A stretch of DNA of 64,000 nucleotides from Tridacna crocea (GCA_943736015.1 OX031069.1:20217235-20281234), one strand, 5' to 3'. Shown: positions 1 through 64,000, counted from the stretch's first letter. The notes: generated from the letters alone by a model not told the origin. A program made the numbers and translations.

Positions 1-318
1 AAACCTGGGTTCTGAGGATGGCATGTTCTGTGTTACTTTGTTATGACATAACTGATCATACACACATACACCCACCTACACCCCCCTCCCCCATACACAC
101 ACAAAATCTTCGTATTTCCAGCAGTTAACTGAAATCGCTAATTCGTCGCAGACCGATTGATAATACTTTTTTTTTACAAATACTGTCATTCTCCACAGAT
201 ATTAATATGTATTTGCGAAAATAGGTATCATCATTACTGAAGGATTTGAGCTATGCATGTTGTGCTGGTATGTTTACCTAGCACAACGATTCCATGAAGA
301 TGTGAGCATTGTGACGAC

Positions 319-536
319 TTAATCCTTTACGCCATAGATACTCATTTAGAACTACGCATTGCTAGCAGGAGTCTTTGGAAAACATTGTGGCAAAAGGTGA
401 AATTGCTCGTGACATTGCCACAATGTTTTCAATGCTATCAAAATGTGTCATATACACATAAGAAACAGCTTCATCCTTGCTGTTATTTAGGGTCAATTAG
501 AGATACCATAGAAATGCCTTTTGGGCTAAAGGGTTA
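319..536. mobile_element. Family B MITE (A-related, CTCGT loop)
   Basis: Starts TTAATCCTTTACG and ends CTAAAGGGTTAG. The centre is a hairpin-like pair around GGCAAAAGGTGAAATTGCTCG. The ends resemble family A but the body differs. A matching copy is in the second duplicated segment at about 14063-14275. Confidence 0.6.
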
Positions 537-816
537 GGCAACTGGTACAGTGAAGCCTCACAAAGTCAATAGATCTCTACAATAAAATGCTTTATTTCAT
601 GTATAATGGTAGTTTTCTTATCCATATTTAGATTTTGAAGCTTGATAGCACCGCCTCATCATGGCCTGAAGTGAAGTCCTACCGTTTTATCTTTTCAGAC
701 CCGATGCCATCTCTTTATCGAAAGGTTATGCCTGGACGTTCGTTAAAAGGACTTTTTAAAGCTAAAGATAGAACACAAAAAATATACAAATGGGCCATGC
801 TCTGGTAAAAGAAGAC

Positions 817-1003
817 TTAACTCTTTATCAAACGACAAAACTTTAGATTCTTCCAAATTAAAAGCATTTGCAGGCGACAAAATAAACGTGGCTCAAAAAT
901 TGAAATTTATTTTTGGAAGGGTAGAAAACATTATTGGATTATGTTTTCAAAAGGCTTCTTTCTCAGGGTCGTTAAAAGTAGGGATTGTGTGGTAAAGGGT
1001 TAA
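817..1003 (-). mobile_element. Family A MITE lacking the central hairpin
   Basis: TTAACTCTTTATCAAACGAC at the left and GTGGTAAAGGGTTAA at the right are the family A ends. The roughly 50-bp hairpin is replaced by a short AT-rich junction between the two AAAACATT..ATGTTTTC flanks. Confidence 0.75.
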
Positions 1004-1186
1004 CACATAACCAAACGACAAAACTTTAGATTCGTCCAAATCAAAAGCATTTGCAGAAGACAAAATAAAAGTGACTGAAAATTTGAAATTTGTTTAGTGA
1101 AGGGTAGAAAACATTGTCCCACTATGTTTTCAAAAGGCTTCTTTCTCAGGGTCGTTAAAAGCAGGGATTGTGTGGTAAAGAGTTAA
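1000..1186 (-). mobile_element. Family A MITE lacking the central hairpin, sharing a TTAA with its neighbour
   Basis: Same architecture as the element at 817, joined to it head to tail through one TTAA (1000-1003). The centre is AAAACATTGTCCCACTATG, i.e. only the outer edges of the hairpin remain. Confidence 0.75.
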
Positions 1187-1202
1187 TACATCTTAGTGGT
1201 GC

Positions 1203-1583
1203 CATCTTCGCAAGGCAAGGCTGACGATACATTACGCTACTCCACCCTTGGCGGATCGAGCTTGATTTTTACATTCCCCCGATACGCTTTTTCATTGGAT
1301 GCAGCCAGCTCTAACTGCAACCAATGAAAACGCTCGTAGCATTTCATATTTGAGAAAAATAGAACAAGGTCGCTACCTTTCGAATAGAAGTCTGCTTATC
1401 GCTTCATGTGTATTCGTAAGCGTTTTGTAAAACGATATTTCATTTGCTTTTAGAAATATGATGTAAAGGGGGTAATAACCAGCGTCCAATAGACAGCGCA
1501 TCGCAGGAATCTCGAAATTGGCTCAAAGATCCAAGGTAAGATCCACGTAGTGATCGTAACCTTCGCTCGCGAAGATGCAGTGA
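1203..1583. mobile_element. Family K MITE, partial
   Basis: Begins near CCATCTTCGCAAGGCAAGG and ends near GATCGTAACCTTCGCTCGCG, an inverted pair. The internal text GATTTTTACATTCCCCCGAT and CGCTCGTAGCATTTCAT is shared by all K copies. The matching copy is at about 14930-15322. Confidence 0.6.
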
Positions 1584-1714
1584 TGCATAATACCAAGCAA
1601 GGCATTACTCAATTATGGATCCATGCAAGCTGTTTTGTATAACAACCAACTGCATCATGAAGTACTACAGGCCTTTGACATGCAGAAAACTGACCAGTAG
1701 CGAAGGGATTCGGT

Positions 1715-2235
1715 TGAAGAGTGACGATCCACTACTCTACTCTAACCTTGGCTGATAAAACTTGATTTCGACATTCCCCCGATATGCATTTTCATTGTTT
1801 GCAGCTAGCTCTAATTGCACGAATGAAATCGCTCGTAGCATTTCATCATTTGATAAAAAATAGAAAAAGGTCGCGACCTATTGGATAAAAAATAGATGGC
1901 AAACATGAATACCTCCATGGATGTGTGCAGGATCTCTAATGATTTATTACCGAAAAAAAGCCACATAGACTAACAATATTTACAGAAGGTTTCAGCGAGA
2001 CCAATCAATCAGAGGTTTTAGACTATATCCCAGCACCTGACCATGGAATGTCGAAGTACACGTTTGTGATTATTGCTTCATGTTGAATTATTGTATTCGT
2101 AAGCGGTTTGTAAAACGACATTTCATTCGCTATTAGAAACATGATGTTAAGGGAGATCAGAAGCAGCATCCAATAGGGGCTCAATCCGCCAAGGTAAGAT
2201 CCACATAGTGATCGTAACCTTGGCTCCCGAAGATG
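1715..2235. mobile_element. Family K MITE with deleted left end
   Basis: Ends with GTGATCGTAACCTTGGCTC and GAAGATGG. The left terminal repeat is missing here, unlike the copy at 15468-16034. Confidence 0.6.
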
Positions 2236-2419
2236 GGTTGAGATCAGCCGGCGAAAACTGCACAGGCTGATCTGGGTTGATACCTTTCACTGCTTCATTT
2301 ACACATGATGAAAATTAAGAAATAAAAGATCTGGGAGAAAACCATACTCGCAAGTTCAGCTGTTAAAGTATCTTGAAAGCATACTTATTGTAGGTGAGTT
2401 TCATTCGAAATATTCCGAT

Positions 2420-2715
2420 GCTTGATTGTATTGATTGACTGTCTAGTGTTTAATGCCCTTTCCAACATCATAATTTTACTTGTATCGCTGCAATACACCA
2501 ATTTGTACTTTCATACAGTTCCTTTTAAAAGTGTTCGCATGATATTCTTCCCAAGCTATTGGCTGCTTTCCATCGTTAACCATCGGTGATTAGCGGTGAG
2601 AGGAATGGGTCCTGTCGCAAAGACTATCATCAACCCTCGGGAAGAAATTCTTCGAGTTGGTATTTGAACTAGCAGTCCTTGGACTCACGTCGTGTACGCC
2701 ACTGACTGTGCTAGC
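2420..2715 (-). mobile_element. tRNA-derived SINE, degenerate
   Basis: Read on the minus strand it ends in a GGGCATTAAACAC tail with TCAATCAATAC-type repeats, and carries the internal text CCTCTCACCGCTAATCACCG shared with the SINEs at 12675 and 19138. The tRNA-like head at the high-coordinate end is badly decayed. Confidence 0.5.
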
Positions 2716-4128
2716 GAGGCTCGCCATATTTCAGGGCCCTGTGATAGTACTATGATATCATAACGACAGGAGAACAAAAAATAAATAAAATGAAAACAAT
2801 TGCAGAAAACATGTTAAGTTTTTTGTGCAACTTCCAAAGCCCCAGGTCCTGGTAGAGAGTTATCGTTTAAGTACTGTGACCAGATTTTGAAGCCCTGAGA
2901 TAGCCGTTAAATTTCAGCAACATATTTTCATTGTGCACTAAAGTGCGATAAGCTAGTAGAGCCAATACTTGTGTCAACAGAAAACAGTGAATCAAGCACT
3001 TCTTCTCTTTCTGTCGTCCGAACAAGTGAGAAATGTTGTAGATCTTCATCTACATTTTAAGAATCTTTAACACAAAAATAATGAATGACAGTCTTGTGGA
3101 TTTAGTCTGACAGTGTTGAGTTCTTCTTGTATTAAGTCATTTTTCTGGTTGTTATATAATTTGAATTACGGATACAGTCCAACTTTTTCTTTTATGGATC
3201 AATAGACCATCTGCCAATTACCGTTACTGACGTGTCACCACGAGTTACTTCCCTTTCCACCGGACAATCTTTACCAATCTAGTATATACACGAATAGTAG
3301 GTCATGGAATACACCCTAAACGCGATAAAAAAGACAAAAAACCTAAAACGGCCGTGCCGGTAGTTTTATCAATTATCTTTTTCGAAGATACACACAAAAA
3401 AGAACTTGTTTTTTCAATTTTTCGGTAGACTTCAGACAATAAAGCGGTATCATTTAAGCGTTTTCTCCTGCCGGGTCTGTTGATAGAACTTTTTGTAGGC
3501 AGACTGCATTAACCCTTAGGCTGCCAAGTGTGATTCGATGACCTTTTGCAGACAATATACATTCAGATCAGATTACGAAGAACGTGCAGTCTGATCCTAG
3601 ATCTTCACTATCCGATACGGAGAGATTTTTCCTCGAGATTGACCCTCCGTAACAGATTTTAACAATTCCAAATCTTTTCAAGTGATCAACCTAAGACTAA
3701 ACGGGATAAACAGTTAATTGTGACACCTATGTGTTAGTCGATGCCTAAAAAGAACATCACATCTTTTCTTATAGATGACCCACTTTGACGGTAAAATACC
3801 GAGATCAAACGAACACCCAGCTAACCCTTTACTAGCTTTGCAATGAAAACAAGTATAGCACATATTCGCTTCCTGAAAATGAATCTCTTATATCCTTTTT
3901 TTTCCTAGAGGGAATGGAAGGTTTGAAATTTGAATTAAACTTTGTTAATACGATAGTCAACTTATACGGTAGTTCAAACAGTAATAATGAGAAAAATACA
4001 ACTATAAAGATTTTTAAAAATGTTAATTATGTCAAAGTCAGAACTTTCGCTGTAAATTCAAAATGTATAATGTCCCAGTTTCTTGATTGTAGACTGTCTC
4101 TGTTTTTTAACAGATACTGGAAAGATTC

Positions 4129-4163
4129 TTTTTTTTTTTTTTTTTTTTTGGGGGGGGGGGGGA
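4129..4163. repeat. Poly-T / poly-G tract
   Basis: Run of T followed directly by a run of G; a similar T-then-G tract is at 57246-57266. Confidence 0.95.
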
Positions 4164-4221
4164 AGAGGAATATTATCAAATTACTAGTTTAAATTAATCA
4201 AAGCACAGATTCCTGGACCAG

Positions 4222-4285
4222 CATGTTTTCAAAATGCTTCTATCTCAGGTTCGTAAAAACCAGGGATTGTTTGGTAAAGGGTTAA
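4222..4285 (-). mobile_element. Family A MITE, end fragment
   Basis: CATGTTTTCAAAATGCTTC to TTTGGTAAAGGGTTAA: one flank and end only. Confidence 0.55.
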
Positions 4286-5114
4286 AAAAATCTAATGAAA
4301 TCTTACTAAAAAAATTGGTGAAGGGTTAACTCGGTGTTCCTCTGATCTCGGTATCGCACTGCAGGGTGGGTGACCTTTAGAACAGCTGTAATGTACTTGC
4401 TTCTTACAGATTAACACACACGTGTCACATTAAATTGACTCTTCTTATCTTTTGTTTCATATCACTTTACCCCTTTAGTGATCATTAGTGGATAGGATTA
4501 TGAATTTTAAACAGGTTTCAGAGGGTAAGTTCGTTCTTAGTCTCTACATGCTCTTTATTTCAATACGATCTCATTAAATGCATATTTCGTCTGTTTATGA
4601 TTATTTTTTTCAAAAGCAATATCACGAAATATGTCTGAATTGTGTTAGAATTGATTTCCTCTAGATTTCTTGCCATGCCATTTTCTTTTTAGTTATGAAT
4701 TTGTCCAAATTTAAAGGAATTGCGAACGGGACATACGGCATTTATCATTGAAATAATGCTTTGTTTGTCCGGTGTCACGTGATATTTCTGGTGCGCCGCT
4801 TACGATAAAATGGAAATATCGCTTATATCAAATCTAATTGGCAAATCGTCTATTCATAATGGCCGAAAAATTGTTCTTCACGATTGAGAATGGCGTATTT
4901 ACGTGTAACCTAAAGGCAGTCTTTAGAAGGCCCGGTTTTTCGCCTATATTAGATATGTCTTTGTTAGGCTCGTAAATGAGCGTGATTTAATTCGGCGTCT
5001 CGGATTATATAGGTAAATGACTGGCTGACTAAATGGTATAATGGTATGCTTTTAGCATTATTTCGGTTATATGACTGCAAGAGCTCACTGTTCATGTATT
5101 TCCTGGGTTTCACC

Positions 5115-5228
5115 AGTACTAGGCCAGGGCTAAGTCGCTTGCTCAGAGATCCGGCGAAGCTCGAGCATTTGGCCCCCGGTTTAAGAGTCATTCACTTACC
5201 ACTGAGCCATGCAGAAGCTCAGCTCATT
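5115..5228 (-). mobile_element. Possible decayed tRNA-derived SINE head
   Basis: The minus strand carries CATGGCTCAGTGGTAAGTG followed by CTTAAACCGGGGGCC, like the A-box region of the SINE at 35669, but the B box is not recognisable. Confidence 0.3.
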
Positions 5229-8151
5229 GTAAGTCAAAATAAAAGGCTAACTAAAATGTAAACTTGCCTATGATCTCTGTCGAGTCATGACATTTGTGTG
5301 TTCTCTCAATGATACGCTTCATTTGTCTTCCTTGAAGTTGCTGAGGTTTTGTAAAGAATAATGTTATGAAACCATTAGTCTCTTTGTCATTTCTACCTAT
5401 GACTCATTTGTGTTTTAGTTGGTGGTGCGATACAGGAAACTCGTTACCATATAGTCCCGTTTGTGGAAGTAGGTTTTGGTAACCAACTTCTTTCCTTTTC
5501 CCAACGTTGTTTTTCTGTTCTCTCGAAGATATTTTTCAGTTTGAGTCTGACTGAAATTGTCGTCTGCCGAATGATTTTGATATGGAGAAGTAAGAAAACT
5601 GTTGATAAAATCGATATATTCTATTCTTATAGAAAAAAAAAGTTATTACATTATAACCATATTTATTTATTCATTAACTATAATAACAATAACACGGCAT
5701 ATCTTCAAGTTATTTTTCTAACAAAAATCGAAAACAAACAACCAATAACCAATAAGAAGTTGTCAAACAGTTGCGTTAACATTAAAGCACTCTTTACTCT
5801 GACAGGTTTTTTTTTTTTTTTTCAATCTTTACTGGAAAGCAGTAAAAATTGATAAGTATTTTTCTTTTCCACAGGTCTTTTTCATTTTTTCCAGTGCACT
5901 TTTCATCATGCAATTCACTATGAATTTGTCGTCACAAATGCCTAAAGATGAAGCCAAAACGATGTTCAAAGAGTAAACATTTTATAACAGCTTGATTCCT
6001 TGGTCATTTTATCGTTCAAGTCACTATAAATGTGTAGTCACAAAGGCTTTAAAGAAGGAGCCAGGAGGAAACCTTTCAAACTTTCACAGCCTGGTTCTTT
6101 ATTTTAATCATATTTAGGAAGAAAAAAGTTAATCAAAGTATATACATGTATGCATTTTCTGTAGGTAGAGGATTCCATACATCTCCTTAAATTTTCATTG
6201 CAAGCAGGTCATGACTTAATTACGATTCCATAAATCCGTTTTTTTTATCTAAAATCTGAAATATTGTATACTACTGTTCTTTACATGGTCCGTAAACATG
6301 CAGAAAATTAAGTAAAAGCAATAAGTGTCGACCATGTCAAACTTGGCCCATGTCTACGGTGAATTATGCCTAAAAGTGGCCGCTGGATAGAAAATATTGT
6401 GGAAAAAGAGGAAAATGCCGGTAGGTAGGATTATTTCCTCTTTCCACAGAGTTTTCAATTAGCTTCTATCTCAGAGTCGAAAAAGCAAGGATTGTTTAGT
6501 GAACGAATGACTTAACATCCATCATCCTCATCATGTGATGAGTCAAATAAAACTTTCTAGCCGAAAGTAAAAACCACAATTACATTTGATTTTTAGAGAT
6601 AAAATCCTTATCGGAATATGTAGATCCAAGATCAGACTGCACGTTATGTGCAGTCTAATCTGAATTGGCACTGTCCACAAAAGGTCACATAGTGGTGCTT
6701 AGCAGCTTAAAGATTAAGAATGTCTTATTCTACATAATTTTCTTATTTTGAATGTGGCCGAACTGCTTGGTTTAGCTATTCAGAAGTAGGGTAACTTTAA
6801 AATAGAAGTGAATAACGCGGACTCTGGATATCTTGTACACAACATTGAACAACCATTTCAAGTCTTATAGCGAGTCGAGAACGTTCTGTATCAGGCACAC
6901 ATAGCACTGTTTCGAAATGAATTGTAAGTGAACATAGAATTCTTGTAAGTCTGTCACACGGATACTTCTCCGCACTTCTTGTATCGTTTGTCCAGCACTG
7001 AGTATATCTGCAAATATCATTCCAGAGACATAAACATTAATTTTTTTTTTTAATTTGCAACCGTTATTTCAGCACGGTTTTCCCAAATAACGCAAAAATG
7101 CATTCAGGGATGAAATGGATTATATGTCTTTAATCCTTTACCATAAAACAAATTAAAACCTGTCCAGATTGAAAGCATTTGCAAACGACAAATTCATTCA
7201 ACTCGTTATGAAATCTATGTAGGGTAGAAAATAAACCAATACTCTCAAAAGCCGTCTTCCCTATGGTTGTCTGAAGTCTTTATTGAGCGGTTAACAGACA
7301 AGAATTTTGGGAAACTGGTAACCATTTCGAAAGAACATATTAAAGAAGTACTGGTCCTAGGTTTTATAATCAAAATCAGAAACGCGGTGTTTCTAGGATA
7401 CCGTTATCTTCGTTAAAATTATTCGATTTTGCATATAACGTTTAGCCGTGTAAAGATTGCCAAGATAGGTCTAAAATTTATAATATCTGACAGAGGTAAA
7501 GTAGTGTATCAATGTTCTAATACTGATTTCCTAAATGGACAAACATCTGTGTTTATGTACACTTAAAAAAAAAAAACTTAAGTACATTGGCAGTGTATGA
7601 AGTTTCCTACCCATGGTAATTCTGCATCCTGTAGGCTGTTAGTGGCCTGCAACACGCGAAAAGGGATATTCGGACGACATATTCTGTTTTATCTTTTTCT
7701 TTTCTTTTTTTCCGTTTTCAAGCAAGTGTATGCCACGTTCTGCATATTGCAACCATACATGAGCCATGCTCTCTGGAAAAAAGGGTGTATTCATATGCAA
7801 AACTTTACAGAACAGACTACACATGCAGTGTGCGTAGGCTGACACGCGTCAACATTTTCTGCTGTTGGTGAAATTAGCCTAAGAATATTTCTTCATCACG
7901 ATTGAGTAGATTACCAGAACACGACTCTCTGCCGACATACATGAACCCTGAATACAGATGCAACTTTTTTATGGTATTGAACTCATTGTGGGAGAGACAA
8001 ATCGTTGGTTTTCCTTCAAGGTCTCCAAAAATGTGCCATCATAAAGGACGTGCATAGTAGCATTTTCCAATGAGGAGTCAACTGGGTACCAGAGATACAA
8101 GGTCTACCAACAAGACAATAATGGTGGAATAATAGTGTCGGTGCAACTCAC

Positions 8152-8309
8152 CTTGTCAAGTAGAGTTTTAGCTGCGCCGTGATGGCTGTAGTTTCTTGTT
8201 GAATACAACAGCGTCTCAAAGTTACCCGAAGTTACACATCTCTCTATAAAATCTAGACAGGCTTTGGCCAAGTCCGGTAACTCAAACTGACAAGCACCGC
8301 AATATAAAC
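8152..8309 (-). CDS. BTB gene exon 4, end of BTB / start of BACK-like region
   Basis: Acceptor CTCATTACAG and donor GTGAGT. It reads LYCGACQFELPDLAKACLDF, then IERCVTSGNFETLL and KTLLDK, equivalent to the A-x-x-Y/F-x-L-x-x-L-x-x-x-C-x-x-F-I helix of BTB-BACK proteins. Ends in phase 0. Confidence 0.87.
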
Positions 8310-11300
8310 CTGTAATGAGAATAATCGTTTTTCCAATTCGGAAAATTGTTGCAATTCCCTCTAACAATCACTTTTACGTTAACATATAAGCCATGCTTTT
8401 CAAAAATACGGATTAATGCATTGTTAAAAAAACATCAGCTCGAATCAACCTGCAGAATGTTGCTGATATTGAACTCTTTGCTCTTCCTCAGCTCTGTGCA
8501 TCACAAATAACTAATGTATCCCATTGTTCAGATGTTAGACGAAATAGATTTTATGGATCCCAAAGAGGACTTTCTAGGTTACCTAGTTATAATGAGTCTC
8601 GAAATATTAGTATGCATTAACTCTTTACCATACAATACCGACTTTTAACGTCCCTGAGAGAAGCCATCTGAAAACATTGTGGGAAAAGAAGAAAATGCTG
8701 TTAGTCACAATGGTTTCTATCCTTCCCAAATCAAATTTCCATTTTTCAGTCACATTTATTTTGTTGTCTACAAATGCTAATAATTTGGAACAGACTAAAC
8801 TTTTGTTGTTTGGTAAAGAGTTAAACCCTCTATAAGACAGTGTGGCTCACTATTCTCCTGAATAAGACAGCATGTCCTTTACTACTGTCAGTTCTTTGAT
8901 TTCGGTACAAAAACAGAGGGATAAAATTCAAAGTTGGACAGAGAGACTTGGAGAGACAGAGGGAAGAGGAGAGAAAGGAAAGAAAATACAGGAAATTTTA
9001 AGAAAAAAATACTGAGGGGAAATGAGGAAACGAATGAATGAGTTCTTTGAACGGAGAAATCTGAAGCATACCTGCTACTGTATTCTCCGTAACATTCACA
9101 GATCCACAATGAACGAACTGAATCAGACTTCGAAAAACCTCTTCATCGTACTTTTTCACAGGTATCACGATTTTATCCGAGAAGTTGTGAGAAACTTTTG
9201 ACATTTTCTTTTTCGGACATCTCTTCAGCTGATCCTCTCCTTTTCTCTGTGTTTGATGTTTCAAGATGACCTCATAGAATTTCCTGAAAGAACAATATTG
9301 TTATAAAATAGTGAAAAAAATACACGTCGCAAAAGACACCTCTGTCTGGAGAGAATTTGTGCAAATTCTTACGAGCGGATAAGGAACCATTCCGTGATAC
9401 TAGCCTTCAATATATGTCCCATGAAATTCATTGCATAACAGATCAAATGCGCATAACTCCATACATATTTGATAGATCGGGGTTTGATGCATGTCCATTA
9501 TGCATTTTCACCCAACAATTACATGCACATAAACATCGATACATAAAATCCATATTGTCATAAAAAGTCAAGTCATGTGATAGAATGGTAGTAAAACATG
9601 CAAATATTCATAATAGCAAAGATTTTTGACTCAAATTGTGCAGGCTTACCAAGATCGATACTTTAACCATATGTTTAAAGCCCCACCCTTTTTCACCGGC
9701 TATGGTTTATATGTTGTTAGACAGTTCCGTTTTATGTTTGACAGTTCATAAAGTAAGAAACAAACGTAGGTCCATACTAAGTGACGAGACAAGTCCGTTA
9801 TTACATAAAATGGCTAAAACTTTGGACACGATATATTTCGATCTTATTTACCCCGTGTTCGCCCGCTTTGCAATTCCTGAACATATGGTGACAGTATGTC
9901 TCGCAAGATCTGTTCAGTATAAATATTCTAGAAATAATACCTGCTTCTCGTTCCCAATATAGCTTTGACACCATGTACGGGGATCTCCTTGGCCCCAACA
10001 AGGAAAGTGACGTCACATAACTCTGGCATGGACAAAATCAGTTTCAAGTTCTCGCATAGAGGTCGAACGCTTCTGAATTTCATTACTTCCGGTTCCGCTT
10101 GCTTCTTGATTGGTTCCAGAATGATGCCACGTGATTCTTCTGAGGATATAGAGCACAAATCCTCTATAGAGTTATATCCTGATGAGATATCCGAGGTTTC
10201 TGTAAAGATATCATACGATTACTTCTTTTTTTTTTTCTTCTCCATTTAACCCTTTGAAACACAATCCCGGGTTTTACAGACACCAGGAAAGTAGCCTTTT
10301 GAAAACATTGTGGCAAAAAGGAGAAAATGCTGGCAAAAAACATTTTCTCCTTTTCCCACATAGTTTTCTAGGCATTCTTAATCAAATATCATCATTTGAG
10401 CATCATTTAATTTGTCGTCTGCAATCGCCTTAAATTTGGACGCATCTAAAATATTGTCCTTTGGTAAAAAGTAAAATAATCATTGCCAAGCAATAATACA
10501 CTCATTAAACTTCGAACTTTCCGACAAGACTGATTTCGGGATTGGCTGGGGAAAGCAGCTATCTTGGTAAAAATGAAAATGCGTGCTAGCTACCAAGGCT
10601 TTCATTTCCACAATAACCTCTCCGCATCTTTGGTAAAAATCACTCAATACAAGCGACATATAAAAAGAAGTTTTTATACCAATTTTCTCAAAGCCAGTTT
10701 ACAAAACGCAACTTAATGCATAAAGCTGCCGTTCATAAGTAATCATACAGTTTTCAATTATTTCAAGAGAGAGATTTAAGAACTATTCCTTATCAGGAGC
10801 AGATTCTCCTTTTTGCCACAAGCGTTTAACATTATTATACATATACTAAACAATATGCAATTTTATATGAACAACACATCTATACTAAACGACAAACTTC
10901 TGGGCTGGTGGAAATTTACAGCATTTGCAAACAAATCATATGTGACTCAGACAGTATCGCCTTTGTCTATTTTTGGAAAAGGTGAAACCGCTTTTACAAA
11001 CATTTTCCCTTTTACTACGTTGTTTGATAAAGCCGTCTTCATCAAGGTTATTTAAATAGTGTGTGTAATGTTAAAGCTGAAAGTATGTCGATTTTGATAT
11101 TTTCTTTAATGCCAGTTATCATAAGTGTCCGCTGAATATTACTTCTTTATAAATATTGATTTAAAAAATGCGTCGAGATTTCGGAAGCATTCACTATGTA
11201 CTGTACATACATATCTTACCTTCAAAATCACTTTCATAGTTGGTGTCCCAATATAGCTGTTCTGCGTAAAAATCCGACTCCTGTAAAAGCTGTCTGGCCA

Positions 11301-11316
11301 TCTCTGTATCATCCAT
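8152..11316 (-). CDS. BTB/POZ protein resembling serine-enriched protein (GPRS), first four coding exons
   Basis: Four minus-strand exons with compatible phases encode the first 242 residues. Residues 33-60 are Ser/Glu-rich; a BTB domain follows, with CDVTFLVG (94-101) and the V-H-G-V-K-A-I-L core (107-114). A lysine-rich insert splits the BTB fold at about 130-150, then DEEVFRSLIQFVHCGSV, then the start of a BACK-like helical region. The split BTB plus serine-rich leader recalls Drosophila GPRS-type proteins (family knowledge). BTB proteins often serve as oligomerisation or cullin-3 adaptors, but no function is shown here. The last exon ends at an intact donor in phase 0, so the gene continues to the left; no further exon was recognised at 1-8150. 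Confidence 0.85.
8617..8824 (+). mobile_element. Family A MITE
   Basis: TTAA at both ends, ACGTCCCTGAG left flank. The left hairpin arm (GGGAAAAGAAGAAAATGCTG) is kept, the right arm is mostly lost. Lies between BTB exons 4 and 3. Confidence 0.75.
9072..9283 (-). CDS. BTB gene exon 3, BTB insert and second half
   Basis: Acceptor TTCTTTCAG and donor GTATGC. It reads KFYEVIL, then a basic insert (KRCPKKKMSK), then VIPVKKYDEEVFRSLIQFVH and CGSVNVTENTVAG, matching the BTB F-x-x-L-I-x-F-x-Y/H-x-G motif. The insert within the BTB fold is the feature shared with serine-enriched proteins. Confidence 0.88.
9941..10199 (-). CDS. BTB gene exon 2, Ser-rich leader and first half of BTB
   Basis: Acceptor ATCTTTACAG and donor GTATTA bound 259 nt. 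It encodes TSDISSGYNSIEDL and further Ser/Glu residues, then LSMPELCDVTFLVG and VHGVKAILGTRS, the canonical first half of a BTB domain with its D-V-x-F and H-x-x-x-A/L-x-x-x-S pattern. Confidence 0.88.
10246..10475 (+). mobile_element. Family A MITE
   Basis: Starts TTAACCCTTTG. The hairpin arms GGAGAAAATGCTGGC and AACATTTTCTCCTTTT are present with a disturbed loop. The start lies about 45 bases from the acceptor of BTB exon 2. Confidence 0.7.
11220..11316 (-). CDS. BTB gene exon 1 (start codon)
   Basis: ATG at 11316-11314 opens MDDTEMARQLLQESDFYAEQ and continues 12 residues to donor GTAAGA in phase 1. Acidic, no signal peptide. Chosen because its phase joins exon 2 as G/AA (Glu) with no stop. 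The 5' UTR and promoter upstream were not resolved. Confidence 0.78.
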
Positions 11317-12003
11317 GACGAAAGCACTCGTTTAAATTTTTTGATTTCCACCGTTAAAATCCAAATATCCTTAATAACTTTGAATATCCTTAAGTACAGC
11401 CAATAATTTATAACTGTTATTATTAGTAATATATTTTCATAGATATATCTACTATGTAACGCCCAAAGCTCTGCGGATGGAAAGCCACAAACTTTCATTT
11501 ATACCTATTGCCATTTTCGACGATATTTGAACGATAATCGCTTCCATGACAGAGTACATTTTGTGTCAAGCATCATAAGACAAGCTGACATCTGTCACTT
11601 GATCATTTGATTAGTTTGCTTCAGTAAAGCTAAAAGTGATATGTAAATTGAAATGTCTGAACGCGTAAATTTGCAACAAACTTTACATCAATTATGGAAG
11701 TGTGGTAGATGTCATTATCTAGGTGTTAACTAATTACATGTATTGATTACACTGGATCGGTTACTTGTCTGAAATGATGACATTTGTATTTTTTATCATA
11801 CATACATACATTTTATTCAGCAAACGACAAAACATGTTTTTAGCTATATATTAACAAATTCAACAAAGGCAGACAGAATAAACAAATAAACAAAGCTCGA
11901 GTATGAAAAAAAAAAACAGAGAGAAAAAAAAAACGAAAATAGCACAAGATAAACAGGACAGTTAATGCATTACAGAGCACCGGTTCAACATATACATCTT
12001 TCT

Positions 12004-12224
12004 TTAACTCATTACCAAACAACAATATTTTAGGTTTGTCCAAATCGAAAGCACTCGCAGACGACAAAAATAAAAGTGACTGAAAATTTGAAATTTGTAT
12101 TTTGAAGGGTAGAAAACAGAAAAAAAGAAAACATTGTGGAAAAAGGAGAAAACGCTGTTTACCAGCCTCCACAGACTTCTTTCACAGGCTCGTCAAAAGT
12201 AGTAATAGTGTGGTAATGGATTAA
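12004..12224 (-). mobile_element. Family A MITE
   Basis: TTAACTCATTACCAAACAAC to GTGGTAATGGATTAA. Only one hairpin arm (GGAAAAAGGAGAAAACGCTG) is recognisable. Confidence 0.7.
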
Positions 12225-12674
12225 GTTACTAAATAAGTAATGTAATATATAACAGTACTACAAAATATCAAGGGAAGTGTGAAAAAAAAAGATACTATAC
12301 GAACATAATTAATTAGACCCTTCTGCTAAAATACCACCAAAATGATTTTTCCTGTGCACTTTTAAATGTTACATATACATACATGTAACACTTCCATTGT
12401 CTACTATTAAATGAATAGGTGCTTTCACTTTCTTAGAAATTTTGAAGCCTTCAGCGCTTTCACTTTTTGTTGTTGCTATTTATTTTATATGATATTTTCA
12501 TATTTCATTCAGTCTTTTTGTTCTTGCCATATTTTTCATAACATATTGTTATGGCTAAAAGCATGTTTTGTGCTGATTTGCCGAATAAATGAATGAATGA
12601 GAATGTATTCGAAAGGATAGAAAATATTGTGGGAAAAGGGAAACGTTGTTATCAAAATTTAATGTCTTTTCTAT

Positions 12675-12968
12675 AATCTGTTGATTGTTTGATTGATCGA
12701 TCGATTGATGTTAAACGCCCTTTTCCAAATTATTTAAAGTTATATCATAGCGGCCTTTCTTTTATCAGTGTTCTATACAATATTCTTTCCGAGCCACTGG
12801 CTACTTTCTCACATAATTATCGCCGAAACAATTATCAGCGGTGAGAGAGAAATGTATCCGATTACAATGACTATGATCAATCCTCGGAAAGAAATTTGCC
12901 GAGTCGAGGAACCAGTACACGCTGTTCTTGAATTCTGCATTCCACTGACTGCCTACCCGGGGCTCAGT
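12675..12968 (-). mobile_element. tRNA-derived SINE
   Basis: The minus strand ends GGCGTTTAACATCAATCGAT. The body matches the SINEs at 19138 and 35669 (TCTCTCACCGCTGATAATTG). The head toward 12968 is degenerate. Confidence 0.55.
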
Positions 12969-13066
12969 ATTCCTACAATGTTTTCAAGGCCGTTAAAATG
13001 CACGGTGTTTTAGTGCGGAGTTAAAGTATAACATGAATTGAAAGTGGTTCAAGATCTATTTGGCCC

Positions 13067-13259
13067 ATAACTCTTTATCAATCAATCCTGGATTTTTACG
13101 ATCCTGGGAAAGAACGTATTTGAAAATATAGTGGGAAAATGAGAAAATGCTGGTAACGAACATTTTCTCTTTTTTCCCTATTGCTCATTTTGAAAATATC
13201 TTCTGCAGATGTTTTGAATTTGAAAAGGTATAAAAATTCGTTCATTGGTAAAGAGTTAA
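13067..13259 (+). mobile_element. Family A MITE, internally deleted
   Basis: ACTCTTTATCAATCAATCC to TTGGTAAAGAGTTAA. The arms GAGAAAATGCTGGTAACG and ACATTTTCTC remain, with part of the right flank missing. Confidence 0.65.
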
Positions 13260-14565
13260 CTTGCTGATTAAGTTAAATGAAACTTTCAAGCCGATCGTAA
13301 AAACTTTACTGTTGCTACATGTATATTAGAGTTAGTTCTTGGTGAAAAACAATTCCTTGTCGAACAGTGAAGGTTCAAGATCAGTGTGCATGTTCTCATC
13401 CTCGTTGATCCAGTTTCGATTCATACTGTTATCGACCCTGGGTTATTTGGCTGGCGTTTCCTCGTTTACACGAATTATTCATGAAGCATTTTGATTGGTA
13501 ATCTCAGTTTTTCTTTGAGAAAATTTAAACTATTTTTATCACGAATATACCGTCATTTCTATTTGTAGTAACTGACGGAATGAAATTGCCCTCCCTACAA
13601 GAGAAAATGAATGTTATCGATCTTTCGATTGACTATTAGAGTACTTTCTGACTATATGAATATTCATAGGAAACGAAGATTTGCTAGTCAATTTTCCCAG
13701 GGGTAATGCATGGAGAGTAACGTGATGCTTAAACCTGGGTTCCGAGTGTGGCATGTTCTGTGTTACTTTGTTATGACATAACTGATCATACACACATACA
13801 CCCAACTGCACACCCCCACCCCCACACACACACACCCACACACAAAAATCTTTGTGTTTCCGGTAGTTAACTGAAATCGCTTACTCGTCGCAGACCGATT
13901 GATAATTCCTTTATTTTTTTACAAATACTGTCATTCTCCATAGATATTAATATGTATTTGCGAAAATAGGTATCATCACTGAAAGATTTGAGCTATGCAT
14001 GTTGTGCTGGTATGTTTACTTAGCACAACGATTCCATGAAGATGTGAGCATTGTGACGACTTAATCCTATACGCCATAGATACTCATTTAGAACTACCCA
14101 TTGCTAGCAGGAGTCTTTGGAAAACATTGTGGCAAAAGGTGAAATTGCTCGTGACATTGCCACAATGTTTTTAATGCTATCAAAATGTGTCATATACACA
14201 TAAGAAACAGCTTCATCCTTGCTGATATTTAGGGTCAATTAGAGATACCATAGAAATGCCTTTTGGGGTAAAAGGTTAAGCAACTGGTACAGTGACGCCT
14301 CACCTAGTCAATAGATCTCTACAATAAAATGCCTTCTTTCATGTATAATGGTAGTTTCTTATCCATATTTAGATTTTGAAGCTTGAAAGCACCGCCTCAT
14401 CATGGCAGGCGTTCCTGAAGTGAAGTCCTACCGTTTTCTCTTTTCAGACCCGATGCCATCTCTTTATCGAAAGGTTATGCCTGGACGTTCGTTAAAAGGA
14501 CTTTTTAAAGCTAAAGATAGAACACAAAAAATATACAAATGGGCCATGCTCTGGTAAAAGAAGAC

Positions 14566-14909
14566 TTAACTCTTTATCAAACGGCAAAATTTTAGACTTG
14601 TCCAAATTAAAAGCATTTGCAGGCTCAAATATTGAAATTTATTTTTGGAAGGGTAGAAAACATTGTGGGACTATGTCTTCAAAAGGCTTCTTTCTCAGGG
14701 TCGTTAAAAGTAGGGATTGTGTGGTAAAGAGTTAACACATAACCAAACGACAAAACTTTAGAATCAAAAGCATTTGCAGAAGACAAAATAAAAGTGACTG
14801 AAAATTCGCAATTTGTTTAGTGAAGGGTAGAAAACATTGTCCCACTATGTTTTCAAAAGGCTTCTTTCTCAGGGTCGTTAAAAGCAGGGATTGTGTGGTA
14901 AAGAGTTAA
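14566..14909 (-). mobile_element. Pair of hairpin-less family A MITEs (second segment copy)
   Basis: Counterpart of 817-1186 in the duplicated segment, with the shared TTAA at 14732-14735. The first element has lost an internal stretch around 14625. Confidence 0.75.
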
Positions 14910-15467
14910 TACATCTTAGTGATGCCACCTTCGCAAGGCAAGGCTGACGATTCATTACGCTACTCCACCATTGGCGGATCGAGCCTGATTTTTACATTAC
15001 CCCGATATGCTTTTTCATTGGATGCAGCCAGCTCTAACTGCAATGAATGAAATCGCTCGTAGTATTTCATCTTTGAGAAAAATAGAACAAGGTCGCTACC
15101 TTTCGGATAGAAGGTAAACAAGGAAACCCACGTGGATGTCTGCTTATCGCTTCATGTGTATTCGTAAGCGGTTTGTAAAACGATATTTCATTTGCTTTTA
15201 GAAATATGATGTAAAGCGGGGTAATAACCAGCTTCCAATAGACAGCGCATCGCAGGAATCTCGAAATTGGCTCAAACATCCAAGGTAAGATCCACGTAGT
15301 GATCGTAACCTTCGCTCGCGAAGGTGCAGTGATGCATAATACCAAGCAAGGCATTACTCAATTATGGATCCATGCAAGATGTTTTGTATAACAACCAACT
15401 GCATCATGAAGTACTACAGGCGTTTGACATGCAGAAAACTGACCAGTAGCGAAAGGATTCGGTTGAG

Positions 15468-16034
15468 ATCATCTTTGCAAGCCCAGGGGGACGATCTACT
15501 ACTCTACTGTACCTTTGGCGGATCGAGCTTGATTTCGACATTCCCCCGATACGCATTTTCATTGTTTGCAGCTACATGTAGCTCTAATTGCACGAATGAA
15601 ATCGCTCGTAGTATTTCATCTTTTATAAAAAATAGAAAAAGGTCGCGACCTATCGGATAAAAAAATAGATGGGAAACATGAATACCTCCGTGGATGTGTG
15701 CAGGATCTCTAATGATTTATTACCGAAAAAAACACACATAGCCTTACAATATTTACAGAAGGTTTCAGTGAGACCATCAATCAGAGGTTTTAGACTATAT
15801 CCCAGCACATGACCATGGAATGTCGAAGTACGTTTGTTATTATTGCTTCATGTTGAACTATTGTATTCGTAAGCGGTTTGTAAAACGATATTTCATTGGC
15901 TACTAGAAATATGATGTAAAGGGCAATAAGAAGCAGCATCCAATAGGGGGCGTATCGCGGGAATCTCGAAGTCGGGCTCAATCCGCCAAGGTAAGATCCA
16001 CATAGTGATCGTAACCTTGGCTTGCGAAGATGGG
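15468..16034. mobile_element. Family K MITE, near full length
   Basis: Terminal inverted repeats ATCATCTTTGCAAGCCCAGG (left) and TGGCTTGCGAAGATGGG (right) flank about 550 bp with the K internal text. Related elements lie at 1203, 1715, 14930 and 33455. Confidence 0.65.
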
Positions 16035-16644
16035 TTGAGATCAGCCGGCGAAAACTGCACAGGCTGATCTGGGTTGATACTTGTTACATATTCATTTACA
16101 AAACATGATTAGAATTAAGAAATAAAAGATCTGGGAGAAAATCGTACTCGCAAGACTCAGCTGTTAAAGCATCTTGAAAGCATACTTATTGTAGGTGAGT
16201 TTCATTCGAAATATTCCGATGCTTGATTGTATTGATTAATTGTCTAGTGTTTAATGCCCTTTCTAACATCATCATTTTACTTAGTTTAAACATATTTTAT
16301 TTGTAACATTTTACATACAAAATATAATAAGACAATTACAAAGTATACTTAGAATATGCTACAAAATGGATTGGAACGAAAGCATAAGCTTATACTGTTC
16401 CTTTCCATGGATTCTAGATGGTATCAGTCCTATTTATTCATTTATTAATTGAATTAACAAGTAAAAGAAAAAAAAGGTGCCAAAAGGGGAAAAGGTGTCA
16501 GTACAGATGCTATAGACAGGAAGATCGTGCGATGTGGGATGCTTTCTAAACCAATATTAAGAAATAGACTCTATTGTCTCTATACGTTCGATATAATAGC
16601 AAAACGAAACTATAGAATTATTAAAAGAGTTAAATAGATTTTCT

Positions 16645-17331
16645 TTATAGCTTGAACCTTTTGCTATCCTTAATAAAAGACTGCACTTCTAAAAATACTG
16701 TTACATTTTCTTGAAAGGTAAGGCTTTCGTCACCGTACAGCAGAACATCCAAACTGACAGTTGTGAATTTCTCAATATTTGCAAAAAGCTTATTTCTAGC
16801 GATATTATAATATCCACACTCTAACAGATAATGGTGACTAGTTTCAATTCCACCACATTGACACAAAGGCGAAGCAACTAAATTTTTTTGGAACAAGTCA
16901 GAATTTAGAGAGCTACATTTATTACGCAGTCTAGTGTGGATAATTTGATATTCTCTTTCACCAATAAAATAAAGCTTATTAGGTATAGGTTTATCCCTGT
17001 CAAGATATGTCTTAAAGGCTGGAAGGGAATCTAAATTTCTAATGTCATCGGGCAGAGCATTCCAATCGTCCACCACTGACGGAATAAAAGAATTCTTATA
17101 CATTGAAGTTCTACAAGCAATGCCTTGGAGATCGTTAGCTCGTCGCAGATTATAATTCGTAGAATTTCCGACCGTATCTGGGACTAAAGACGATAAATAA
17201 GCAGGAGTAATGCCCTTAATCATTTTAAAAAATAGAATTAATTTGTGTTTTTTCCTTCTATCTCTCAGCGATTCCCATCCTGCTTCATTTATATGATAAT
17301 CCAGTGAAACTAGTTTAGTGCAGCCAGTCAC
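16645..17331 (-). pseudogene. LINE polyprotein C-terminus with zinc-knuckle-like motif
   Basis: Carries LRDRRKKHKLILFFKMI, then a C-x-C-G-G-x-E-T-x-x-H-H-x-L-L-E-C motif at about 16811-16866, found at the C-terminus of many LINE polyproteins, and an intact stop. It continues the frame opened upstream once the frameshift is allowed for. No start codon of its own is needed. Confidence 0.8.
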
Positions 17332-17777
17332 AATTCTTGCCGATTCATTTTGAACTTTTTCAACATCATTTTTAAGTACTCGGGAATATTATCCCAAATA
17401 TTATCAGCATATTCTAAGACTGGTCTTATGAACGAAAAATAGATTATTTGTAGTGTGTGCCGATCTAGCTTAAACTTTAATGCTCTCATGATATTAACTC
17501 CATTCCATGCTTTTTCTAATGTTATCTTTATATGATAATCCCAAGATCCATTACAAGAAAAATAAAGCCCAAGATGTTTATGCACTTCTACATTAGGTAT
17601 ATTAATGTTTGACATGTTAAGATCCGGGTGGACAGGTTTCAGTAGTTTCTTTGATACAATAAGGGATTCAGATTTTGCGGTGTTGAATTTCACCAGCCAT
17701 TTCCTCGCCCAACAAGCCATGGAACGAATTGGTTTTGGAACGAAAAAGCCCAGGGTCAGTTGGAAAATTTGTATCAT
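17328..17777 (-). pseudogene. LINE reverse transcriptase, thumb region (upstream frame)
   Basis: WARKWLVKFNTAKSESLIVS, HKHLGLYFS.NGSWDYHI and IRPVLEYADNIWDN are the post-catalytic motifs of LINE reverse transcriptases. The frame ends at a stop just after KMNRQEL. Shifting by one base at about 17355-17365 continues into EKVQNESARIVTGCTKL, so a single-base indel broke the gene. Confidence 0.8.
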
Positions 17778-18084
17778 TACACCAATAAAAAGCTATGAGC
17801 GAGAGATGCTATTTTCAATGAAAAATAAGTATCTCAACTATCGATTGCTTCATCCAATGTATTTTCATATGCCATTTCAAACTACATATCTGAGTGCCAC
17901 CGAAAAACTCATTTGCCTGAGAAACAATGAGTTTAACTGGGTTTATTTCCTTCGGCTTTGCACAAAATAAGATACATGGTTATCAAAATTCAATCTTGAA
18001 CTCATAGTGGTATTGTTTTCGACAAATACCACAAAAACCAACTCATGTCAGATCCTTTATATCTAACCGACTGACCTACCGACG

Positions 18085-18720
18085 ACCAATCATTACCAAA
18101 CAGTTCCAAGTTTTAACGATCTAAAGAAAAAGAAGGCGTTTGAAAATATTGTGGAAAGGAGAAAAAATGTTGATAATCAGTAGTTTTCCCTTATTCTATA
18201 TTAGTCTTTTACCCTATTACAGACAGAATTAATCAGATGAGCATAAGTTAGTTTGTGGTCCGCAAGTACTTTAATCTATTACAACACAGTCCCTACTCTT
18301 GAAACCCCTGAGAAAGAAGCCTTTTGAAAACATTGTGGAAAAAAGGAGAAAATGCTGGTAACCAGCATTTTCTCCTTTTCCCACAGTGTTTGGTAACCAG
18401 CATTTTGTTCTTTTTCCATATTGTTTACAAAATCTTTACCCTTCACCAAACCCTGGCTTTTATGACCCTGAGATAGAAGCTTTTTGAAAACAATGCCAGA
18501 AAAGGAGAAAATGCTGGTAACCAGCATTTTCTCCTTTTCCCACAATGTTTTTTTTCTACCCTGCTAGAAACAATTTACAATTTTTGCGTTGCCTTTAATT
18601 TGTTGTCTGCAAGTGCTTTAAATTTGGACCAGTCCAAAGAGTTAACCCTTTACCAGACAGTCCCTTGTTTTCACGACCCTGAAGAAGATGCCTTTTGAAA
18701 CATTGTTGGAAATGTACTGT
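18085..18720 (+). mobile_element. Cluster of four abutting family A MITEs
   Basis: Left ends occur at about 18089, 18271, 18437 and 18642, all in the same orientation. The copies at 18271 and 18437 have full hairpins (centres near 18358 and 18518); the first is decayed and the last truncated. Joined end to end without intervening host sequence. Confidence 0.75.
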
Positions 18721-18929
18721 AAAACATTTATTATTCTTGAATAACTGTTGAGGTGTCGACAAACCTCTGTTTCATTTTCAAAATGAACAAACTGTAGGGT
18801 CGTCTTGTAAATTGTGAATAAAAGTTGCACATTTTGCATACCTTAAAGCCTTATACTTAGCATAAAGTTGAGCTCCACAAAAGTGGTGTTCCTTTCATTT
18901 GAACAATCAGCCCTCCCCTTCCCCTCCAC

Positions 18930-18967
18930 ACACACACGGCACACACACACACACACACCCCAACACC

Positions 18968-19002
<35 letters not shown>
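18930..19002. repeat. (CA)n followed by (GA)n
   Basis: Compound dinucleotide tract CACACA.. then AGAGAG.. within intergenic repeat DNA. Confidence 0.95.
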
Positions 19003-19005
<3 letters not shown>

Positions 19006-19011
19006 CGATTT

Positions 19012-19088
19012 CCATCACCTTCATTTTGTCGTCTGCAAATACTTTCAATTTGGACCAGTCTAAAATTTTCTCATGTGCTAAAGAGTTA
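19012..19088 (+). mobile_element. Family A MITE, right-end fragment
   Basis: CACCTTCATTTTGTCGTCTG to GTGCTAAAGAGTTAA is the right third of family A, next to a (CA)n(GA)n tract. Confidence 0.6.
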
Positions 19089-19137
19089 AATGGGACGACA
19101 CGAGCCTAGAATTTTGTCGTTTGGTAAACATGTTATC

Positions 19138-19415
19138 ATTGATTGATTGTATCGTCTTTAACGCTTTCGGGACATGTGCCCCTGTCCATGCTTTTCTGAA
19201 GTTTCTTTCACCAGTACTCCACACAATATTCTTTCCAAATCACTGACTGCTTTCGCACATAACTATCATCGAAGTAATGGTCAGTGTTGAGAGAGGAATG
19301 AATCCTGTCGCAATGCCTATTATCCATCCTCCTAAAGAAATTGGCAGAGTCCGAGGTCGAACCAGGGACCCTCTGTCCTCAATCATATACGCTATCGACA
19401 GGGCTACCGGGTCTT
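19138..19415 (-). mobile_element. tRNA-derived SINE
   Basis: The minus strand begins with a tRNA-like head containing CTGGTTCGACCTCGGAC (B-box-like) and ends GCGTTAAAGACGATACAATC followed by AATC repeats. Same family as the copies at 12675 and 35669. Confidence 0.6.
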
Positions 19416-19800
19416 GCAGGTAAACGTGTTTAAGACAAAGGGACAAATTTAATATAGTGTGAGTCGCAGATCCAACAATGAACAAATATGTGAAAGATAT
19501 ACAATAAATGATTGAAAAAAATCCCAAATCTATGAAAAGATATCTCTGGTTTATTATAAAGTTGTACAAAAAAAAAAGTAAACAAAACAGAGAAAAGATA
19601 TTTAAAGTAAAAATTCTAAATCTTGCTGGAAAAAAACGAAATATAAACCCTCATATAACTGCATTTGTTTATATGTTTATATTTGAATACCCTCTCTGAC
19701 GTTTTGGGGATTTTTTTTACCCATTTGAAAAATTCGTTTCACCCATCTGGGAGAAAGAGTATCTTTCCGATTATTTTGTTTTTTGGTTCATAATCTACCT

Positions 19801-19998
19801 GGGTCTGTTTTCACCAACCATTCTTAAGAACATTCTAAGTCTTATTCTTCAGAATTTCATCAATGTGGAATTAACAGAACTTCTGATTGGCTAAACCATA
19901 TGGTTTACCCAATCAGAAGTTCTGTTACTTTCATTGTAGGAAAATCTTGAAAAATAAGACAATGAACATTCTTAAGAATACTTGGTGAAAAACAACTG
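19801..19998. mobile_element. Family I palindromic MITE
   Basis: GGGTCTGTTTTCACCAACCA and CTTGGTGAAAAACA ends; about 95-bp arms meet at CTAAACCATATGGTTTACCC. Confidence 0.78.
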
Positions 19999-21270
19999 TA
20001 CGGCTATCTATTTCTTCTACTTTGACATAAAACGTTTTCAGACTATCCCATTGAATGTCAAACTTGTAAAATCAGCTTTAAAAAAAAGGAGAAAAAAATA
20101 GAATGTATACTAGTAGAACAACGAATAATAAAACTTTAACTTAAAACTGTAGTGCATGAAAAAACAGGAATGTTCTTGAATATTGATTGGTAACAAATAC
20201 GGTCCTACAGGAAAGTGCCGAAGTTGCATAACTGAACAGTACACAGGTGAAGGTTATACGGAGCAGACTGCACAGGTTGTCCCGAGTCTATAATTTTTGC
20301 AAATGCGTTAAAACTCTTCAAAGGGCAAGAATGCTCATATGTTTATGATTATTCCTTTGAAATTTCTGGTTTATACAAAGCATATCCGTGTCAACTAAGT
20401 CAAGATCTATGTATCTGTTGTTTAAACAAAATATAAAGTATGTCAACTGTATATATAAGTTATTCCTCTGATAAATTTCATGATAGCGACTATTTATATG
20501 TTCAACAATGTTTTGTAAGTAACTGGATCCCTCAAAATTATGCACACTCTTCATAAAAATTATCATGCAAAAATAAACAAATGAGAAAATCGACAAAAAA
20601 TATCACTGTTAAAAAAATAATTAAGCTTTCATCTGCACATATAACTGCTAACGTCAATATGTATTAACATAGTTACATCACTATTTATAATGACCAACTG
20701 TTCCAGCAGAGTGTAAAACCACCAGTAAATCAACTAGCAAACCAAGAGGACCTTCAATTTTTGATTTTGCAGACAGTGTAATAAAGATCTGGCTCTACGT
20801 TACTTACGGTCAGATCCTGGATATACACGGTCCGAAATTTTGTGTGAGACAATGTGGCAACAAAGGCATTGATATTGCAACCATGGTACTTTGTTGTACT
20901 GACTATAAAATGAGTGTAGAAATCTAACAGCTGCTACCATAGCTTTTGGCCAGCTATAGACATTCTATGTAGCTTTATCAGACGGTATAAATTAAGATCA
21001 AACTATACAGAACATGCAGCCTGATCTTAGATATACACCGTGACCAGAACCCCAAGCTTTTAGTAGTTTCAGAGAAAGAATAACAACGAAATTACCACTT
21101 TTTTTCTTGCGACGAACGATTAAAAGTTTCTTTTCCCCCCAAAAAAAGATCCTGAACTGGAACACAAGAAGTCTGGTCAACACAAAACACCTCCTCTGTA
21201 TATTTGTGTAGCGTACACGCGAGTTATTTGTTTCACTAAATACTCCTGTCTATGAGCTATCTGCTACATT

Positions 21271-21408
21271 TTACAAATTTGTCGAGGCTTTGCTGTGTCT
21301 GTTGAAGTCATCGTTCTCGTCATCCACAAAAAATACTGGTTTCTTTTTCTCGGAGATGATGTGGACGCCATTAGAACCGTTGGCCAAAGCATCGTCGAAG
21401 TAGTTCAA
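21271..21408 (-). CDS. SLC4: SLC4 coding exon 22, C-terminal tail and stop
   Basis: 45 codons plus TAA, residues 990-1034. Starts LNYFDDAL, hydrophilic and acidic, and ends KASTNL. The last three residues TNL fit a class I PDZ ligand (S/T-x-hydrophobic), as several NBC proteins end (inference). Acceptor TTGTTTACAG. I see no confident poly(A) signal just downstream. Confidence 0.93.
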   Translation of the reverse strand: MNYFDDALANGSNGVHIISEKKKPVFFVDDENDDFNRHSKASTNL

Positions 21409-24400
21409 CTGTAAACAAAGATTGTAAAGGAACCATGTTCCGTGAAAAGGAGGGCCTAATAATTGGCAAAACGTGTCGACCAAGATAAACCAGCGCAGTC
21501 CGCACAGGCTGACGTGGGCCGAAACTTATCAGTAAAATTTCTGTGTGACAAAGGACCAGTCTTACTTTTTCGTCGGTTGTTTTAAAAAGTGGATATAATG
21601 GATATACATGTACCAAACGACAAAGTTTTAGGTTTGTCCAAATTGAAAGTATTTGGAGACGACAAAATAAAAGCGATTGAAAATTTGAAATTTGTTTTGT
21701 GAAGGGTAGAAGACATTGTGGGAGAATGAGAAAATGCTGGTTACCAGCATTTTCTCCTTTTCTCACAATGTTTTCTAAAGGCTTCTGTTTAAGGGGCGTC
21801 AAAAGTAGGGATTGTGTGGTAATGAGTTAACTCATTGCAAAACAACAAAATTTTAGGTTTGTCCAAATTGAAAGCATTTGCAGACGACAAAATAAAAGTG
21901 ACTGAAAATTTGAAATGTGTTTTTCTCAACAATGGAGGTCTTCATTTTAGTGGTATAATCTTAAAAATCTTTATAGGAGTTTTCGTCTTTAGCTCTGCTT
22001 TGATTTTCAGATTTAGTTAACAGCACATGAGTGAAATCGGTCTTTACTTGTGTTTGCTTAAGGTAAGACTTGTGTAACGGGAAACAGCTATTTCCAATAA
22101 AATACCATCCTGCAAGATTAGCTATAATTAAAAATGAGTATTATTGAACTACTTTCACCGATTCATTTTTTCCATTTTGTCCTTCTTTGAATTATCATTT
22201 ATAAATCTAAAACCACTATATTCTCAATTCAAAAAGAGATAATAATTACCTCCCTTTTCAGCAAACTAACAAAAGTATCAAAAATAATTACAAGATAGAC
22301 ATAAACGGAATTTCTGATCTGTTAGAAATGTGCAAAAATATTATTTCTGCATAAACCCTTATTCATCTTTATTTATCAACCAACTAGAATTTTTCGCCCC
22401 ATGTTCACCGGAAGTGCATTACACAGGTCTTATCTTAATTGTTTTCAGAGTGTGGGCACAGAACTCAAATTACCAGTCGAGGATTCTAGGCGACAATTGC
22501 ACCAAGTAAAGTCAATGTTTTAGAAACGAATGGTGCACGTATGACCAGGATGTCAAATTTCGATAGGCACAGTCAATCTTCATTATGTTTTGTGGGGTAA
22601 GAAAAAGCATATATACCTTGCCAAGAATTTCTTCTTTTTCGTGAGGGTTTTCTGCATGTTTGCCTGGTAACAAATCATCCAACCATTTGAGCTCGTATTG
22701 CGTGAACTTGAATTCCATTATCTTACGGACGAGACCTGTGGCTAACACCTGTAAGAGGAACAATTATACAGTGTACAGTTAACCCTTTACCCCATAAGGT
22801 ATTTCTATGCTATCTCTATGAGACCCCAAATAAGAATAGGGATGAAGCCGTTTATTATGTATATGACACCTTTTGATAGTATAGAAAACGTAGTGGCAAA
22901 AGGTGAAATTGCTCGTCAAGAGAAATATGTAGGTAAATAAAACAGATTGTGACATATATCTTGACGTTAGCCATAGTTGCAATTAAACGATCTTTCCAAC
23001 AGAAGGCATCTCTTGTCTAAAAGGAAAAATTACCAAACATGGTTTGCACATGCGAGGTGTCTATATGCCAAAACAGGTTAAAAAGTGTAGTTCAAATAAC
23101 TGAAATTTTGTAACCAATATAAAGAAAGTGAAAATCATTTTCTGCACAAAAATATAAACCTGGAGAAGGACTAAAAAATGACTGTTCAATTTTCAGTGCT
23201 CAATGACTGAATGTTAAATAAGTTCCTCACAGAAGAAAAAGTAAAAAATAAATTATTTTAATACTTGGACTGAGGTACGTTTTTACACTGGCCAGTTATT
23301 CTCCGAAAACTCAAACCGAATGAACTGTCTCTTTTCCAGACAGAGGATGCTGGGAACAATACAGACAAAAATATTTTACCATCAATGGGAATCCAATAGA
23401 GATAAGTTTGATGGACTTGACGGCCCAGAGTACACCGAGGCAGACGATCTGTATGAAAGTGAAGATGTGGACACGGTATAATTGAACATGGCGCAGGTAT
23501 GGCAAGTCGGGTTGGTATTTCACCGGCTGGATAAACAGGTACAATCGGTCTACAAACTGAAATATCAAGTGTAGAATGTATTGAAAGAAATACGAGGCAT
23601 ACAATATATGTTCATGCAATTGAAAAAGAAAAGCACCCAGAAAAAAAGAAGTTAATTTTGTTGATAATCTTTTTAGTTTATACTTTTCGCTTCTTAAATA
23701 AATAGAGGATATTTGTTTTTTTCGGTGAAAGATCGAAATTTATTTCATCGAGCGAACACCATCGGTAATATTTTTACCGGTGGCGTAGCCACGAGTCAAA
23801 ATATTACCAATGGTGTTCACTCGATGAAATAAATTTCGATCTTTCACCGAAAAAAAAAACCAACAAATATTCTATTTATTTCATGCATTTAACCCTCTCT
23901 CTGAGGAGCTTTATCAAAATACAGTACAGTTCTTTTCTTTTTTTTCCCCTCCAGCATAGCAACGCATTACAATATTACGTCAAGCGGGAGAAATGTAAGG
24001 TACATGACGTCATATTTCCCATCTGGTTGTGAGGCACGCGCAATTTACCTAGGAAACAAGGACGGGAAAATCGGTATTTCCACTGGTGGTACTAGTGTAA
24101 GATCAAAAAATATTTTCACTGCTATTTCTTGATATCCTACCGGAAAGCATGAAATAAATATTCCATTATCTATAGCAAAACAGATCGGTAAAAAATCCAA
24201 AGGAAGCGCAAATCCATGTTGAATTTACAATGCCAAACACTATCGCGGTTTTGTGCTAATTACCTGCATTCCTCTCATGGCTGAATAACCCATATACAAG
24301 AAAACACCATACAACACTGGCATAGGAATAACCTGTAACAGAAAAATTGAAGCACTGAAGGTAACTGTGGAACACCGTTTTTTGTGTGTATGTGAAATTT

Positions 24401-27400
24401 ATGTACAATTCCCCTTCCACTTAAAATTACACACATATGTAGACTCTACAAGGAAAATATCCCTTTCCCAAACAAGCCCTGGTTTTTACGTGTCTGCAGA
24501 ATAAGTCTTTTGAAAACATTGTGGGAAAAGGAGAAATTGCTCGTAACGAGCAATTTCTCCTTTTCCCACAGTGTTTTCTGCCCTTTTAGAGAACTTCCTG
24601 CCATTTTCTCAAAATCTAAAATTGTCGTCTGCAAACTCTTTCAGTTTGGGAGAGTCCAAAATTTGTCGTTTGGGAAAGGGTTAAGCAGTTTGATGAATGA
24701 GATAAGAGTATTTTCAAAAATGAAAGAAGAAAAGGCAAACAAAAAACGACTGCTCTAGCTAAACTTTCTGACGAAACGGTGGCGATCCATGTTTCCTCGC
24801 GTAAGAGAGAAAAAAATGCTTATGTACTGTTGAAAAGAAAATGATAATGGGATATTGTGCTTTAGATGCCCAAAAAGAAAAGATTGACATGTTACTAGAA
24901 ATACCTTGAGGATGTTGGTAATGAAGACAGCAGCACCGGACAAGACACCGATTGCAAGGGCAGTGACTCTCTGTTCCCTGAACGTATAAGAACGTTTTTT
25001 TTTTCAAATATTATCTATTTAGACGTTACATTAATTTCGATCTCTTTAATTTATTATTTTTTTTTTATGGAAACCTATTCATGATACAGAACTTAAACAG
25101 TACCCCTTTTGAAAGAATACTGTCAACAATAATTATAAATTCCCAGTTTTTCCCGAAATAGGATATCCTTAGAGAACACAACAGATAGCATGCTGATAAA
25201 CAGTATTTTCTCGTCTACCATAACAAAAACGGAAATTATTACTTGAGAAGCATTTTTATTGTATTATATCTTATATTGCTTGCAGTTTGGACGAGCCAGA
25301 ATACTATCATCCGGTAAAGAGTTAAAAGATTTCATCCCAAAAATTACTTATACGTACCTAACACCGAGGAAAGTGGGTTTTTCTCCGGGGGCGGTACATT
25401 CGGATTCCTTCTTCAAACTGTTAATGTGAGCCAAGGCGGACACGGTGGCAGCGACGTACCATGGTAACCCTAGCAACGAGTGGGCAGCAACGGTGATGGA
25501 CACCACAAACATATCCAAATGGTAACCGACTCCTTTCTGCAATCAAAATGAAGGGAAAGTTTTCGTAGAAATAAGTGATCGTCTACAGTTATTTTTTTGG
25601 CTAGTCTTAGATCAATGGAGATACAAATAACTTTTGTTTCTCAGTACTTTATTGGTTGTACGGTCAGGTGGCAGGGGACTTGGAAATTTGTTCACGGCTG
25701 TGGGGAATCATGTTGCCCCGAGCCGAGGGCCACGTGGAGACATGATTCCACGCATTCGTGAAAGTTTCCAAGTCCTCTGCCACCTGACCGTACAACAAAT
25801 TTATTATATAAATTTATTATAGTGCAAAGTTTTACCCTTTCAAAGCGCGTTACTGAAATTTTCCTGTATTTTAATCTCACGAATCGAGTACACGGACGAA
25901 GTAGAAATTCCCGTCTTTAAGTGCCCTAATTCAATGAAAGCAGACGTCACTGGAAACTAACATCACTAACATGCAGTCTGGTGATCGATCGACGCCGCTA
26001 TTTTGGATGTTGTGTTGCACCTGTAGTGGTGTTTACGGGGCACTCAAAATGGAAACTGGCTTTACGTATATAGTTTTTGCCACGAAACATGGTATATATG
26101 TTCCCGGCATGTTCACCAATCAGATCAAAAGTAATTTCTTTGCAGTATAATAAAAAGTACCAGCACCTGCATTGTCATTTACGCCTTATTGAACTTTTTT
26201 TTATCTCTTAGTCTACTAGTAGATTTCTTTCCGGCTCTTGAAAATGACTTGGGTCAAAGTTTACCGTTAATTGGCGAACGATGTAGACCCAAAATCAGTC
26301 TGCACGCTCTGTGCAGTATCATCTTGATATAAATATGTCGTCTGCGAAGCTATGGCTATCAATAAAGTCGCCATTAAACCAACAACAAAGGTAAATTTCG
26401 CTAAACAAACGTTGAATTGTTAAAACTGCAGTATAATAAACTCGTTGTACCGTCAGGTGGCAGGGGACTTGAAAACGAGTTCACGGCAGTGGTGATCACC
26501 TCAGCTTTTGCCACCTGACCGTACAGCTAATGTTGTTATTGACCTAACCTCTGAACTAAACAAAACGAAAGGGACCCGAAAGTTTCGTCTATCTAGAGAA
26601 TTGGTCTATCCAACCATATCGAAAATAGTATGATACAATATCTAACCAACCTGCAATTTGTTTTCTTTCCTGTTGACGATGACGGCAGTAATCTGTTGAT
26701 CCAAGAAGATAAGGATGACACACAACAGAGCAGGAACAGCAGCAGCAATTGCTATCCACCATGGGTTCTTGTCACTGACGGGGCTGATGAACCATCCACG
26801 ATCGTCACGTGTGGGCTATAAATAGAATGATTATATTGCGTGTGTATAAATATACGATTGAATAATTACTGGCAGAGCTCCAGATAAGAGGGAGTGATGC
26901 TATTCTGAAATAGTTATTTCTCTTCAAAACCCTATATTGTGGCTACTCTTGGAATCGGCTCTATGAGACGATTCTAATCTAATGAGTACCCACAACGTAG
27001 GTTTTAGTGGAGAATAATCAATATTTTCTATTTTGAAATCAAAATCACTCCGTCTATCTGAAGTTCTGTACTGGATAAAAAATGAGCCACTAGGTCAGTA
27101 ATGACAACAGAATCTGAGATCAGAAACTAGAAGATAGCCCTGGGGCAACATGACCAGCCCATCTTGAGAGAATGACCTTTCTGTGACCTTGACCTTCGAC
27201 GTTTCTGGCCAAATGTTTCAAAACAGACACTTCTCCTCAAGAATGAGAACAATTGTGCCAAAGCATTTTGATATCTATCCATATACAGGTATGTAGAAGT
27301 TATGGTCCGGACAAAAGCCAGACGAACCCGCGCAGACACAGACGCACATACACCAAAGCGACATTGTGACAATTATGTCTCGCTTACCGCAAACGCGCTT

Positions 27401-30400
27401 AGTAAAACATGGGTAAATTGCTTAAAATAAGTAACTATCCCCTCTCCTATCTGATATGGCTTGCAACACGCGAAAAGAAGCATTCGGACATTTGCGTAAA
27501 GTGTCGTCTTGGATCAGTCTGCGCAGTCCGCGCAGGCTAATCCGAGACGGCACTTTACGACTACAATAGATTTTGTGCTACAGCAGACTTGCGCAAAACA
27601 GAAAATTGCATAAAAACGGGAAGTGCCGTCTCGGATTAGCCTGCGCGGACTGCGCAGGCTGATCCGTGACGACACTTTACGCAAATGTCCGAATGCTCCT
27701 TTTCCCGTGTTGCAAGCCAATTAATTATAAAAGTAAAGCAAGTTACTTTTCTAAGAATTGTTCACGACACACCAGGTATGACTTGCCTAATTTTTCTCGC
27801 CAGATTCAGTGTAATAAGAGAGAAAAAAGACAGCTGATGAGAAGTTAGAATGACTCGCAAATAGATCTATATTTCATTTCATGAAAGCGAACTATATGTG
27901 ACCCGTCACGCAAAAAAGGACACTCTGGGAATTCTGTACATCAACCAGATGAAAACAGACCAAAGACAGTGCAGGTCAGTTTAAATTGACAGTTCAAAAA
28001 CGACCGTATAGTAGGATAGAATGACCACGTTTCAGACAGAAAATATCATGCAAGCGAAAAGTGTCGAAACTGGTCAGGCTGCGCAATCTGTGCAGTCTGT
28101 CCAGGGTTGACATTTTCGCAGTTCCTAGATGGTCTTCTTTTGCGTGACGGGTCACATATAATACACGATAATCTATTTTCCGCCAAAAAATATGATCTTA
28201 AAACTAAGGTACTATCAGAAAACACACGCAGAAAATAAATACTATGGAGAGCTTCCTTCGTTGTCTGCTAGAGAAAATCAGCACGTACCTTGAACTCATC
28301 AGGGACAATCAGTTTTGGGGTGTTGATTCCGAGAACAGCATCAAGCACAACAAAAAGTACGATAGAGATCAGCACGGCGAAGTCACTGATCAGTTGACGG
28401 GCAAATGTTGGGAAGATTGAAGAAAGTTTGAAGTCCTTCAGAGCAACGGCGAGTCCAAAGGTGCCCAAGAACAATAGGACGGAGAAGAAGAAAACATCGG
28501 GTACGTATGGTACGAAAAAGCAGGCATCCCCTATGGCCTCCCCGAGCCAGGACTGGCATTCCGACCCGGTTAAACTGCTCCAGTCAACAGGTGGCATTTG
28601 CGAGCTGATGTTCGTGCACATTGCTGTCAGGTTGTAGATGTCAGTGGTTCCTAAAACAAACGGTGGAGAAAAAGTTGTTCTCGGTTCATGCTCTTTTAAT
28701 GCTTTCCCAAACAATCCCTGGTTTTTACGACCCTGAGATAGAATCCCTTTTGAAAACATTGTGGAAAAAGGGAGAAAATGCTGGTAACCAGCATTTTCTC
28801 CTTTTTCAACAACGTTTTCTACCCTGCTGGAAACAAATTTCAATTTTTGAGTAACATTTAATATGTCGTCTGCAAGTGCTTTCAATTTGGACTAATCTAA
28901 AATTTTGTCGTTTGTTAAAGAATTAAAAGAGAGTTAAAAGCAACTCAATAATGCGTCATACTAAGCAAGTCAGAGCATCCTTTTTCTTTCACAACTGATT
29001 GAATCTTTATGTAAAATGGTCCCTCGACATGTAGAAAATGTATCAAAAGCAATACGTTGTGACCTCGTTTTCAGTTAGGTCGATAGTTTTTGAAAATGTT
29101 GAAAATGCATTAACCCATTACCACAGCCTGTGTCGTCTTTTCTGTTTACAATGTCGAATAATGTTGAAATGTTGTTTAACGTAGTGGACCCGTAATAGAA
29201 AACAGCTATTTTCACTAAAATATTAACATTCATTCATCATCTATATAGGAATAGTTTACTACATATGAAATAGAGGATATTTGTTTTTTTCGGTTAAAGC
29301 TCGAAGTATATTTCATCTCGTGAACACCATCGATAATATTTTCACGAGTGGCGTAGCCACGAGTGAAAATATTACCGATGGTGTTCACGAGATGAAATAA
29401 ATTTCGAGCTTTCACCGATATAAAAACAAATAATCTATTTATTTCAGGCTTTTAACCCTTTCTGTGAGGAGCTTTATCAAAATCCAGTACGGTTCTTTCC
29501 CGTTATTCCCCGTGGCGTACCTCTCCCGCATAGCAACGCATTACAATATTACGTCAAGCGCAAGAAATGTAAGGTATATGACGTCATATTTCCCATCTGG
29601 TTGTTAGGCACGCACCATTTACCTAGGCACTAAGAACGTGAAAATCGGTATTTTCACTGGTCGTACCAGTGTAAGATCGAAAAATATTTTCACTGCTATT
29701 TCTCGATATCCTACCGGAAAGCATGAAATAAAGAGAAAGGTTCAGAATGAGCAATCGTACTCTCCGATGACATAATATCGGAAGCGTAACAAATAGTCCT
29801 GTGTACTACGTCTTGCAGCACTAATGGGATGCAATGTAATTACGTGACGTTCTCGAAGACCAAAGTGTGGCACAAATCTGACCTGTAACACGCGAAAAGG
29901 GATATTCGAACATTTGCGTAAAGTGTCGTCTCGGGACAGCCTGCGCCGTACAGATTGGCTAATCCAGAACTACACTTTCCGCTTTTATGTAATTTTCTGT
30001 TCTACAAAAGTCCACTGTAACACAAAATCTAACGTAGTCGTAAAGTGCCGTCTCGGGTTAGCCTGCGCGGACTGCGCAGGCTGACCCGAGACGACACTTT
30101 ACGCAATTGTCCGAATGGCCCTTTTCGCAATTCATATCATAGATTTATCTGATGAGACATACTTTCAAGAACAACTGTATCATTGTCGCATGGCGGGGGA
30201 AGACATGTGCAGTTTGTCGGTATGGGCTTATCTGGGTCGAAATTCACAGGGTAGTCTGTCTCGATCTCAAACAGTTTATTGAACGACTCCACGATAAAGA
30301 TGACAGCGATGAGCGTGGCAAAGCTTTCCTCGGTGAATCGCGTGATGTATTTCACGAGGGCACTGAGATTGAAGACTACAATCAACAATATCAAGCCGGA

Positions 30401-33400
30401 GGTCCAAAGTCCGATCCATACACGTGCAGGCATGAAGTCCCAGTCGTTATCTCTGTAAATAAACAATATCAATGATGATGATATTAATGATGGAAATGAT
30501 GTTGACGATGATGGTGTACACTATGATTATGTCTAAAATATATATATATTCAAGGAATCGTAAACTGCCGTTGTAAGACAGCCTGATTCAAACATATATA
30601 CAGAATAGCGGGGTCTATATTTTCACAAACCATTCTTAAGAAAGTCCTTGGTCTTATTCTTCAAAATTTCATCAATGTGAAAGTAACAGAACTTTTGAAT
30701 GGCTAAACCATTTGGTTTAGCCAATCAGAAGTTCTCTTACTTTCACAGTCAGAAAATCTTGAAGAATAAGACTAACAACGTTCTTCAGAATGGTTTGTGA
30801 ATATGGACCCAGGTGTTTGTCACGTATTGGGAAAATTGATTTTGTGCTGCAGATGTACAGAACAGACGGGTCTCAGAAGGCTACTAGTCCATCAACGAAA
30901 CCAGAACACAAGCAATAGTCATTGATAATATTAATATTATGAATTATAAGAATGATGAAAAAAGTAAACCGCCTAAAAGCTGACAAGTATTTAGATCGTG
31001 AAGCAAATTCCCTAAATCGCAAAAATGTCTGAATTTATAAGTTGACCTAGCGTGTGTTGTAATCTTCTCCATAATCGTATATTGCAATAGAGCTTGTAAA
31101 GACAAGGGCGCGTAATTCACCAACCATTATTGAGAATATTCTTGATCTTATTCTCCAAGGTTTTCAAAATTCGTAAGTTACACAACTTCTGATCGGCTAA
31201 ACCGAATGGTTTAGCCAACCAGAAGTTGTATTACTTGCAAATACAGAAAATTCTGGAGGGAGAGTAAGACCAAGAACAGTCTTAAAATGGATGGTGAAAA
31301 CAGGCCCAGGATTTAGCAAGAATTTAAGAAAACCTGCTGCCACATTTTCGAGCAGATCAACCATAAAATAAATGGAAAGATATTTTTACACTACATGAAG
31401 CTCACTGGCCTCAGTTTCAGTTTTTTTCGCCCTTTATTTAATTTGTCAAGTTATTTAAGAAATAATCTTCTTTCTATCGTGGTATATCGTTCAATAAACC
31501 ACAGAACTTTGTGAGTTATGAGGCACAATAAATAATCCACGAGGGCGATAGCCCGAGTGGGTTATTCATTGCGCCTCATAACTCACAACGTGGTTTATTG
31601 AACGATATACCACGATAGAAAGAAGATTATTTCGATTCTAACATGGCCAATTCTTAGTGAAATGAAAACGAGTTCAAACTTAGCGTAAAAACGCGGATGA
31701 AGATTATGTTCCATTGAATAACTCACTCATTGAATGACGTCACTCGATATGGTGTGCAACACGCGAAAAGGGACATTCGGACATCTGCGGAAAGTGTCGT
31801 CTCGGATCAGCCTGCGCAGTCCGCGCAGGCTAATCCGAGACGGCACTTTACGACTACATTAGATTTTGTGCTACAGTAGACATGCACAAAACAGAAAATG
31901 GCATTAAAACGGAAAGTGCCGTCTCGGATTAGCCTGCGCGGACTGCGCAGGCTGATCCGAGACGACACTTTACGCAGATGTCCGAATGTCCCTTTTCGTG
32001 TGTTGCAAGCCATATAGGATGACGTCACTCTACATGGATTGTTGCAGATTTTACCACGTTTTCCTTCCACTGTGTCTATAGAGCCAAAGTCACGTGTCAT
32101 GTTAGAATATTGAACTAATGATCATTTCACTGCTATAGATATGTATAGTTCAGAAAGGAGAGAGCAAAAACAACTGATTGATAAACAATTACTGCCTGGA
32201 CCTAGGCTAGAGGCTCACTTACTTGCACAAGTTATAGATGATAGTTTCCAGCACCAACATAGGTCCAGTGCTTCCTAAAATGTTCAGTGGTTGTCCAGCA
32301 AACAGAGCAAACATGATTCCAGTGACAGCGGCAGCAAAAATACACTCCATTACACCCTGAGGAAAAATATCATATAACTTTAGGTTTGAATATTGCTAAC
32401 TGTAGACTCATGAACTCTTGCAGACCTGTATCTGATCAATTTCGCTAAAGAAAAGGGAACAACTGCCATAAGGAACAACGTCTCAATCTTACCGAATGAT
32501 ATACGGGCACACGGACCTATATCTTTTTATATCATGTGTTTGTGAGGATATTTGCAAAGTTATCTGATAAAGCAAATACACAAAATGTTCAGCTGTTAAA
32601 TTTATCTGTAACGCAGTAACATCTTGAATATCCCTTCAAGTATTGGTGCAAAAAATAGCAAGGTATATAGTCTAATCGACATGGTGTTGACAAATGATAG
32701 GTGTGTTCAGCAGTCGAGAGAGAGGGAGAAAGAGTTCACAGTAAATCGTCGATTTAAACACAAACAAGTTGGCATCTACTGGTCAGTGGTTGCAGGCCAC
32801 CAAAACGTCACGTTGGATGTAAAAGATATAAACAATCTCATTGTTTTGGTCAGTGAGTTAACACAGCAGGTCACGTTTGGTGTGAATATACCCTGCATAA
32901 AAAGACAAAGGAAGCTCTCCATGTATTGGTCAGAGGCTTGACCTAGCAAACCCCCAAAACGTAACGTTGGTGTGAAACATTAACAAAAAACCCATTACAA
33001 ATCATAGTATTTAACACAGCAGGTCACGTTTGGTGTGAATATTCCCTTAATATAGAGATAAAGGAAACTCACCACGTAAATTGATTAGAGGCTTGACCTA
33101 GCAAACTCCCAAAACGTAACGTTGGTGTGAAACATAAAAAAAAAACATTACAAATCACAGTATTTAAGTCATTGGCTTGACCTTACAGGCCCCATTAGTC
33201 ACTTTTGGTGTACAAGTACTTTGTATAAATAAAATGACAAAGGAAACTCACCATATATTGGTCAGTGGCTTGACCGAGCAGACCCCCAAACGTCACGTTA
33301 GGTGTAAATGTACCCAGGAACACGTAAACAAAAGCGGCCAAACACTGTATGTGTAAAGCATCTCTGTAATCCGACAGATAGAATGGGACTTTCCTCTTGA

Positions 33401-36400
33401 TGTCAGCAATTAGACCGGCACATGGGCTGTAATATAAAATATGATAGAATGAGCCCATCTTCGCAAGCCAAGGGTTACGATCCACTACGCTACCCTACCC
33501 TTTGCGGATTGAGCTTGATTTCGACAATCACCCGATACGCATTTTCATTGGTTGCAGCTAGCTCAAACTGCATCAAATCAGATCGCTCGTAGCATTTCAT
33601 CTTTGATAAAAATAGAACAGGGTCGCGATAAAAATAGAAGGTTAACATGAATACCTCCGTTGATGTGTGCAGGATCTGTAATGATTTATTACCGAAGAAA
33701 ACATAGACGAACAATATTTACAGAAAGTTTCAATTTGACCAATCAATTATCAGATGTTTTAGGCTATTTCCCAGCACCTGACCATGGAATGTCGAAGTAC
33801 GTTTATGGTTATTGCTTCATGTTGAATTATTGTATTCGTAAGCTGTTTGTAAAACGACATTTCATTGGCTATAAGAAATATAATGTATAGGGAGATAATA
33901 AGCAGCATCCAATAGGGGGCGTGTCGCGGGAATCTCGGAATCGGGCTCATTTCGCCATGGTAAGATCCACGAAGTGATCGTAACCTTGGCTCGCGAAGAT
34001 GGAATGAGCCGTGTTCTGGTTAAAAGGGGTTGAATCCTTTACTAGACGGAACAATTTTAGCCGTGTCTAAATTGAAAACATTTGCAGACGACAATTTCAT
34101 TGTGACACAAAGGGTACATTTTTGTCTTTGATAGGGGAGAAAACATTAGGGAATAAGGGTTACCAGCATTGTTTCCTTTTTTTCCATGATGTTTTCAAAA
34201 GACTCCTGGCCAAAGATCGTTAAAAGTGCGGTTTAAAGTAAACCCGTTACCACACAATCCCGACCTTTGGAATTTGCTAACTTCGTGTTAGGAGGCAGTT
34301 GAAAACATTGTAGTACCTAGCATTTTCTCCTTTTTCGACAATTGTTTTTAACCCTTTCTGATATGAGTCCCGTCGTTTGACAATCACAAATTTTAACAAC
34401 CCTGTGAAAGAAGGCTTTAGAAGAAAAAATGAAAATGAGAAAATACTCTAAACCAGCGTCTTTCTCCTTTTCCTACAATATTTTCTACCCTATCAAGGAT
34501 TACATTCACCATTTGAGCCACCTTCAATTTGTCGTCTATAAAATGCTTTCAATTTTTACAGGTCTACAATTTCGTCGTCCGACTAAATATTTATGTGAAA
34601 TACACGCTGTATATCTAAATAACTTTGGCTTGCAACGCGCGAAAAGGGCTATTCAGCAAATTTGCATACACTGTCGTCTCAGATCAGCCTGCTCAGTCCA
34701 TGCAGGCTGATCAGAAGCGACACTTTCTAATCGTATATAATTTTCTATTTTACGCAAGTCTTCTTTTAGACAAAATCAAACATTGACGTAAAGTACTGTC
34801 TGGCTTGCAATACGCGAAAAGGGACATTCGGACATTTGCGTAAAGTGTCGTCTCGGATCAGCCTGCGCATTCCGCGCAGGCTAATCCGGGACGGCACTTT
34901 ACGACTTTATTAGATTTTGTGCTACAGTAGACTTGTGTAAAACAGAAAATTTCATAAAAACGGAAAGTGTCGTTTCGGATTAGTCTACGCGGATTGCACA
35001 CGCTGATCCGAGACGACACTTTACGCAAATGTCCGAATGCCTCTTTTCACGTGTTGCAAGCCGTCTCGGATATGCCTGTGCGGAATGCGCAGGCTAATCC
35101 GAGACGACACTTTACACAAATGTCTGAATGCCCCTTTCCGCACGTTGCAGACCAGTTATGTACGATAGAACACTTACACTTTAGTGAAGGTCAAGGTCGG
35201 GTCGTCTCCATGGCCACCTTCGTCATCGTCATCTCCTTTATACGCTACCAGTTGAGCAGAGGACATTTTTCTGTGTTTCTGTAATTCACATAATGTGTTT
35301 ATGAGTAAAATGACGTAAAGGGTTGTTTGTTAAAGATGTACCAGTTTAAAAGCATATATATAAGAAGTGCATTTTTTTTCTTTGTAATAATTACCTTGGA
35401 TGGCAACGCCGGTCAGACTGTTGCCATCCTCGGAACCCAGGTTTAAGTATTACGTTACCCTCCGTTACAGTATGAATCGAGGGTCATTTCTCTACGTAGA
35501 ATAATAACCCAGGTCATTCCTACGTAGAAAAATGACCCGGGTCATTTTGTAGGGGAGGGTCATTTCTCTGCATTACACCGGCCGTTACCGGGAGTTCTTT
35601 GTTTTCGTAAAAACCGCCTTCAGTAAGTACGTATACCCTGTATAAAACTAAGTATAGACAATATTTTGGATTGGTTGGTTGGTTGTATTGGGGTTTAACG
35701 CCGCTTTAACAGCTAAGGTCATATCATGGCGGTCGGTGACGCACATGTGTTTCCTGGCTTTCTCATACCGGTACTAACACAAATTTCTTTCCAAAGCCAC
35801 CGACTACTTTTCTCACATGCTTCAGCAGAGGTGAGAGGCGAAAATACGCCGTAAAGAAAGTTCGCCTCAACCGGGTATCGAACTCAAAAACCACCAGGTC
35901 TTGAGTCCGGCACGCTTACCACTGAGCCATCCAGGCGGGCACAATATTTCGAAAGGTTTATTCCATGTAAATAACTTACCTGAGACTGCACTTTTTGGGG
36001 TGGTTCAATTCTGATTTTTGGATCCCATTCGGCTGGAGGAAGTACTGTCACCTGCTCGACAAACTCGTCCAAGCCTGCAATCATCTCGTCCAGGGCTCGA
36101 GCCTTATAGGCGATTTCCCGGAACACCTGGGGGGAAAAAAGTTAGAATTAAATTATGGTTAATGATTAATCTAAAGTCTATTAACCGATTACCACACAAT
36201 CCCTCCTTTTGACGACCCTGAAAAAAGAAGTTAACCCATTACCACACAATCCCTCCTTTTGACGACCCTGAAAAAAGAAGTTAACCCATTACCACACAAT
36301 CCCTACTTTTGACGCCCCTGAGAAAGAAGCCTTTTGAAAACACTATGGGAAAAGGAGAAAATTCTGGTAACCAGCATTTTCTCCTTTCCTCAGAGTGTTT

Positions 36401-39400
36401 TCTACCCTTCCCAGAAAATTTTTTTTATTTTTCAGTCACCTTTATTTTACTGTCTTTGCAAAATGCCTTCAATTTGGACTAGTCTAAAATTTTCTCGAGT
36501 GGTAAAGAATTAAGAAAACACTGTGGGAAAAGGAGAAAATGCTGGTAACCAGCATTTTCTCCCTTTCCCACAGTGCTTTCTACTCTTCAAAAAACAATTT
36601 TTCAATTTTCAGTCACTTTTATTTTGTCGTCTGCAAATGCTCTCGATTTGGACAAGTCTACAATTTTGTCGTTTGGTAAAGAGTTAAGCACGATTCACTG
36701 ACTTTTTGCAGACAGTGTAGATTAAGATCAGATTGCAGAGAATGTGCAGTCTGATTTTTGATCCTCACTATCTGATAAGGGCACATTTTACCCCCATAAA
36801 TTACCTTTGAAAGAGAGAGATTTTGATCTTTTCTATCTGAGAAAAAAGTTTCCCAGGATAGGAAATAATCATTCAGTGTAGATTCGCATTTTCCCTCGTC
36901 GTGTCTTATTTTATCCACATGCAATGCCGAAAAGTTAATACTTTAGGAAACAATCCCTTGTTGTTTTTTTTTCCTACGATCCTGAGATAGAACCCTTATG
37001 AAAACATTATGGGAAAAGGAGTCAATGCCAGCATGTTTTCTTCCCTGCTGGAAACAAAGTTCAACTTTTGAGTTATCTCTATTTTGTCGTCTGCAAGCGT
37101 TTTCAATTTGGACTTGTCTAAAATTTTGTCGTTTGGTAAAGGTTTAGTAAGTAAGTATCGAATGTTTTATCAAGCAGTCGAGAGACACTAGCCGTCTTTT
37201 ATTGTGTTCGCTGCCAAAATGGGGGAACATTTTTTCTTGGACCAAAAATATTGTTTTGCTCCAGAATTCAAAATCATCTTTTACACATGAACCTTTACTT
37301 TTAGGTGGTCCACATTAAAGAAGAGACTGCCCGCAGTGTGAAGTAGCATCCACACGGAAACATATTGATTGCTCCTTTTATACTCTACTCGTTATTGACT
37401 TGCAGGTTGACAGCAAATTGAAAGCAAAGAGAATCTTTGTTAGTTAAGTACATCGCCGTAGTGTCCCATCATTAAATAGGCAGTATAAAAAAAGGACAAA
37501 ACATGGCTGACGTGAGAGTGGAAAGAATGTGTGAGTTGAAGAGGAAGGAAGGAAGGAAGGAAGGAAGGAAGCAAGCAAGCAAGCAAGCAAGGAAGGAAGA
37601 AAGGAAGGAAGGAAGGAAGGAAGGAAGGAAGGAAAGAAGGAAGGAAGGAAGGAAGGAATACCTCATCAATCATCATTGAGGCGATACATCTCCCGATTTC
37701 TCTGACATTCACCTGTCCCTTTGGACTGAATATGAACACAACAAATCTGTAACGGAAATCGTATAATTGTCTAATTATATCAAATAAAAATGTATGTAGA
37801 TTGTGATGACGACGACGATAATGATGATGATGATGATGAAGATGATGATGGTGAAAATGAGACGATAAGATAAGCTGATTAGACTTGTGTGTGTCTCTGG
37901 CAGACGGGTATCAACACTTCTTGACAATTAGACTTTGTCCCACGACAAAGCGCCTGAGTCAGCGAGGACTATTCCATCTGGTAAAGATGTAGATTCACTA
38001 GATTGTGATGACGATGATGACGACGATGATGATGACAATGATGGTAATGATGAAAATGAGACGATAAGATGATTAAGCTTGTGTTTATCTCTGGCAGATG
38101 GGTATCAACACTTCTTGACAATTAGACTTTGTCCCACGACAAAGCGCCTGAGACGGCGAGGACTATTCCATCTGGTAAAGACACTCTAGAAATAGACATC
38201 GATAGCTCCACTAGCCCCAGTGATATATCTCATAAATAATTACTAGTTCATTTTAAAGGTTTTTAGCACCTAAAACCTGTACTATGATTACACTAATGGT
38301 GAAAATGATAATGAATATTTTTACGTAGACAACTGGTCAAAGCCATCCGTACCTTGTTGGCAGTTTCACTTCTGAGAGTCCTTCCATCAGTCTGGCCTCC
38401 TTCAGTCGTAAGAAAGCCAACACTGGTTTCTCCAAATCTTCAACCTCCCCAACCATTATATTACACACCTCAGACCCTTTAGGGATCTTCTTCATAAATG
38501 CACTGTTTGGCTGTTAACACATGAATGAGTAAAAGTCAATGTAACGCGTGGTTCGATGCATTTGTAGATGGTTTGCAATACGCGAAATGGGGCGTTTGGA
38601 CATATGCGTAAAATGTCGTCTCGGGTCAGCCTGCGCGGATCCGTAACGACACTTTCCGTTCTTTTATGCAGTTTTCAGCTTTGCGCAGGTAACTGAAGAA
38701 CAAAATCTAATGCGGTTGTAAAGTGCCGTCTCGGATCAGTCTGCGCAGTCCTAGACGACACTTTACGCAGATGTCCTAATGTTCCTTTTGGCGCGTTGCA
38801 AGCCATATATGGCTTGCAACATGCGAAAAGGGACATTCGGACGTCTGCGTAAAGTATCGTCTCGGATCAGCCTGCGCAGTCCGCACAGGCTGATCCGAGA
38901 CGGCACTTTACGACTACATTAGATTTTGTGATACAGTAGACTTGAGTAAAACAGAAAATTGCATGAAAACGGAAAGTGTCGTCTCGGATCAGCCTGTGCG
39001 GACTACGCAGGCTGATCTGAGACGACACTTTACGCAGATGTCTGAATGTTCCTTTTCGCGCGTTGCAAGCCATATAGCATGATAAAATAGCATGATAAAA
39101 GCTAAAACACATTTGACTGATGCTCTGAAAATGCTCTAGAGAGCCTATGTTGCCATGTAAAGGCCCGGGTCCGAAGTCACCAACTACTTTAAAGAATATT
39201 CTTAGTCTTACTCTTCAAGATTTTCTAAATCTGAAAGGACCATAACTGCTGATTGGTTAAACCAAACAAATCGGAAAAGACACTTATATGCAAAATAAGT
39301 TATCCAGATCATTCTTAAATATTTGCTGTAAGATGTGACGATTGGCATAGTTACCTTGTAATCCTGGGACACCAATCCTTCCAAATCTCCTGAGCTTCCA

Positions 39401-42400
39401 TGAGAGTCAGTCAAACTTGTCTGACTGTTTGACGTCACTGAAATCAGAAGAATATACATAAATCTACATGTAAATAAACCATGCTCTTGCAAAAGGTGTC
39501 TTAATACATCTCCTTTACGCATTACAGGGTTTGGTTTTACAAACTCTAACCCTACCTTTATTCTTACCATACCACGCAAGATATAACATGGCTCCATATT
39601 AATCAAGGCTAGTATTCGCCAACCATTTTTCAGAACATTCTTTGCCTTATTCTCACGAATTTTCTATCATTGAAGGTAATACAGCCTCTGATTGGCTAAA
39701 CTTAATGGTTTAGCCAATCAAAGGCTGTGTTACTTTCCAAGTTAGAAAATCTCGGAGAATAAGACAAAGGAAGTTCGTAAGAATGGTTGGCGAGTGCGAG
39801 CCCATGTTCGTTTTTTTAAAACAGTCCACTGAAAGTAGGGTGATCCTTTGATATTTAGATAATTGACCAACAGCTTCAAGTTTCGACCCATTCGACCCTT
39901 TGCAGTCGGCGCAGGCTGACATGAGTCGAAAATTTTTGCAAGTGGATTAAGACCCGTTTTCCAAGAATGTGATTCATAGTGCATAAAGGTTTTGCTTAAT
40001 GTATCAAAATTTCCAAGTCGATTGCTCAGAGCGCTGAAAACAAAGTACGAATCTAAGTTTTATTTAAGAAATAATCTTCTTTCTATCGTGGTATATCGTT
40101 CAATAAACTACAGTTGTGAGTTATACGGCGCAATAAATAATCCACGAGGGCGATAGCCCGAGTGGGTTATTCATTGCGCCGCATAACTCACAACGTGGTT
40201 TATTGAACGATATACCACGATAGAAAGAAGATTATTTCGATTCTAACATGGCCAATTCTTAGTGAAATGAAAACAAGTTCAAACTTAGAGTAAAAACGCG
40301 GATGAAGATTATGTTCCATTGAATAACTCACGCATTGAATGACGTCACTCGATATAGGATGACGTCACTCTACATGGATTGTCGCATATTTTACCACGTT
40401 TTCCTTGCACTGTGTTTATAGAGCCAAAGTCGCGTGTCATGTTAGAATTTACTTTAACATAGACTGCAAAAGAAAAAAAAAAGCCTCTTAACTCCATTAT
40501 ATCTTTAACTGCTGAAAATATTAGGTTTAATTTACACTAAATTGTAACTTGGAGAGTAACGTTATAGTCTAATAATGTTTATTCAAGTCAGAATATCTAT
40601 AAATCTAATCGAGCATTGTAAACAAGAGATCGCGTTGCAAGATCTATGCAGCTTGATCTTGATCTCTACAATAAAAAAAAAAGAATTCAATAACATTGCC
40701 ATCCAGACTTTAAATGTTTCAATTACACAATGTTTAATTATGCCATAAAATATTGAATTGCTATCCTGGTCTATCAGTGGTCGGTGCACACAAACCGGAA
40801 ACAGCTTGTAGGTGATCCATCAAAGAACGAAGAAACGTGTACAACTGTGCGTTGTTGTATTTACGCCTTTGCTTCCAAATATATTATCAATGTTCTGTCA
40901 AAATGAGGCTTAATGCATCTGCAAAAAGTATCGACATCGGTCAGCCTGCGCAGTCCGCGCAGGCTGACCGATGTCGAAACTTTTTGCTTTTCGTAAATTT
41001 TCTGTAATTCAAACGCCCAGTTCACTTCACAATTCAGGCGATCGTAAAACAAAATGGACTTTATGGTCTAAGTTTTGAATGTCACTTTTCTTAAACAAAT
41101 AATTTCAGAAATTGTTTTTAAAGCATGCTGACTCTGAAATACCGAATGCTACAAAGTATTGAAACGAGAAATCAACTTCAGATGGCACAAAATATCCAGT
41201 ATGATCTTGCGTCCAATTGGTCCTAAAGATAAAGTGCTTACGCTGGATTAAAAGAAATAATATGCATCGTGTGCCTCATCGTAGCTACCATTTGTTACAA
41301 TATAAGAAGAAAATCATATCTAGATGGAAAATAAAAATACAAAACTTAAAGCAAAACTACGTGAAATAATAAAACTATGTAAAACTATATAAAACTATAT
41401 AAAATACAGGAAGCACATGGTGCAAGTGTTTCAGTCTTGCTTGGGAAAAAAGGACTTGATCACTGCAACAACATCCACGCTAAACCGTAACTAATAACTC
41501 CAATGTTTTCATGACCCGTGGAGAAAAATGAATTTTGAAAACATTGCAAAACCAGCATTTGTTTTTGTTTTGTTTTTACAGTTTTACCAAACCTATCAAA
41601 GACATATATTTCATTATCTGAGATAATATTCAATTACAATAATGATGGAGAAGTAAAAACTTCGTCATTTAGTAATGGGTTAATGGCGTAAAAAAACTTA
41701 AAAACATCATGCAACAAAGAATTATGGACAAAAGCTATCAAAAGCAAACCTCTATAAGCTGAGAGCCCGCTGTTCCACCATGAATCTTATCCGATTGCAG
41801 CTTTAAATAAGAGTTTAATGTACTTATGGGCCGTTCTCTGGCACAAAGGGGCTTAATGTATCTCCATGACACCAAGCAAGTCATCACATACTTATTGGTC
41901 CATAATAAACAGTTTCTTTACCAACTGACTTAACTCTTTACCAGACGACACAATTTTAGACTGGTCAAAATTGAAAGCACTCGCAGATGACAAAATAAAT
42001 GCAACTCAAAAATTGAAATTATCTTCCAGCAGGGTGGTAAACATTGTGGGAAAAGGAGAACATGCTGGTTACCAGCATTTCTCCTTTTCCCACAATGTTT
42101 TCAAAAGGCTTTTATATCAGGGTCGTAAAAACCAGGGATTGTTTGGGAAAGGGTTAATCATGAGGCAGACTGGGTGTAGGATATACAGAAATTGAACAGT
42201 AGCGAAAAAGTTTCGGCCTAGGTCAACCTGCACAGGCTGACCTGAGTCGGTACTTTTCGCAGATGCATTAAGCCCTCTTTTCACAGAGTAAATAAAATAT
42301 AATAATAACTTGCTTTTATTCAATGTGGTGAATCATGTCCCCCCAAGCCGAAGACAGGCGAGGTGGCAACATGATTCATCACAGCCGTGAACAAGTTTCC

Positions 42401-45400
42401 AAGTCCCCTCCCACCTGACCATACAACAAATTTATTATACTGCAAAGTTTTATTATTCCAACGTTCATTAAGAGAATTTTACATGTTTAAAAACATGAGT
42501 ACGCCGACAAAGTTGAATTTCCCCTCTGAGCACCCCAATTCAGTGATAACTGACGTCACTGGGAACTGACGTCACTGAAATCTGGGTAATACGTGCTTAA
42601 ACGTGCAGCTTGGCGCATAATCTCGATGTTATTCTTGATCGACGCCACCATTTTGGATGTTGTGTTGATAGTGTAGTAAAGTAGACGGGGCTCCCGAAAT
42701 GGAAACGGCTTTTACTTTGGTTTTTGCCAGTGTGTACATGATTATGTCAGCGGCACATTATCCAATAAGATCACGAGAAATTTCTTTGCAGTGTAATAAA
42801 ATGGTTTGTATGGATCAATAGCAATGCGAAGGCTTGGTCAAAAAGATGCACTAAGCACCCTTTATCTAAAGCGAGGTTTATATACACTCGTATGAGGGAA
42901 AATGCTTGATAAGTAGGACAAATGGGAAGGGTAGATCTATACGCTGCATAACTATCCAACTGGTAGCAATCCTAGAAGCATTGAGGGTGTCATATAAATG
43001 GAGGGTCGGCATGGGAGTAGATATATCACTGCATTTTAACCTATATCCTGCAAAAACGAGACCTTGGAAGATTCTGCAAGATTACTCAAGATTGCAAAAG
43101 ATGATCGCTGCATCTCTGTGCAGGAAGATCTTTGTCTAAATTCTTCCATACTCTTTAAACGGCTATTAAAAACATTGCGGGGAAAGGAGAAAATGCTGGT
43201 AACCAGCATTTTCTCCTTTTCCCACAATGTTTTCTACCCTATCAAAGCAAGACCGTACCATTTGAACCACACTGAAATTGTTGTCTGCAAGTGCTTTCAA
43301 TTTGGACATTTTTTTATCATAAAGTAAAGATTTAAGATTTTGTCAATGAAATAATTGCGTCAAATACAATAATCAGTAACATAGATTAAACTGTATTCAG
43401 CAGGATAACGATTAAAATGCTTTGAAAAGCTGGGAACCTGTATTATACGCCATGATGACGGTGCCTATGACATGCTGATGACGTAAACTTCTTACACGTC
43501 ACGTGACTCTGACCTGTTGAGTGTAACGAGGTTGGGACCGTGCTGCTCCTGGTTATTGGTACCCCGTTAGATAAGATACGTGGATATTTTATCACTAAGT
43601 GAACACAAAGAAATTGCTTCGATAAAAATCATTTCGTTGCTTCACAAAATGGCATTCTGCTTCGATAATTTAAATCTTAAGTCACCTTCAGCAGCCACTG
43701 TAAAGAGACTTAGAGCTTGTAACACGCGAATAGGGGCTTTTGGTCATTCGTGTAAAGTGTCGTCGCAAGATCAACATGTACAGTCCGCGCAGTCTGATCC
43801 AGCACGACACTTTCCGATCGTGTATGATTTTCTATTTCATGCAAGTCTACTGTGGGACAAAATCTAATGTTAAAGTAAAGTGTCGTCTCGGATCAGCCTG
43901 CGCGGACTGCGCAGGCTGATCCGAGACGACACTTTACGCACATATCGGAAAGTCCCTTTTCGCGTGGTCCAAGCCATATGGCATTGGATCTTAAGAGTTG
44001 AATTTAACGGTGTACATGATTTTAAAAAAAATTATTTTCCGGCGTACCTTCGATCTCTATAGACAGAAAAAAAAGCATATAGAAAATTAATAACATACCA
44101 AACTATGGGATGAATTCCATTTCGCAGCATAGAAAAAATAAGATTTTATTTTAGGGTTTTCATGATTAGAATCTCTTTTAACCAAGTAAAATTGAAACAG
44201 ATATTGATGCGAAAAGAAACAGATCAATTTTCTAATATGATCGACCCACCGATCGCCTACAGATTCAGGGTCCGAGACATTCTCTCCAATATTAAACAGA
44301 ACTTTAACTTAGTCTCTGTCAACTTATAAATTTCTATTTTAACTTTAAGTATATAACTAAATAAATGAACTCCACCTCTCTCTACGGCTCCAATAAAAGA
44401 AACAGTGAAACTTACGAAGACTTTGATTGTATAAACGTGATTATCCCAGCGGGCGGTATAGATCAAAGATCAGACTGCACGTTCTGTGCAGTCTGATCTT
44501 GATCTTTGCCGTCCGCAGAAGTCACTGTTTTCGTCCATGGCGCCGAAAAGCTTAAATCTTTAAATATATTTCAGCTGCAATGGGAGTCTATTCTGCTCAC
44601 AGGTTAGCATAAGGTAGCAGATCGTTGAGATCTAAGGATCCCGAATACTAGTTTTGTGCTGTCAAGTCTTGGTTTACGCTATCCCTAAAAGTTCTTCAGC
44701 TTGCCATTAACAGTGAATAAGCCAGTGGTTTACCAAAAAGTAGAGTTTTACGGAGACCAAAAATGAGTCTTTATAGATAATAGTGTCAAAATCTTTGTAT
44801 TTAAACCACTTACAAGAGATATTTTCACATATGTTTTCAGTATTCCTTTTTCTTCAAAATTTCCCTAATTTGGTATATTTACAATGATTGATCACGCAAT
44901 CTACAAGATAAATTGGTTCTTACGGTGAATGATTCATTAGGTAAATTTTCGTCATTTTCTCCTATTTTTTGAAAAATATCTCATTTTCTGTGGGACGAAT
45001 CATGTTATACATCAACACGTAAAATCTATCACAGCTCATGTTTCAACAGATACAGAAAAGTCTTGACATTTTTTACATATTCATAAAAAAAATTTAACTC
45101 TTAACCAAACAAAACATTTTAGAAAGCACTTGCAAACAGCAAAATAATTATAACTAAAAAGTTGAAAATTGACTTTAAGATAGAAAAAAGCATTTTGGGA
45201 AAAGGAGAAAATGCTGGTTTCCAGCATTTTCTCCATTTTCCTCAATCTTTTCAAAAGCTTTTAATCTCAGGGGCGTGAAAACCAGGGATTGTTTGGTAAA
45301 GAGTTAAATTCGTCGGTCCAAGTCCTTGTCTGTACGGAAAAAAAAACTTTTAAATATTCCATAAAACCGAGCATAAAGCAACAAGTCTGGGTCAAAGCTA

Positions 45401-48214
45401 AATTTCAAGACCAGTGATTCACCCTTTCTTCTTTATCTAACGACAAAATTTTTGACTTGACCAGATTTTAAGTATTTGCAAAGCATGTAGATTGGTCAAC
45501 AATTTTCCACAAATTTTCATCAAGAAATTTGAGTTTTCTAAAACGATAAAGTCATTATTTTTCAAAAACAATCCATCATTATGAAAAAGTTTTTATAATC
45601 AGTCTCTTGATTTTTCTCCAAAATAAACGATGTCTGGCAAAAAAAAAACCCCAATACTTACCCAGGCTTTCTCTTCTCCTGTTCAAATCCTTCTCTGACT
45701 TTGGTCTCGGCACGTGACTGTGTTTATGCCTACGTAACGTAATGTCACGCATGCGTGGTCGTAGCCGGCTATCCAACATGTCTGTATCTACCCAGCTATC
45801 TAGCAGGGCATCTAAAAATAGTAAAATGATATTTCTGAAGATAAATGTATAGTTTGTGTTTGTATAAGGCGATTTTAGTGATTTTAGATTTAGCTTTTGC
45901 AGCAAAGTGGTGCCTTGGGACCAAAAAGGTTCTAGGTAAAATAACTGCGCCGGAAGGCTCTTTATCAGAAAGAACTGTTGCCGTTTACTTCTTTAGAATG
46001 TGTCCCATTTCCATGGCTTACCCTAGCATTTGGTATGTTTAACTTTTTACCAAACGACAGAATTTTAGACCGGTGTAAACTGAAAGCGCACGCAGACGAC
46101 AATTTAAAACGTAACTCAAAAATTGAAACTTGTTTCCAGCATTTTGGAAAACATTGTGGGAAATGGAGAAAATGCTGGTTACCAGCATTTTCTCCTTTTC
46201 CCATAATGTTTTCAAAATGCTATTTTATAAGGGTCGTAAAAACCAGGGATTGTTTGGTAACGGGTGAAAAATGTACCAGTTCAGTTATGTTTCATAAGAT
46301 AAGAGGCTTAAAGATAATGTTATGGGAGACCACACTCCTTCATGTTGAGGAGACATCTCTTTGGCTCAGTGCTTAAGGTATTGACCTTTCGTCCGGGCGT
46401 TCTGGAGTTCGAATCCTGCCCGAACTCTTATTTCTGCTATGCATTTATTCATTTGTTTCTTTGTTACTGACTTTGTTCGTAAGATGGGGGCTCGTCCGGA
46501 ATTGACCATTACGCCAAATACACATGTACTTCTAGTGCAGCATGGCATGAAAATTTCTTGACAGTTGATAAAGACAGATTTATACAGATATAATACTTTT
46601 GAACATTTTTAACCGACCAGAAATCCCTTGATGTCTATCTTGAAATTATTTGTTGATACTTTTGTTAGTTTTCAGAAAAGAAAGGTAATTATCATAGCCC
46701 TATGTAATGAGAATATAGTGGTTTTACATTTATAAATGATAATTCTACGAAGGACCAACAGGAAAATGTGACTCGTTGAAAGAAGTACAACAACACTCAC
46801 TTTTAATCGTAGCAAATTTTGCAGGATAATATTATAGTGGAAATACCTGTTTTCTATTACGGGTTTACTACATTAAAATGAAAGTTAACTTAGAGGAAAT
46901 TAATGACGTCATACCTGAAAGCTCAGCCATACTGTGTACATCGAGGTCAAACAATACAGCTCCTTCCATCAACATTTTTCTTGTCTCCAAAATGGCGTGC
47001 ATTGACAAGGAAGCGACGTGAGGTTTTGACCATCTCTTACCTCCTTCTTCAACCACCTCCTCGAACTTCACCCACCTAACAAGTAAATTTAATAATCACA
47101 TTAAAATAAGAATAAAATGGTTGAAATTGACATAATACAACAAATGAATTTTTTAATCATTATTTATAGAAAAAAAAAAGAAGACGCGGGTTTTGCATGC
47201 AATTAGATCAGTTTCGGTATCATCCTGATTAAAATTGAATACTGTATAAAATTTACCTATCTCCCCATTGTTTAGCCATTCACCACACAATACCGACTTT
47301 TGGCGCTCCTAGAAATTAAGCCTTTTGAAAACATTGTGGGAAAAGAAGAAAATGCTGGTAACCAGCATTTTCTCCTTTTCCCACAACGTTTTCTAATACA
47401 TGTATATCAAAGAAAAATTACACCATTTGAGCCACACCAAAATTGTCGTCTGTAAATGCTTTCAATTTGGACAAGGCTAAAATTTTGTTGTCTGGTAAAG
47501 GGTTAATTCATTTGGTCTTACCTTGCAGTCTCTCTCCATTCCCAGTCATTGTATTTTTTCAATGTATCCAGTTGACAGAAGACATTGTGACTTCTGTGAG
47601 CAGTGTCTCTAACGTTGTTCAGCACATGTTGTACCACATCCTGAGGAAAATACTCGCTGTCAAGGGGACTTTGGAAATCCTCAGCTGGAGCTATAAATAG
47701 AACAAAGATTTCCCGTAAACTCGTCAACCGGTTGGGAATGACAATGAAAACCGGAAATCGGACAGTAACGCACACATCTAAACAAGTGTCAATTAACAAA
47801 ACCGATTATCTAATTTAAGTATTGCCGTCGTTAAACTCCATGCTGTTAGCGGATATAAAAGAACTACTATGTTTTGCTTGGGTATCATTTAGCTTTTTAA
47901 ACATGTATCCAAAAGATTTGCGTACTTTCAATTGTGCTGTGCTGATAGGTTTTCAATATTGCGCATGTCTTTGTCGCTGAACTAATCTGAGTTATAATTC
48001 CTTTGAAAATGTGTCTCCGAAATTAAGACAAAAAAATAAAAAGATTGAAGTGCCGCGCCGTTCTCAACAGCATTACATATATCACGACGACCAGTGTAGC
48101 TATGTATGCATTCCTTTTTTCCCTTTTTGTCTCTATAAATACTAAGTAAATCTAAGATAATTTGTACAACGTCACAAAGTTTGTTGATTAACAGGTACAG
48201 ACTAAATGATTAAA

Positions 48215-48252
<38 letters not shown>

Positions 48253-51200
48253 TAATAATGATAATAATAATAAAGTTACCATCTCCAGGGAGGGTTGGTC
48301 TCTTCGGCCTGTTTGGGAGCTGAAGGTTGGCATACAAACTCCCCCTTCTGTGTCCACCTGAAAATAGACAATTCGACGTTTTAATGACGACTTTGTTTTT
48401 TAAGATTCAGACAAGCTTTATACTGCTCTTCAAGACAATCACGCGTTAAAGTAATCCTGTAAGAGAAAGATTTGAAAACATTGCAAGAAATGCTTTCACC
48501 AAATGTCTTTACCCTTTCAAAGGCATGCTAGTATAGACGATATTTGTTATTTACGGTTAAATATTTTCACGAGTGGCGCGGCCATGAGTGAAAATATTTC
48601 CGATGATGTTCACTTGATGAAATAAATTTCAATCTTTCATCGAAGAAAACAAATATTCTATTCATTTCGTGCTTTTAACTATTTCTTTTTGGGAATTTAA
48701 TGAAATCCAGTACAGTTCTTTCCCCGTGGCTTACCCCCTTCCGCTCAGTAAGGTATAGAGGATATTTGTTTTTTTCGGTGTAAGATCGAAATTTATTTCA
48801 TCGAGTGGACACCATCGGTAATATTTTCACGAGTGGCGCAGCCACGAGTGAAAATATTACCGATGGTGTTCACGAGATGAAATAAATTTCGATCTTACAC
48901 CGAAAAAAACAAATATTCTATTTATTTTATGCTTTTAACCCTTTCTGGGAGGAGCTTTATCAAAATTCAGTACAATTTTTTTCCCTCATTCCCCGTGGCG
49001 TACCCCTCCCGCATAGCAACGTGACGTCAAGCGCGAGAAATGTAAGGTATATGACGTCATATTTCCCATCTGGTTGTTAGGCACGCGCAATTTACCTAGG
49101 CAACAAGAACGTGAAAATCGGTATTTTCACTGGTGTAAGATCGAAAAATATTTTCACTGCTATTTCTCAATATCCCACCGGAAAGCATGAAATAAATTAC
49201 AATATGACGTCAAGGACGAGAAACGTAAGGTAAATTACGTCATATTTCCATCTAGTTGTGAGGCACGCACATTTTACCTAGGTACCTGCGCGGAAATACC
49301 TGTTTTCACCTTCAGTTGAAGAGTTAGTATATAAAAATTGGTATTTTCACCAGTTGTAATGATGAAATATCGAAATATTGAAAGATATTTCACCGATATA
49401 TCTCTATAACCTAACGGAAAGTATGAAATTAATTCCGCTATTTGTTCCGAATTCAATTTCATCTCTTTACAAATAAACTGTGCCTTGGCAAAAGGAGCCT
49501 TCATGCATCGCCGCGATGCAGACTACCAAGCAAGTCATCATATTATTCTGAATCCATAATAGCCTTTCTTTTAACAACCAACTTAATCATGAAGTTAATT
49601 GGTTCTTAGACATGCAGAAAATTAAAAGGGAAAAGTTTCGGCCCAGGTCAGCCTGCGCGGACTGCGCAGGCTGACCTGAGCCGAAACTTTTCGTATAAGC
49701 ATTAAGCCCCCTTTTCACAGAGCATGGCTATAATGCTTTCAATTCAGACAATTTTGAATTTCTTATGTCTTTTAAAAGGCAAATATTCAACCAGGTGTTA
49801 GTTTCTAGATGTAACCATATTTGAACTGAATTACACATTGCATTCACTGCAACACCTTTCTGCTATAAAAGGTAGATCGCCTCTAGAGGATGGCTATTCC
49901 TATCGCAGCAATAAATTGTGGTACAGTAAAATCGTCGGTGTACTTCCAAAATCTCGTAGCTACAGTTTGTGACAAGCTGTAGTTACGAGGTTTTGGAAGC
50001 ACATCGACGAAGTGCCTCAGATTTTTCAGAGCAATGGCTACAGTCCTGAATATTGATATTTGCTAGGAGGAGTCTACCAAATGCACTTTGTCATAATGCA
50101 CTGTTATTCACTTAATAAACCCTTTGGTACCAATATTCTTTTAACTCATTACCAAACGACAAATTTTAGGTTTGTCCAAATCGACAGCATTTGCAGACGA
50201 CAAAATAATAGTGACTGAAAATTTGAATTTTGTTTTGTGAAGGGTAGAAAACATTGTGGGAAAAGGAGAAAATGCTGGTTACCAGCATTTTCTCCTTTTC
50301 CCACAATGTTTTCTAAAGGCTTCTTTCTCAGGGGCGTCAAAAGTAGGGATTGTGTGGTAATGGGTTAAATGAAACAGCCAGAAAAGTACAATTTTGTCTT
50401 TAACTTTTAAGTCAATATGAAAGTGTGAAAAAGAAAAGTAATTAACCTTGCTAGGGTATAATAATGAAATGAAATGGATTCGTCCCCTGCAGAATCGGTC
50501 TATATCTTGGACAAGGCGATATATTTACTGGTTCTGCGGTGTACTCATCCAACAGAATTGAGTAATGTACTAAAGCATGTTAAATAACCTCATATTAGTA
50601 TCTTCTCTCTCCACACTGGTTTCTACCCGATCAAAAAAGTTCGTTATTTGAAACACATTCAATTTGACGTCAGCTAAATATTCCTATATGGACCAGGAAG
50701 ATGTTTTCATTCCAATATGGACCAGGAAGTTGTTTTCAATTGGGAAGAATATTATATGAAAACCATTTTATACATCAGTAAATTTCAGTAACATCATTCC
50801 ATCCAGTGTTACTTTGCTATGATATTTATAAACCAAAGCTTAGTGCAATAATTCAAGTGCCTTGTTAAAATAAAGATCTTATATAAGTGTGTGCTTACAA
50901 GTTTGAATCAAACTCTGATTATTCATACATGCAATAGATCGAATAAATAACTTGGTTCTAAGCGTTAGCCAGGTGCATTTTTTTCTCTCTAAAGAAGTAT
51001 ATTTAAGCAATTTGTCTGTTACGAGCGAAATAAATCGTTCTGGTATTGTTTTCTGTGATCATTTCTCCAGATACCATGACAACTAGCATTACCATGGAAA
51101 CATTGGTCGCCTTTTGGCATACATCAAAACGTGGACTTTATACCTGAAGTCGACAGGATTATAAACTCAAACAAAATTCTGGATTCTAGTCCATTTTTAA

Positions 51201-54200
51201 TAATCGAGACTGTTGTGTTCTGTTTTCATTCCGTTTTTTGTTTTAAAATTGGTGAAATTAACCAGTGACAAAACGACCCCCTTGTTTATACGACATTTCA
51301 TCATGTCCCCTACAATATGTTTTACCCATTACCACACAATCCTTAGTTTTGACGCCCCTGAGAAAGAAGATTTTAAAAAGCATTGTGGGAAAAGGAGAAA
51401 ATGCTGGTAACAAGCATTTTCTCCTTTTTCCACAATGTTTTGCACCCTTCACAATTCAAAATTTCAAATTTTCAGTCACTTTTATTTTGTCGTCTGCAAA
51501 TACTTTCGATTTGGACAAACCTAAAAATATTGTCGTTTGGTAATGAGTTAACTCGGGGACGAATCTATCTTAGGCCACTAAGCACGACTCGCTGATTTTT
51601 ATCGAACAGTGTAGATCAAGATCAGATTGCAAAAAAACGCGCAGTCTAGTCGTTGATCTACAATATCCGATAAGGGCATATTCGGCCTCCACTCTCTCCC
51701 CTCCCCCACCCGAAAAAAAATCCTTTGAAAAAAGCAAAATTTCGAGTTATAACTCTTAGCTTAAAAGCTTCATTCGAGGTATTCAGCAAGATAAATGTTA
51801 ACCCTCTCCCAAACAAGCCCTGGTTTTTTACGGTCTGCAGTACACATCTTTTGAAAACACTGTGGGAAAAGGAGAAATTGCTCGTAACGAGCAATTTCTC
51901 CTTTTCCCACAGTCTTTTCTACCCTTTAAGGAGAACTTTCTACCATTTTGATCGAATTTAAAATTATTGTCTGCAAACTCTTTCAGTTTGGAAGAGTCTA
52001 AAATTTGTCATTTGGATAAGTGTTAAAGAAAGACAGAGAAGCAGTTTGAGCCATGCTCTGTGAAAAGGGGTTAAATACATCTGCAAAACCTATCCACCTT
52101 TTCTGCCACTCAAGGGACCATTCTACTTCATGGTTCAGCAAACTATTGGATTTAATGACTCCATCCAAACTTTGATGATTTCCTTGCACGACGATGTATT
52201 TAATTCCCTTTTCTCCTGATCAAGACTCAATTCCATTTGTTAAGCAGGGTGTTCCATGCAGAGAGAACATTATTTATTATACTGCAAAGAAATTTCTCGT
52301 GATCTGATTGGTTAACATGCCGGGAACATAATATCACGTTCCCAAGCAAAAACCGCGTAAAACCAGTTTCCCTTTTGAGTGCCCCGTAAACATCACTACA
52401 CGTGCAATACTTCATCCAAAATGGCGGCGTCGATCGATCGCCAGACTGCACATTGATTCACCAAACTGCACGTTTTAGTGACGTCATTTTCCAGCGACGT
52501 CAGTTTTCATTGAATTGGGGCACACAGACGGGAATTTCTATTTCGTCAGCATACTCGATTCGTGAAATTACAAAACAGGAAAATTTCGCTTAACGCGCTT
52601 TGAAAGGGTAAAACTTTGCAGTATGATAAATTTGTTGTACCGTCAGGTGGCAGGGGACTTGGAAACTTGTTCACGGCTGTGGTGAATCATGTAGCCCAAG
52701 TGAGAGAAATCTGGTTTAGACTATACTGAACAAACACTGTAGATATATGGGAAGAAATATATCCAAAAAAATAGTGTGGAGAAAGGAGGAAGTACCAATG
52801 CCTTTCCAAAGTTCAATTCAATCATATGAGAAGTGTCTGCAAATGCGTTCAGTTTGGACATGTCTTAATTTTGTTGTTTATTTCATAACGTCGGTTTATT
52901 TCCAAAGCCTCGAAACTACAGCTTGTTACAAGCTTTAGTTACGAGGTTTTTGAAGTAAACTGACGATATCAATATTCAAAAAATGTATGTCAATATTCCA
53001 ACGCAAGGACAATTTAGATTCTTGATACGGCCCATACATCTACTGAAGTTTGTGATGCTAACAGACATCCATAGTCCTTGTGAGAAATATCTTAAACCCG
53101 GAAAAGCAGTACATTCTATGGTATTTGATCTGAATTTATGGCTTTTGTCATTGTTCGCTTTCCAAGTACATGTGATAGGAAATAAATGGGATAAGCACTT
53201 TTAAATAAAGATCCACTTGCAGGTTAAACGGGTATCTTCATAAATAAATCAGTTTGTTTAATATTGAAGAGAGCAGATTAAGCCGAGACTGTATGGATCT
53301 TGTTCTACAGTTTTTTTCTTATTTTTATTTGAAACGTGGCAATACACTGGCAAAGTGTTTCATAATATGTGATATCCATTACACATACAAAGACCTGATT
53401 TCTGTTTTTCAAAATTGAGTTATGCTCCTTTTTTCCCCACCCCTTCATTATTCAGTCATCTTTTTGAAAATGTTTTACTTCTGTTCTTGTCCATCTTTAA
53501 CCCTTTCCCAAAACAATTCCTGGTTTTTACGGCCCTGAGATAGAAGCCTTTTGAAAGCATTGTGGGAAAAGGAGAAAATACTGGTAACCAGCATTTTCTC
53601 CTCTTCCCACAATGTTTTCTACCATGCTGGAAACAAATTTCGATTTTTGGGTTACGTTTATTTTGTCGTTTGCAAGTGCTGTCAATGGTACTGGTCCAAA
53701 ATTTTGTAGTTTGGGAAAGGGTTAAGTCATTGAAATGGCTAGCAGTTTCTTTTCATAAGTATTTTTGTACGATATTGGATTTAAATAATACTGCAGAGTC
53801 GTATTTTAACTCGAGTTATCGAGGTTTCAGTCCCTCGGTTTATCGAGATTTTTTTCCTCGGGTTTTCGATGTTTTCCTTGAGTTAGTTTACATGTTTTGA
53901 TATTGTTGTTTCCGGATATATTCACTACATTAAATAGCTACTCCGATTACACACAAAAAAAATCAATTTGGAAAAAAAGTGTAGAATGTTTAGTACATAT
54001 ATGAATATGCATTATTATTATTAACACGGAAGAGTTACACATAGGCCATGCCAACTTTTCTGGGAAAGTACTTACCAAACTTTGAATCTGAGTTATTTTT
54101 TAAAATACCTGGGAAGAAAATTAAAAAAAAATAAATCGAACTGGTTACTTTTCGTAGCTTGCGTCTTCGTGCAGTTTGAAATAAAAAAGATCTCCTTGTA

Positions 54201-57200
54201 CAAAACACAAAACCAACCTACCCTCATCTGAATCAGAATAAAACAGAAAAAGAAAAACAGAAAAAGTCTCTTAGACTCGCCATTGAAAGATGCCATGTGA
54301 GAAAAGGGTTCTGTTTGCATTAAGGGATAAGAACCTCTGATGAGAAGATATTGGGGTTAGAAACAGGCATATGCCTCTGTGGGCCAAAAAAACAATCTGA
54401 TGAACCAACGAACGTGCAGACTGACCTAGCCATCCCATCGGCCATCAGAACATTATTACCAGTGGTCCGCAGAATCCAAATTAACACCAAACACGCTTAA
54501 CTACTCTTTAGATGCTTTTGTGGAGAGTGTAGATCACGATCATAATCCTAAAAATGCACTGTTAGTTTCGTTGCTAAATATTCTGAGAGACACATAATTT
54601 AATACTAATGGAGAATGTTCCTTGAATATTTTAGCTATTCAACGATTTAACTCATTACCACACAATCCCTTGTTTTTACGACCCTGATATAGAAGCCTTT
54701 TGAAAACATTGTGGGAAAAGGAGAAAATGCTGGTAACCAGCATTTTCCGCTTTTCCCAAACTGTTTTCTATTCAGCTGGAAACAAATTTCAATTTTCGTT
54801 TTACATTTATTTTGTCGTCTGTGCATGCTTTAAATTTGGATCAGTCTAAATTGTGCCGTTTGGTAAAGGGTTAATTTGACACTGTACATATACTTACTTA
54901 ACTCTTTACATGATAGAAATAATTTAAGACTCGTTCACAGAACGTGTAGACCAAGATAGGACCGCACCAACGTATTTGCATGCTCTTGCCAACACAGTTT
55001 AGAAAATTGGAATTTATTATTCTGATATTTTGGAGAAATACCCCTCGTTTATATCGGCATAATTTTGATATAGAAAACTACATGATTCTTTCTATCTATA
55101 CTTGGAACAGAAACCAGGGTCCGAATTCACCAACCGTTCTTAAGAACATTCGGTTTAACCAATCAGAAGTTCTGTTACTTTCACAGTCAGGAAATCTTGA
55201 AGAATGAGACCAAGAACGTTCTTAAGAATGGTTGGTGAATACGGACCCAGAGCTTCGTCCTTCTAACCATGAACGACGTCGAGGGTTCTATGATTTAGAT
55301 TTCAAAAATTGGGAACTACATACAGTCAAGCTTTCATCTTATTTTTTCATGAAATCAATTGAACCCTCTCTCTCTCTCTCTCTCTCTCATGTACTAGTTA
55401 TTTGTTGGTTTTATAATACATTTACAAACGTATTAAGAACGATTTGTCACTGCATAATTTATATATATATTTATAGAGTGAAGTGCATTGAAACCTTACC
55501 CTGAACATTCATTTGAGGTCAATCTTCTTGTGTTTTCAGCCAGTAAAATAGCAAGATTTATTTAACAAAAAAAAAAGTGAAATCTTAGATAAGAGAGCAA
55601 GTTTTGTGCAATCTGATCTTAGATTAGCACTGTCCGTAAAAAAATCACCAACGCTTGCCCTCAGAGTAAATAATTTTTACCCATTCGAAATGTTATCGTC
55701 TAGCGATTAACCCCGGGAGAAAAATAAAATCTGTGTGTCGTTACGTCATCAATCCAGACAAAATAAACGACAGAAATGTAATGACGTTTATCTGATTGAG
55801 ACAGACAAATATGTTGAAGTGGTCTGGTGCACTTTAATCTTAATTAAGCCCTCACTTATTTGAGGGACGTATTGGTGACGTAATTATGACACTATTTGAA
55901 TCGTTCAAACCACTTTAGGGACTATTTTGTATTGGGGGATGGGCCGGTGCTTGCTGGCGGCCATTATGTCCCGGTACTTTTTACGGTGCATTATCGCAGT
56001 AATTGAGAAGTCAGTTGTAAAATCAAATGCAAAGATAAAATCAGATTTGCTGACGACTTTTCTCGTCCTGCAGTGGACCACTGTCGAAATAAAATTGTGG
56101 GAACGAACAATTTCACTGCAGTTTTCCACAAAGATCTTTACTAACTCTTTACCACACGACCTAATTTTAGACTAGTTACGCCATCTGTCTGTTAAGTCTG
56201 TCCGTTAACCTTTCTGATAGTAATTTTTCCAGGGTTTTGGTTTTTCACGGTTTTTTTTTTTTAATTCTCGTTTCGTCCGAACTTTCTTACTTATTTACAG
56301 CTCCCCCTTCTCCATTTTCAGTCTCCCAGTTGTTTTTTTTTTTCGATTCTAAACCCCGTATTCACCAACCATTCTCAAGACCGTTCTTGGTCTTATTCTC
56401 CAGAATTTTCTACATTTGCAAGTAATACAACTTCTGATTGGCTAAACCATTCGGTTAAGCCAATCAGAAGTTGTGTTAATTACAAATTTAGAAAACATTG
56501 GAGAATAAGACTAAGAATATTCTCAAAAATGGTCGGTGAATACAGGCTGCATAGGTGTGCGGTCTCTACGTTTTTCATCACAGAAAAAAAAAACTCATAG
56601 ATAAATTCTTTTGATTGTTGGCATTTTTCTTGGCACCATCGATCGTACACATGGTATGTAGAATCCGATAATGATCCACGGCTCTCCCCATTCTATCAGA
56701 TTTTCTGATCCAAAAGCTGCACTGGGGTGTCTTTTTTCCCTAATGGGATTTTATGCTCGACAAAACGGGGTTTAAGACATCTCCTTTGTGCTTCACACCG
56801 AGCAAAACATCATTTTTTCATGGGTCAATCAAATCAATTTTATAGTATAACCGCCTTAATCACGAGATAGACTGGTCCTTCGGCATGCAGAAAACTTGAA
56901 AGCACGAAACAAGTACCTTGGACTTCCATGTCAGTCTTCCATGTGCAGGCTGACGTGGGTCGATAATTTTTTCAAATATATTTTACCTCCTTTTCACATA
57001 TCATGGCTCGTTTCTTAGACTAACCTTATTACTGCCAAATCCAACTATCGTCGGTTTACTTTCAAAACCTCGTAACTACAGCTTGTAACAAGCTATAGTT
57101 ACGAGGTTTCCGAAATAAACCGACTCTTTGTGTCTTGTTGTCGACAGTGTAAATCAAGATCAGGTTAAACACAACGAGCAGTTTAATCTATGATCACACT

Positions 57201-59575
57201 ACCCAATTTTAAAAGTTATAAACAGAGAAAACCTCTTTGAAGTTTTTTTTTTTTTGGGGGGGGGGATATTTTTCCAATATTGAAATGTAAACCAAGATCA
57301 GACTGAACAAAACGTGCAGTTTAATCTATGATAATAGTGCAAGATTTTTAAAGTTTTTAAACAGAGAAAACTGCTTTGAAATGCCAATTCTTTGCATATT
57401 TTAACTATCTTGAAATGTTCAATTTCTCTTAACAACCTAGGGGTTAAACAGTTCAGGCATCAAAACATTTTTGCATGTACATTTTTGTATTGCTCTCACG
57501 CTCATGCACATGACGTAACGAACAAAACACTGTATTACATACAAAATAATCCGTCACAAAAAAAAAAACACGTGATTAAAGATAAAAACAGATTCATCAA
57601 AATATGACGGATATGCCAATTGCTCATTACTTTAATCGCTCATTCCTGACTATTTCATTTTAAATTTGTTGCTAAGCAATTCGTCACGGAACTGCATTTT
57701 TGAACTCGCAAGTATACGTGAATTATAGGCAAGAGCACCATGACAGTCCTGCAACGCTCACCTGAGTTAGAGGGAAGTACTACAGTACGTCTGTTAAGAG
57801 CTCGGGTCCTGATTTTTCTATATAGTAACAGCGATTTGAACTATAGCATTCCTTGAAATCATATGGGCTACACTTTGGTGAATGACCCATTACCACACAA
57901 TCCCTACTTTTGACGCCCCTGAGAAAGAAGCCTTTAGAAAACATTGTGGGAAAAGGAGAAAATGCTGGTAACCAGCATTTTCTCCTTTTCCCACAATGTT
58001 TTGTACCCTTCACAAAACAAATTTCAATTAATTTTTCAGTCACTTTTATTTTGTCGTCTGCAAATGCTTTCGATTTGGACCAGTCCAAATTTTTTTTCGT
58101 TTGGTAATGAGTTAAATGCATCTCTGTGATATATTTACCACGCGAATCATTGTGTAATCATGGACCAAAAAGTCAAGTTTATTTAACAACCAACTTTATG
58201 ATGCGATAACTGGTTCATAGAACTATAAAAAGTTGACCAATAGCAGAAAATTTCGGCCAAGATCAGTCTGCGCGAACTAAACAGGCTGACCTCAGTCGAT
58301 ACTTTGTGCAGATGTTTTTAATCCCCTTTTTCACCCAACATGACTCAATGGACTTTTATATGTGCATCATCCGCATATCAAGACCTGTTTCCGTGCAAAG
58401 CTTTGTAAGCATGTTTCAGAAACGGTAAAAACTAATTATACTGCAACGAAATTTCTAGTCATCCGATTGGATTAAACCTGCGTAAAACCTGCTCCTTTCG
58501 GGAGCCCCGTATATATGAATACACTATCAACACAACATCCAAAATGGCAGCGTCGATCAAGATTAAAATCAAGATATTGCGCCAAGCTGCACGTTTTGGC
58601 ACGTATTACCAAGATTTCAGTGACGCCAATTCCCAGTGACGTCATCTTTCATTGAATTAGGGGCCCTCGGAAGGAAAATTCTCCTTCGTCCGCGTACTCA
58701 ATTTTCAAACAAAAATAAAACGAGAAAATTCGCTTGACAAACGTGATAATGGTAAAACTTTGCTGTATAATAAATTAGTTGTACGGTCATGCGGCAAGGG
58801 ATTTGAAAACTTGTTCACGGCTGTGGTAAATCATGTTGCCACCTCGCATTCGGCTACGGGCGACATGATTACAACAGCTGTGAACAAGTTTCCAAGTCCC
58901 CTGCCACCTGACCGTCCAACTAATATTATATATAGCCGCCCTGCTATATGAAAAGAGGGCTTTATGCATCTGCGAAAACTATCAACCAATGTCAGCCTGC
59001 GCAGGCTGAACTGGGCCAAAACTTTTTCTACATCAGTCAATTTTCTGAATGTGAAAGGACCAGTCTACCCCATGATTATGTTGATTGTTTTACACAAAAT
59101 ATGGCCATTATGGATCCATAACTATGGATGGCTTGCCTGGCATCATGTAATACTGAGATGTATTAAGCTCCCTTTTGCCAGAGCAAGGCTTACGTCGTCG
59201 GTTTACTTCGAAAACCTCGTAACTACAGCTTGTTACAAGCTGTCGTTACGAGGTTTTCGAAGTAATCCGGCGACATGATTGTATTCCATTTATTTTTATA
59301 TAAAGCTACTGCGAACTTGACTTTTAATGACGCCCTTAAACTTGGATCACGCATTCGCAGTTCTGTAAAAAAAAAATTATTTGCATTACCCAAAATTTGC
59401 AATTAGCCAATAGGTTAGACTGTAATCCTTGTCACTGACAATTTTCCTGTGGCAAAACGGACCGTACTCTGCACAATAGCTTTCCTTCAGTATTTCGAGC
59501 TCCTATGCGCTTAGAAAATAGAACCTTACCCTGTTTCTTGTATTCCTCCGCGTCTTTTCTGTCTTGTTCATCCAT
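21271..59575 (-). CDS. SLC4: SLC4-family Na+-coupled bicarbonate transporter (NBC/NDAE-like), spliced gene, 22 coding exons
   Basis: Plasma-membrane transporter moving bicarbonate/carbonate with Na+, possibly exchanged for Cl-, in pH regulation and epithelial or shell-forming ion transport (family knowledge). The 22 minus-strand exons have matching phases at every junction and sum to 3105 nt, 1034 residues plus TAA, a usual NBC length. Residues about 53-370 form the cytoplasmic band-3 domain with REIAYKA (324-330) and IRIEPP (359-364). Residues about 405-960 form the membrane domain with [10 protein letters not shown] (449-458), [18 protein letters not shown] (482-499), SDFAV (692-696), DDRGWFISP (728-736), FLDQQITAV (761-769) and [10 protein letters not shown] (802-811). 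These patterns match Na+-coupled SLC4 members better than anion exchangers. The subtype (NBCe, NBCn, NDCBE or NDAE) cannot be fixed by reading. The first listed exon follows a splice acceptor, so 5' UTR exons lie upstream. Confidence 0.93.
21608..21830 (-). mobile_element. Family A MITE
   Basis: CCAAACGACAAAGTTTTAG at the left, hairpin centre TGGTTACCA near 21742, GGTAATGAGTTAA at the right. It lies just upstream, in transcription order, of the last transporter exon. Confidence 0.8.
21827..21924 (-). mobile_element. Family A MITE, end fragment
   Basis: Shares the TTAA of its neighbour and carries only the TTTGTCCAAATTGAAAGC and GACGACAAAATAAAAGTG end before diverging. Confidence 0.65.
22617..22748 (-). 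CDS. SLC4: SLC4 coding exon 21, end of membrane domain
   Basis: 44 codons, residues 946-989. [11 protein letters not shown] joins the helix begun in exon 20. Then [12 protein letters not shown] (the acidic L-D-D-L motif at the start of the C-terminal tail) and a short charged tail. Acceptor CCTCTTACAG, donor GTATAT. Confidence 0.95.
22779..22925 (-). mobile_element. Family B MITE, truncated
   Basis: Starts TTAACCCTTTACCCCATAAG and runs to GGCAAAAGGTGAAATTGCTC, matching the reverse of the family B copy at 319-536, then diverges. Confidence 0.6.
23380..23556 (-). CDS. SLC4: SLC4 coding exon 20
   Basis: 59 codons, residues 887-945: [24 protein letters not shown], then two hydrophobic helices ending GFPLM. 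The F-x-x-R-x-x-L-F pattern and Y-L-R-H/Y-V are conserved. Donor GTAAAA is weak, but the phase and the continuation into exon 21 are exact. Confidence 0.95.
23705..24160. mobile_element. Family G composite: fold-back hairpin plus TIR body
   Basis: Fold-back with arms of about 80 bp (TCGGTGAAAGATCGAAATTT .. AAATTTCGATCTTTCACCGA) around GGCGTAGCC, then the body with inverted ends TTTATTTCATGC and GCATGAAATAAA. In the intron between transporter exons 19 and 20. Confidence 0.8.
24264..24332 (-). CDS. SLC4: SLC4 coding exon 19
   Basis: 23 codons, phase 0-0, residues 864-886: [19 protein letters not shown] then [17 protein letters not shown] is a family hallmark. Acceptor TCTGTTACAG, donor GTAATT. 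Confidence 0.96.
24461..24684 (+). mobile_element. Family A MITE with variant hairpin loop
   Basis: A-type ends (CCCTTTCCCAAACAAGCCC; GTTTGGGAAAGGGTTAA). The hairpin reads GGAGAAATTGCTCGTAACG and its complement, with both arms changed together relative to the common GAAAATGCTGG form. Confidence 0.8.
24905..24977 (-). CDS. SLC4: SLC4 coding exon 18
   Basis: 73 nt, residues 839-863: [19 protein letters not shown] then ITNILK. The R-E-Q-R-x-T start and following transmembrane helix are conserved in the family. Acceptor ACGTTCAG, donor GTATTT. Confidence 0.95.
25358..25536 (-). CDS. SLC4: SLC4 coding exon 17, TM9-TM10
   Basis: Residues 780-839: [38 protein letters not shown]. This is the most conserved block of Na+-coupled SLC4 proteins. 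Acceptor TTGATTGCAG; donor GTACGT; the final Arg codon is split AG/G with exon 18. Confidence 0.97.
25656..26153. mobile_element. Family F composite: fold-back hairpin plus TIR body
   Basis: Fold-back 25656-25796 (TTGTACGGTCAGGTGGCAGG and its complement), then the body 25815-26153 with inverted ends TTATTATAGTGCAAAG and CTTTGCAGTATAATAA. Sits in the intron between transporter exons 16 and 17. Confidence 0.8.
26425..26527. mobile_element. Family F fold-back with short body remnant
   Basis: The end ACTGCAGTATAATAAACTCG joins a shortened fold-back (GTACCGTCAGGTGGCAGGGG .. GCCACCTGACCGTAC). Confidence 0.7.
26651..26815 (-). CDS. SLC4: SLC4 coding exon 16, TM8-TM9
   Basis: 55 codons, phase 0-0, residues 725-779, with [27 protein letters not shown] and NRKE, nearly identical in pattern to vertebrate NBCn and NDCBE proteins. 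Acceptor CTATTTATAG; donor GTTGGT is non-optimal but keeps the frame. Confidence 0.96.
27458..27718. mobile_element. Family C MITE, 261 bp
   Basis: GGCTTGCAACACGCGAAAAG to TTCCCGTGTTGCAAGCC. Two internal GC-rich palindromes (CAGTCTGCGCAGTCCGCGCA and its partner copy) lie inside long terminal inverted repeats. Preceded by ATAT. Confidence 0.85.
28289..28650 (-). CDS. SLC4: SLC4 coding exon 15, extracellular loop, TM6-TM7
   Basis: Residues 604-724. Sequons NLT (610) and NIS (617) and cysteines at 615, 635 and 647 complete the glycosylated loop. Then [15 protein letters not shown] (654-668), SDFAV (692-696) and [11 protein letters not shown] family A MITE sits about 45 bases upstream of the acceptor in transcription order. 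Donor GTACGT. Confidence 0.96.
28696..28926 (+). mobile_element. Family A MITE near exon 15 acceptor
   Basis: TTAATGCTTTCCCAAACAAT at the left, TTTACGACCCTGAGATAG flank, full hairpin centred near 28785, TTGTTAAAGAATTAA at the right. It ends about 45 bases upstream of the transporter exon 15 acceptor in transcription order. Confidence 0.82.
29271..29732. mobile_element. Family G composite
   Basis: Same order as the copy at 23705: fold-back (arms around GGCGTAGCC), spacer AAAACAAATAATC, body TTTATTTCAGGCTTTTAACC to GGAAAGCATGAAATAAA. Confidence 0.8.
29880..30133. mobile_element. Family C MITE, decayed left half
   Basis: CCTGTAACACGCGAAAAGGG to CCCTTTTCGCAATTC. The right palindrome (GCCTGCGCGGACTGCGCAGG) is intact. 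Ends about 30 bases from exon 14. Confidence 0.75.
30163..30452 (-). CDS. SLC4: SLC4 coding exon 14, TM4-TM5 and start of large extracellular loop
   Basis: Residues about 507-604. Carries [16 protein letters not shown] (conserved R-F-T-E-E-x-F) and a hydrophobic helix to about 565. Residues 566-569 are KLFE, so the K-x-x-K stilbene-reactive motif of electrogenic NBCe proteins is absent. The loop begins with Asn-glycosylation sequons at 587 (NCT) and 597 (NDT) and with cysteines at 588, 590 and 595. Donor GTATGT, acceptor TATTTACAG. Confidence 0.95.
30611..30810. mobile_element. Family I palindromic MITE
   Basis: GGGTCTATATTTTCACAAAC to TTTGTGAATATGGACCC; the arms meet at TAAACCATTTGGTTTAGCC. 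Confidence 0.78.
31107..31309. mobile_element. Family I palindromic MITE
   Basis: GGCGCGTAATTCACCAACC to GGTGAAAACAGGCCC; the arms meet at TAAACCGAATGGTTTAGCC. Confidence 0.75.
31455..32105. mobile_element. Family H composite, interrupted by a family C element
   Basis: Fold-back from TTATTTAAGAAATAATC with CTATCGTGGTATATCGTTCA arms around GAGGGCGATAGCCCG, then a body with inverted ends TTCTAACATG and CATGTTAGAA. 31751-32015 is the foreign insert plus its ATAT duplication. Confidence 0.8.
31751..32011. mobile_element. Family C MITE inserted in a family H element
   Basis: Exactly 261 bp, flanked by ATAT at 31747-31750 and 32012-32015. The second family H copy at 40340-40370 is the uninterrupted target (CACTCGATATAGGATGACG). 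Confidence 0.92.
32223..32356 (-). CDS. SLC4: SLC4 coding exon 13, TM2-TM3
   Basis: Residues 463-507, carrying the SLC4 hallmark [18 protein letters not shown], which in solved SLC4 structures lies around the substrate site. The donor must be read TGC-AA/GTAAGT, giving phase 2 and a shared Lys codon with exon 14. Acceptor TTTTCCTCAG. Confidence 0.96.
32775..33225 (-). pseudogene. Tandem decayed copies of the 3' end of transporter exon 12
   Basis: At least five blocks (about 32780, 32850, 32911, 33062, 33173) repeat on the minus strand the end of exon 12 (AACGTGACGTTTGGGGGTCT .. CACTGACCAATATATG) with its donor GTGAGT, carrying frame-breaking indels. The block at 32911 has lost the donor GT (GAGAGC); the block at 33062 keeps GTGAGT. 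Confidence 0.8.
33252..33426 (-). CDS. SLC4: SLC4 coding exon 12, first transmembrane segment
   Basis: Residues about 404-462, starting [20 protein letters not shown] (the conserved G-L-x-x-D-I-K-R-K-x-P-F entry to the membrane domain) and ending [14 protein letters not shown]. Hydrophobic segment at about 433-446. Donor GTGAGT. Decayed copies of the 3' end of this exon lie in the following intron. Confidence 0.96.
33455..34012. mobile_element. Family K MITE in the intron before exon 12
   Basis: CATCTTCGCAAGCCAAGG at the left and CCTTGGCTCGCGAAGATGG at the right are inverted repeats. About 558 bp, with the same internal text as the copies in the duplicated segments. It ends about 30 bases from exon 12. 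Confidence 0.7.
34026..34590. mobile_element. Three decayed family A-like elements in a row
   Basis: One minus-oriented (34028-34242) and two plus-oriented (34238-34345 and 34374-34584) elements carry the A end motifs and incomplete hairpin arms. Confidence 0.55.
34627..35153. mobile_element. Family C MITE (outer), interrupted by another family C copy
   Basis: GGCTTGCAACGCGCGAAAAG on the left and CCGCACGTTGCAGACC on the right; its body resumes after the inner element at GTCTCGGATATGCCTG. Confidence 0.8.
34802..35062. mobile_element. Family C MITE (inner), 261 bp, with GTCT duplication
   Basis: GGCTTGCAATACGCG to CACGTGTTGCAAGCC, flanked by GTCT at 34798-34801 and 35063-35066. Removing it and one GTCT restores the family C text ACTGTCTCGGAT. 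Confidence 0.9.
35178..35278 (-). CDS. SLC4: SLC4 coding exon 11, linker to membrane domain
   Basis: Residues 371-404, beginning KHRKMSS and carrying an Asp/Glu/Gly run. This is the hydrophilic linker between cytoplasmic and membrane domains, which is poorly conserved. Donor GTAAGT follows a GT dinucleotide, so exon phase decides the junction: ending in GT (phase 2) joins exon 12 as GTC. Confidence 0.85.
35669..35941 (-). mobile_element. tRNA-derived SINE, best copy
   Basis: On the minus strand: GATGGCTCAGTGGTAAGCG (A-box region), then GTTTTTGAGTTCGATACCCG (B box), a body of about 170 bases, then GCGGCGTTAAACCCCAATAC and ACCAACCAACCAA repeats. A 3' end of GCGTTAAACCCC with short tandem repeats is typical of animal SINEs widespread in molluscs (family knowledge). 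It lies in the intron between transporter exons 10 and 11. Confidence 0.8.
35980..36126 (-). CDS. SLC4: SLC4 coding exon 10, end of cytoplasmic domain
   Basis: 49 codons, phase 0-0, residues 322-370. Contains REIAYKA, an acidic helix, [11 protein letters not shown] and IRIEPP, the signature closing the cytoplasmic domain of Na+-coupled SLC4 proteins. Acceptor TTTCCCCCCAG; donor GTAAGT. Confidence 0.96.
36181..36513 (+). mobile_element. Family A MITE with two extra copies of its first 50 bp
   Basis: TTAACCNATTACCACACAAT and the next 30 bases occur at 36181 and 36231, then a full element starts at 36281. Hairpin centred near 36370; the right end is GTGGTAAAGAATTAA. Confidence 0.85.
36510..36686 (+). 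mobile_element. Family A MITE, left end missing
   Basis: Shares the TTAA of the preceding element and begins directly at AAAACACTGTGGGAAAAGG. Full hairpin centred near 36548; ends GGTAAAGAGTTAA. Confidence 0.8.
36696..36780. repeat. Family D hairpin element
   Basis: GACTTTTTGCAGACAGTGTA leads into AAGATCAGATTGC .. GTGCAGTCTGATTTTTGATC; the tail TATCTGATAAGGGCACATTT recurs near 51665. Confidence 0.65.
36932..37147 (+). mobile_element. Family A MITE, hairpin mostly lost
   Basis: TACGATCCTGAGATAGAACCC and CTGCTGGAAACAAAGTTC flanks are intact, but the hairpin is reduced to GGGAAAAGGAGTCAATGCC. Confidence 0.7.
37545..37658. repeat. (GGAA)n microsatellite touching the exon 9 donor
   Basis: GGAA repeats with an internal (GCAA)n block. 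On the transcribed strand this is (TTCC)n starting at intron position +4 of exon 9. Confidence 0.95.
37662..37746 (-). CDS. SLC4: SLC4 coding exon 9, cytoplasmic domain
   Basis: 85 nt, residues about 293-321, ending [14 protein letters not shown], matching the family's hEIGRxIxxLMtDE helix. FSPKGQ stands where vertebrate proteins read LGPxGK. Donor GTATTC is weak and runs directly into a (TTCC)n tract on the transcribed strand. Confidence 0.93.
37796..38193. repeat. Tandem duplication of about 200 bp with GAT-rich tract
   Basis: Two copies (about 37796-37998 and 38001-38193) each run from a (GAT/GAC)n tract to GACTATTCCATCTGGTAAAG, sharing GGGTATCAACACTTCTTGAC. Lies between exons 9 and 8. 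Confidence 0.85.
38353..38510 (-). CDS. SLC4: SLC4 coding exon 8, cytoplasmic domain
   Basis: Encodes residues 241-293: [20 protein letters not shown], then [15 protein letters not shown] and EVKLPTR. The F-M-K-K-I-P-x-G-x-E and E-K-P-x-x-A-F-x-R-L patterns are strongly conserved in NBC-type SLC4 proteins. Acceptor TGTTAACAG; donor GTACGG. Confidence 0.95.
38570..38804. mobile_element. Family C MITE, internally deleted
   Basis: GGTTTGCAATACGCGAAATG to GGCGCGTTGCAAGCC; the central palindromes are shortened. Directly followed by another copy. Confidence 0.78.
38811..39071. mobile_element. Family C MITE, 261 bp, with ATAT duplication
   Basis: GGCTTGCAACATGCGAAAAG to CGCGCGTTGCAAGCC, flanked by ATAT at 38807-38810 and 39072-39075. 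Confidence 0.88.
39355..39437 (-). CDS. SLC4: SLC4 coding exon 7
   Basis: 83 nt between acceptor TGATTTCAG and donor GTAACT; residues about 213-240, Ser/Thr/Asp-rich, ending GLVSQDYK. This is the variable linker of the cytoplasmic domain. Recognition rests on position, phase and splice sites more than on sequence. Confidence 0.85.
39611..39804. mobile_element. Family I palindromic MITE
   Basis: AGTATTCGCCAACCATTTTT to GGTTGGCGAGTGCGAGCCC; the arms meet at TAAACTTAATGGTTTAGCC. A one-arm fragment lies at about 39165-39260. Confidence 0.75.
40069..40449. mobile_element. Family H composite, uninterrupted
   Basis: Same as 31455-32105 without the insert: fold-back arms around GGGCGATAGCCC, body TTCTAACATGGCCAATTC to GTGTCATGTTAGAA. 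Confidence 0.82.
40903..40986. repeat. Family E hairpin with the family C core
   Basis: AAAAAGTATCGACATCGGTC and AGTTTCGACATCGGTCAGCC-type arms enclose GTCAGCCTGCGCAGTCCGCG, the same GC-rich palindrome as in family C. Related copies at 42195-42291, 49613-49722, 58234-58334 and 58961-59035. Confidence 0.7.
41930..42156 (-). mobile_element. Family A MITE
   Basis: TTAACTCTTTACCAGACGAC to GTTTGGGAAAGGGTTAA; hairpin centre TGGTTACCA near 42070. Confidence 0.82.
42195..42291. repeat. Family E hairpin element, shortened palindrome
   Basis: AAAAGTTTCGGCCTAGGTC .. GACCTGAGTCGGTACTTTTC around CCTGCACAGG, then the ATGCATTAAGCCC tail. Confidence 0.65.
42325..42801. mobile_element. Family F composite
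   Basis: Partial fold-back 42325-42428 (one arm shortened), spacer AACAAA, then the body 42432-42801 with inverted ends TTATTATACTGCAAAG and CTTTGCAGTGTAATAA. Carries GACGCCACCATTTTGGATG. Confidence 0.78.
43150..43336 (+). mobile_element. Family A MITE
   Basis: Full hairpin centred near 43201 and the right flank TTGTTGTCTGCAAGTGC; both ends are degraded. Confidence 0.75.
43714..43975. mobile_element. Family C MITE
   Basis: AGCTTGTAACACGCGAATAG to CGCGTGGTCCAAGCC; the right palindrome is intact, the left one diverged. Confidence 0.8.
44459..44524. repeat. Family D hairpin element
   Basis: AGATCAAAGATCAGACTGCA with GATCAGACTGCACGTTCTGT closing on GCAGTCTGATC, then TTTGCCGTCCGCAGAAGTCA. Cleanest copy here; others at 62815-62876, 63320-63366, 60122-60172, 51608-51660, 36715-36775 and 26292-26330. 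Confidence 0.7.
45094..45307 (-). mobile_element. Family A MITE
   Basis: TTAACTCTTAACCAAACAAA to GTTTGGTAAAGAGTTAA. Hairpin centred near 45219 with loop GGTTTCC. Confidence 0.8.
45662..45811 (-). CDS. SLC4: SLC4 coding exon 6, cytoplasmic domain
   Basis: 150 nt, phases 1 to 1, residues about 163-213. Starts [13 protein letters not shown] and continues into a basic His/Arg-rich stretch ending in RRRESLG; such variable basic segments occur here in NBC-type proteins. RRES is a second potential basophilic kinase site (inference). Donor GTAAGT, acceptor ATTTTTAG. Confidence 0.9.
46039..46266 (-). mobile_element. Family A MITE
   Basis: TTAACTTTTTACCAAACGAC to TTTGGTAACGGG; hairpin centred near 46180. 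Confidence 0.8.
46346..46555 (+). mobile_element. tRNA-derived SINE head / tRNA pseudogene
   Basis: TTTGGCTCAGTGCTTAAGG (A-box-like) and GGAGTTCGAATCCTGCCC (perfect B box) are correctly spaced, but the flanking bases do not form an acceptor stem, so this is not a working tRNA. About 110 bases of unrecognised body follow. Confidence 0.5.
46915..47075 (-). CDS. SLC4: SLC4 coding exon 5, cytoplasmic domain
   Basis: Encodes [20 protein letters not shown] and onward to AELS (residues about 110-163). The W-x-K-F-E-E-x-V-E-x-G-G-x-R-W-S-K-P-x-V pattern is diagnostic of the SLC4 N-terminal domain. Acceptor ACTTGTTAG and donor GTATGA are both consensus-like. Confidence 0.95.
47272..47506 (+). mobile_element. 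Family A MITE
   Basis: TTAGCCATTCACCACACAAT to GTCTGGTAAAGGGTTAA; hairpin centred near 47359. It ends about 15 bases from exon 4's donor. Confidence 0.8.
47522..47690 (-). CDS. SLC4: SLC4 coding exon 4, start of cytoplasmic band-3 domain
   Basis: The exon runs from acceptor ATTTATAG to donor GTAAGA. It encodes residues about 53-109, ending in EWRETAR, the conserved entry to the SLC4 cytoplasmic domain (families have E-W-x-E-T-A-R-W). The junction with exon 5 splits the Arg codon as AG/G and restores ETARWVKFEE. Confidence 0.9.
48216..48273. repeat. (AAT)n microsatellite
   Basis: AATAATAAT tract with two interruptions, a few bases inside the intron after exon 3. Confidence 0.95.
48280..48357 (-). 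CDS. SLC4: SLC4 coding exon 3
   Basis: Acceptor TATTTTCAG and donor GTAACT enclose 78 nt in phase 1-1, encoding [14 protein letters not shown] followed by a proline/arginine-rich stretch to residue 53. HRRGS fits the basophilic kinase (PKA-type) consensus RRxS, an inference only. An (AAT)n tract begins a few bases inside the downstream intron. Confidence 0.8.
48531..49440. mobile_element. Family G composite, diverged, split by a younger copy
   Basis: The left part, 48531-48755, ends near CTCAGTAAGGTA. The body resumes at about 49197 with TTACAATATGACGTCAAGG and ends GGAAAGTATGAAATTAA. One fold-back arm is shortened. Confidence 0.7.
48756..49196. mobile_element. Family G composite nested in an older copy
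   Basis: TAGAGGATATTTGTTTTTTT to GGAAAGCATGAAATAAA. The fold-back arms are almost perfect and the copy is much less diverged than its host element. Confidence 0.8.
49613..49728. repeat. Family E hairpin element
   Basis: AAAGTTTCGGCCCAGGTCAG .. CTGACCTGAGCCGAAACTTT around GCGCGGACTGCGC, followed by GCATTAAGCCCCCTTTTCAC, a tail shared by several copies (42262, 58307, 61055). Confidence 0.7.
49932..50009. repeat. Family J hairpin (about 78 bp)
   Basis: CGTCGGTGTACTTCCAAAAT and its complement ATTTTGGAAG-type arm form one stem around TTTGTGACAAG. Further copies are at 52889, 57048 and 59195. Confidence 0.75.
50141..50367 (-). mobile_element. Family A MITE, near-perfect
   Basis: TTAACTCATTACCAAACGAC to GTGTGGTAATGGGTTAA, with a complete hairpin centred near 50280. 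Its flanks match the copies at 51322 and 57883 (the CTTTTGACGCCCCTGAG subgroup). Confidence 0.87.
50368..51321. other. Intronic stretch without recognised features
   Basis: AT-rich intron sequence between exons 3 and 2. No exon, RNA gene or repeat family of this window was recognised, apart from a short local repeat of ATATGGACCAGGAAG near 50690-50735. Confidence 0.5.
51322..51551 (+). mobile_element. Family A MITE
   Basis: TTACCCATTACCACACAATC to TTTGGTAATGAGTTAA; the hairpin centred near 51407 has loop TGGTAACAA. Confidence 0.85.
51798..52026 (+). mobile_element. Family A MITE with variant hairpin loop
   Basis: Same CTCGTAACGAG loop form as the copy at 24461 and the same flanks, so these two form a subfamily. 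Confidence 0.8.
52274..52692. mobile_element. Family F composite, fold-back reduced to one arm
   Basis: Body 52274-52630 with inverted ends TTATTATACTGCAAAG and CTTTGCAGTATGATAA, then TTTGTTGTACCGTCAGGTGG and one fold-back arm. Carries ATCCAAAATGGCGGCGTCG. Confidence 0.78.
52889..52965. repeat. Family J hairpin
   Basis: CGTCGGTTTATTTCCAAAGC with AACTACAGCTTGTTACAAGC at the apex and TGAAGTAAACTGACG at the end. Confidence 0.75.
53497..53725 (+). mobile_element. Family A MITE
   Basis: TTAACCCTTTCCCAAAACAA to TTTGGGAAAGGGTTAA; full hairpin centred near 53585; TTTTTACGGCCCTGAGATAG flank subgroup. Confidence 0.82.
54076..54108 (-). CDS. SLC4: SLC4 coding exon 2 (33 nt)
   Basis: A TTCTTCCCAG acceptor and GTAAGTAC donor bound 33 nt that stay open only in the phase required by exon 1 (the joined codon is GGT), reading [11 protein letters not shown] plus one base. 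It is too short to be recognised by homology; support is splice sites and phase. It may be an optional cassette, since skipping it keeps the frame. Confidence 0.6.
54647..54874 (+). mobile_element. Family A MITE
   Basis: TTAACTCATTACCACACAAT to TTTGGTAAAGGGTTAA; hairpin centred near 54735. Confidence 0.83.
55117..55249. mobile_element. Family I MITE, left arm deleted internally
   Basis: GGGTCCGAATTCACCAACC to TTGGTGAATACGGACCC; the left arm is cut from about 85 to about 35 bases. Confidence 0.72.
56353..56547. mobile_element. Family I palindromic MITE
   Basis: CCCCGTATTCACCAACCATT to GGTCGGTGAATACAGG; the arms meet at TAAACCATTCGGTTAAGCC. Confidence 0.76.
57048..57123. repeat. Family J hairpin
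   Basis: TCGTCGGTTTACTTTCAAAA to CCGAAATAAACCGAC around GCTTGTAACAAGC. Confidence 0.78.
57883..58115 (+). mobile_element. Family A MITE, reference-quality copy
   Basis: ACCCATTACCACACAATCCC left end, CTTTTGACGCCCCTGAG flank, roughly 50-bp perfect hairpin centred near 57971, TTTTCAGTCACTTTTATTTT right flank, TTTGGTAATGAGTTAA end. Confidence 0.87.
58434..58921. mobile_element. Family F composite
   Basis: Body 58434-58774 (ends ATTATACTGCAACG and CTTTGCTGTATAATAA), then the full fold-back 58779-58921 (GTACGGTCATGCGGCAAGGG .. CCCTGCCACCTGACCGTCC). Confidence 0.78.
59195..59273. repeat. Family J hairpin
   Basis: CGTCGGTTTACTTCGAAAAC to TTCGAAGTAATCCGGCG around GCTTGTTACAAGC. It lies in the transporter intron 1 region, about 260 bases from exon 1. 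Confidence 0.75.
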
Positions 59576-59577
59576 GG
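59530..59577 (-). CDS. SLC4: SLC4 coding exon 1 (start codon exon)
   Basis: A poly-T tract ending TTTTCAG precedes CC-ATG; the reading is [15 protein letters not shown] plus one base of the next codon, then donor GTAAGG. The ATG is at 59575-59573. The start is chosen because phase 1 joins cleanly to the exons at 54108 and 48357. An alternative promoter or start further upstream is possible because this exon has its own acceptor. An AATG-type microsatellite lies just upstream of the acceptor. Confidence 0.75.
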
Positions 59578-59592
59578 CTGAAAAAAAAAACA

Positions 59593-59708
59593 AGAATGAA
59601 TGAATGAATGAATGAATGAATGAATGAATGAATGAATGAACGAATGTATGAATGAATGAATGAACGAACGAATGAACGAACGAACGGACGAGCGAATGAA
59701 TGAATGAA
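59593..59708. repeat. (GAAT)n microsatellite
   Basis: AATG/GAAT repeats with some AACG variants, ending about 16 bases from the acceptor of transporter exon 1; on the transcribed strand (TTCA)n. Confidence 0.95.
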
Positions 59709-59798
59709 CTTAGAACTCACTTATCTTCCGAACGAGTCAGTCGATTTACGTCGTATTTATCAAGCTTTCCCATATTACCGTAGACCAATATAGATATT

Positions 59799-60028
59799 TT
59801 AACTCTTTACCACAGAATGACGGCTATTAAAACCATTGAGAAAAGAAGCCTTTCGAAAACATTTTGGGAAAAGGAGAAAATGCTGGTAACCAGCATTTTC
59901 TCCTTTTCCCACAATGTTTTCAACCCTATCAAGATCAAAATTTCATCATTTGAGTCAAATTTCAATTGTCGTCTGCAAATGCTTTCAATTTGGACATGGC
60001 TAAAATTTTGTCGTCTGGTAAAGGATCA
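59799..60028 (+). mobile_element. Family A MITE upstream of transporter exon 1
   Basis: TTAACTCTTTACCACAGAAT left end; hairpin centred near 59889; right flank of the CAATTTGGACATGGCTAAAA subgroup. Confidence 0.8.
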
Positions 60029-60251
60029 AAGGATTTAGAATACCAATCACAACTTGATTATGCACATCCCGGATTTGTGTTGCATGATTAACTCCTGGGC
60101 TACAGAACCTTTTGCGGAAAGTGTAGATCAGGATCAGACTGCACAGAAGGAGCAGTCTGATCAATGATCTACAGATTCGGACAAAGACATATCAATTTTC
60201 CCAAAACTTTGAAAAAGCAATTTTTTTTCTCTCGGCTTGTTGTTTTTTCAT

Positions 60252-60546
60252 TTAACCCTTTACCTAAACAACAAAATTTGGGACTGGTCCAAATTGAAAG
60301 CTTTTGCAGACGACAAAAAAAAACATAATTCCATAAATGAAATTTATTTCCAGCAGGGTAAAGAAGCCTTTTGAAAACATCGTGGGAAACGGAGAAAATG
60401 CTGGTAACCAGCATTTTCTCATTTTCCCACAATGTTTTCTACCCTTCACAAAACAAATTTCAAATTTTCAGTCACTTTTGTTTTGTCGTCTGCAAAAGCT
60501 TTCGATTTGGAAAAACCTAAAATTATGTCGTTTGGTAATGAGTTAA
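60252..60546. mobile_element. Head-to-head chimera of two family A MITEs
   Basis: Both outer ends are the same (right) end of family A: TTAACCCTTTACCTAAACAA on the left and TTTGGTAATGAGTTAA on the right. The switch is at about 60360, and one hairpin is centred near 60405. Confidence 0.75.
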
Positions 60547-60611
60547 GGCAATCTTATGCAGGATCGCAATTGCCATTTGATTCATGCCCCGTCGGAAATG
60601 GGGTTAACACT

Positions 60612-60832
60612 TTAACACACAATGACGACATTTAACTTCCCTGAGGAAGAAGCCTTTTTTGAAACATTGCGGGAAAAGGAGAAAATGCTGGTTACTAGCA
60701 TTTTCTCCTTTTCCTACAAAGTTTTCTACTCTATCAAAGCAAAATTGCCTGATTTGAACCATTATGAATTCATCGCCTACAAATGTTTTCGTGTTGGATA
60801 GGTCTAACATTCTGCCGTGTGGTGAAACGCAT
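60612..60832 (+). mobile_element. Family A MITE
   Basis: TTAACACACAATGACGACAT left end, hairpin near 60690 (loop TGGTTACTA), TTTGAACCATTATGAATTC right flank (third flank subgroup). Confidence 0.75.
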
Positions 60833-61381
60833 CTTCACAAGGTAGGCCTATCGTTCAAGGTCAGTCTGCTCGGGCTGCGACCATTTCTGCGCAGTCTGCG
60901 AAGGCTGACCTTGACGCATTTTTTTTTTTGGTCAGTTTCAAGTATGTCAAGGAACCAGACTATCTCATTATTCAGTTGCTTGTAGCACAAAATGGATTAT
61001 AATGATCCATGATTTGAATTGTCATTGCTTGCTTGGTAAAATGCATCACATGCATGCATTAAGCCCCTTTTTGACAGAGCATGGACCCGGCAAAGTTTGC
61101 TTAAATACATGGCTAAACTGACTCAACAATCTTTGATGAAATTTGAAGGAAAAAAAACACTGTGGAAAAAGGATGACAATGGGTTTTTTTAATTCCTTTT
61201 CCCTCATGGGGCGTTAAAAAATTATGACTGATAATAAAGTAATAAAGCAGTGGAGACAGGTATGTTCCGGCGGAAGTTTTAACAACAGAGATAGAAGCAC
61301 GTGAGAAATATTACATATTTGATAAAGCGGAGATTCAACGCCATGACATTCATTGTCATAGTTCAATCTCAAACAAAACAC

Positions 61382-61516
61382 TTAATCCTTTCCCATATGG
61401 CAAGATTTTGTACTGTTCCAAATTTAAAACAGATGCAACAGTAAAATGTGGCCCAATTGACGAGGTTTGTCTTTGATAGGATTGAAAAGATTGCGGGAAA
61501 AGGAGAAAATGCTGGC
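61382..61516 (-). mobile_element. Family A MITE half, broken in its hairpin
   Basis: TTAATCCTTTCCCATATGGC to GGGAAAAGGAGAAAATGCTG, then a switch to tRNA-like sequence at the hairpin apex. Confidence 0.65.
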
Positions 61517-61575
61517 TGGAGTCGAACCCGTGCGGGTGCTCGTTTATTGATATTTAAAACACCAACACCTTAACC
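61516..61575 (-). other. tRNA-like fragment (Leu/Ser type) inside repeat DNA
   Basis: The minus strand reads GGTTAAGGTGTTGG, a 5-bp anticodon stem with a 7-base loop TTTTAAA, a variable arm, and CGGGTTCGACTCC (B box). There is no acceptor stem and the loop would give anticodon UUA, so it is a pseudogene or SINE head. It abuts a family A element cut off in its central hairpin. Confidence 0.45.
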
Positions 61576-61848
61576 CTTACCAAGCAATTCCTGGTTTTTA
61601 CAACCCTAAGACAGAGGCCCTTAGATAACATTGTGGGAAAAGGAGAAAATGCTGGTAACCAGCATTTTCTCCTTTTCCCACAATGTTTTCTACCCAGCTA
61701 GTAAAAAGAATAAATTTTTGAGTTATGTTATAGAAGCTTTTTGAAAAGATTGCGGGAACGGAGAAAATGCTGGTAACCAGCATTTTCTCCTTTTCCCACA
61801 ATCTTTTCAAAATCATTAAAACCTGGGATTATGTTCTGAACTCTTGAC
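61570..61848 (+). mobile_element. Two abutting truncated family A MITEs
   Basis: Complete hairpins centred near 61655 and 61773. The second lacks its left end and has AGATTGCGGG in place of ACATTGTGGG. Confidence 0.75.
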
Positions 61849-62066
61849 CACACAATCCATACTTTTAACGACCCTTAGAAAGAAGCCTTTTGAAAACATT
61901 ATGGGAAAAGGAGAAAATGCTGGTAACCAGCATTTTCTCCTTTTCCCACAATGTTTTTCTCCTTTATCAAACCAAATTTCAATTTTTCAGTTACATTTAT
62001 TTTGTTGTCTGCAAATACTTTCAATTTAGACCAGTCTATGATTTTGTAGTTTGGTATAGAGTTTAA
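61848..62066 (+). mobile_element. Family A MITE
   Basis: GACCACACAATCCATACTTT left end, hairpin centred near 61925, TTTGGTATAGAGTTTAA right end. Confidence 0.8.
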
Positions 62067-62496
62067 CACTTTTGAATAGAGTGGTCCCTCTAAAGATGGG
62101 TTTGGAGAAAATTGTTGAAAGGACGAACAGGCGGAAGATCTGCATTTTCGCCTTTTGTCTCAATTTTTTCTAGCCTCCAAAATGCATAAACCACCTGTTG
62201 TGCCACATAATATGAACTTGTCGTCTGTAACTGCTTGCAAAAACAAAAAGGCAGACAAGCTTAACATTGTAGCTTGGAAAAGAGTGAAATGTTTTACGAC
62301 TGGATTGCATGTTTCTATGTTAGAGTCGAATGCTGTTTAAAAACACAATTAAGCTTTATACATTCAGTCTGATCCATAACCTTCGCGGCTTTACCTCTGT
62401 CTGTATTTACCTTGCGTATCACAATTTATGTTAGCCTGTCGAAGGCAGTGGACAAGATCAGACTGCACGACCGTCGAGTCAAATCTTTCCGTAAAA

Positions 62497-62722
62497 AAAC
62501 CTTTAACAAACAATCCCTGGTCTTAACGACCCCAAGGAAGAAGACTTCAGTAAACACTGTGGGAAAAGGAGAAAATGCTGGCAACCAGCATTTTCTCCTT
62601 TTCCCAAATTGTTTTGTACCCTGTGGAAATAAATTTCAAGTTTTGAATTATGTTTATTTTGTCGTCTGCAAATGCTTTCAATTTGGACCAGTCTAAAATT
62701 TTGTCGTTTGGGTAAAGGGTAA
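62497..62722 (+). mobile_element. Family A MITE
   Basis: ACCTTTAACAAACAATCCCT left end, hairpin centred near 62583 (loop TGGCAACCA), GTTTGGGTAAAGGGT right end. Confidence 0.8.
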
Positions 62723-62811
62723 AATGAATATTTTAGGCCGAAAGTACTAACCCAAATAATGAAATTTCAAACTTATTTTTAGACACAAAATATCCCCTTG
62801 CCGGACAGAGT

Positions 62812-62880
62812 TGATCCAAGATCAGACTGCACGTTTCGTGCAGTCTGATCTTGATCTACACTGTCCGCAAAAGGTCAGCA
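62812..62880. repeat. Family D hairpin element
   Basis: AAGATCAGACTGCACGTTTC .. GTGCAGTCTGATCTTGATCT, then ACTGTCCGCAAAAGGTCA, the conserved right tail. Confidence 0.7.
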
Positions 62881-63314
62881 GTCTCGGGACTAAAGAGTCA
62901 ATCAACTAATTTCCACTTCACTTTTTTTTCGTAGGCTTTTAAATCATCGCAACAAATGAATAAATTTCTTAGACAGTCATTGAAACTAGAACAGAATACC
63001 CCTCGTGGCGAAGCTTACAACAAGAACATGAACGATTCTAAATGCCCTATGCATAAAAATACTTTTCAAAAGTATCGTCACAGATGGAGAAATTGCTGGG
63101 AAAGGTCAAATTCTCTATTATCTGTAATATTATCCAATACCATTTATTACTTATGAATTTTACCATTTAAGATAAATTAAACTTTTTTTTTCCGCCCACT
63201 AACACCTTCAGCGGAAGAAAAAAATATATAACACAAACAAACACGTTTCGAAGGTTGAATGAAAAAAAAAACCCAATGAAATCTAGAATCATTTTTCGAC
63301 AAGCGGATAGTAAA
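62880..63314. other. Stretch upstream of the transporter without recognised features
   Basis: AT-rich, poly-T and poly-A runs. No exon with a convincing donor in the transporter's direction was found, so the first, non-coding exon may lie beyond 64000. Confidence 0.4.
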
Positions 63315-63537
63315 GCACAGTGATCAGACTGCACGTTCTTTGCAGACTGATCTTGATCCGTCCGCAAATGCCCCTATGATCCCCATTTTAGCTGAAATGG
63401 TGCATGAAAAATCTGGCATTCTTTCCCATACGAAGCAACATTCATCGATTAACAATCTAAGACATATAACATTATATTCTGAAATGAAATCTATTTGAAT
63501 TAAAAAAAGATATTTCGGCTTAACAGAACAACCAGAA

Positions 63538-63758
63538 GATACCACACAATGACGGCTTTTAACACCCCTGAAAGGAAAGGCTTTTGAAAACATTGTGGGA
63601 AAAGGAGAAAATGCTGGTTACCAGCATTTTCTCCTCTTCCCACAATGTTTTCTTCCCTTTCAAAGAAAAATCATATCATATGCGCCACATTGAAACTGTC
63701 ATCAGCAAATGCTTTCAATTCGGATAGGTCTAAAATCCTGTCATGTGGTAAGGGGGTA
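63538..63758 (+). mobile_element. Family A MITE
   Basis: GATACCACACAATGACGGCT left end, hairpin near 63617 (loop TGGTTACCA), CATGTGGTAAGGGGG right end. Confidence 0.78.
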
Positions 63759-64000
63759 ATCAAAGACCAGGCAGTACATTTTGTGCTGTCTGATCTTGAT
63801 CTATGTCTCCGTAAATGTTTTCGTAATCATCGCCTGAGCAGCTTAAGTACATAAGATTAATCTGGCATTCTTTATCTAACGATGAAACACACTATCAATA
63901 AACAAATAAAAACATATACATACTGAAATGAAATGTATTTGAATCACATTCATACGTGTATATGAATACTTTAAATACATTTAGCGTGAACGTATCCCAA

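Follow-up and report, generated by a model that had tools for sequence, protein, structure and literature searches.

Conservation of a palindromic core beyond its flanks in an abundant clan of TTAA MITEs

Why is the centre of a small mobile element conserved better than the flanks that carry it? The question is raised by a family A MITE at positions 57882-58115 of the window, the 64,000-nucleotide stretch of Tridacna crocea DNA analysed here. The element was found where a preliminary description had placed it. It is one of a clan of TTAA MITEs, 229 bp long, whose ends are of the piggyBac type, the termini consisting of TTAA and CYCWTTACCA. Of 100 end-to-end copies, 61 had TTAA on both sides, 34 had it on one side only and 5 lacked it, and two empty sites of the MITE each contained a single TTAA. 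These counts and sites support the earlier assignment as a MITE with piggyBac-type ends. The mobiliser proposed at the same time would be piggyBac-like; among 20 sampled transposase loci no autonomous partner was seen, and no locus (0/20) was seen to carry its own ends of the family A or family B type.

The centre of the element is occupied by a palindrome of 65 bp (57938-58002), in which two arms of 32 nt flank a single central base; it had been recognized before as a hairpin, with its length underestimated at 50 bp. A 20-nt arm matched the window 59 times at up to 3 mismatches (0.00 expected), and counting from these matches both arms stood in register at 22 places. The figure of about 26 copies given previously is reasonable when indel-bearing copies are counted as well. 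Models of the flanks alone found 39 left-flank places, 31 with the core adjoining, and 48 right-flank places, 34 with the core adjoining, so that conservation of the core cannot be put down solely to its use as a search query. The observation was confirmed and extends beyond the window: twenty 10-kb stretches, spread by hand over the genome, contained 204 copies of the clan, amounting to 17% of the sampled DNA. Extrapolation gives ca. 1.07 million copies per genome (0.81-1.36 million).

Pairwise differences among 22 full window copies averaged 0.120 in the core; the averages for the non-CpG flank and the terminal repeats were 0.298 and 0.311. With 97 copies from window and sample the corresponding values were 0.143, 0.293 and 0.286. 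Across families the core is better conserved than the flanks. Inherited changes were depleted in the core, with a core/flank ratio of 0.35-0.47. On a tree built from flanks only, the core/flank ratio of changes fell from 0.68 on terminal branches to 0.37 on branches above 2-3 copies and to 0.13 on those above four or more.

Contrary to the invariance claimed earlier, the core is changed in two of five families, in both cases by mirrored changes; the family B core has four compensated pair changes, with flanks that are 59% different. Symmetric double changes across 191 cores numbered 122 against 33 expected. A functional core, as suggested in the preliminary description, is the best reading. 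Given that inherited changes are depleted in it, that its changes are mirrored and that homogenization is unlikely, the core looks like a symmetric cis-signal under selection during amplification. The reader of this signal may be a dimeric protein, or the core may be read as an extruded hairpin.

Homogenization of the core by gene conversion, the other option raised earlier, is unlikely because the flanks on either side of the core have for the most part the same history. Left flanks correlated with the adjoining right flanks across the core (rho 0.63; the two halves of the right flank correlated at 0.47), distances between cores followed flank distances (0.45-0.53), and 804 one-arm changes stand in the cores. 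Close left flanks were combined with distant right flanks in 22 of 190 pairs, so occasional mosaic copies are possible.

A function of the core in resident copies is unlikely since private changes of single insertions strike it nearly as often as the flank (core/flank ratio 0.66-1.13); deletions in single insertions were more frequent in the core than in the flank. The palindrome is intact mainly in lineages that go on multiplying, and the spread of the element therefore seems to depend on it. The closest precedent is found in the CMITEs of corals, whose core sequence is unrelated to the core described here.

The element at 57882-58115 represents a single copy of a short transposon. On the forward strand it consists of a left target-site tetramer (57882-57885), the left terminal inverted repeat CCCATTACCA (57886-57895), a family-specific left flank (57896-57937), a 65-bp central palindrome or core (57938-58002), a family-specific right flank (58003-58101), the right terminal inverted repeat TGGTAATGAG (58102-58111) and the right target site TTAA (58112-58115). 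The two 32-nt arms of the palindrome (57938-57969 and 57971-58002) surround A57970. The left tetramer of this copy reads ATGA in place of TTAA, which occupies that position in 74 of 100 end-to-end copies. A 20-nt arm sequence matched the window 59 times at up to 3 mismatches, with none expected, and 22 pairs of these matches were in register; the preliminary description had counted about 26 copies with both arms. The terminal repeat form TTAACYCATTACCA matched 83 times in the window at up to 3 mismatches. Models of the flanks only located the left flank at 39 places and the right flank at 48, and the core adjoined in 31 and 34 of these, respectively, so copy discovery does not depend on the core.

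An examination of 100 end-to-end copies showed TTAA on both sides in 61, on a single side in 34 and on neither in 5. The end consensus is TTAACCCTTTAC or TTAACCCATTAC, inverted at the opposite end, which fits the CC[C/T]T-like start of piggyBac elements; the CCCATT end variant deviates at the fourth base, as does the end of AmiPB4 (PMC2872659). The consensus length is 229 bp in both family A, the main family of the clan, and family B, a short and uniform size as in piggyBac-type MITEs. A search for empty sites gave 476 junction-spanning matches, many of which were MITE sequence in nested neighbours, and only two are relied upon. In the first, the insertion at L024:2429-2654 is matched by L010:9767-9996, both from stretches elsewhere in the genome, with a single TTAA at the junction. 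In the second, the insertion at 41930-42154 of the window is matched in the same way, again with a single TTAA, by 49525-49701; two more relatives of this site (58965-59189 and L013:3581-3793) are without TTAA there. The TTAA edges and piggyBac-like ends that had been proposed earlier are thus borne out by the both-end TTAA count and two paralogous empty sites. The element is a TTAA (piggyBac-type) transposon of a non-autonomous clan.

Several families of this clan are present in the window. Family A4 occurs on the forward strand at 24458-24684, where the core shows compensated pair changes when compared with the main family, and at 51798-52026. A family A copy on the reverse strand (41930-42157) is nested in another repeat, of which 49525-49701 is the insertion-free relative with one TTAA. 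The family B copies at 320-536 and 14062-14278, both on the forward strand, have different flanks and a type-2 core with a 14-nt deletion, the second being a duplicate of the first with the identical core deletion. They belong to a local duplication (320-1186 and 14062-14909) in which the family B copy with the common deletion is followed by a head-to-tail family A dimer that has lost the middle of the core and shares one TTAA. The left end of a full copy carries, at 36181-36329, three head-to-tail repeats of the initial 50 bp of the element, each beginning with TTAA.

The abundance of the clan was estimated from 20 stretches of 10 kb, hand-picked at round coordinates on 14 contigs of the genome (1.049 Gb, 31 contigs). 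These stretches contained 204 non-redundant copies, of which 97 were full-length, with 2 to 26 copies per stretch and 17.1% of bases occupied; the window contains 61 copies and 15.0%. The resulting genome estimate is 1.07 million copies (0.81-1.36 million by bootstrap over the 20 stretches). That a single clan makes up about 17% of the DNA sampled is a striking load for a 1.05-Gb animal genome. The large copy set was collected with a full-length model that included the core, and full-length matches had to reach both flanks. One stretch, L022 (G000:C8:30000001-30010000), consists of tandemly arrayed units of about 2.1 kb, each with one MITE copy. Recognised by eye from translations of the window, a LINE-like reading frame (16645-17792) and two anion-exchanger-like ones (28268-28891 and 30137-30520) mark the DNA as eukaryotic.

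The window also contains a second recurrent hairpin repeat of about 65 bp (CGTAAAGTGTCGTCTCGGATCAGCCTGCGCAG...), at 27495-27559, 30039-30103, 31791-31971, 34839-34903, 38848-39031, 43875-43937 and 49630-49692, with some pairs about 125 bp apart. It is present in three stretches from elsewhere in the genome (L015, L019 and L023), and we take it to resemble a bivalve mollusc repeat. Four more recurrent hairpin groups were noticed, at 30676-30747, 39659-39750 and 56406-56495; at 49932-50010, 57065-57109 and 59194-59274; at 23725-23847, 29296-29412 and 48778-48900; and at 31509-31588 and 40113-40194. These additional groups indicate that palindromic repeats are common in this genome.

Core and flank were compared by the number of changes per site. 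Among the 22 full copies of the window the mean pairwise difference was 0.120 in the core, 0.298 in the non-CpG flank and 0.311 in the terminal repeats. For 97 copies from window and sample together these values were 0.143, 0.293 and 0.286. The 97 copies were those of 124 aligned in which the core and both flanks were well covered, and a tree was built from their flanks only; CpG-prone flank columns were removed from the counts, as were alignment columns in which most copies had a gap. Inherited core changes were depleted. The core/flank ratio was 0.68 (0.58-0.79) on terminal branches, with 371 core and 1132 flank changes. Branches that subtend two or three copies gave 0.37 (0.25-0.52; 36 and 200 changes), and those that subtend four or more gave 0.13 (0.03-0.27; 8 and 129 changes). 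In a tree of the 22 window copies alone the ratio was 0.57 on terminal and 0.20 on internal branches (Fisher p 0.003). The pairwise ratio did not fall steadily with distance: over nine distance bins it was 0.56, 0.75, 0.65, 0.48, 0.46, 0.45, 0.47, 0.49 and 0.53, the two closest bins holding 4 and 78 pairs. The deep bins (0.45-0.53) are those of old copies that have decayed everywhere.

Clusters of close copies were examined as well, using the 97 tree copies and the sequences L002-L008, which had been picked for similarity to the query copy. At four thresholds the ratio for private changes, those in one copy, was 0.94, 0.84, 0.95 and 1.14, and for changes shared between copies 0.29, 0.36, 0.35 and 0.43. 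Since picking clusters on low flank divergence biases this comparison, it was rerun with the flank columns split in two, one half serving to define the clusters and the other for the measurement. At five thresholds the private ratios were then 0.66, 0.87, 0.88, 1.13 and 1.11 and the shared ratios 0.44, 0.42, 0.35, 0.41 and 0.47. The contrast was not significant at the tightest threshold (p 0.35), and the remaining thresholds gave p 0.006 to 6e-10; these p-values are too small because the core columns enter twice. We read these counts as constraint on propagating lineages and near-neutral decay after insertion. The private ratio of 0.66 in the tightest clusters and the terminal ratio of 0.68 leave room for a somewhat lower mutation rate in the core.

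Deletions add a different aspect. Distinct deletions numbered 34 in the 65-bp core and 32 in 164 bp of flank, a per-base density about 2.7-fold higher in the core. Three of the 34 core deletions were shared between copies, one being the local duplication and two in unrelated copies, and two of the 32 flank deletions were shared, again by unrelated copies. Apart from the one local duplication no clearly inherited deletion was found in core or flank, so the deletions show no more than a fragility of the palindrome in copies that stay in place. The lack of inherited core deletions was rejected as proof that the core is needed, since flank deletions are not clearly inherited either.

Covariation between the arms was counted over 32 pairs per core in 191 cores, the number left from 195 full ones after removal of the units of the L022 array; L002-L008 were kept. 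Among the changed cells 804 were altered in one arm and 186 in both. The both-arm changes were complementary in 122 of the 186 cases, compared to 32.6 expected with independent arms; as inherited changes are counted repeatedly, this is evidence of symmetry and not a number of events. Clustering of the cores gave two clusters of at least three, holding 142 and 10 of the 191. The ten type-2 cores, which are members of family B, differ from the main type at four pairs, all of them compensated and none uncompensated (G:C to C:G, A:T to T:A twice, and G:C to C:G). The other 28 of 32 pairs are identical between the consensus cores of families A and B. These families have the same 229-bp length, end letters and core register, and their flanks are 59% different. 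By our own arithmetic, the chance that four changes per arm fall on matching pairs, 4 of 32, with the right letters is about 3e-7. Pair 11 is a G:T tie in the family B consensus; two other consensuses that were built have no tie.

Compensated changes extend beyond family B. Family assignment placed 112 of 157 copies in five families of at least three and 45 in smaller clusters. The core of family A4, with four copies (24458-24684, 51798-52026, one in L018 and one in L003, both stretches from elsewhere in the genome), has three pair changes, all three compensated and two of them at pairs that are also changed in B. The core is unchanged in two further families, one of ten copies with flanks 17% different and one of three copies with flanks 25% different. 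On the flank tree a mirrored T:A to C:G change at one pair recurs in separate clades. Compensated changes also recur at several other pairs among the 191 cores. The preliminary description had called the core invariant across subfamilies and better conserved than the flanks. The better conservation across families holds, as does the identity of the core in two families. Strict invariance does not, in view of the mirrored pair changes of A4 and B and of private changes that accumulate near the flank rate (0.66-1.13).

We consider it probable on balance that the central palindrome is a two-fold-symmetric cis-acting signal that is needed for, or strongly favours, amplification of this non-autonomous TTAA clan. 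Put most cautiously, it is a symmetric signal on which selection acts in cis while the element amplifies. The signal would act during transposition, and copies with a damaged palindrome would persist but leave few descendants. When letters change in a successful lineage, both arms would change together. The reader of the signal may be a symmetric DNA-binding assembly, most simply the dimer of a piggyBac-type transposase. Mirrored changes are explained by a dimer site, at which a new binding specificity alters both half-sites alike. The transposases of piggyBac and piggyBat bind palindromes via the paired C-terminal domains of the dimer (PMC11707139). Of the two explanations offered in the preliminary description, a functional core or gene conversion, the functional core is the best reading and gene conversion is disfavoured. 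Several observations count against a cis-signal: the palindrome is far longer than the 19-bp palindromes of piggyBac, the private ratio in the tightest clusters (0.66) and the terminal ratio (0.68) lie below one, the pairwise ratios are uneven, family B has the tie at pair 11, deletions fail to separate core from flank, and no autonomous partner was seen at 20 sampled transposase loci.

These 20 loci come from a search for the mobiliser, in which the piggyBac transposase domain PF13843 gave at least 118 matches in the genome with 116 of 196 candidates scored; among the matches listed, at least 27 were nearly full-length and without stops. Ends were inspected beside 19 of these 27 and beside one match with stops. 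Four loci start TTAACCCTTTATATACGA, two start TTAACCCTTTCAGTGCGGGA and two share the right end TTAACCCATTTATGCC; six of the 20 start CCCTTT, four of these CCCTTTA, and the remaining loci had no clear ends within reach. Own ends of family A or B were not seen at these 20 of at least 118 matches. Three piggyBac-domain repeats on different chromosomes (G000:C5:7868714, C15:28712879 and C18:17584065) are alike on both sides of the transposase and have MITEs inside. They were rejected as composite autonomous elements since their near-identity covers the whole sampled stretch beyond the MITEs, so that the MITE pieces at fixed places are read as passengers of a larger repeat. Two more transposase loci show an inward family A end, which at C13:14433496 is part of an entire MITE copy and at C15:5015016 is a right-end fragment near +960, past the probable element end at +893. 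At G000:C1:49496002-49497096, where degenerate core-like pieces lie on both sides, the sequence upstream of the piggyBac-domain gene resembles an exon followed by an intron, and this transposase is possibly a domesticated gene.

The main alternative to a dimer site is that the palindrome acts as extruded DNA, a hairpin or cruciform, which aids amplification via replication or repair and in which pairing is selected and not the letters; breaks or template switching, for example, could copy the element. Recognition or repair of such a hairpin likewise agrees with the length of the palindrome, with the complete consensus pairing of its 32-bp arms and with the base-pair flips. Pairing is kept as letters change, both in the four flips of family B and in the recurrent compensated changes at other pairs, and the core is prone to deletion. 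However, the 28 letter-identical pairs of families A and B go beyond the needs of pairing alone, and the flanks are not generally reshuffled at the core, with one symmetric recombinant noticed. We regard extruded DNA as a possible but rather unlikely explanation. Tentatively, a palindrome that is read or repaired as a DNA structure in transposition could turn cut-and-paste into net amplification, and this would account for about a million copies. If so, selection for pairing would be visible as covariation inside a transposon, and an intact palindrome would mark the copies able to spread.

The stem might instead be a processed RNA hairpin, a small-RNA precursor with a function for host or element, and the RNA fold of 57935-58005 is indeed a 31-bp hairpin of −52.3 kcal/mol (z −13.1). 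The window had no Rfam match at gathering thresholds, and no strand-specific RNA signature was found among one-arm transitions that keep G-U pairing (213 and 206 by strand), which gives no sign of a single transcribed strand. Furthermore, resident copies are not clearly protected, so a small-RNA role is not favoured, and such a precursor appears unlikely. We find it slightly more doubtful still that the contrast between core and flank is a mutational or sampling effect of few CpGs, low mutability or detection via the core. The core does contain few CpGs, some private ratios are below one (0.66-0.68) and the collection model for the large set includes the core. Nevertheless CpG-prone flank columns were removed, flank-only models recover copies with their core and full-length matches had to reach both flanks, and this effect explains neither the compensated pairs nor why private and inherited changes differ.

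Exchange between copies was judged from the flanks. Distances in the left flank correlated with those in the near half (rho 0.63) and the far half (rho 0.46) of the right flank about as strongly as the two right-flank halves correlated with each other (rho 0.47). Core distances correlated with flank distances (rho 0.45-0.53), and core divergence climbed with flank divergence from 0.025 to 0.243. Close left flanks were combined with right flanks more than 0.3 apart in 22 of 190 pairs; the reverse case was found in 2 of 33. In the copy at 60252-60546 two right halves face in opposite directions about a single core; TTAA stands at each outer edge, and the halves differ like separate subfamilies. 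This copy and the discordant pairs suggest that mosaics with their junction at the core may exist, as a few copies or as one family, and the candidates include members of a family with a main-like left flank and a differing right flank. Homogenisation of the core by gene conversion, among copies or between arms, could draw on these discordant pairs, the low core divergence across families and the mirrored arm changes, but is the least probable explanation, since left and right flanks correlate across the core, core divergence tracks that of the flanks and 804 one-arm changes were left uncorrected.

No description of the element was found in the open-licence literature, where core 15-mers returned one unrelated poplar paper, and the core pattern had 0 occurrences in viral contigs. 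The clan resembles CMITE, the MITEs of Acropora corals (Wang et al. 2010, PMC2872659), in its TTAA site and piggyBac-like ends, in an interior that is more conserved between families than the terminal repeats, and in tandem arrays. Here the interior is more conserved across families than both terminal repeats and flanks, and tandem arrays lie at 817-1186 and 14566-14909, both without the hairpin core, and at 36336-36688. CMITE differs by its length of about 100 bp, compared to 229 bp here, by another internal sequence, and by about 1600 copies in A. millepora as against about a million. A 29-nt part of the CMITE internal consensus had no match in the window at up to 3 mismatches, and BLAST gave short matches at chance level only. 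The CMITE authors suggest a role of the interior in transposition, proposed without a test, and their description leaves open the huge copy numbers and conserved interiors of MITEs; the portions of that paper covered here report no test of private against inherited changes or of arm covariation (PMC2872659). In the present clan, the comparison of private and inherited changes over very many copies puts most of the constraint on spreading lineages and not on resident copies. The role of the interior is also testable, as symmetric palindrome mutants are predicted to keep mobility better than one-arm mutants.

PiggyBac and piggyBat are likewise of the TTAA type, and their transposase dimers bind palindromes near the ends, of 19 bp in piggyBac and imperfect in piggyBat, whereas the clan has one interior palindrome of 65 bp (PMC11707139). 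Bacterial REPINs are also short non-autonomous hairpins with compensatory changes on both sides, but they are associated with RAYT transposases and their conserved parts are at the two tips and not in the middle (PMC3116915); the likeness is an analogy and not kinship. The kind of element, a TTAA MITE with a conserved interior, is known from CMITE. As far as one can tell, the palindromic covarying interior, the constraint mostly on propagating lineages and the abundance are new.
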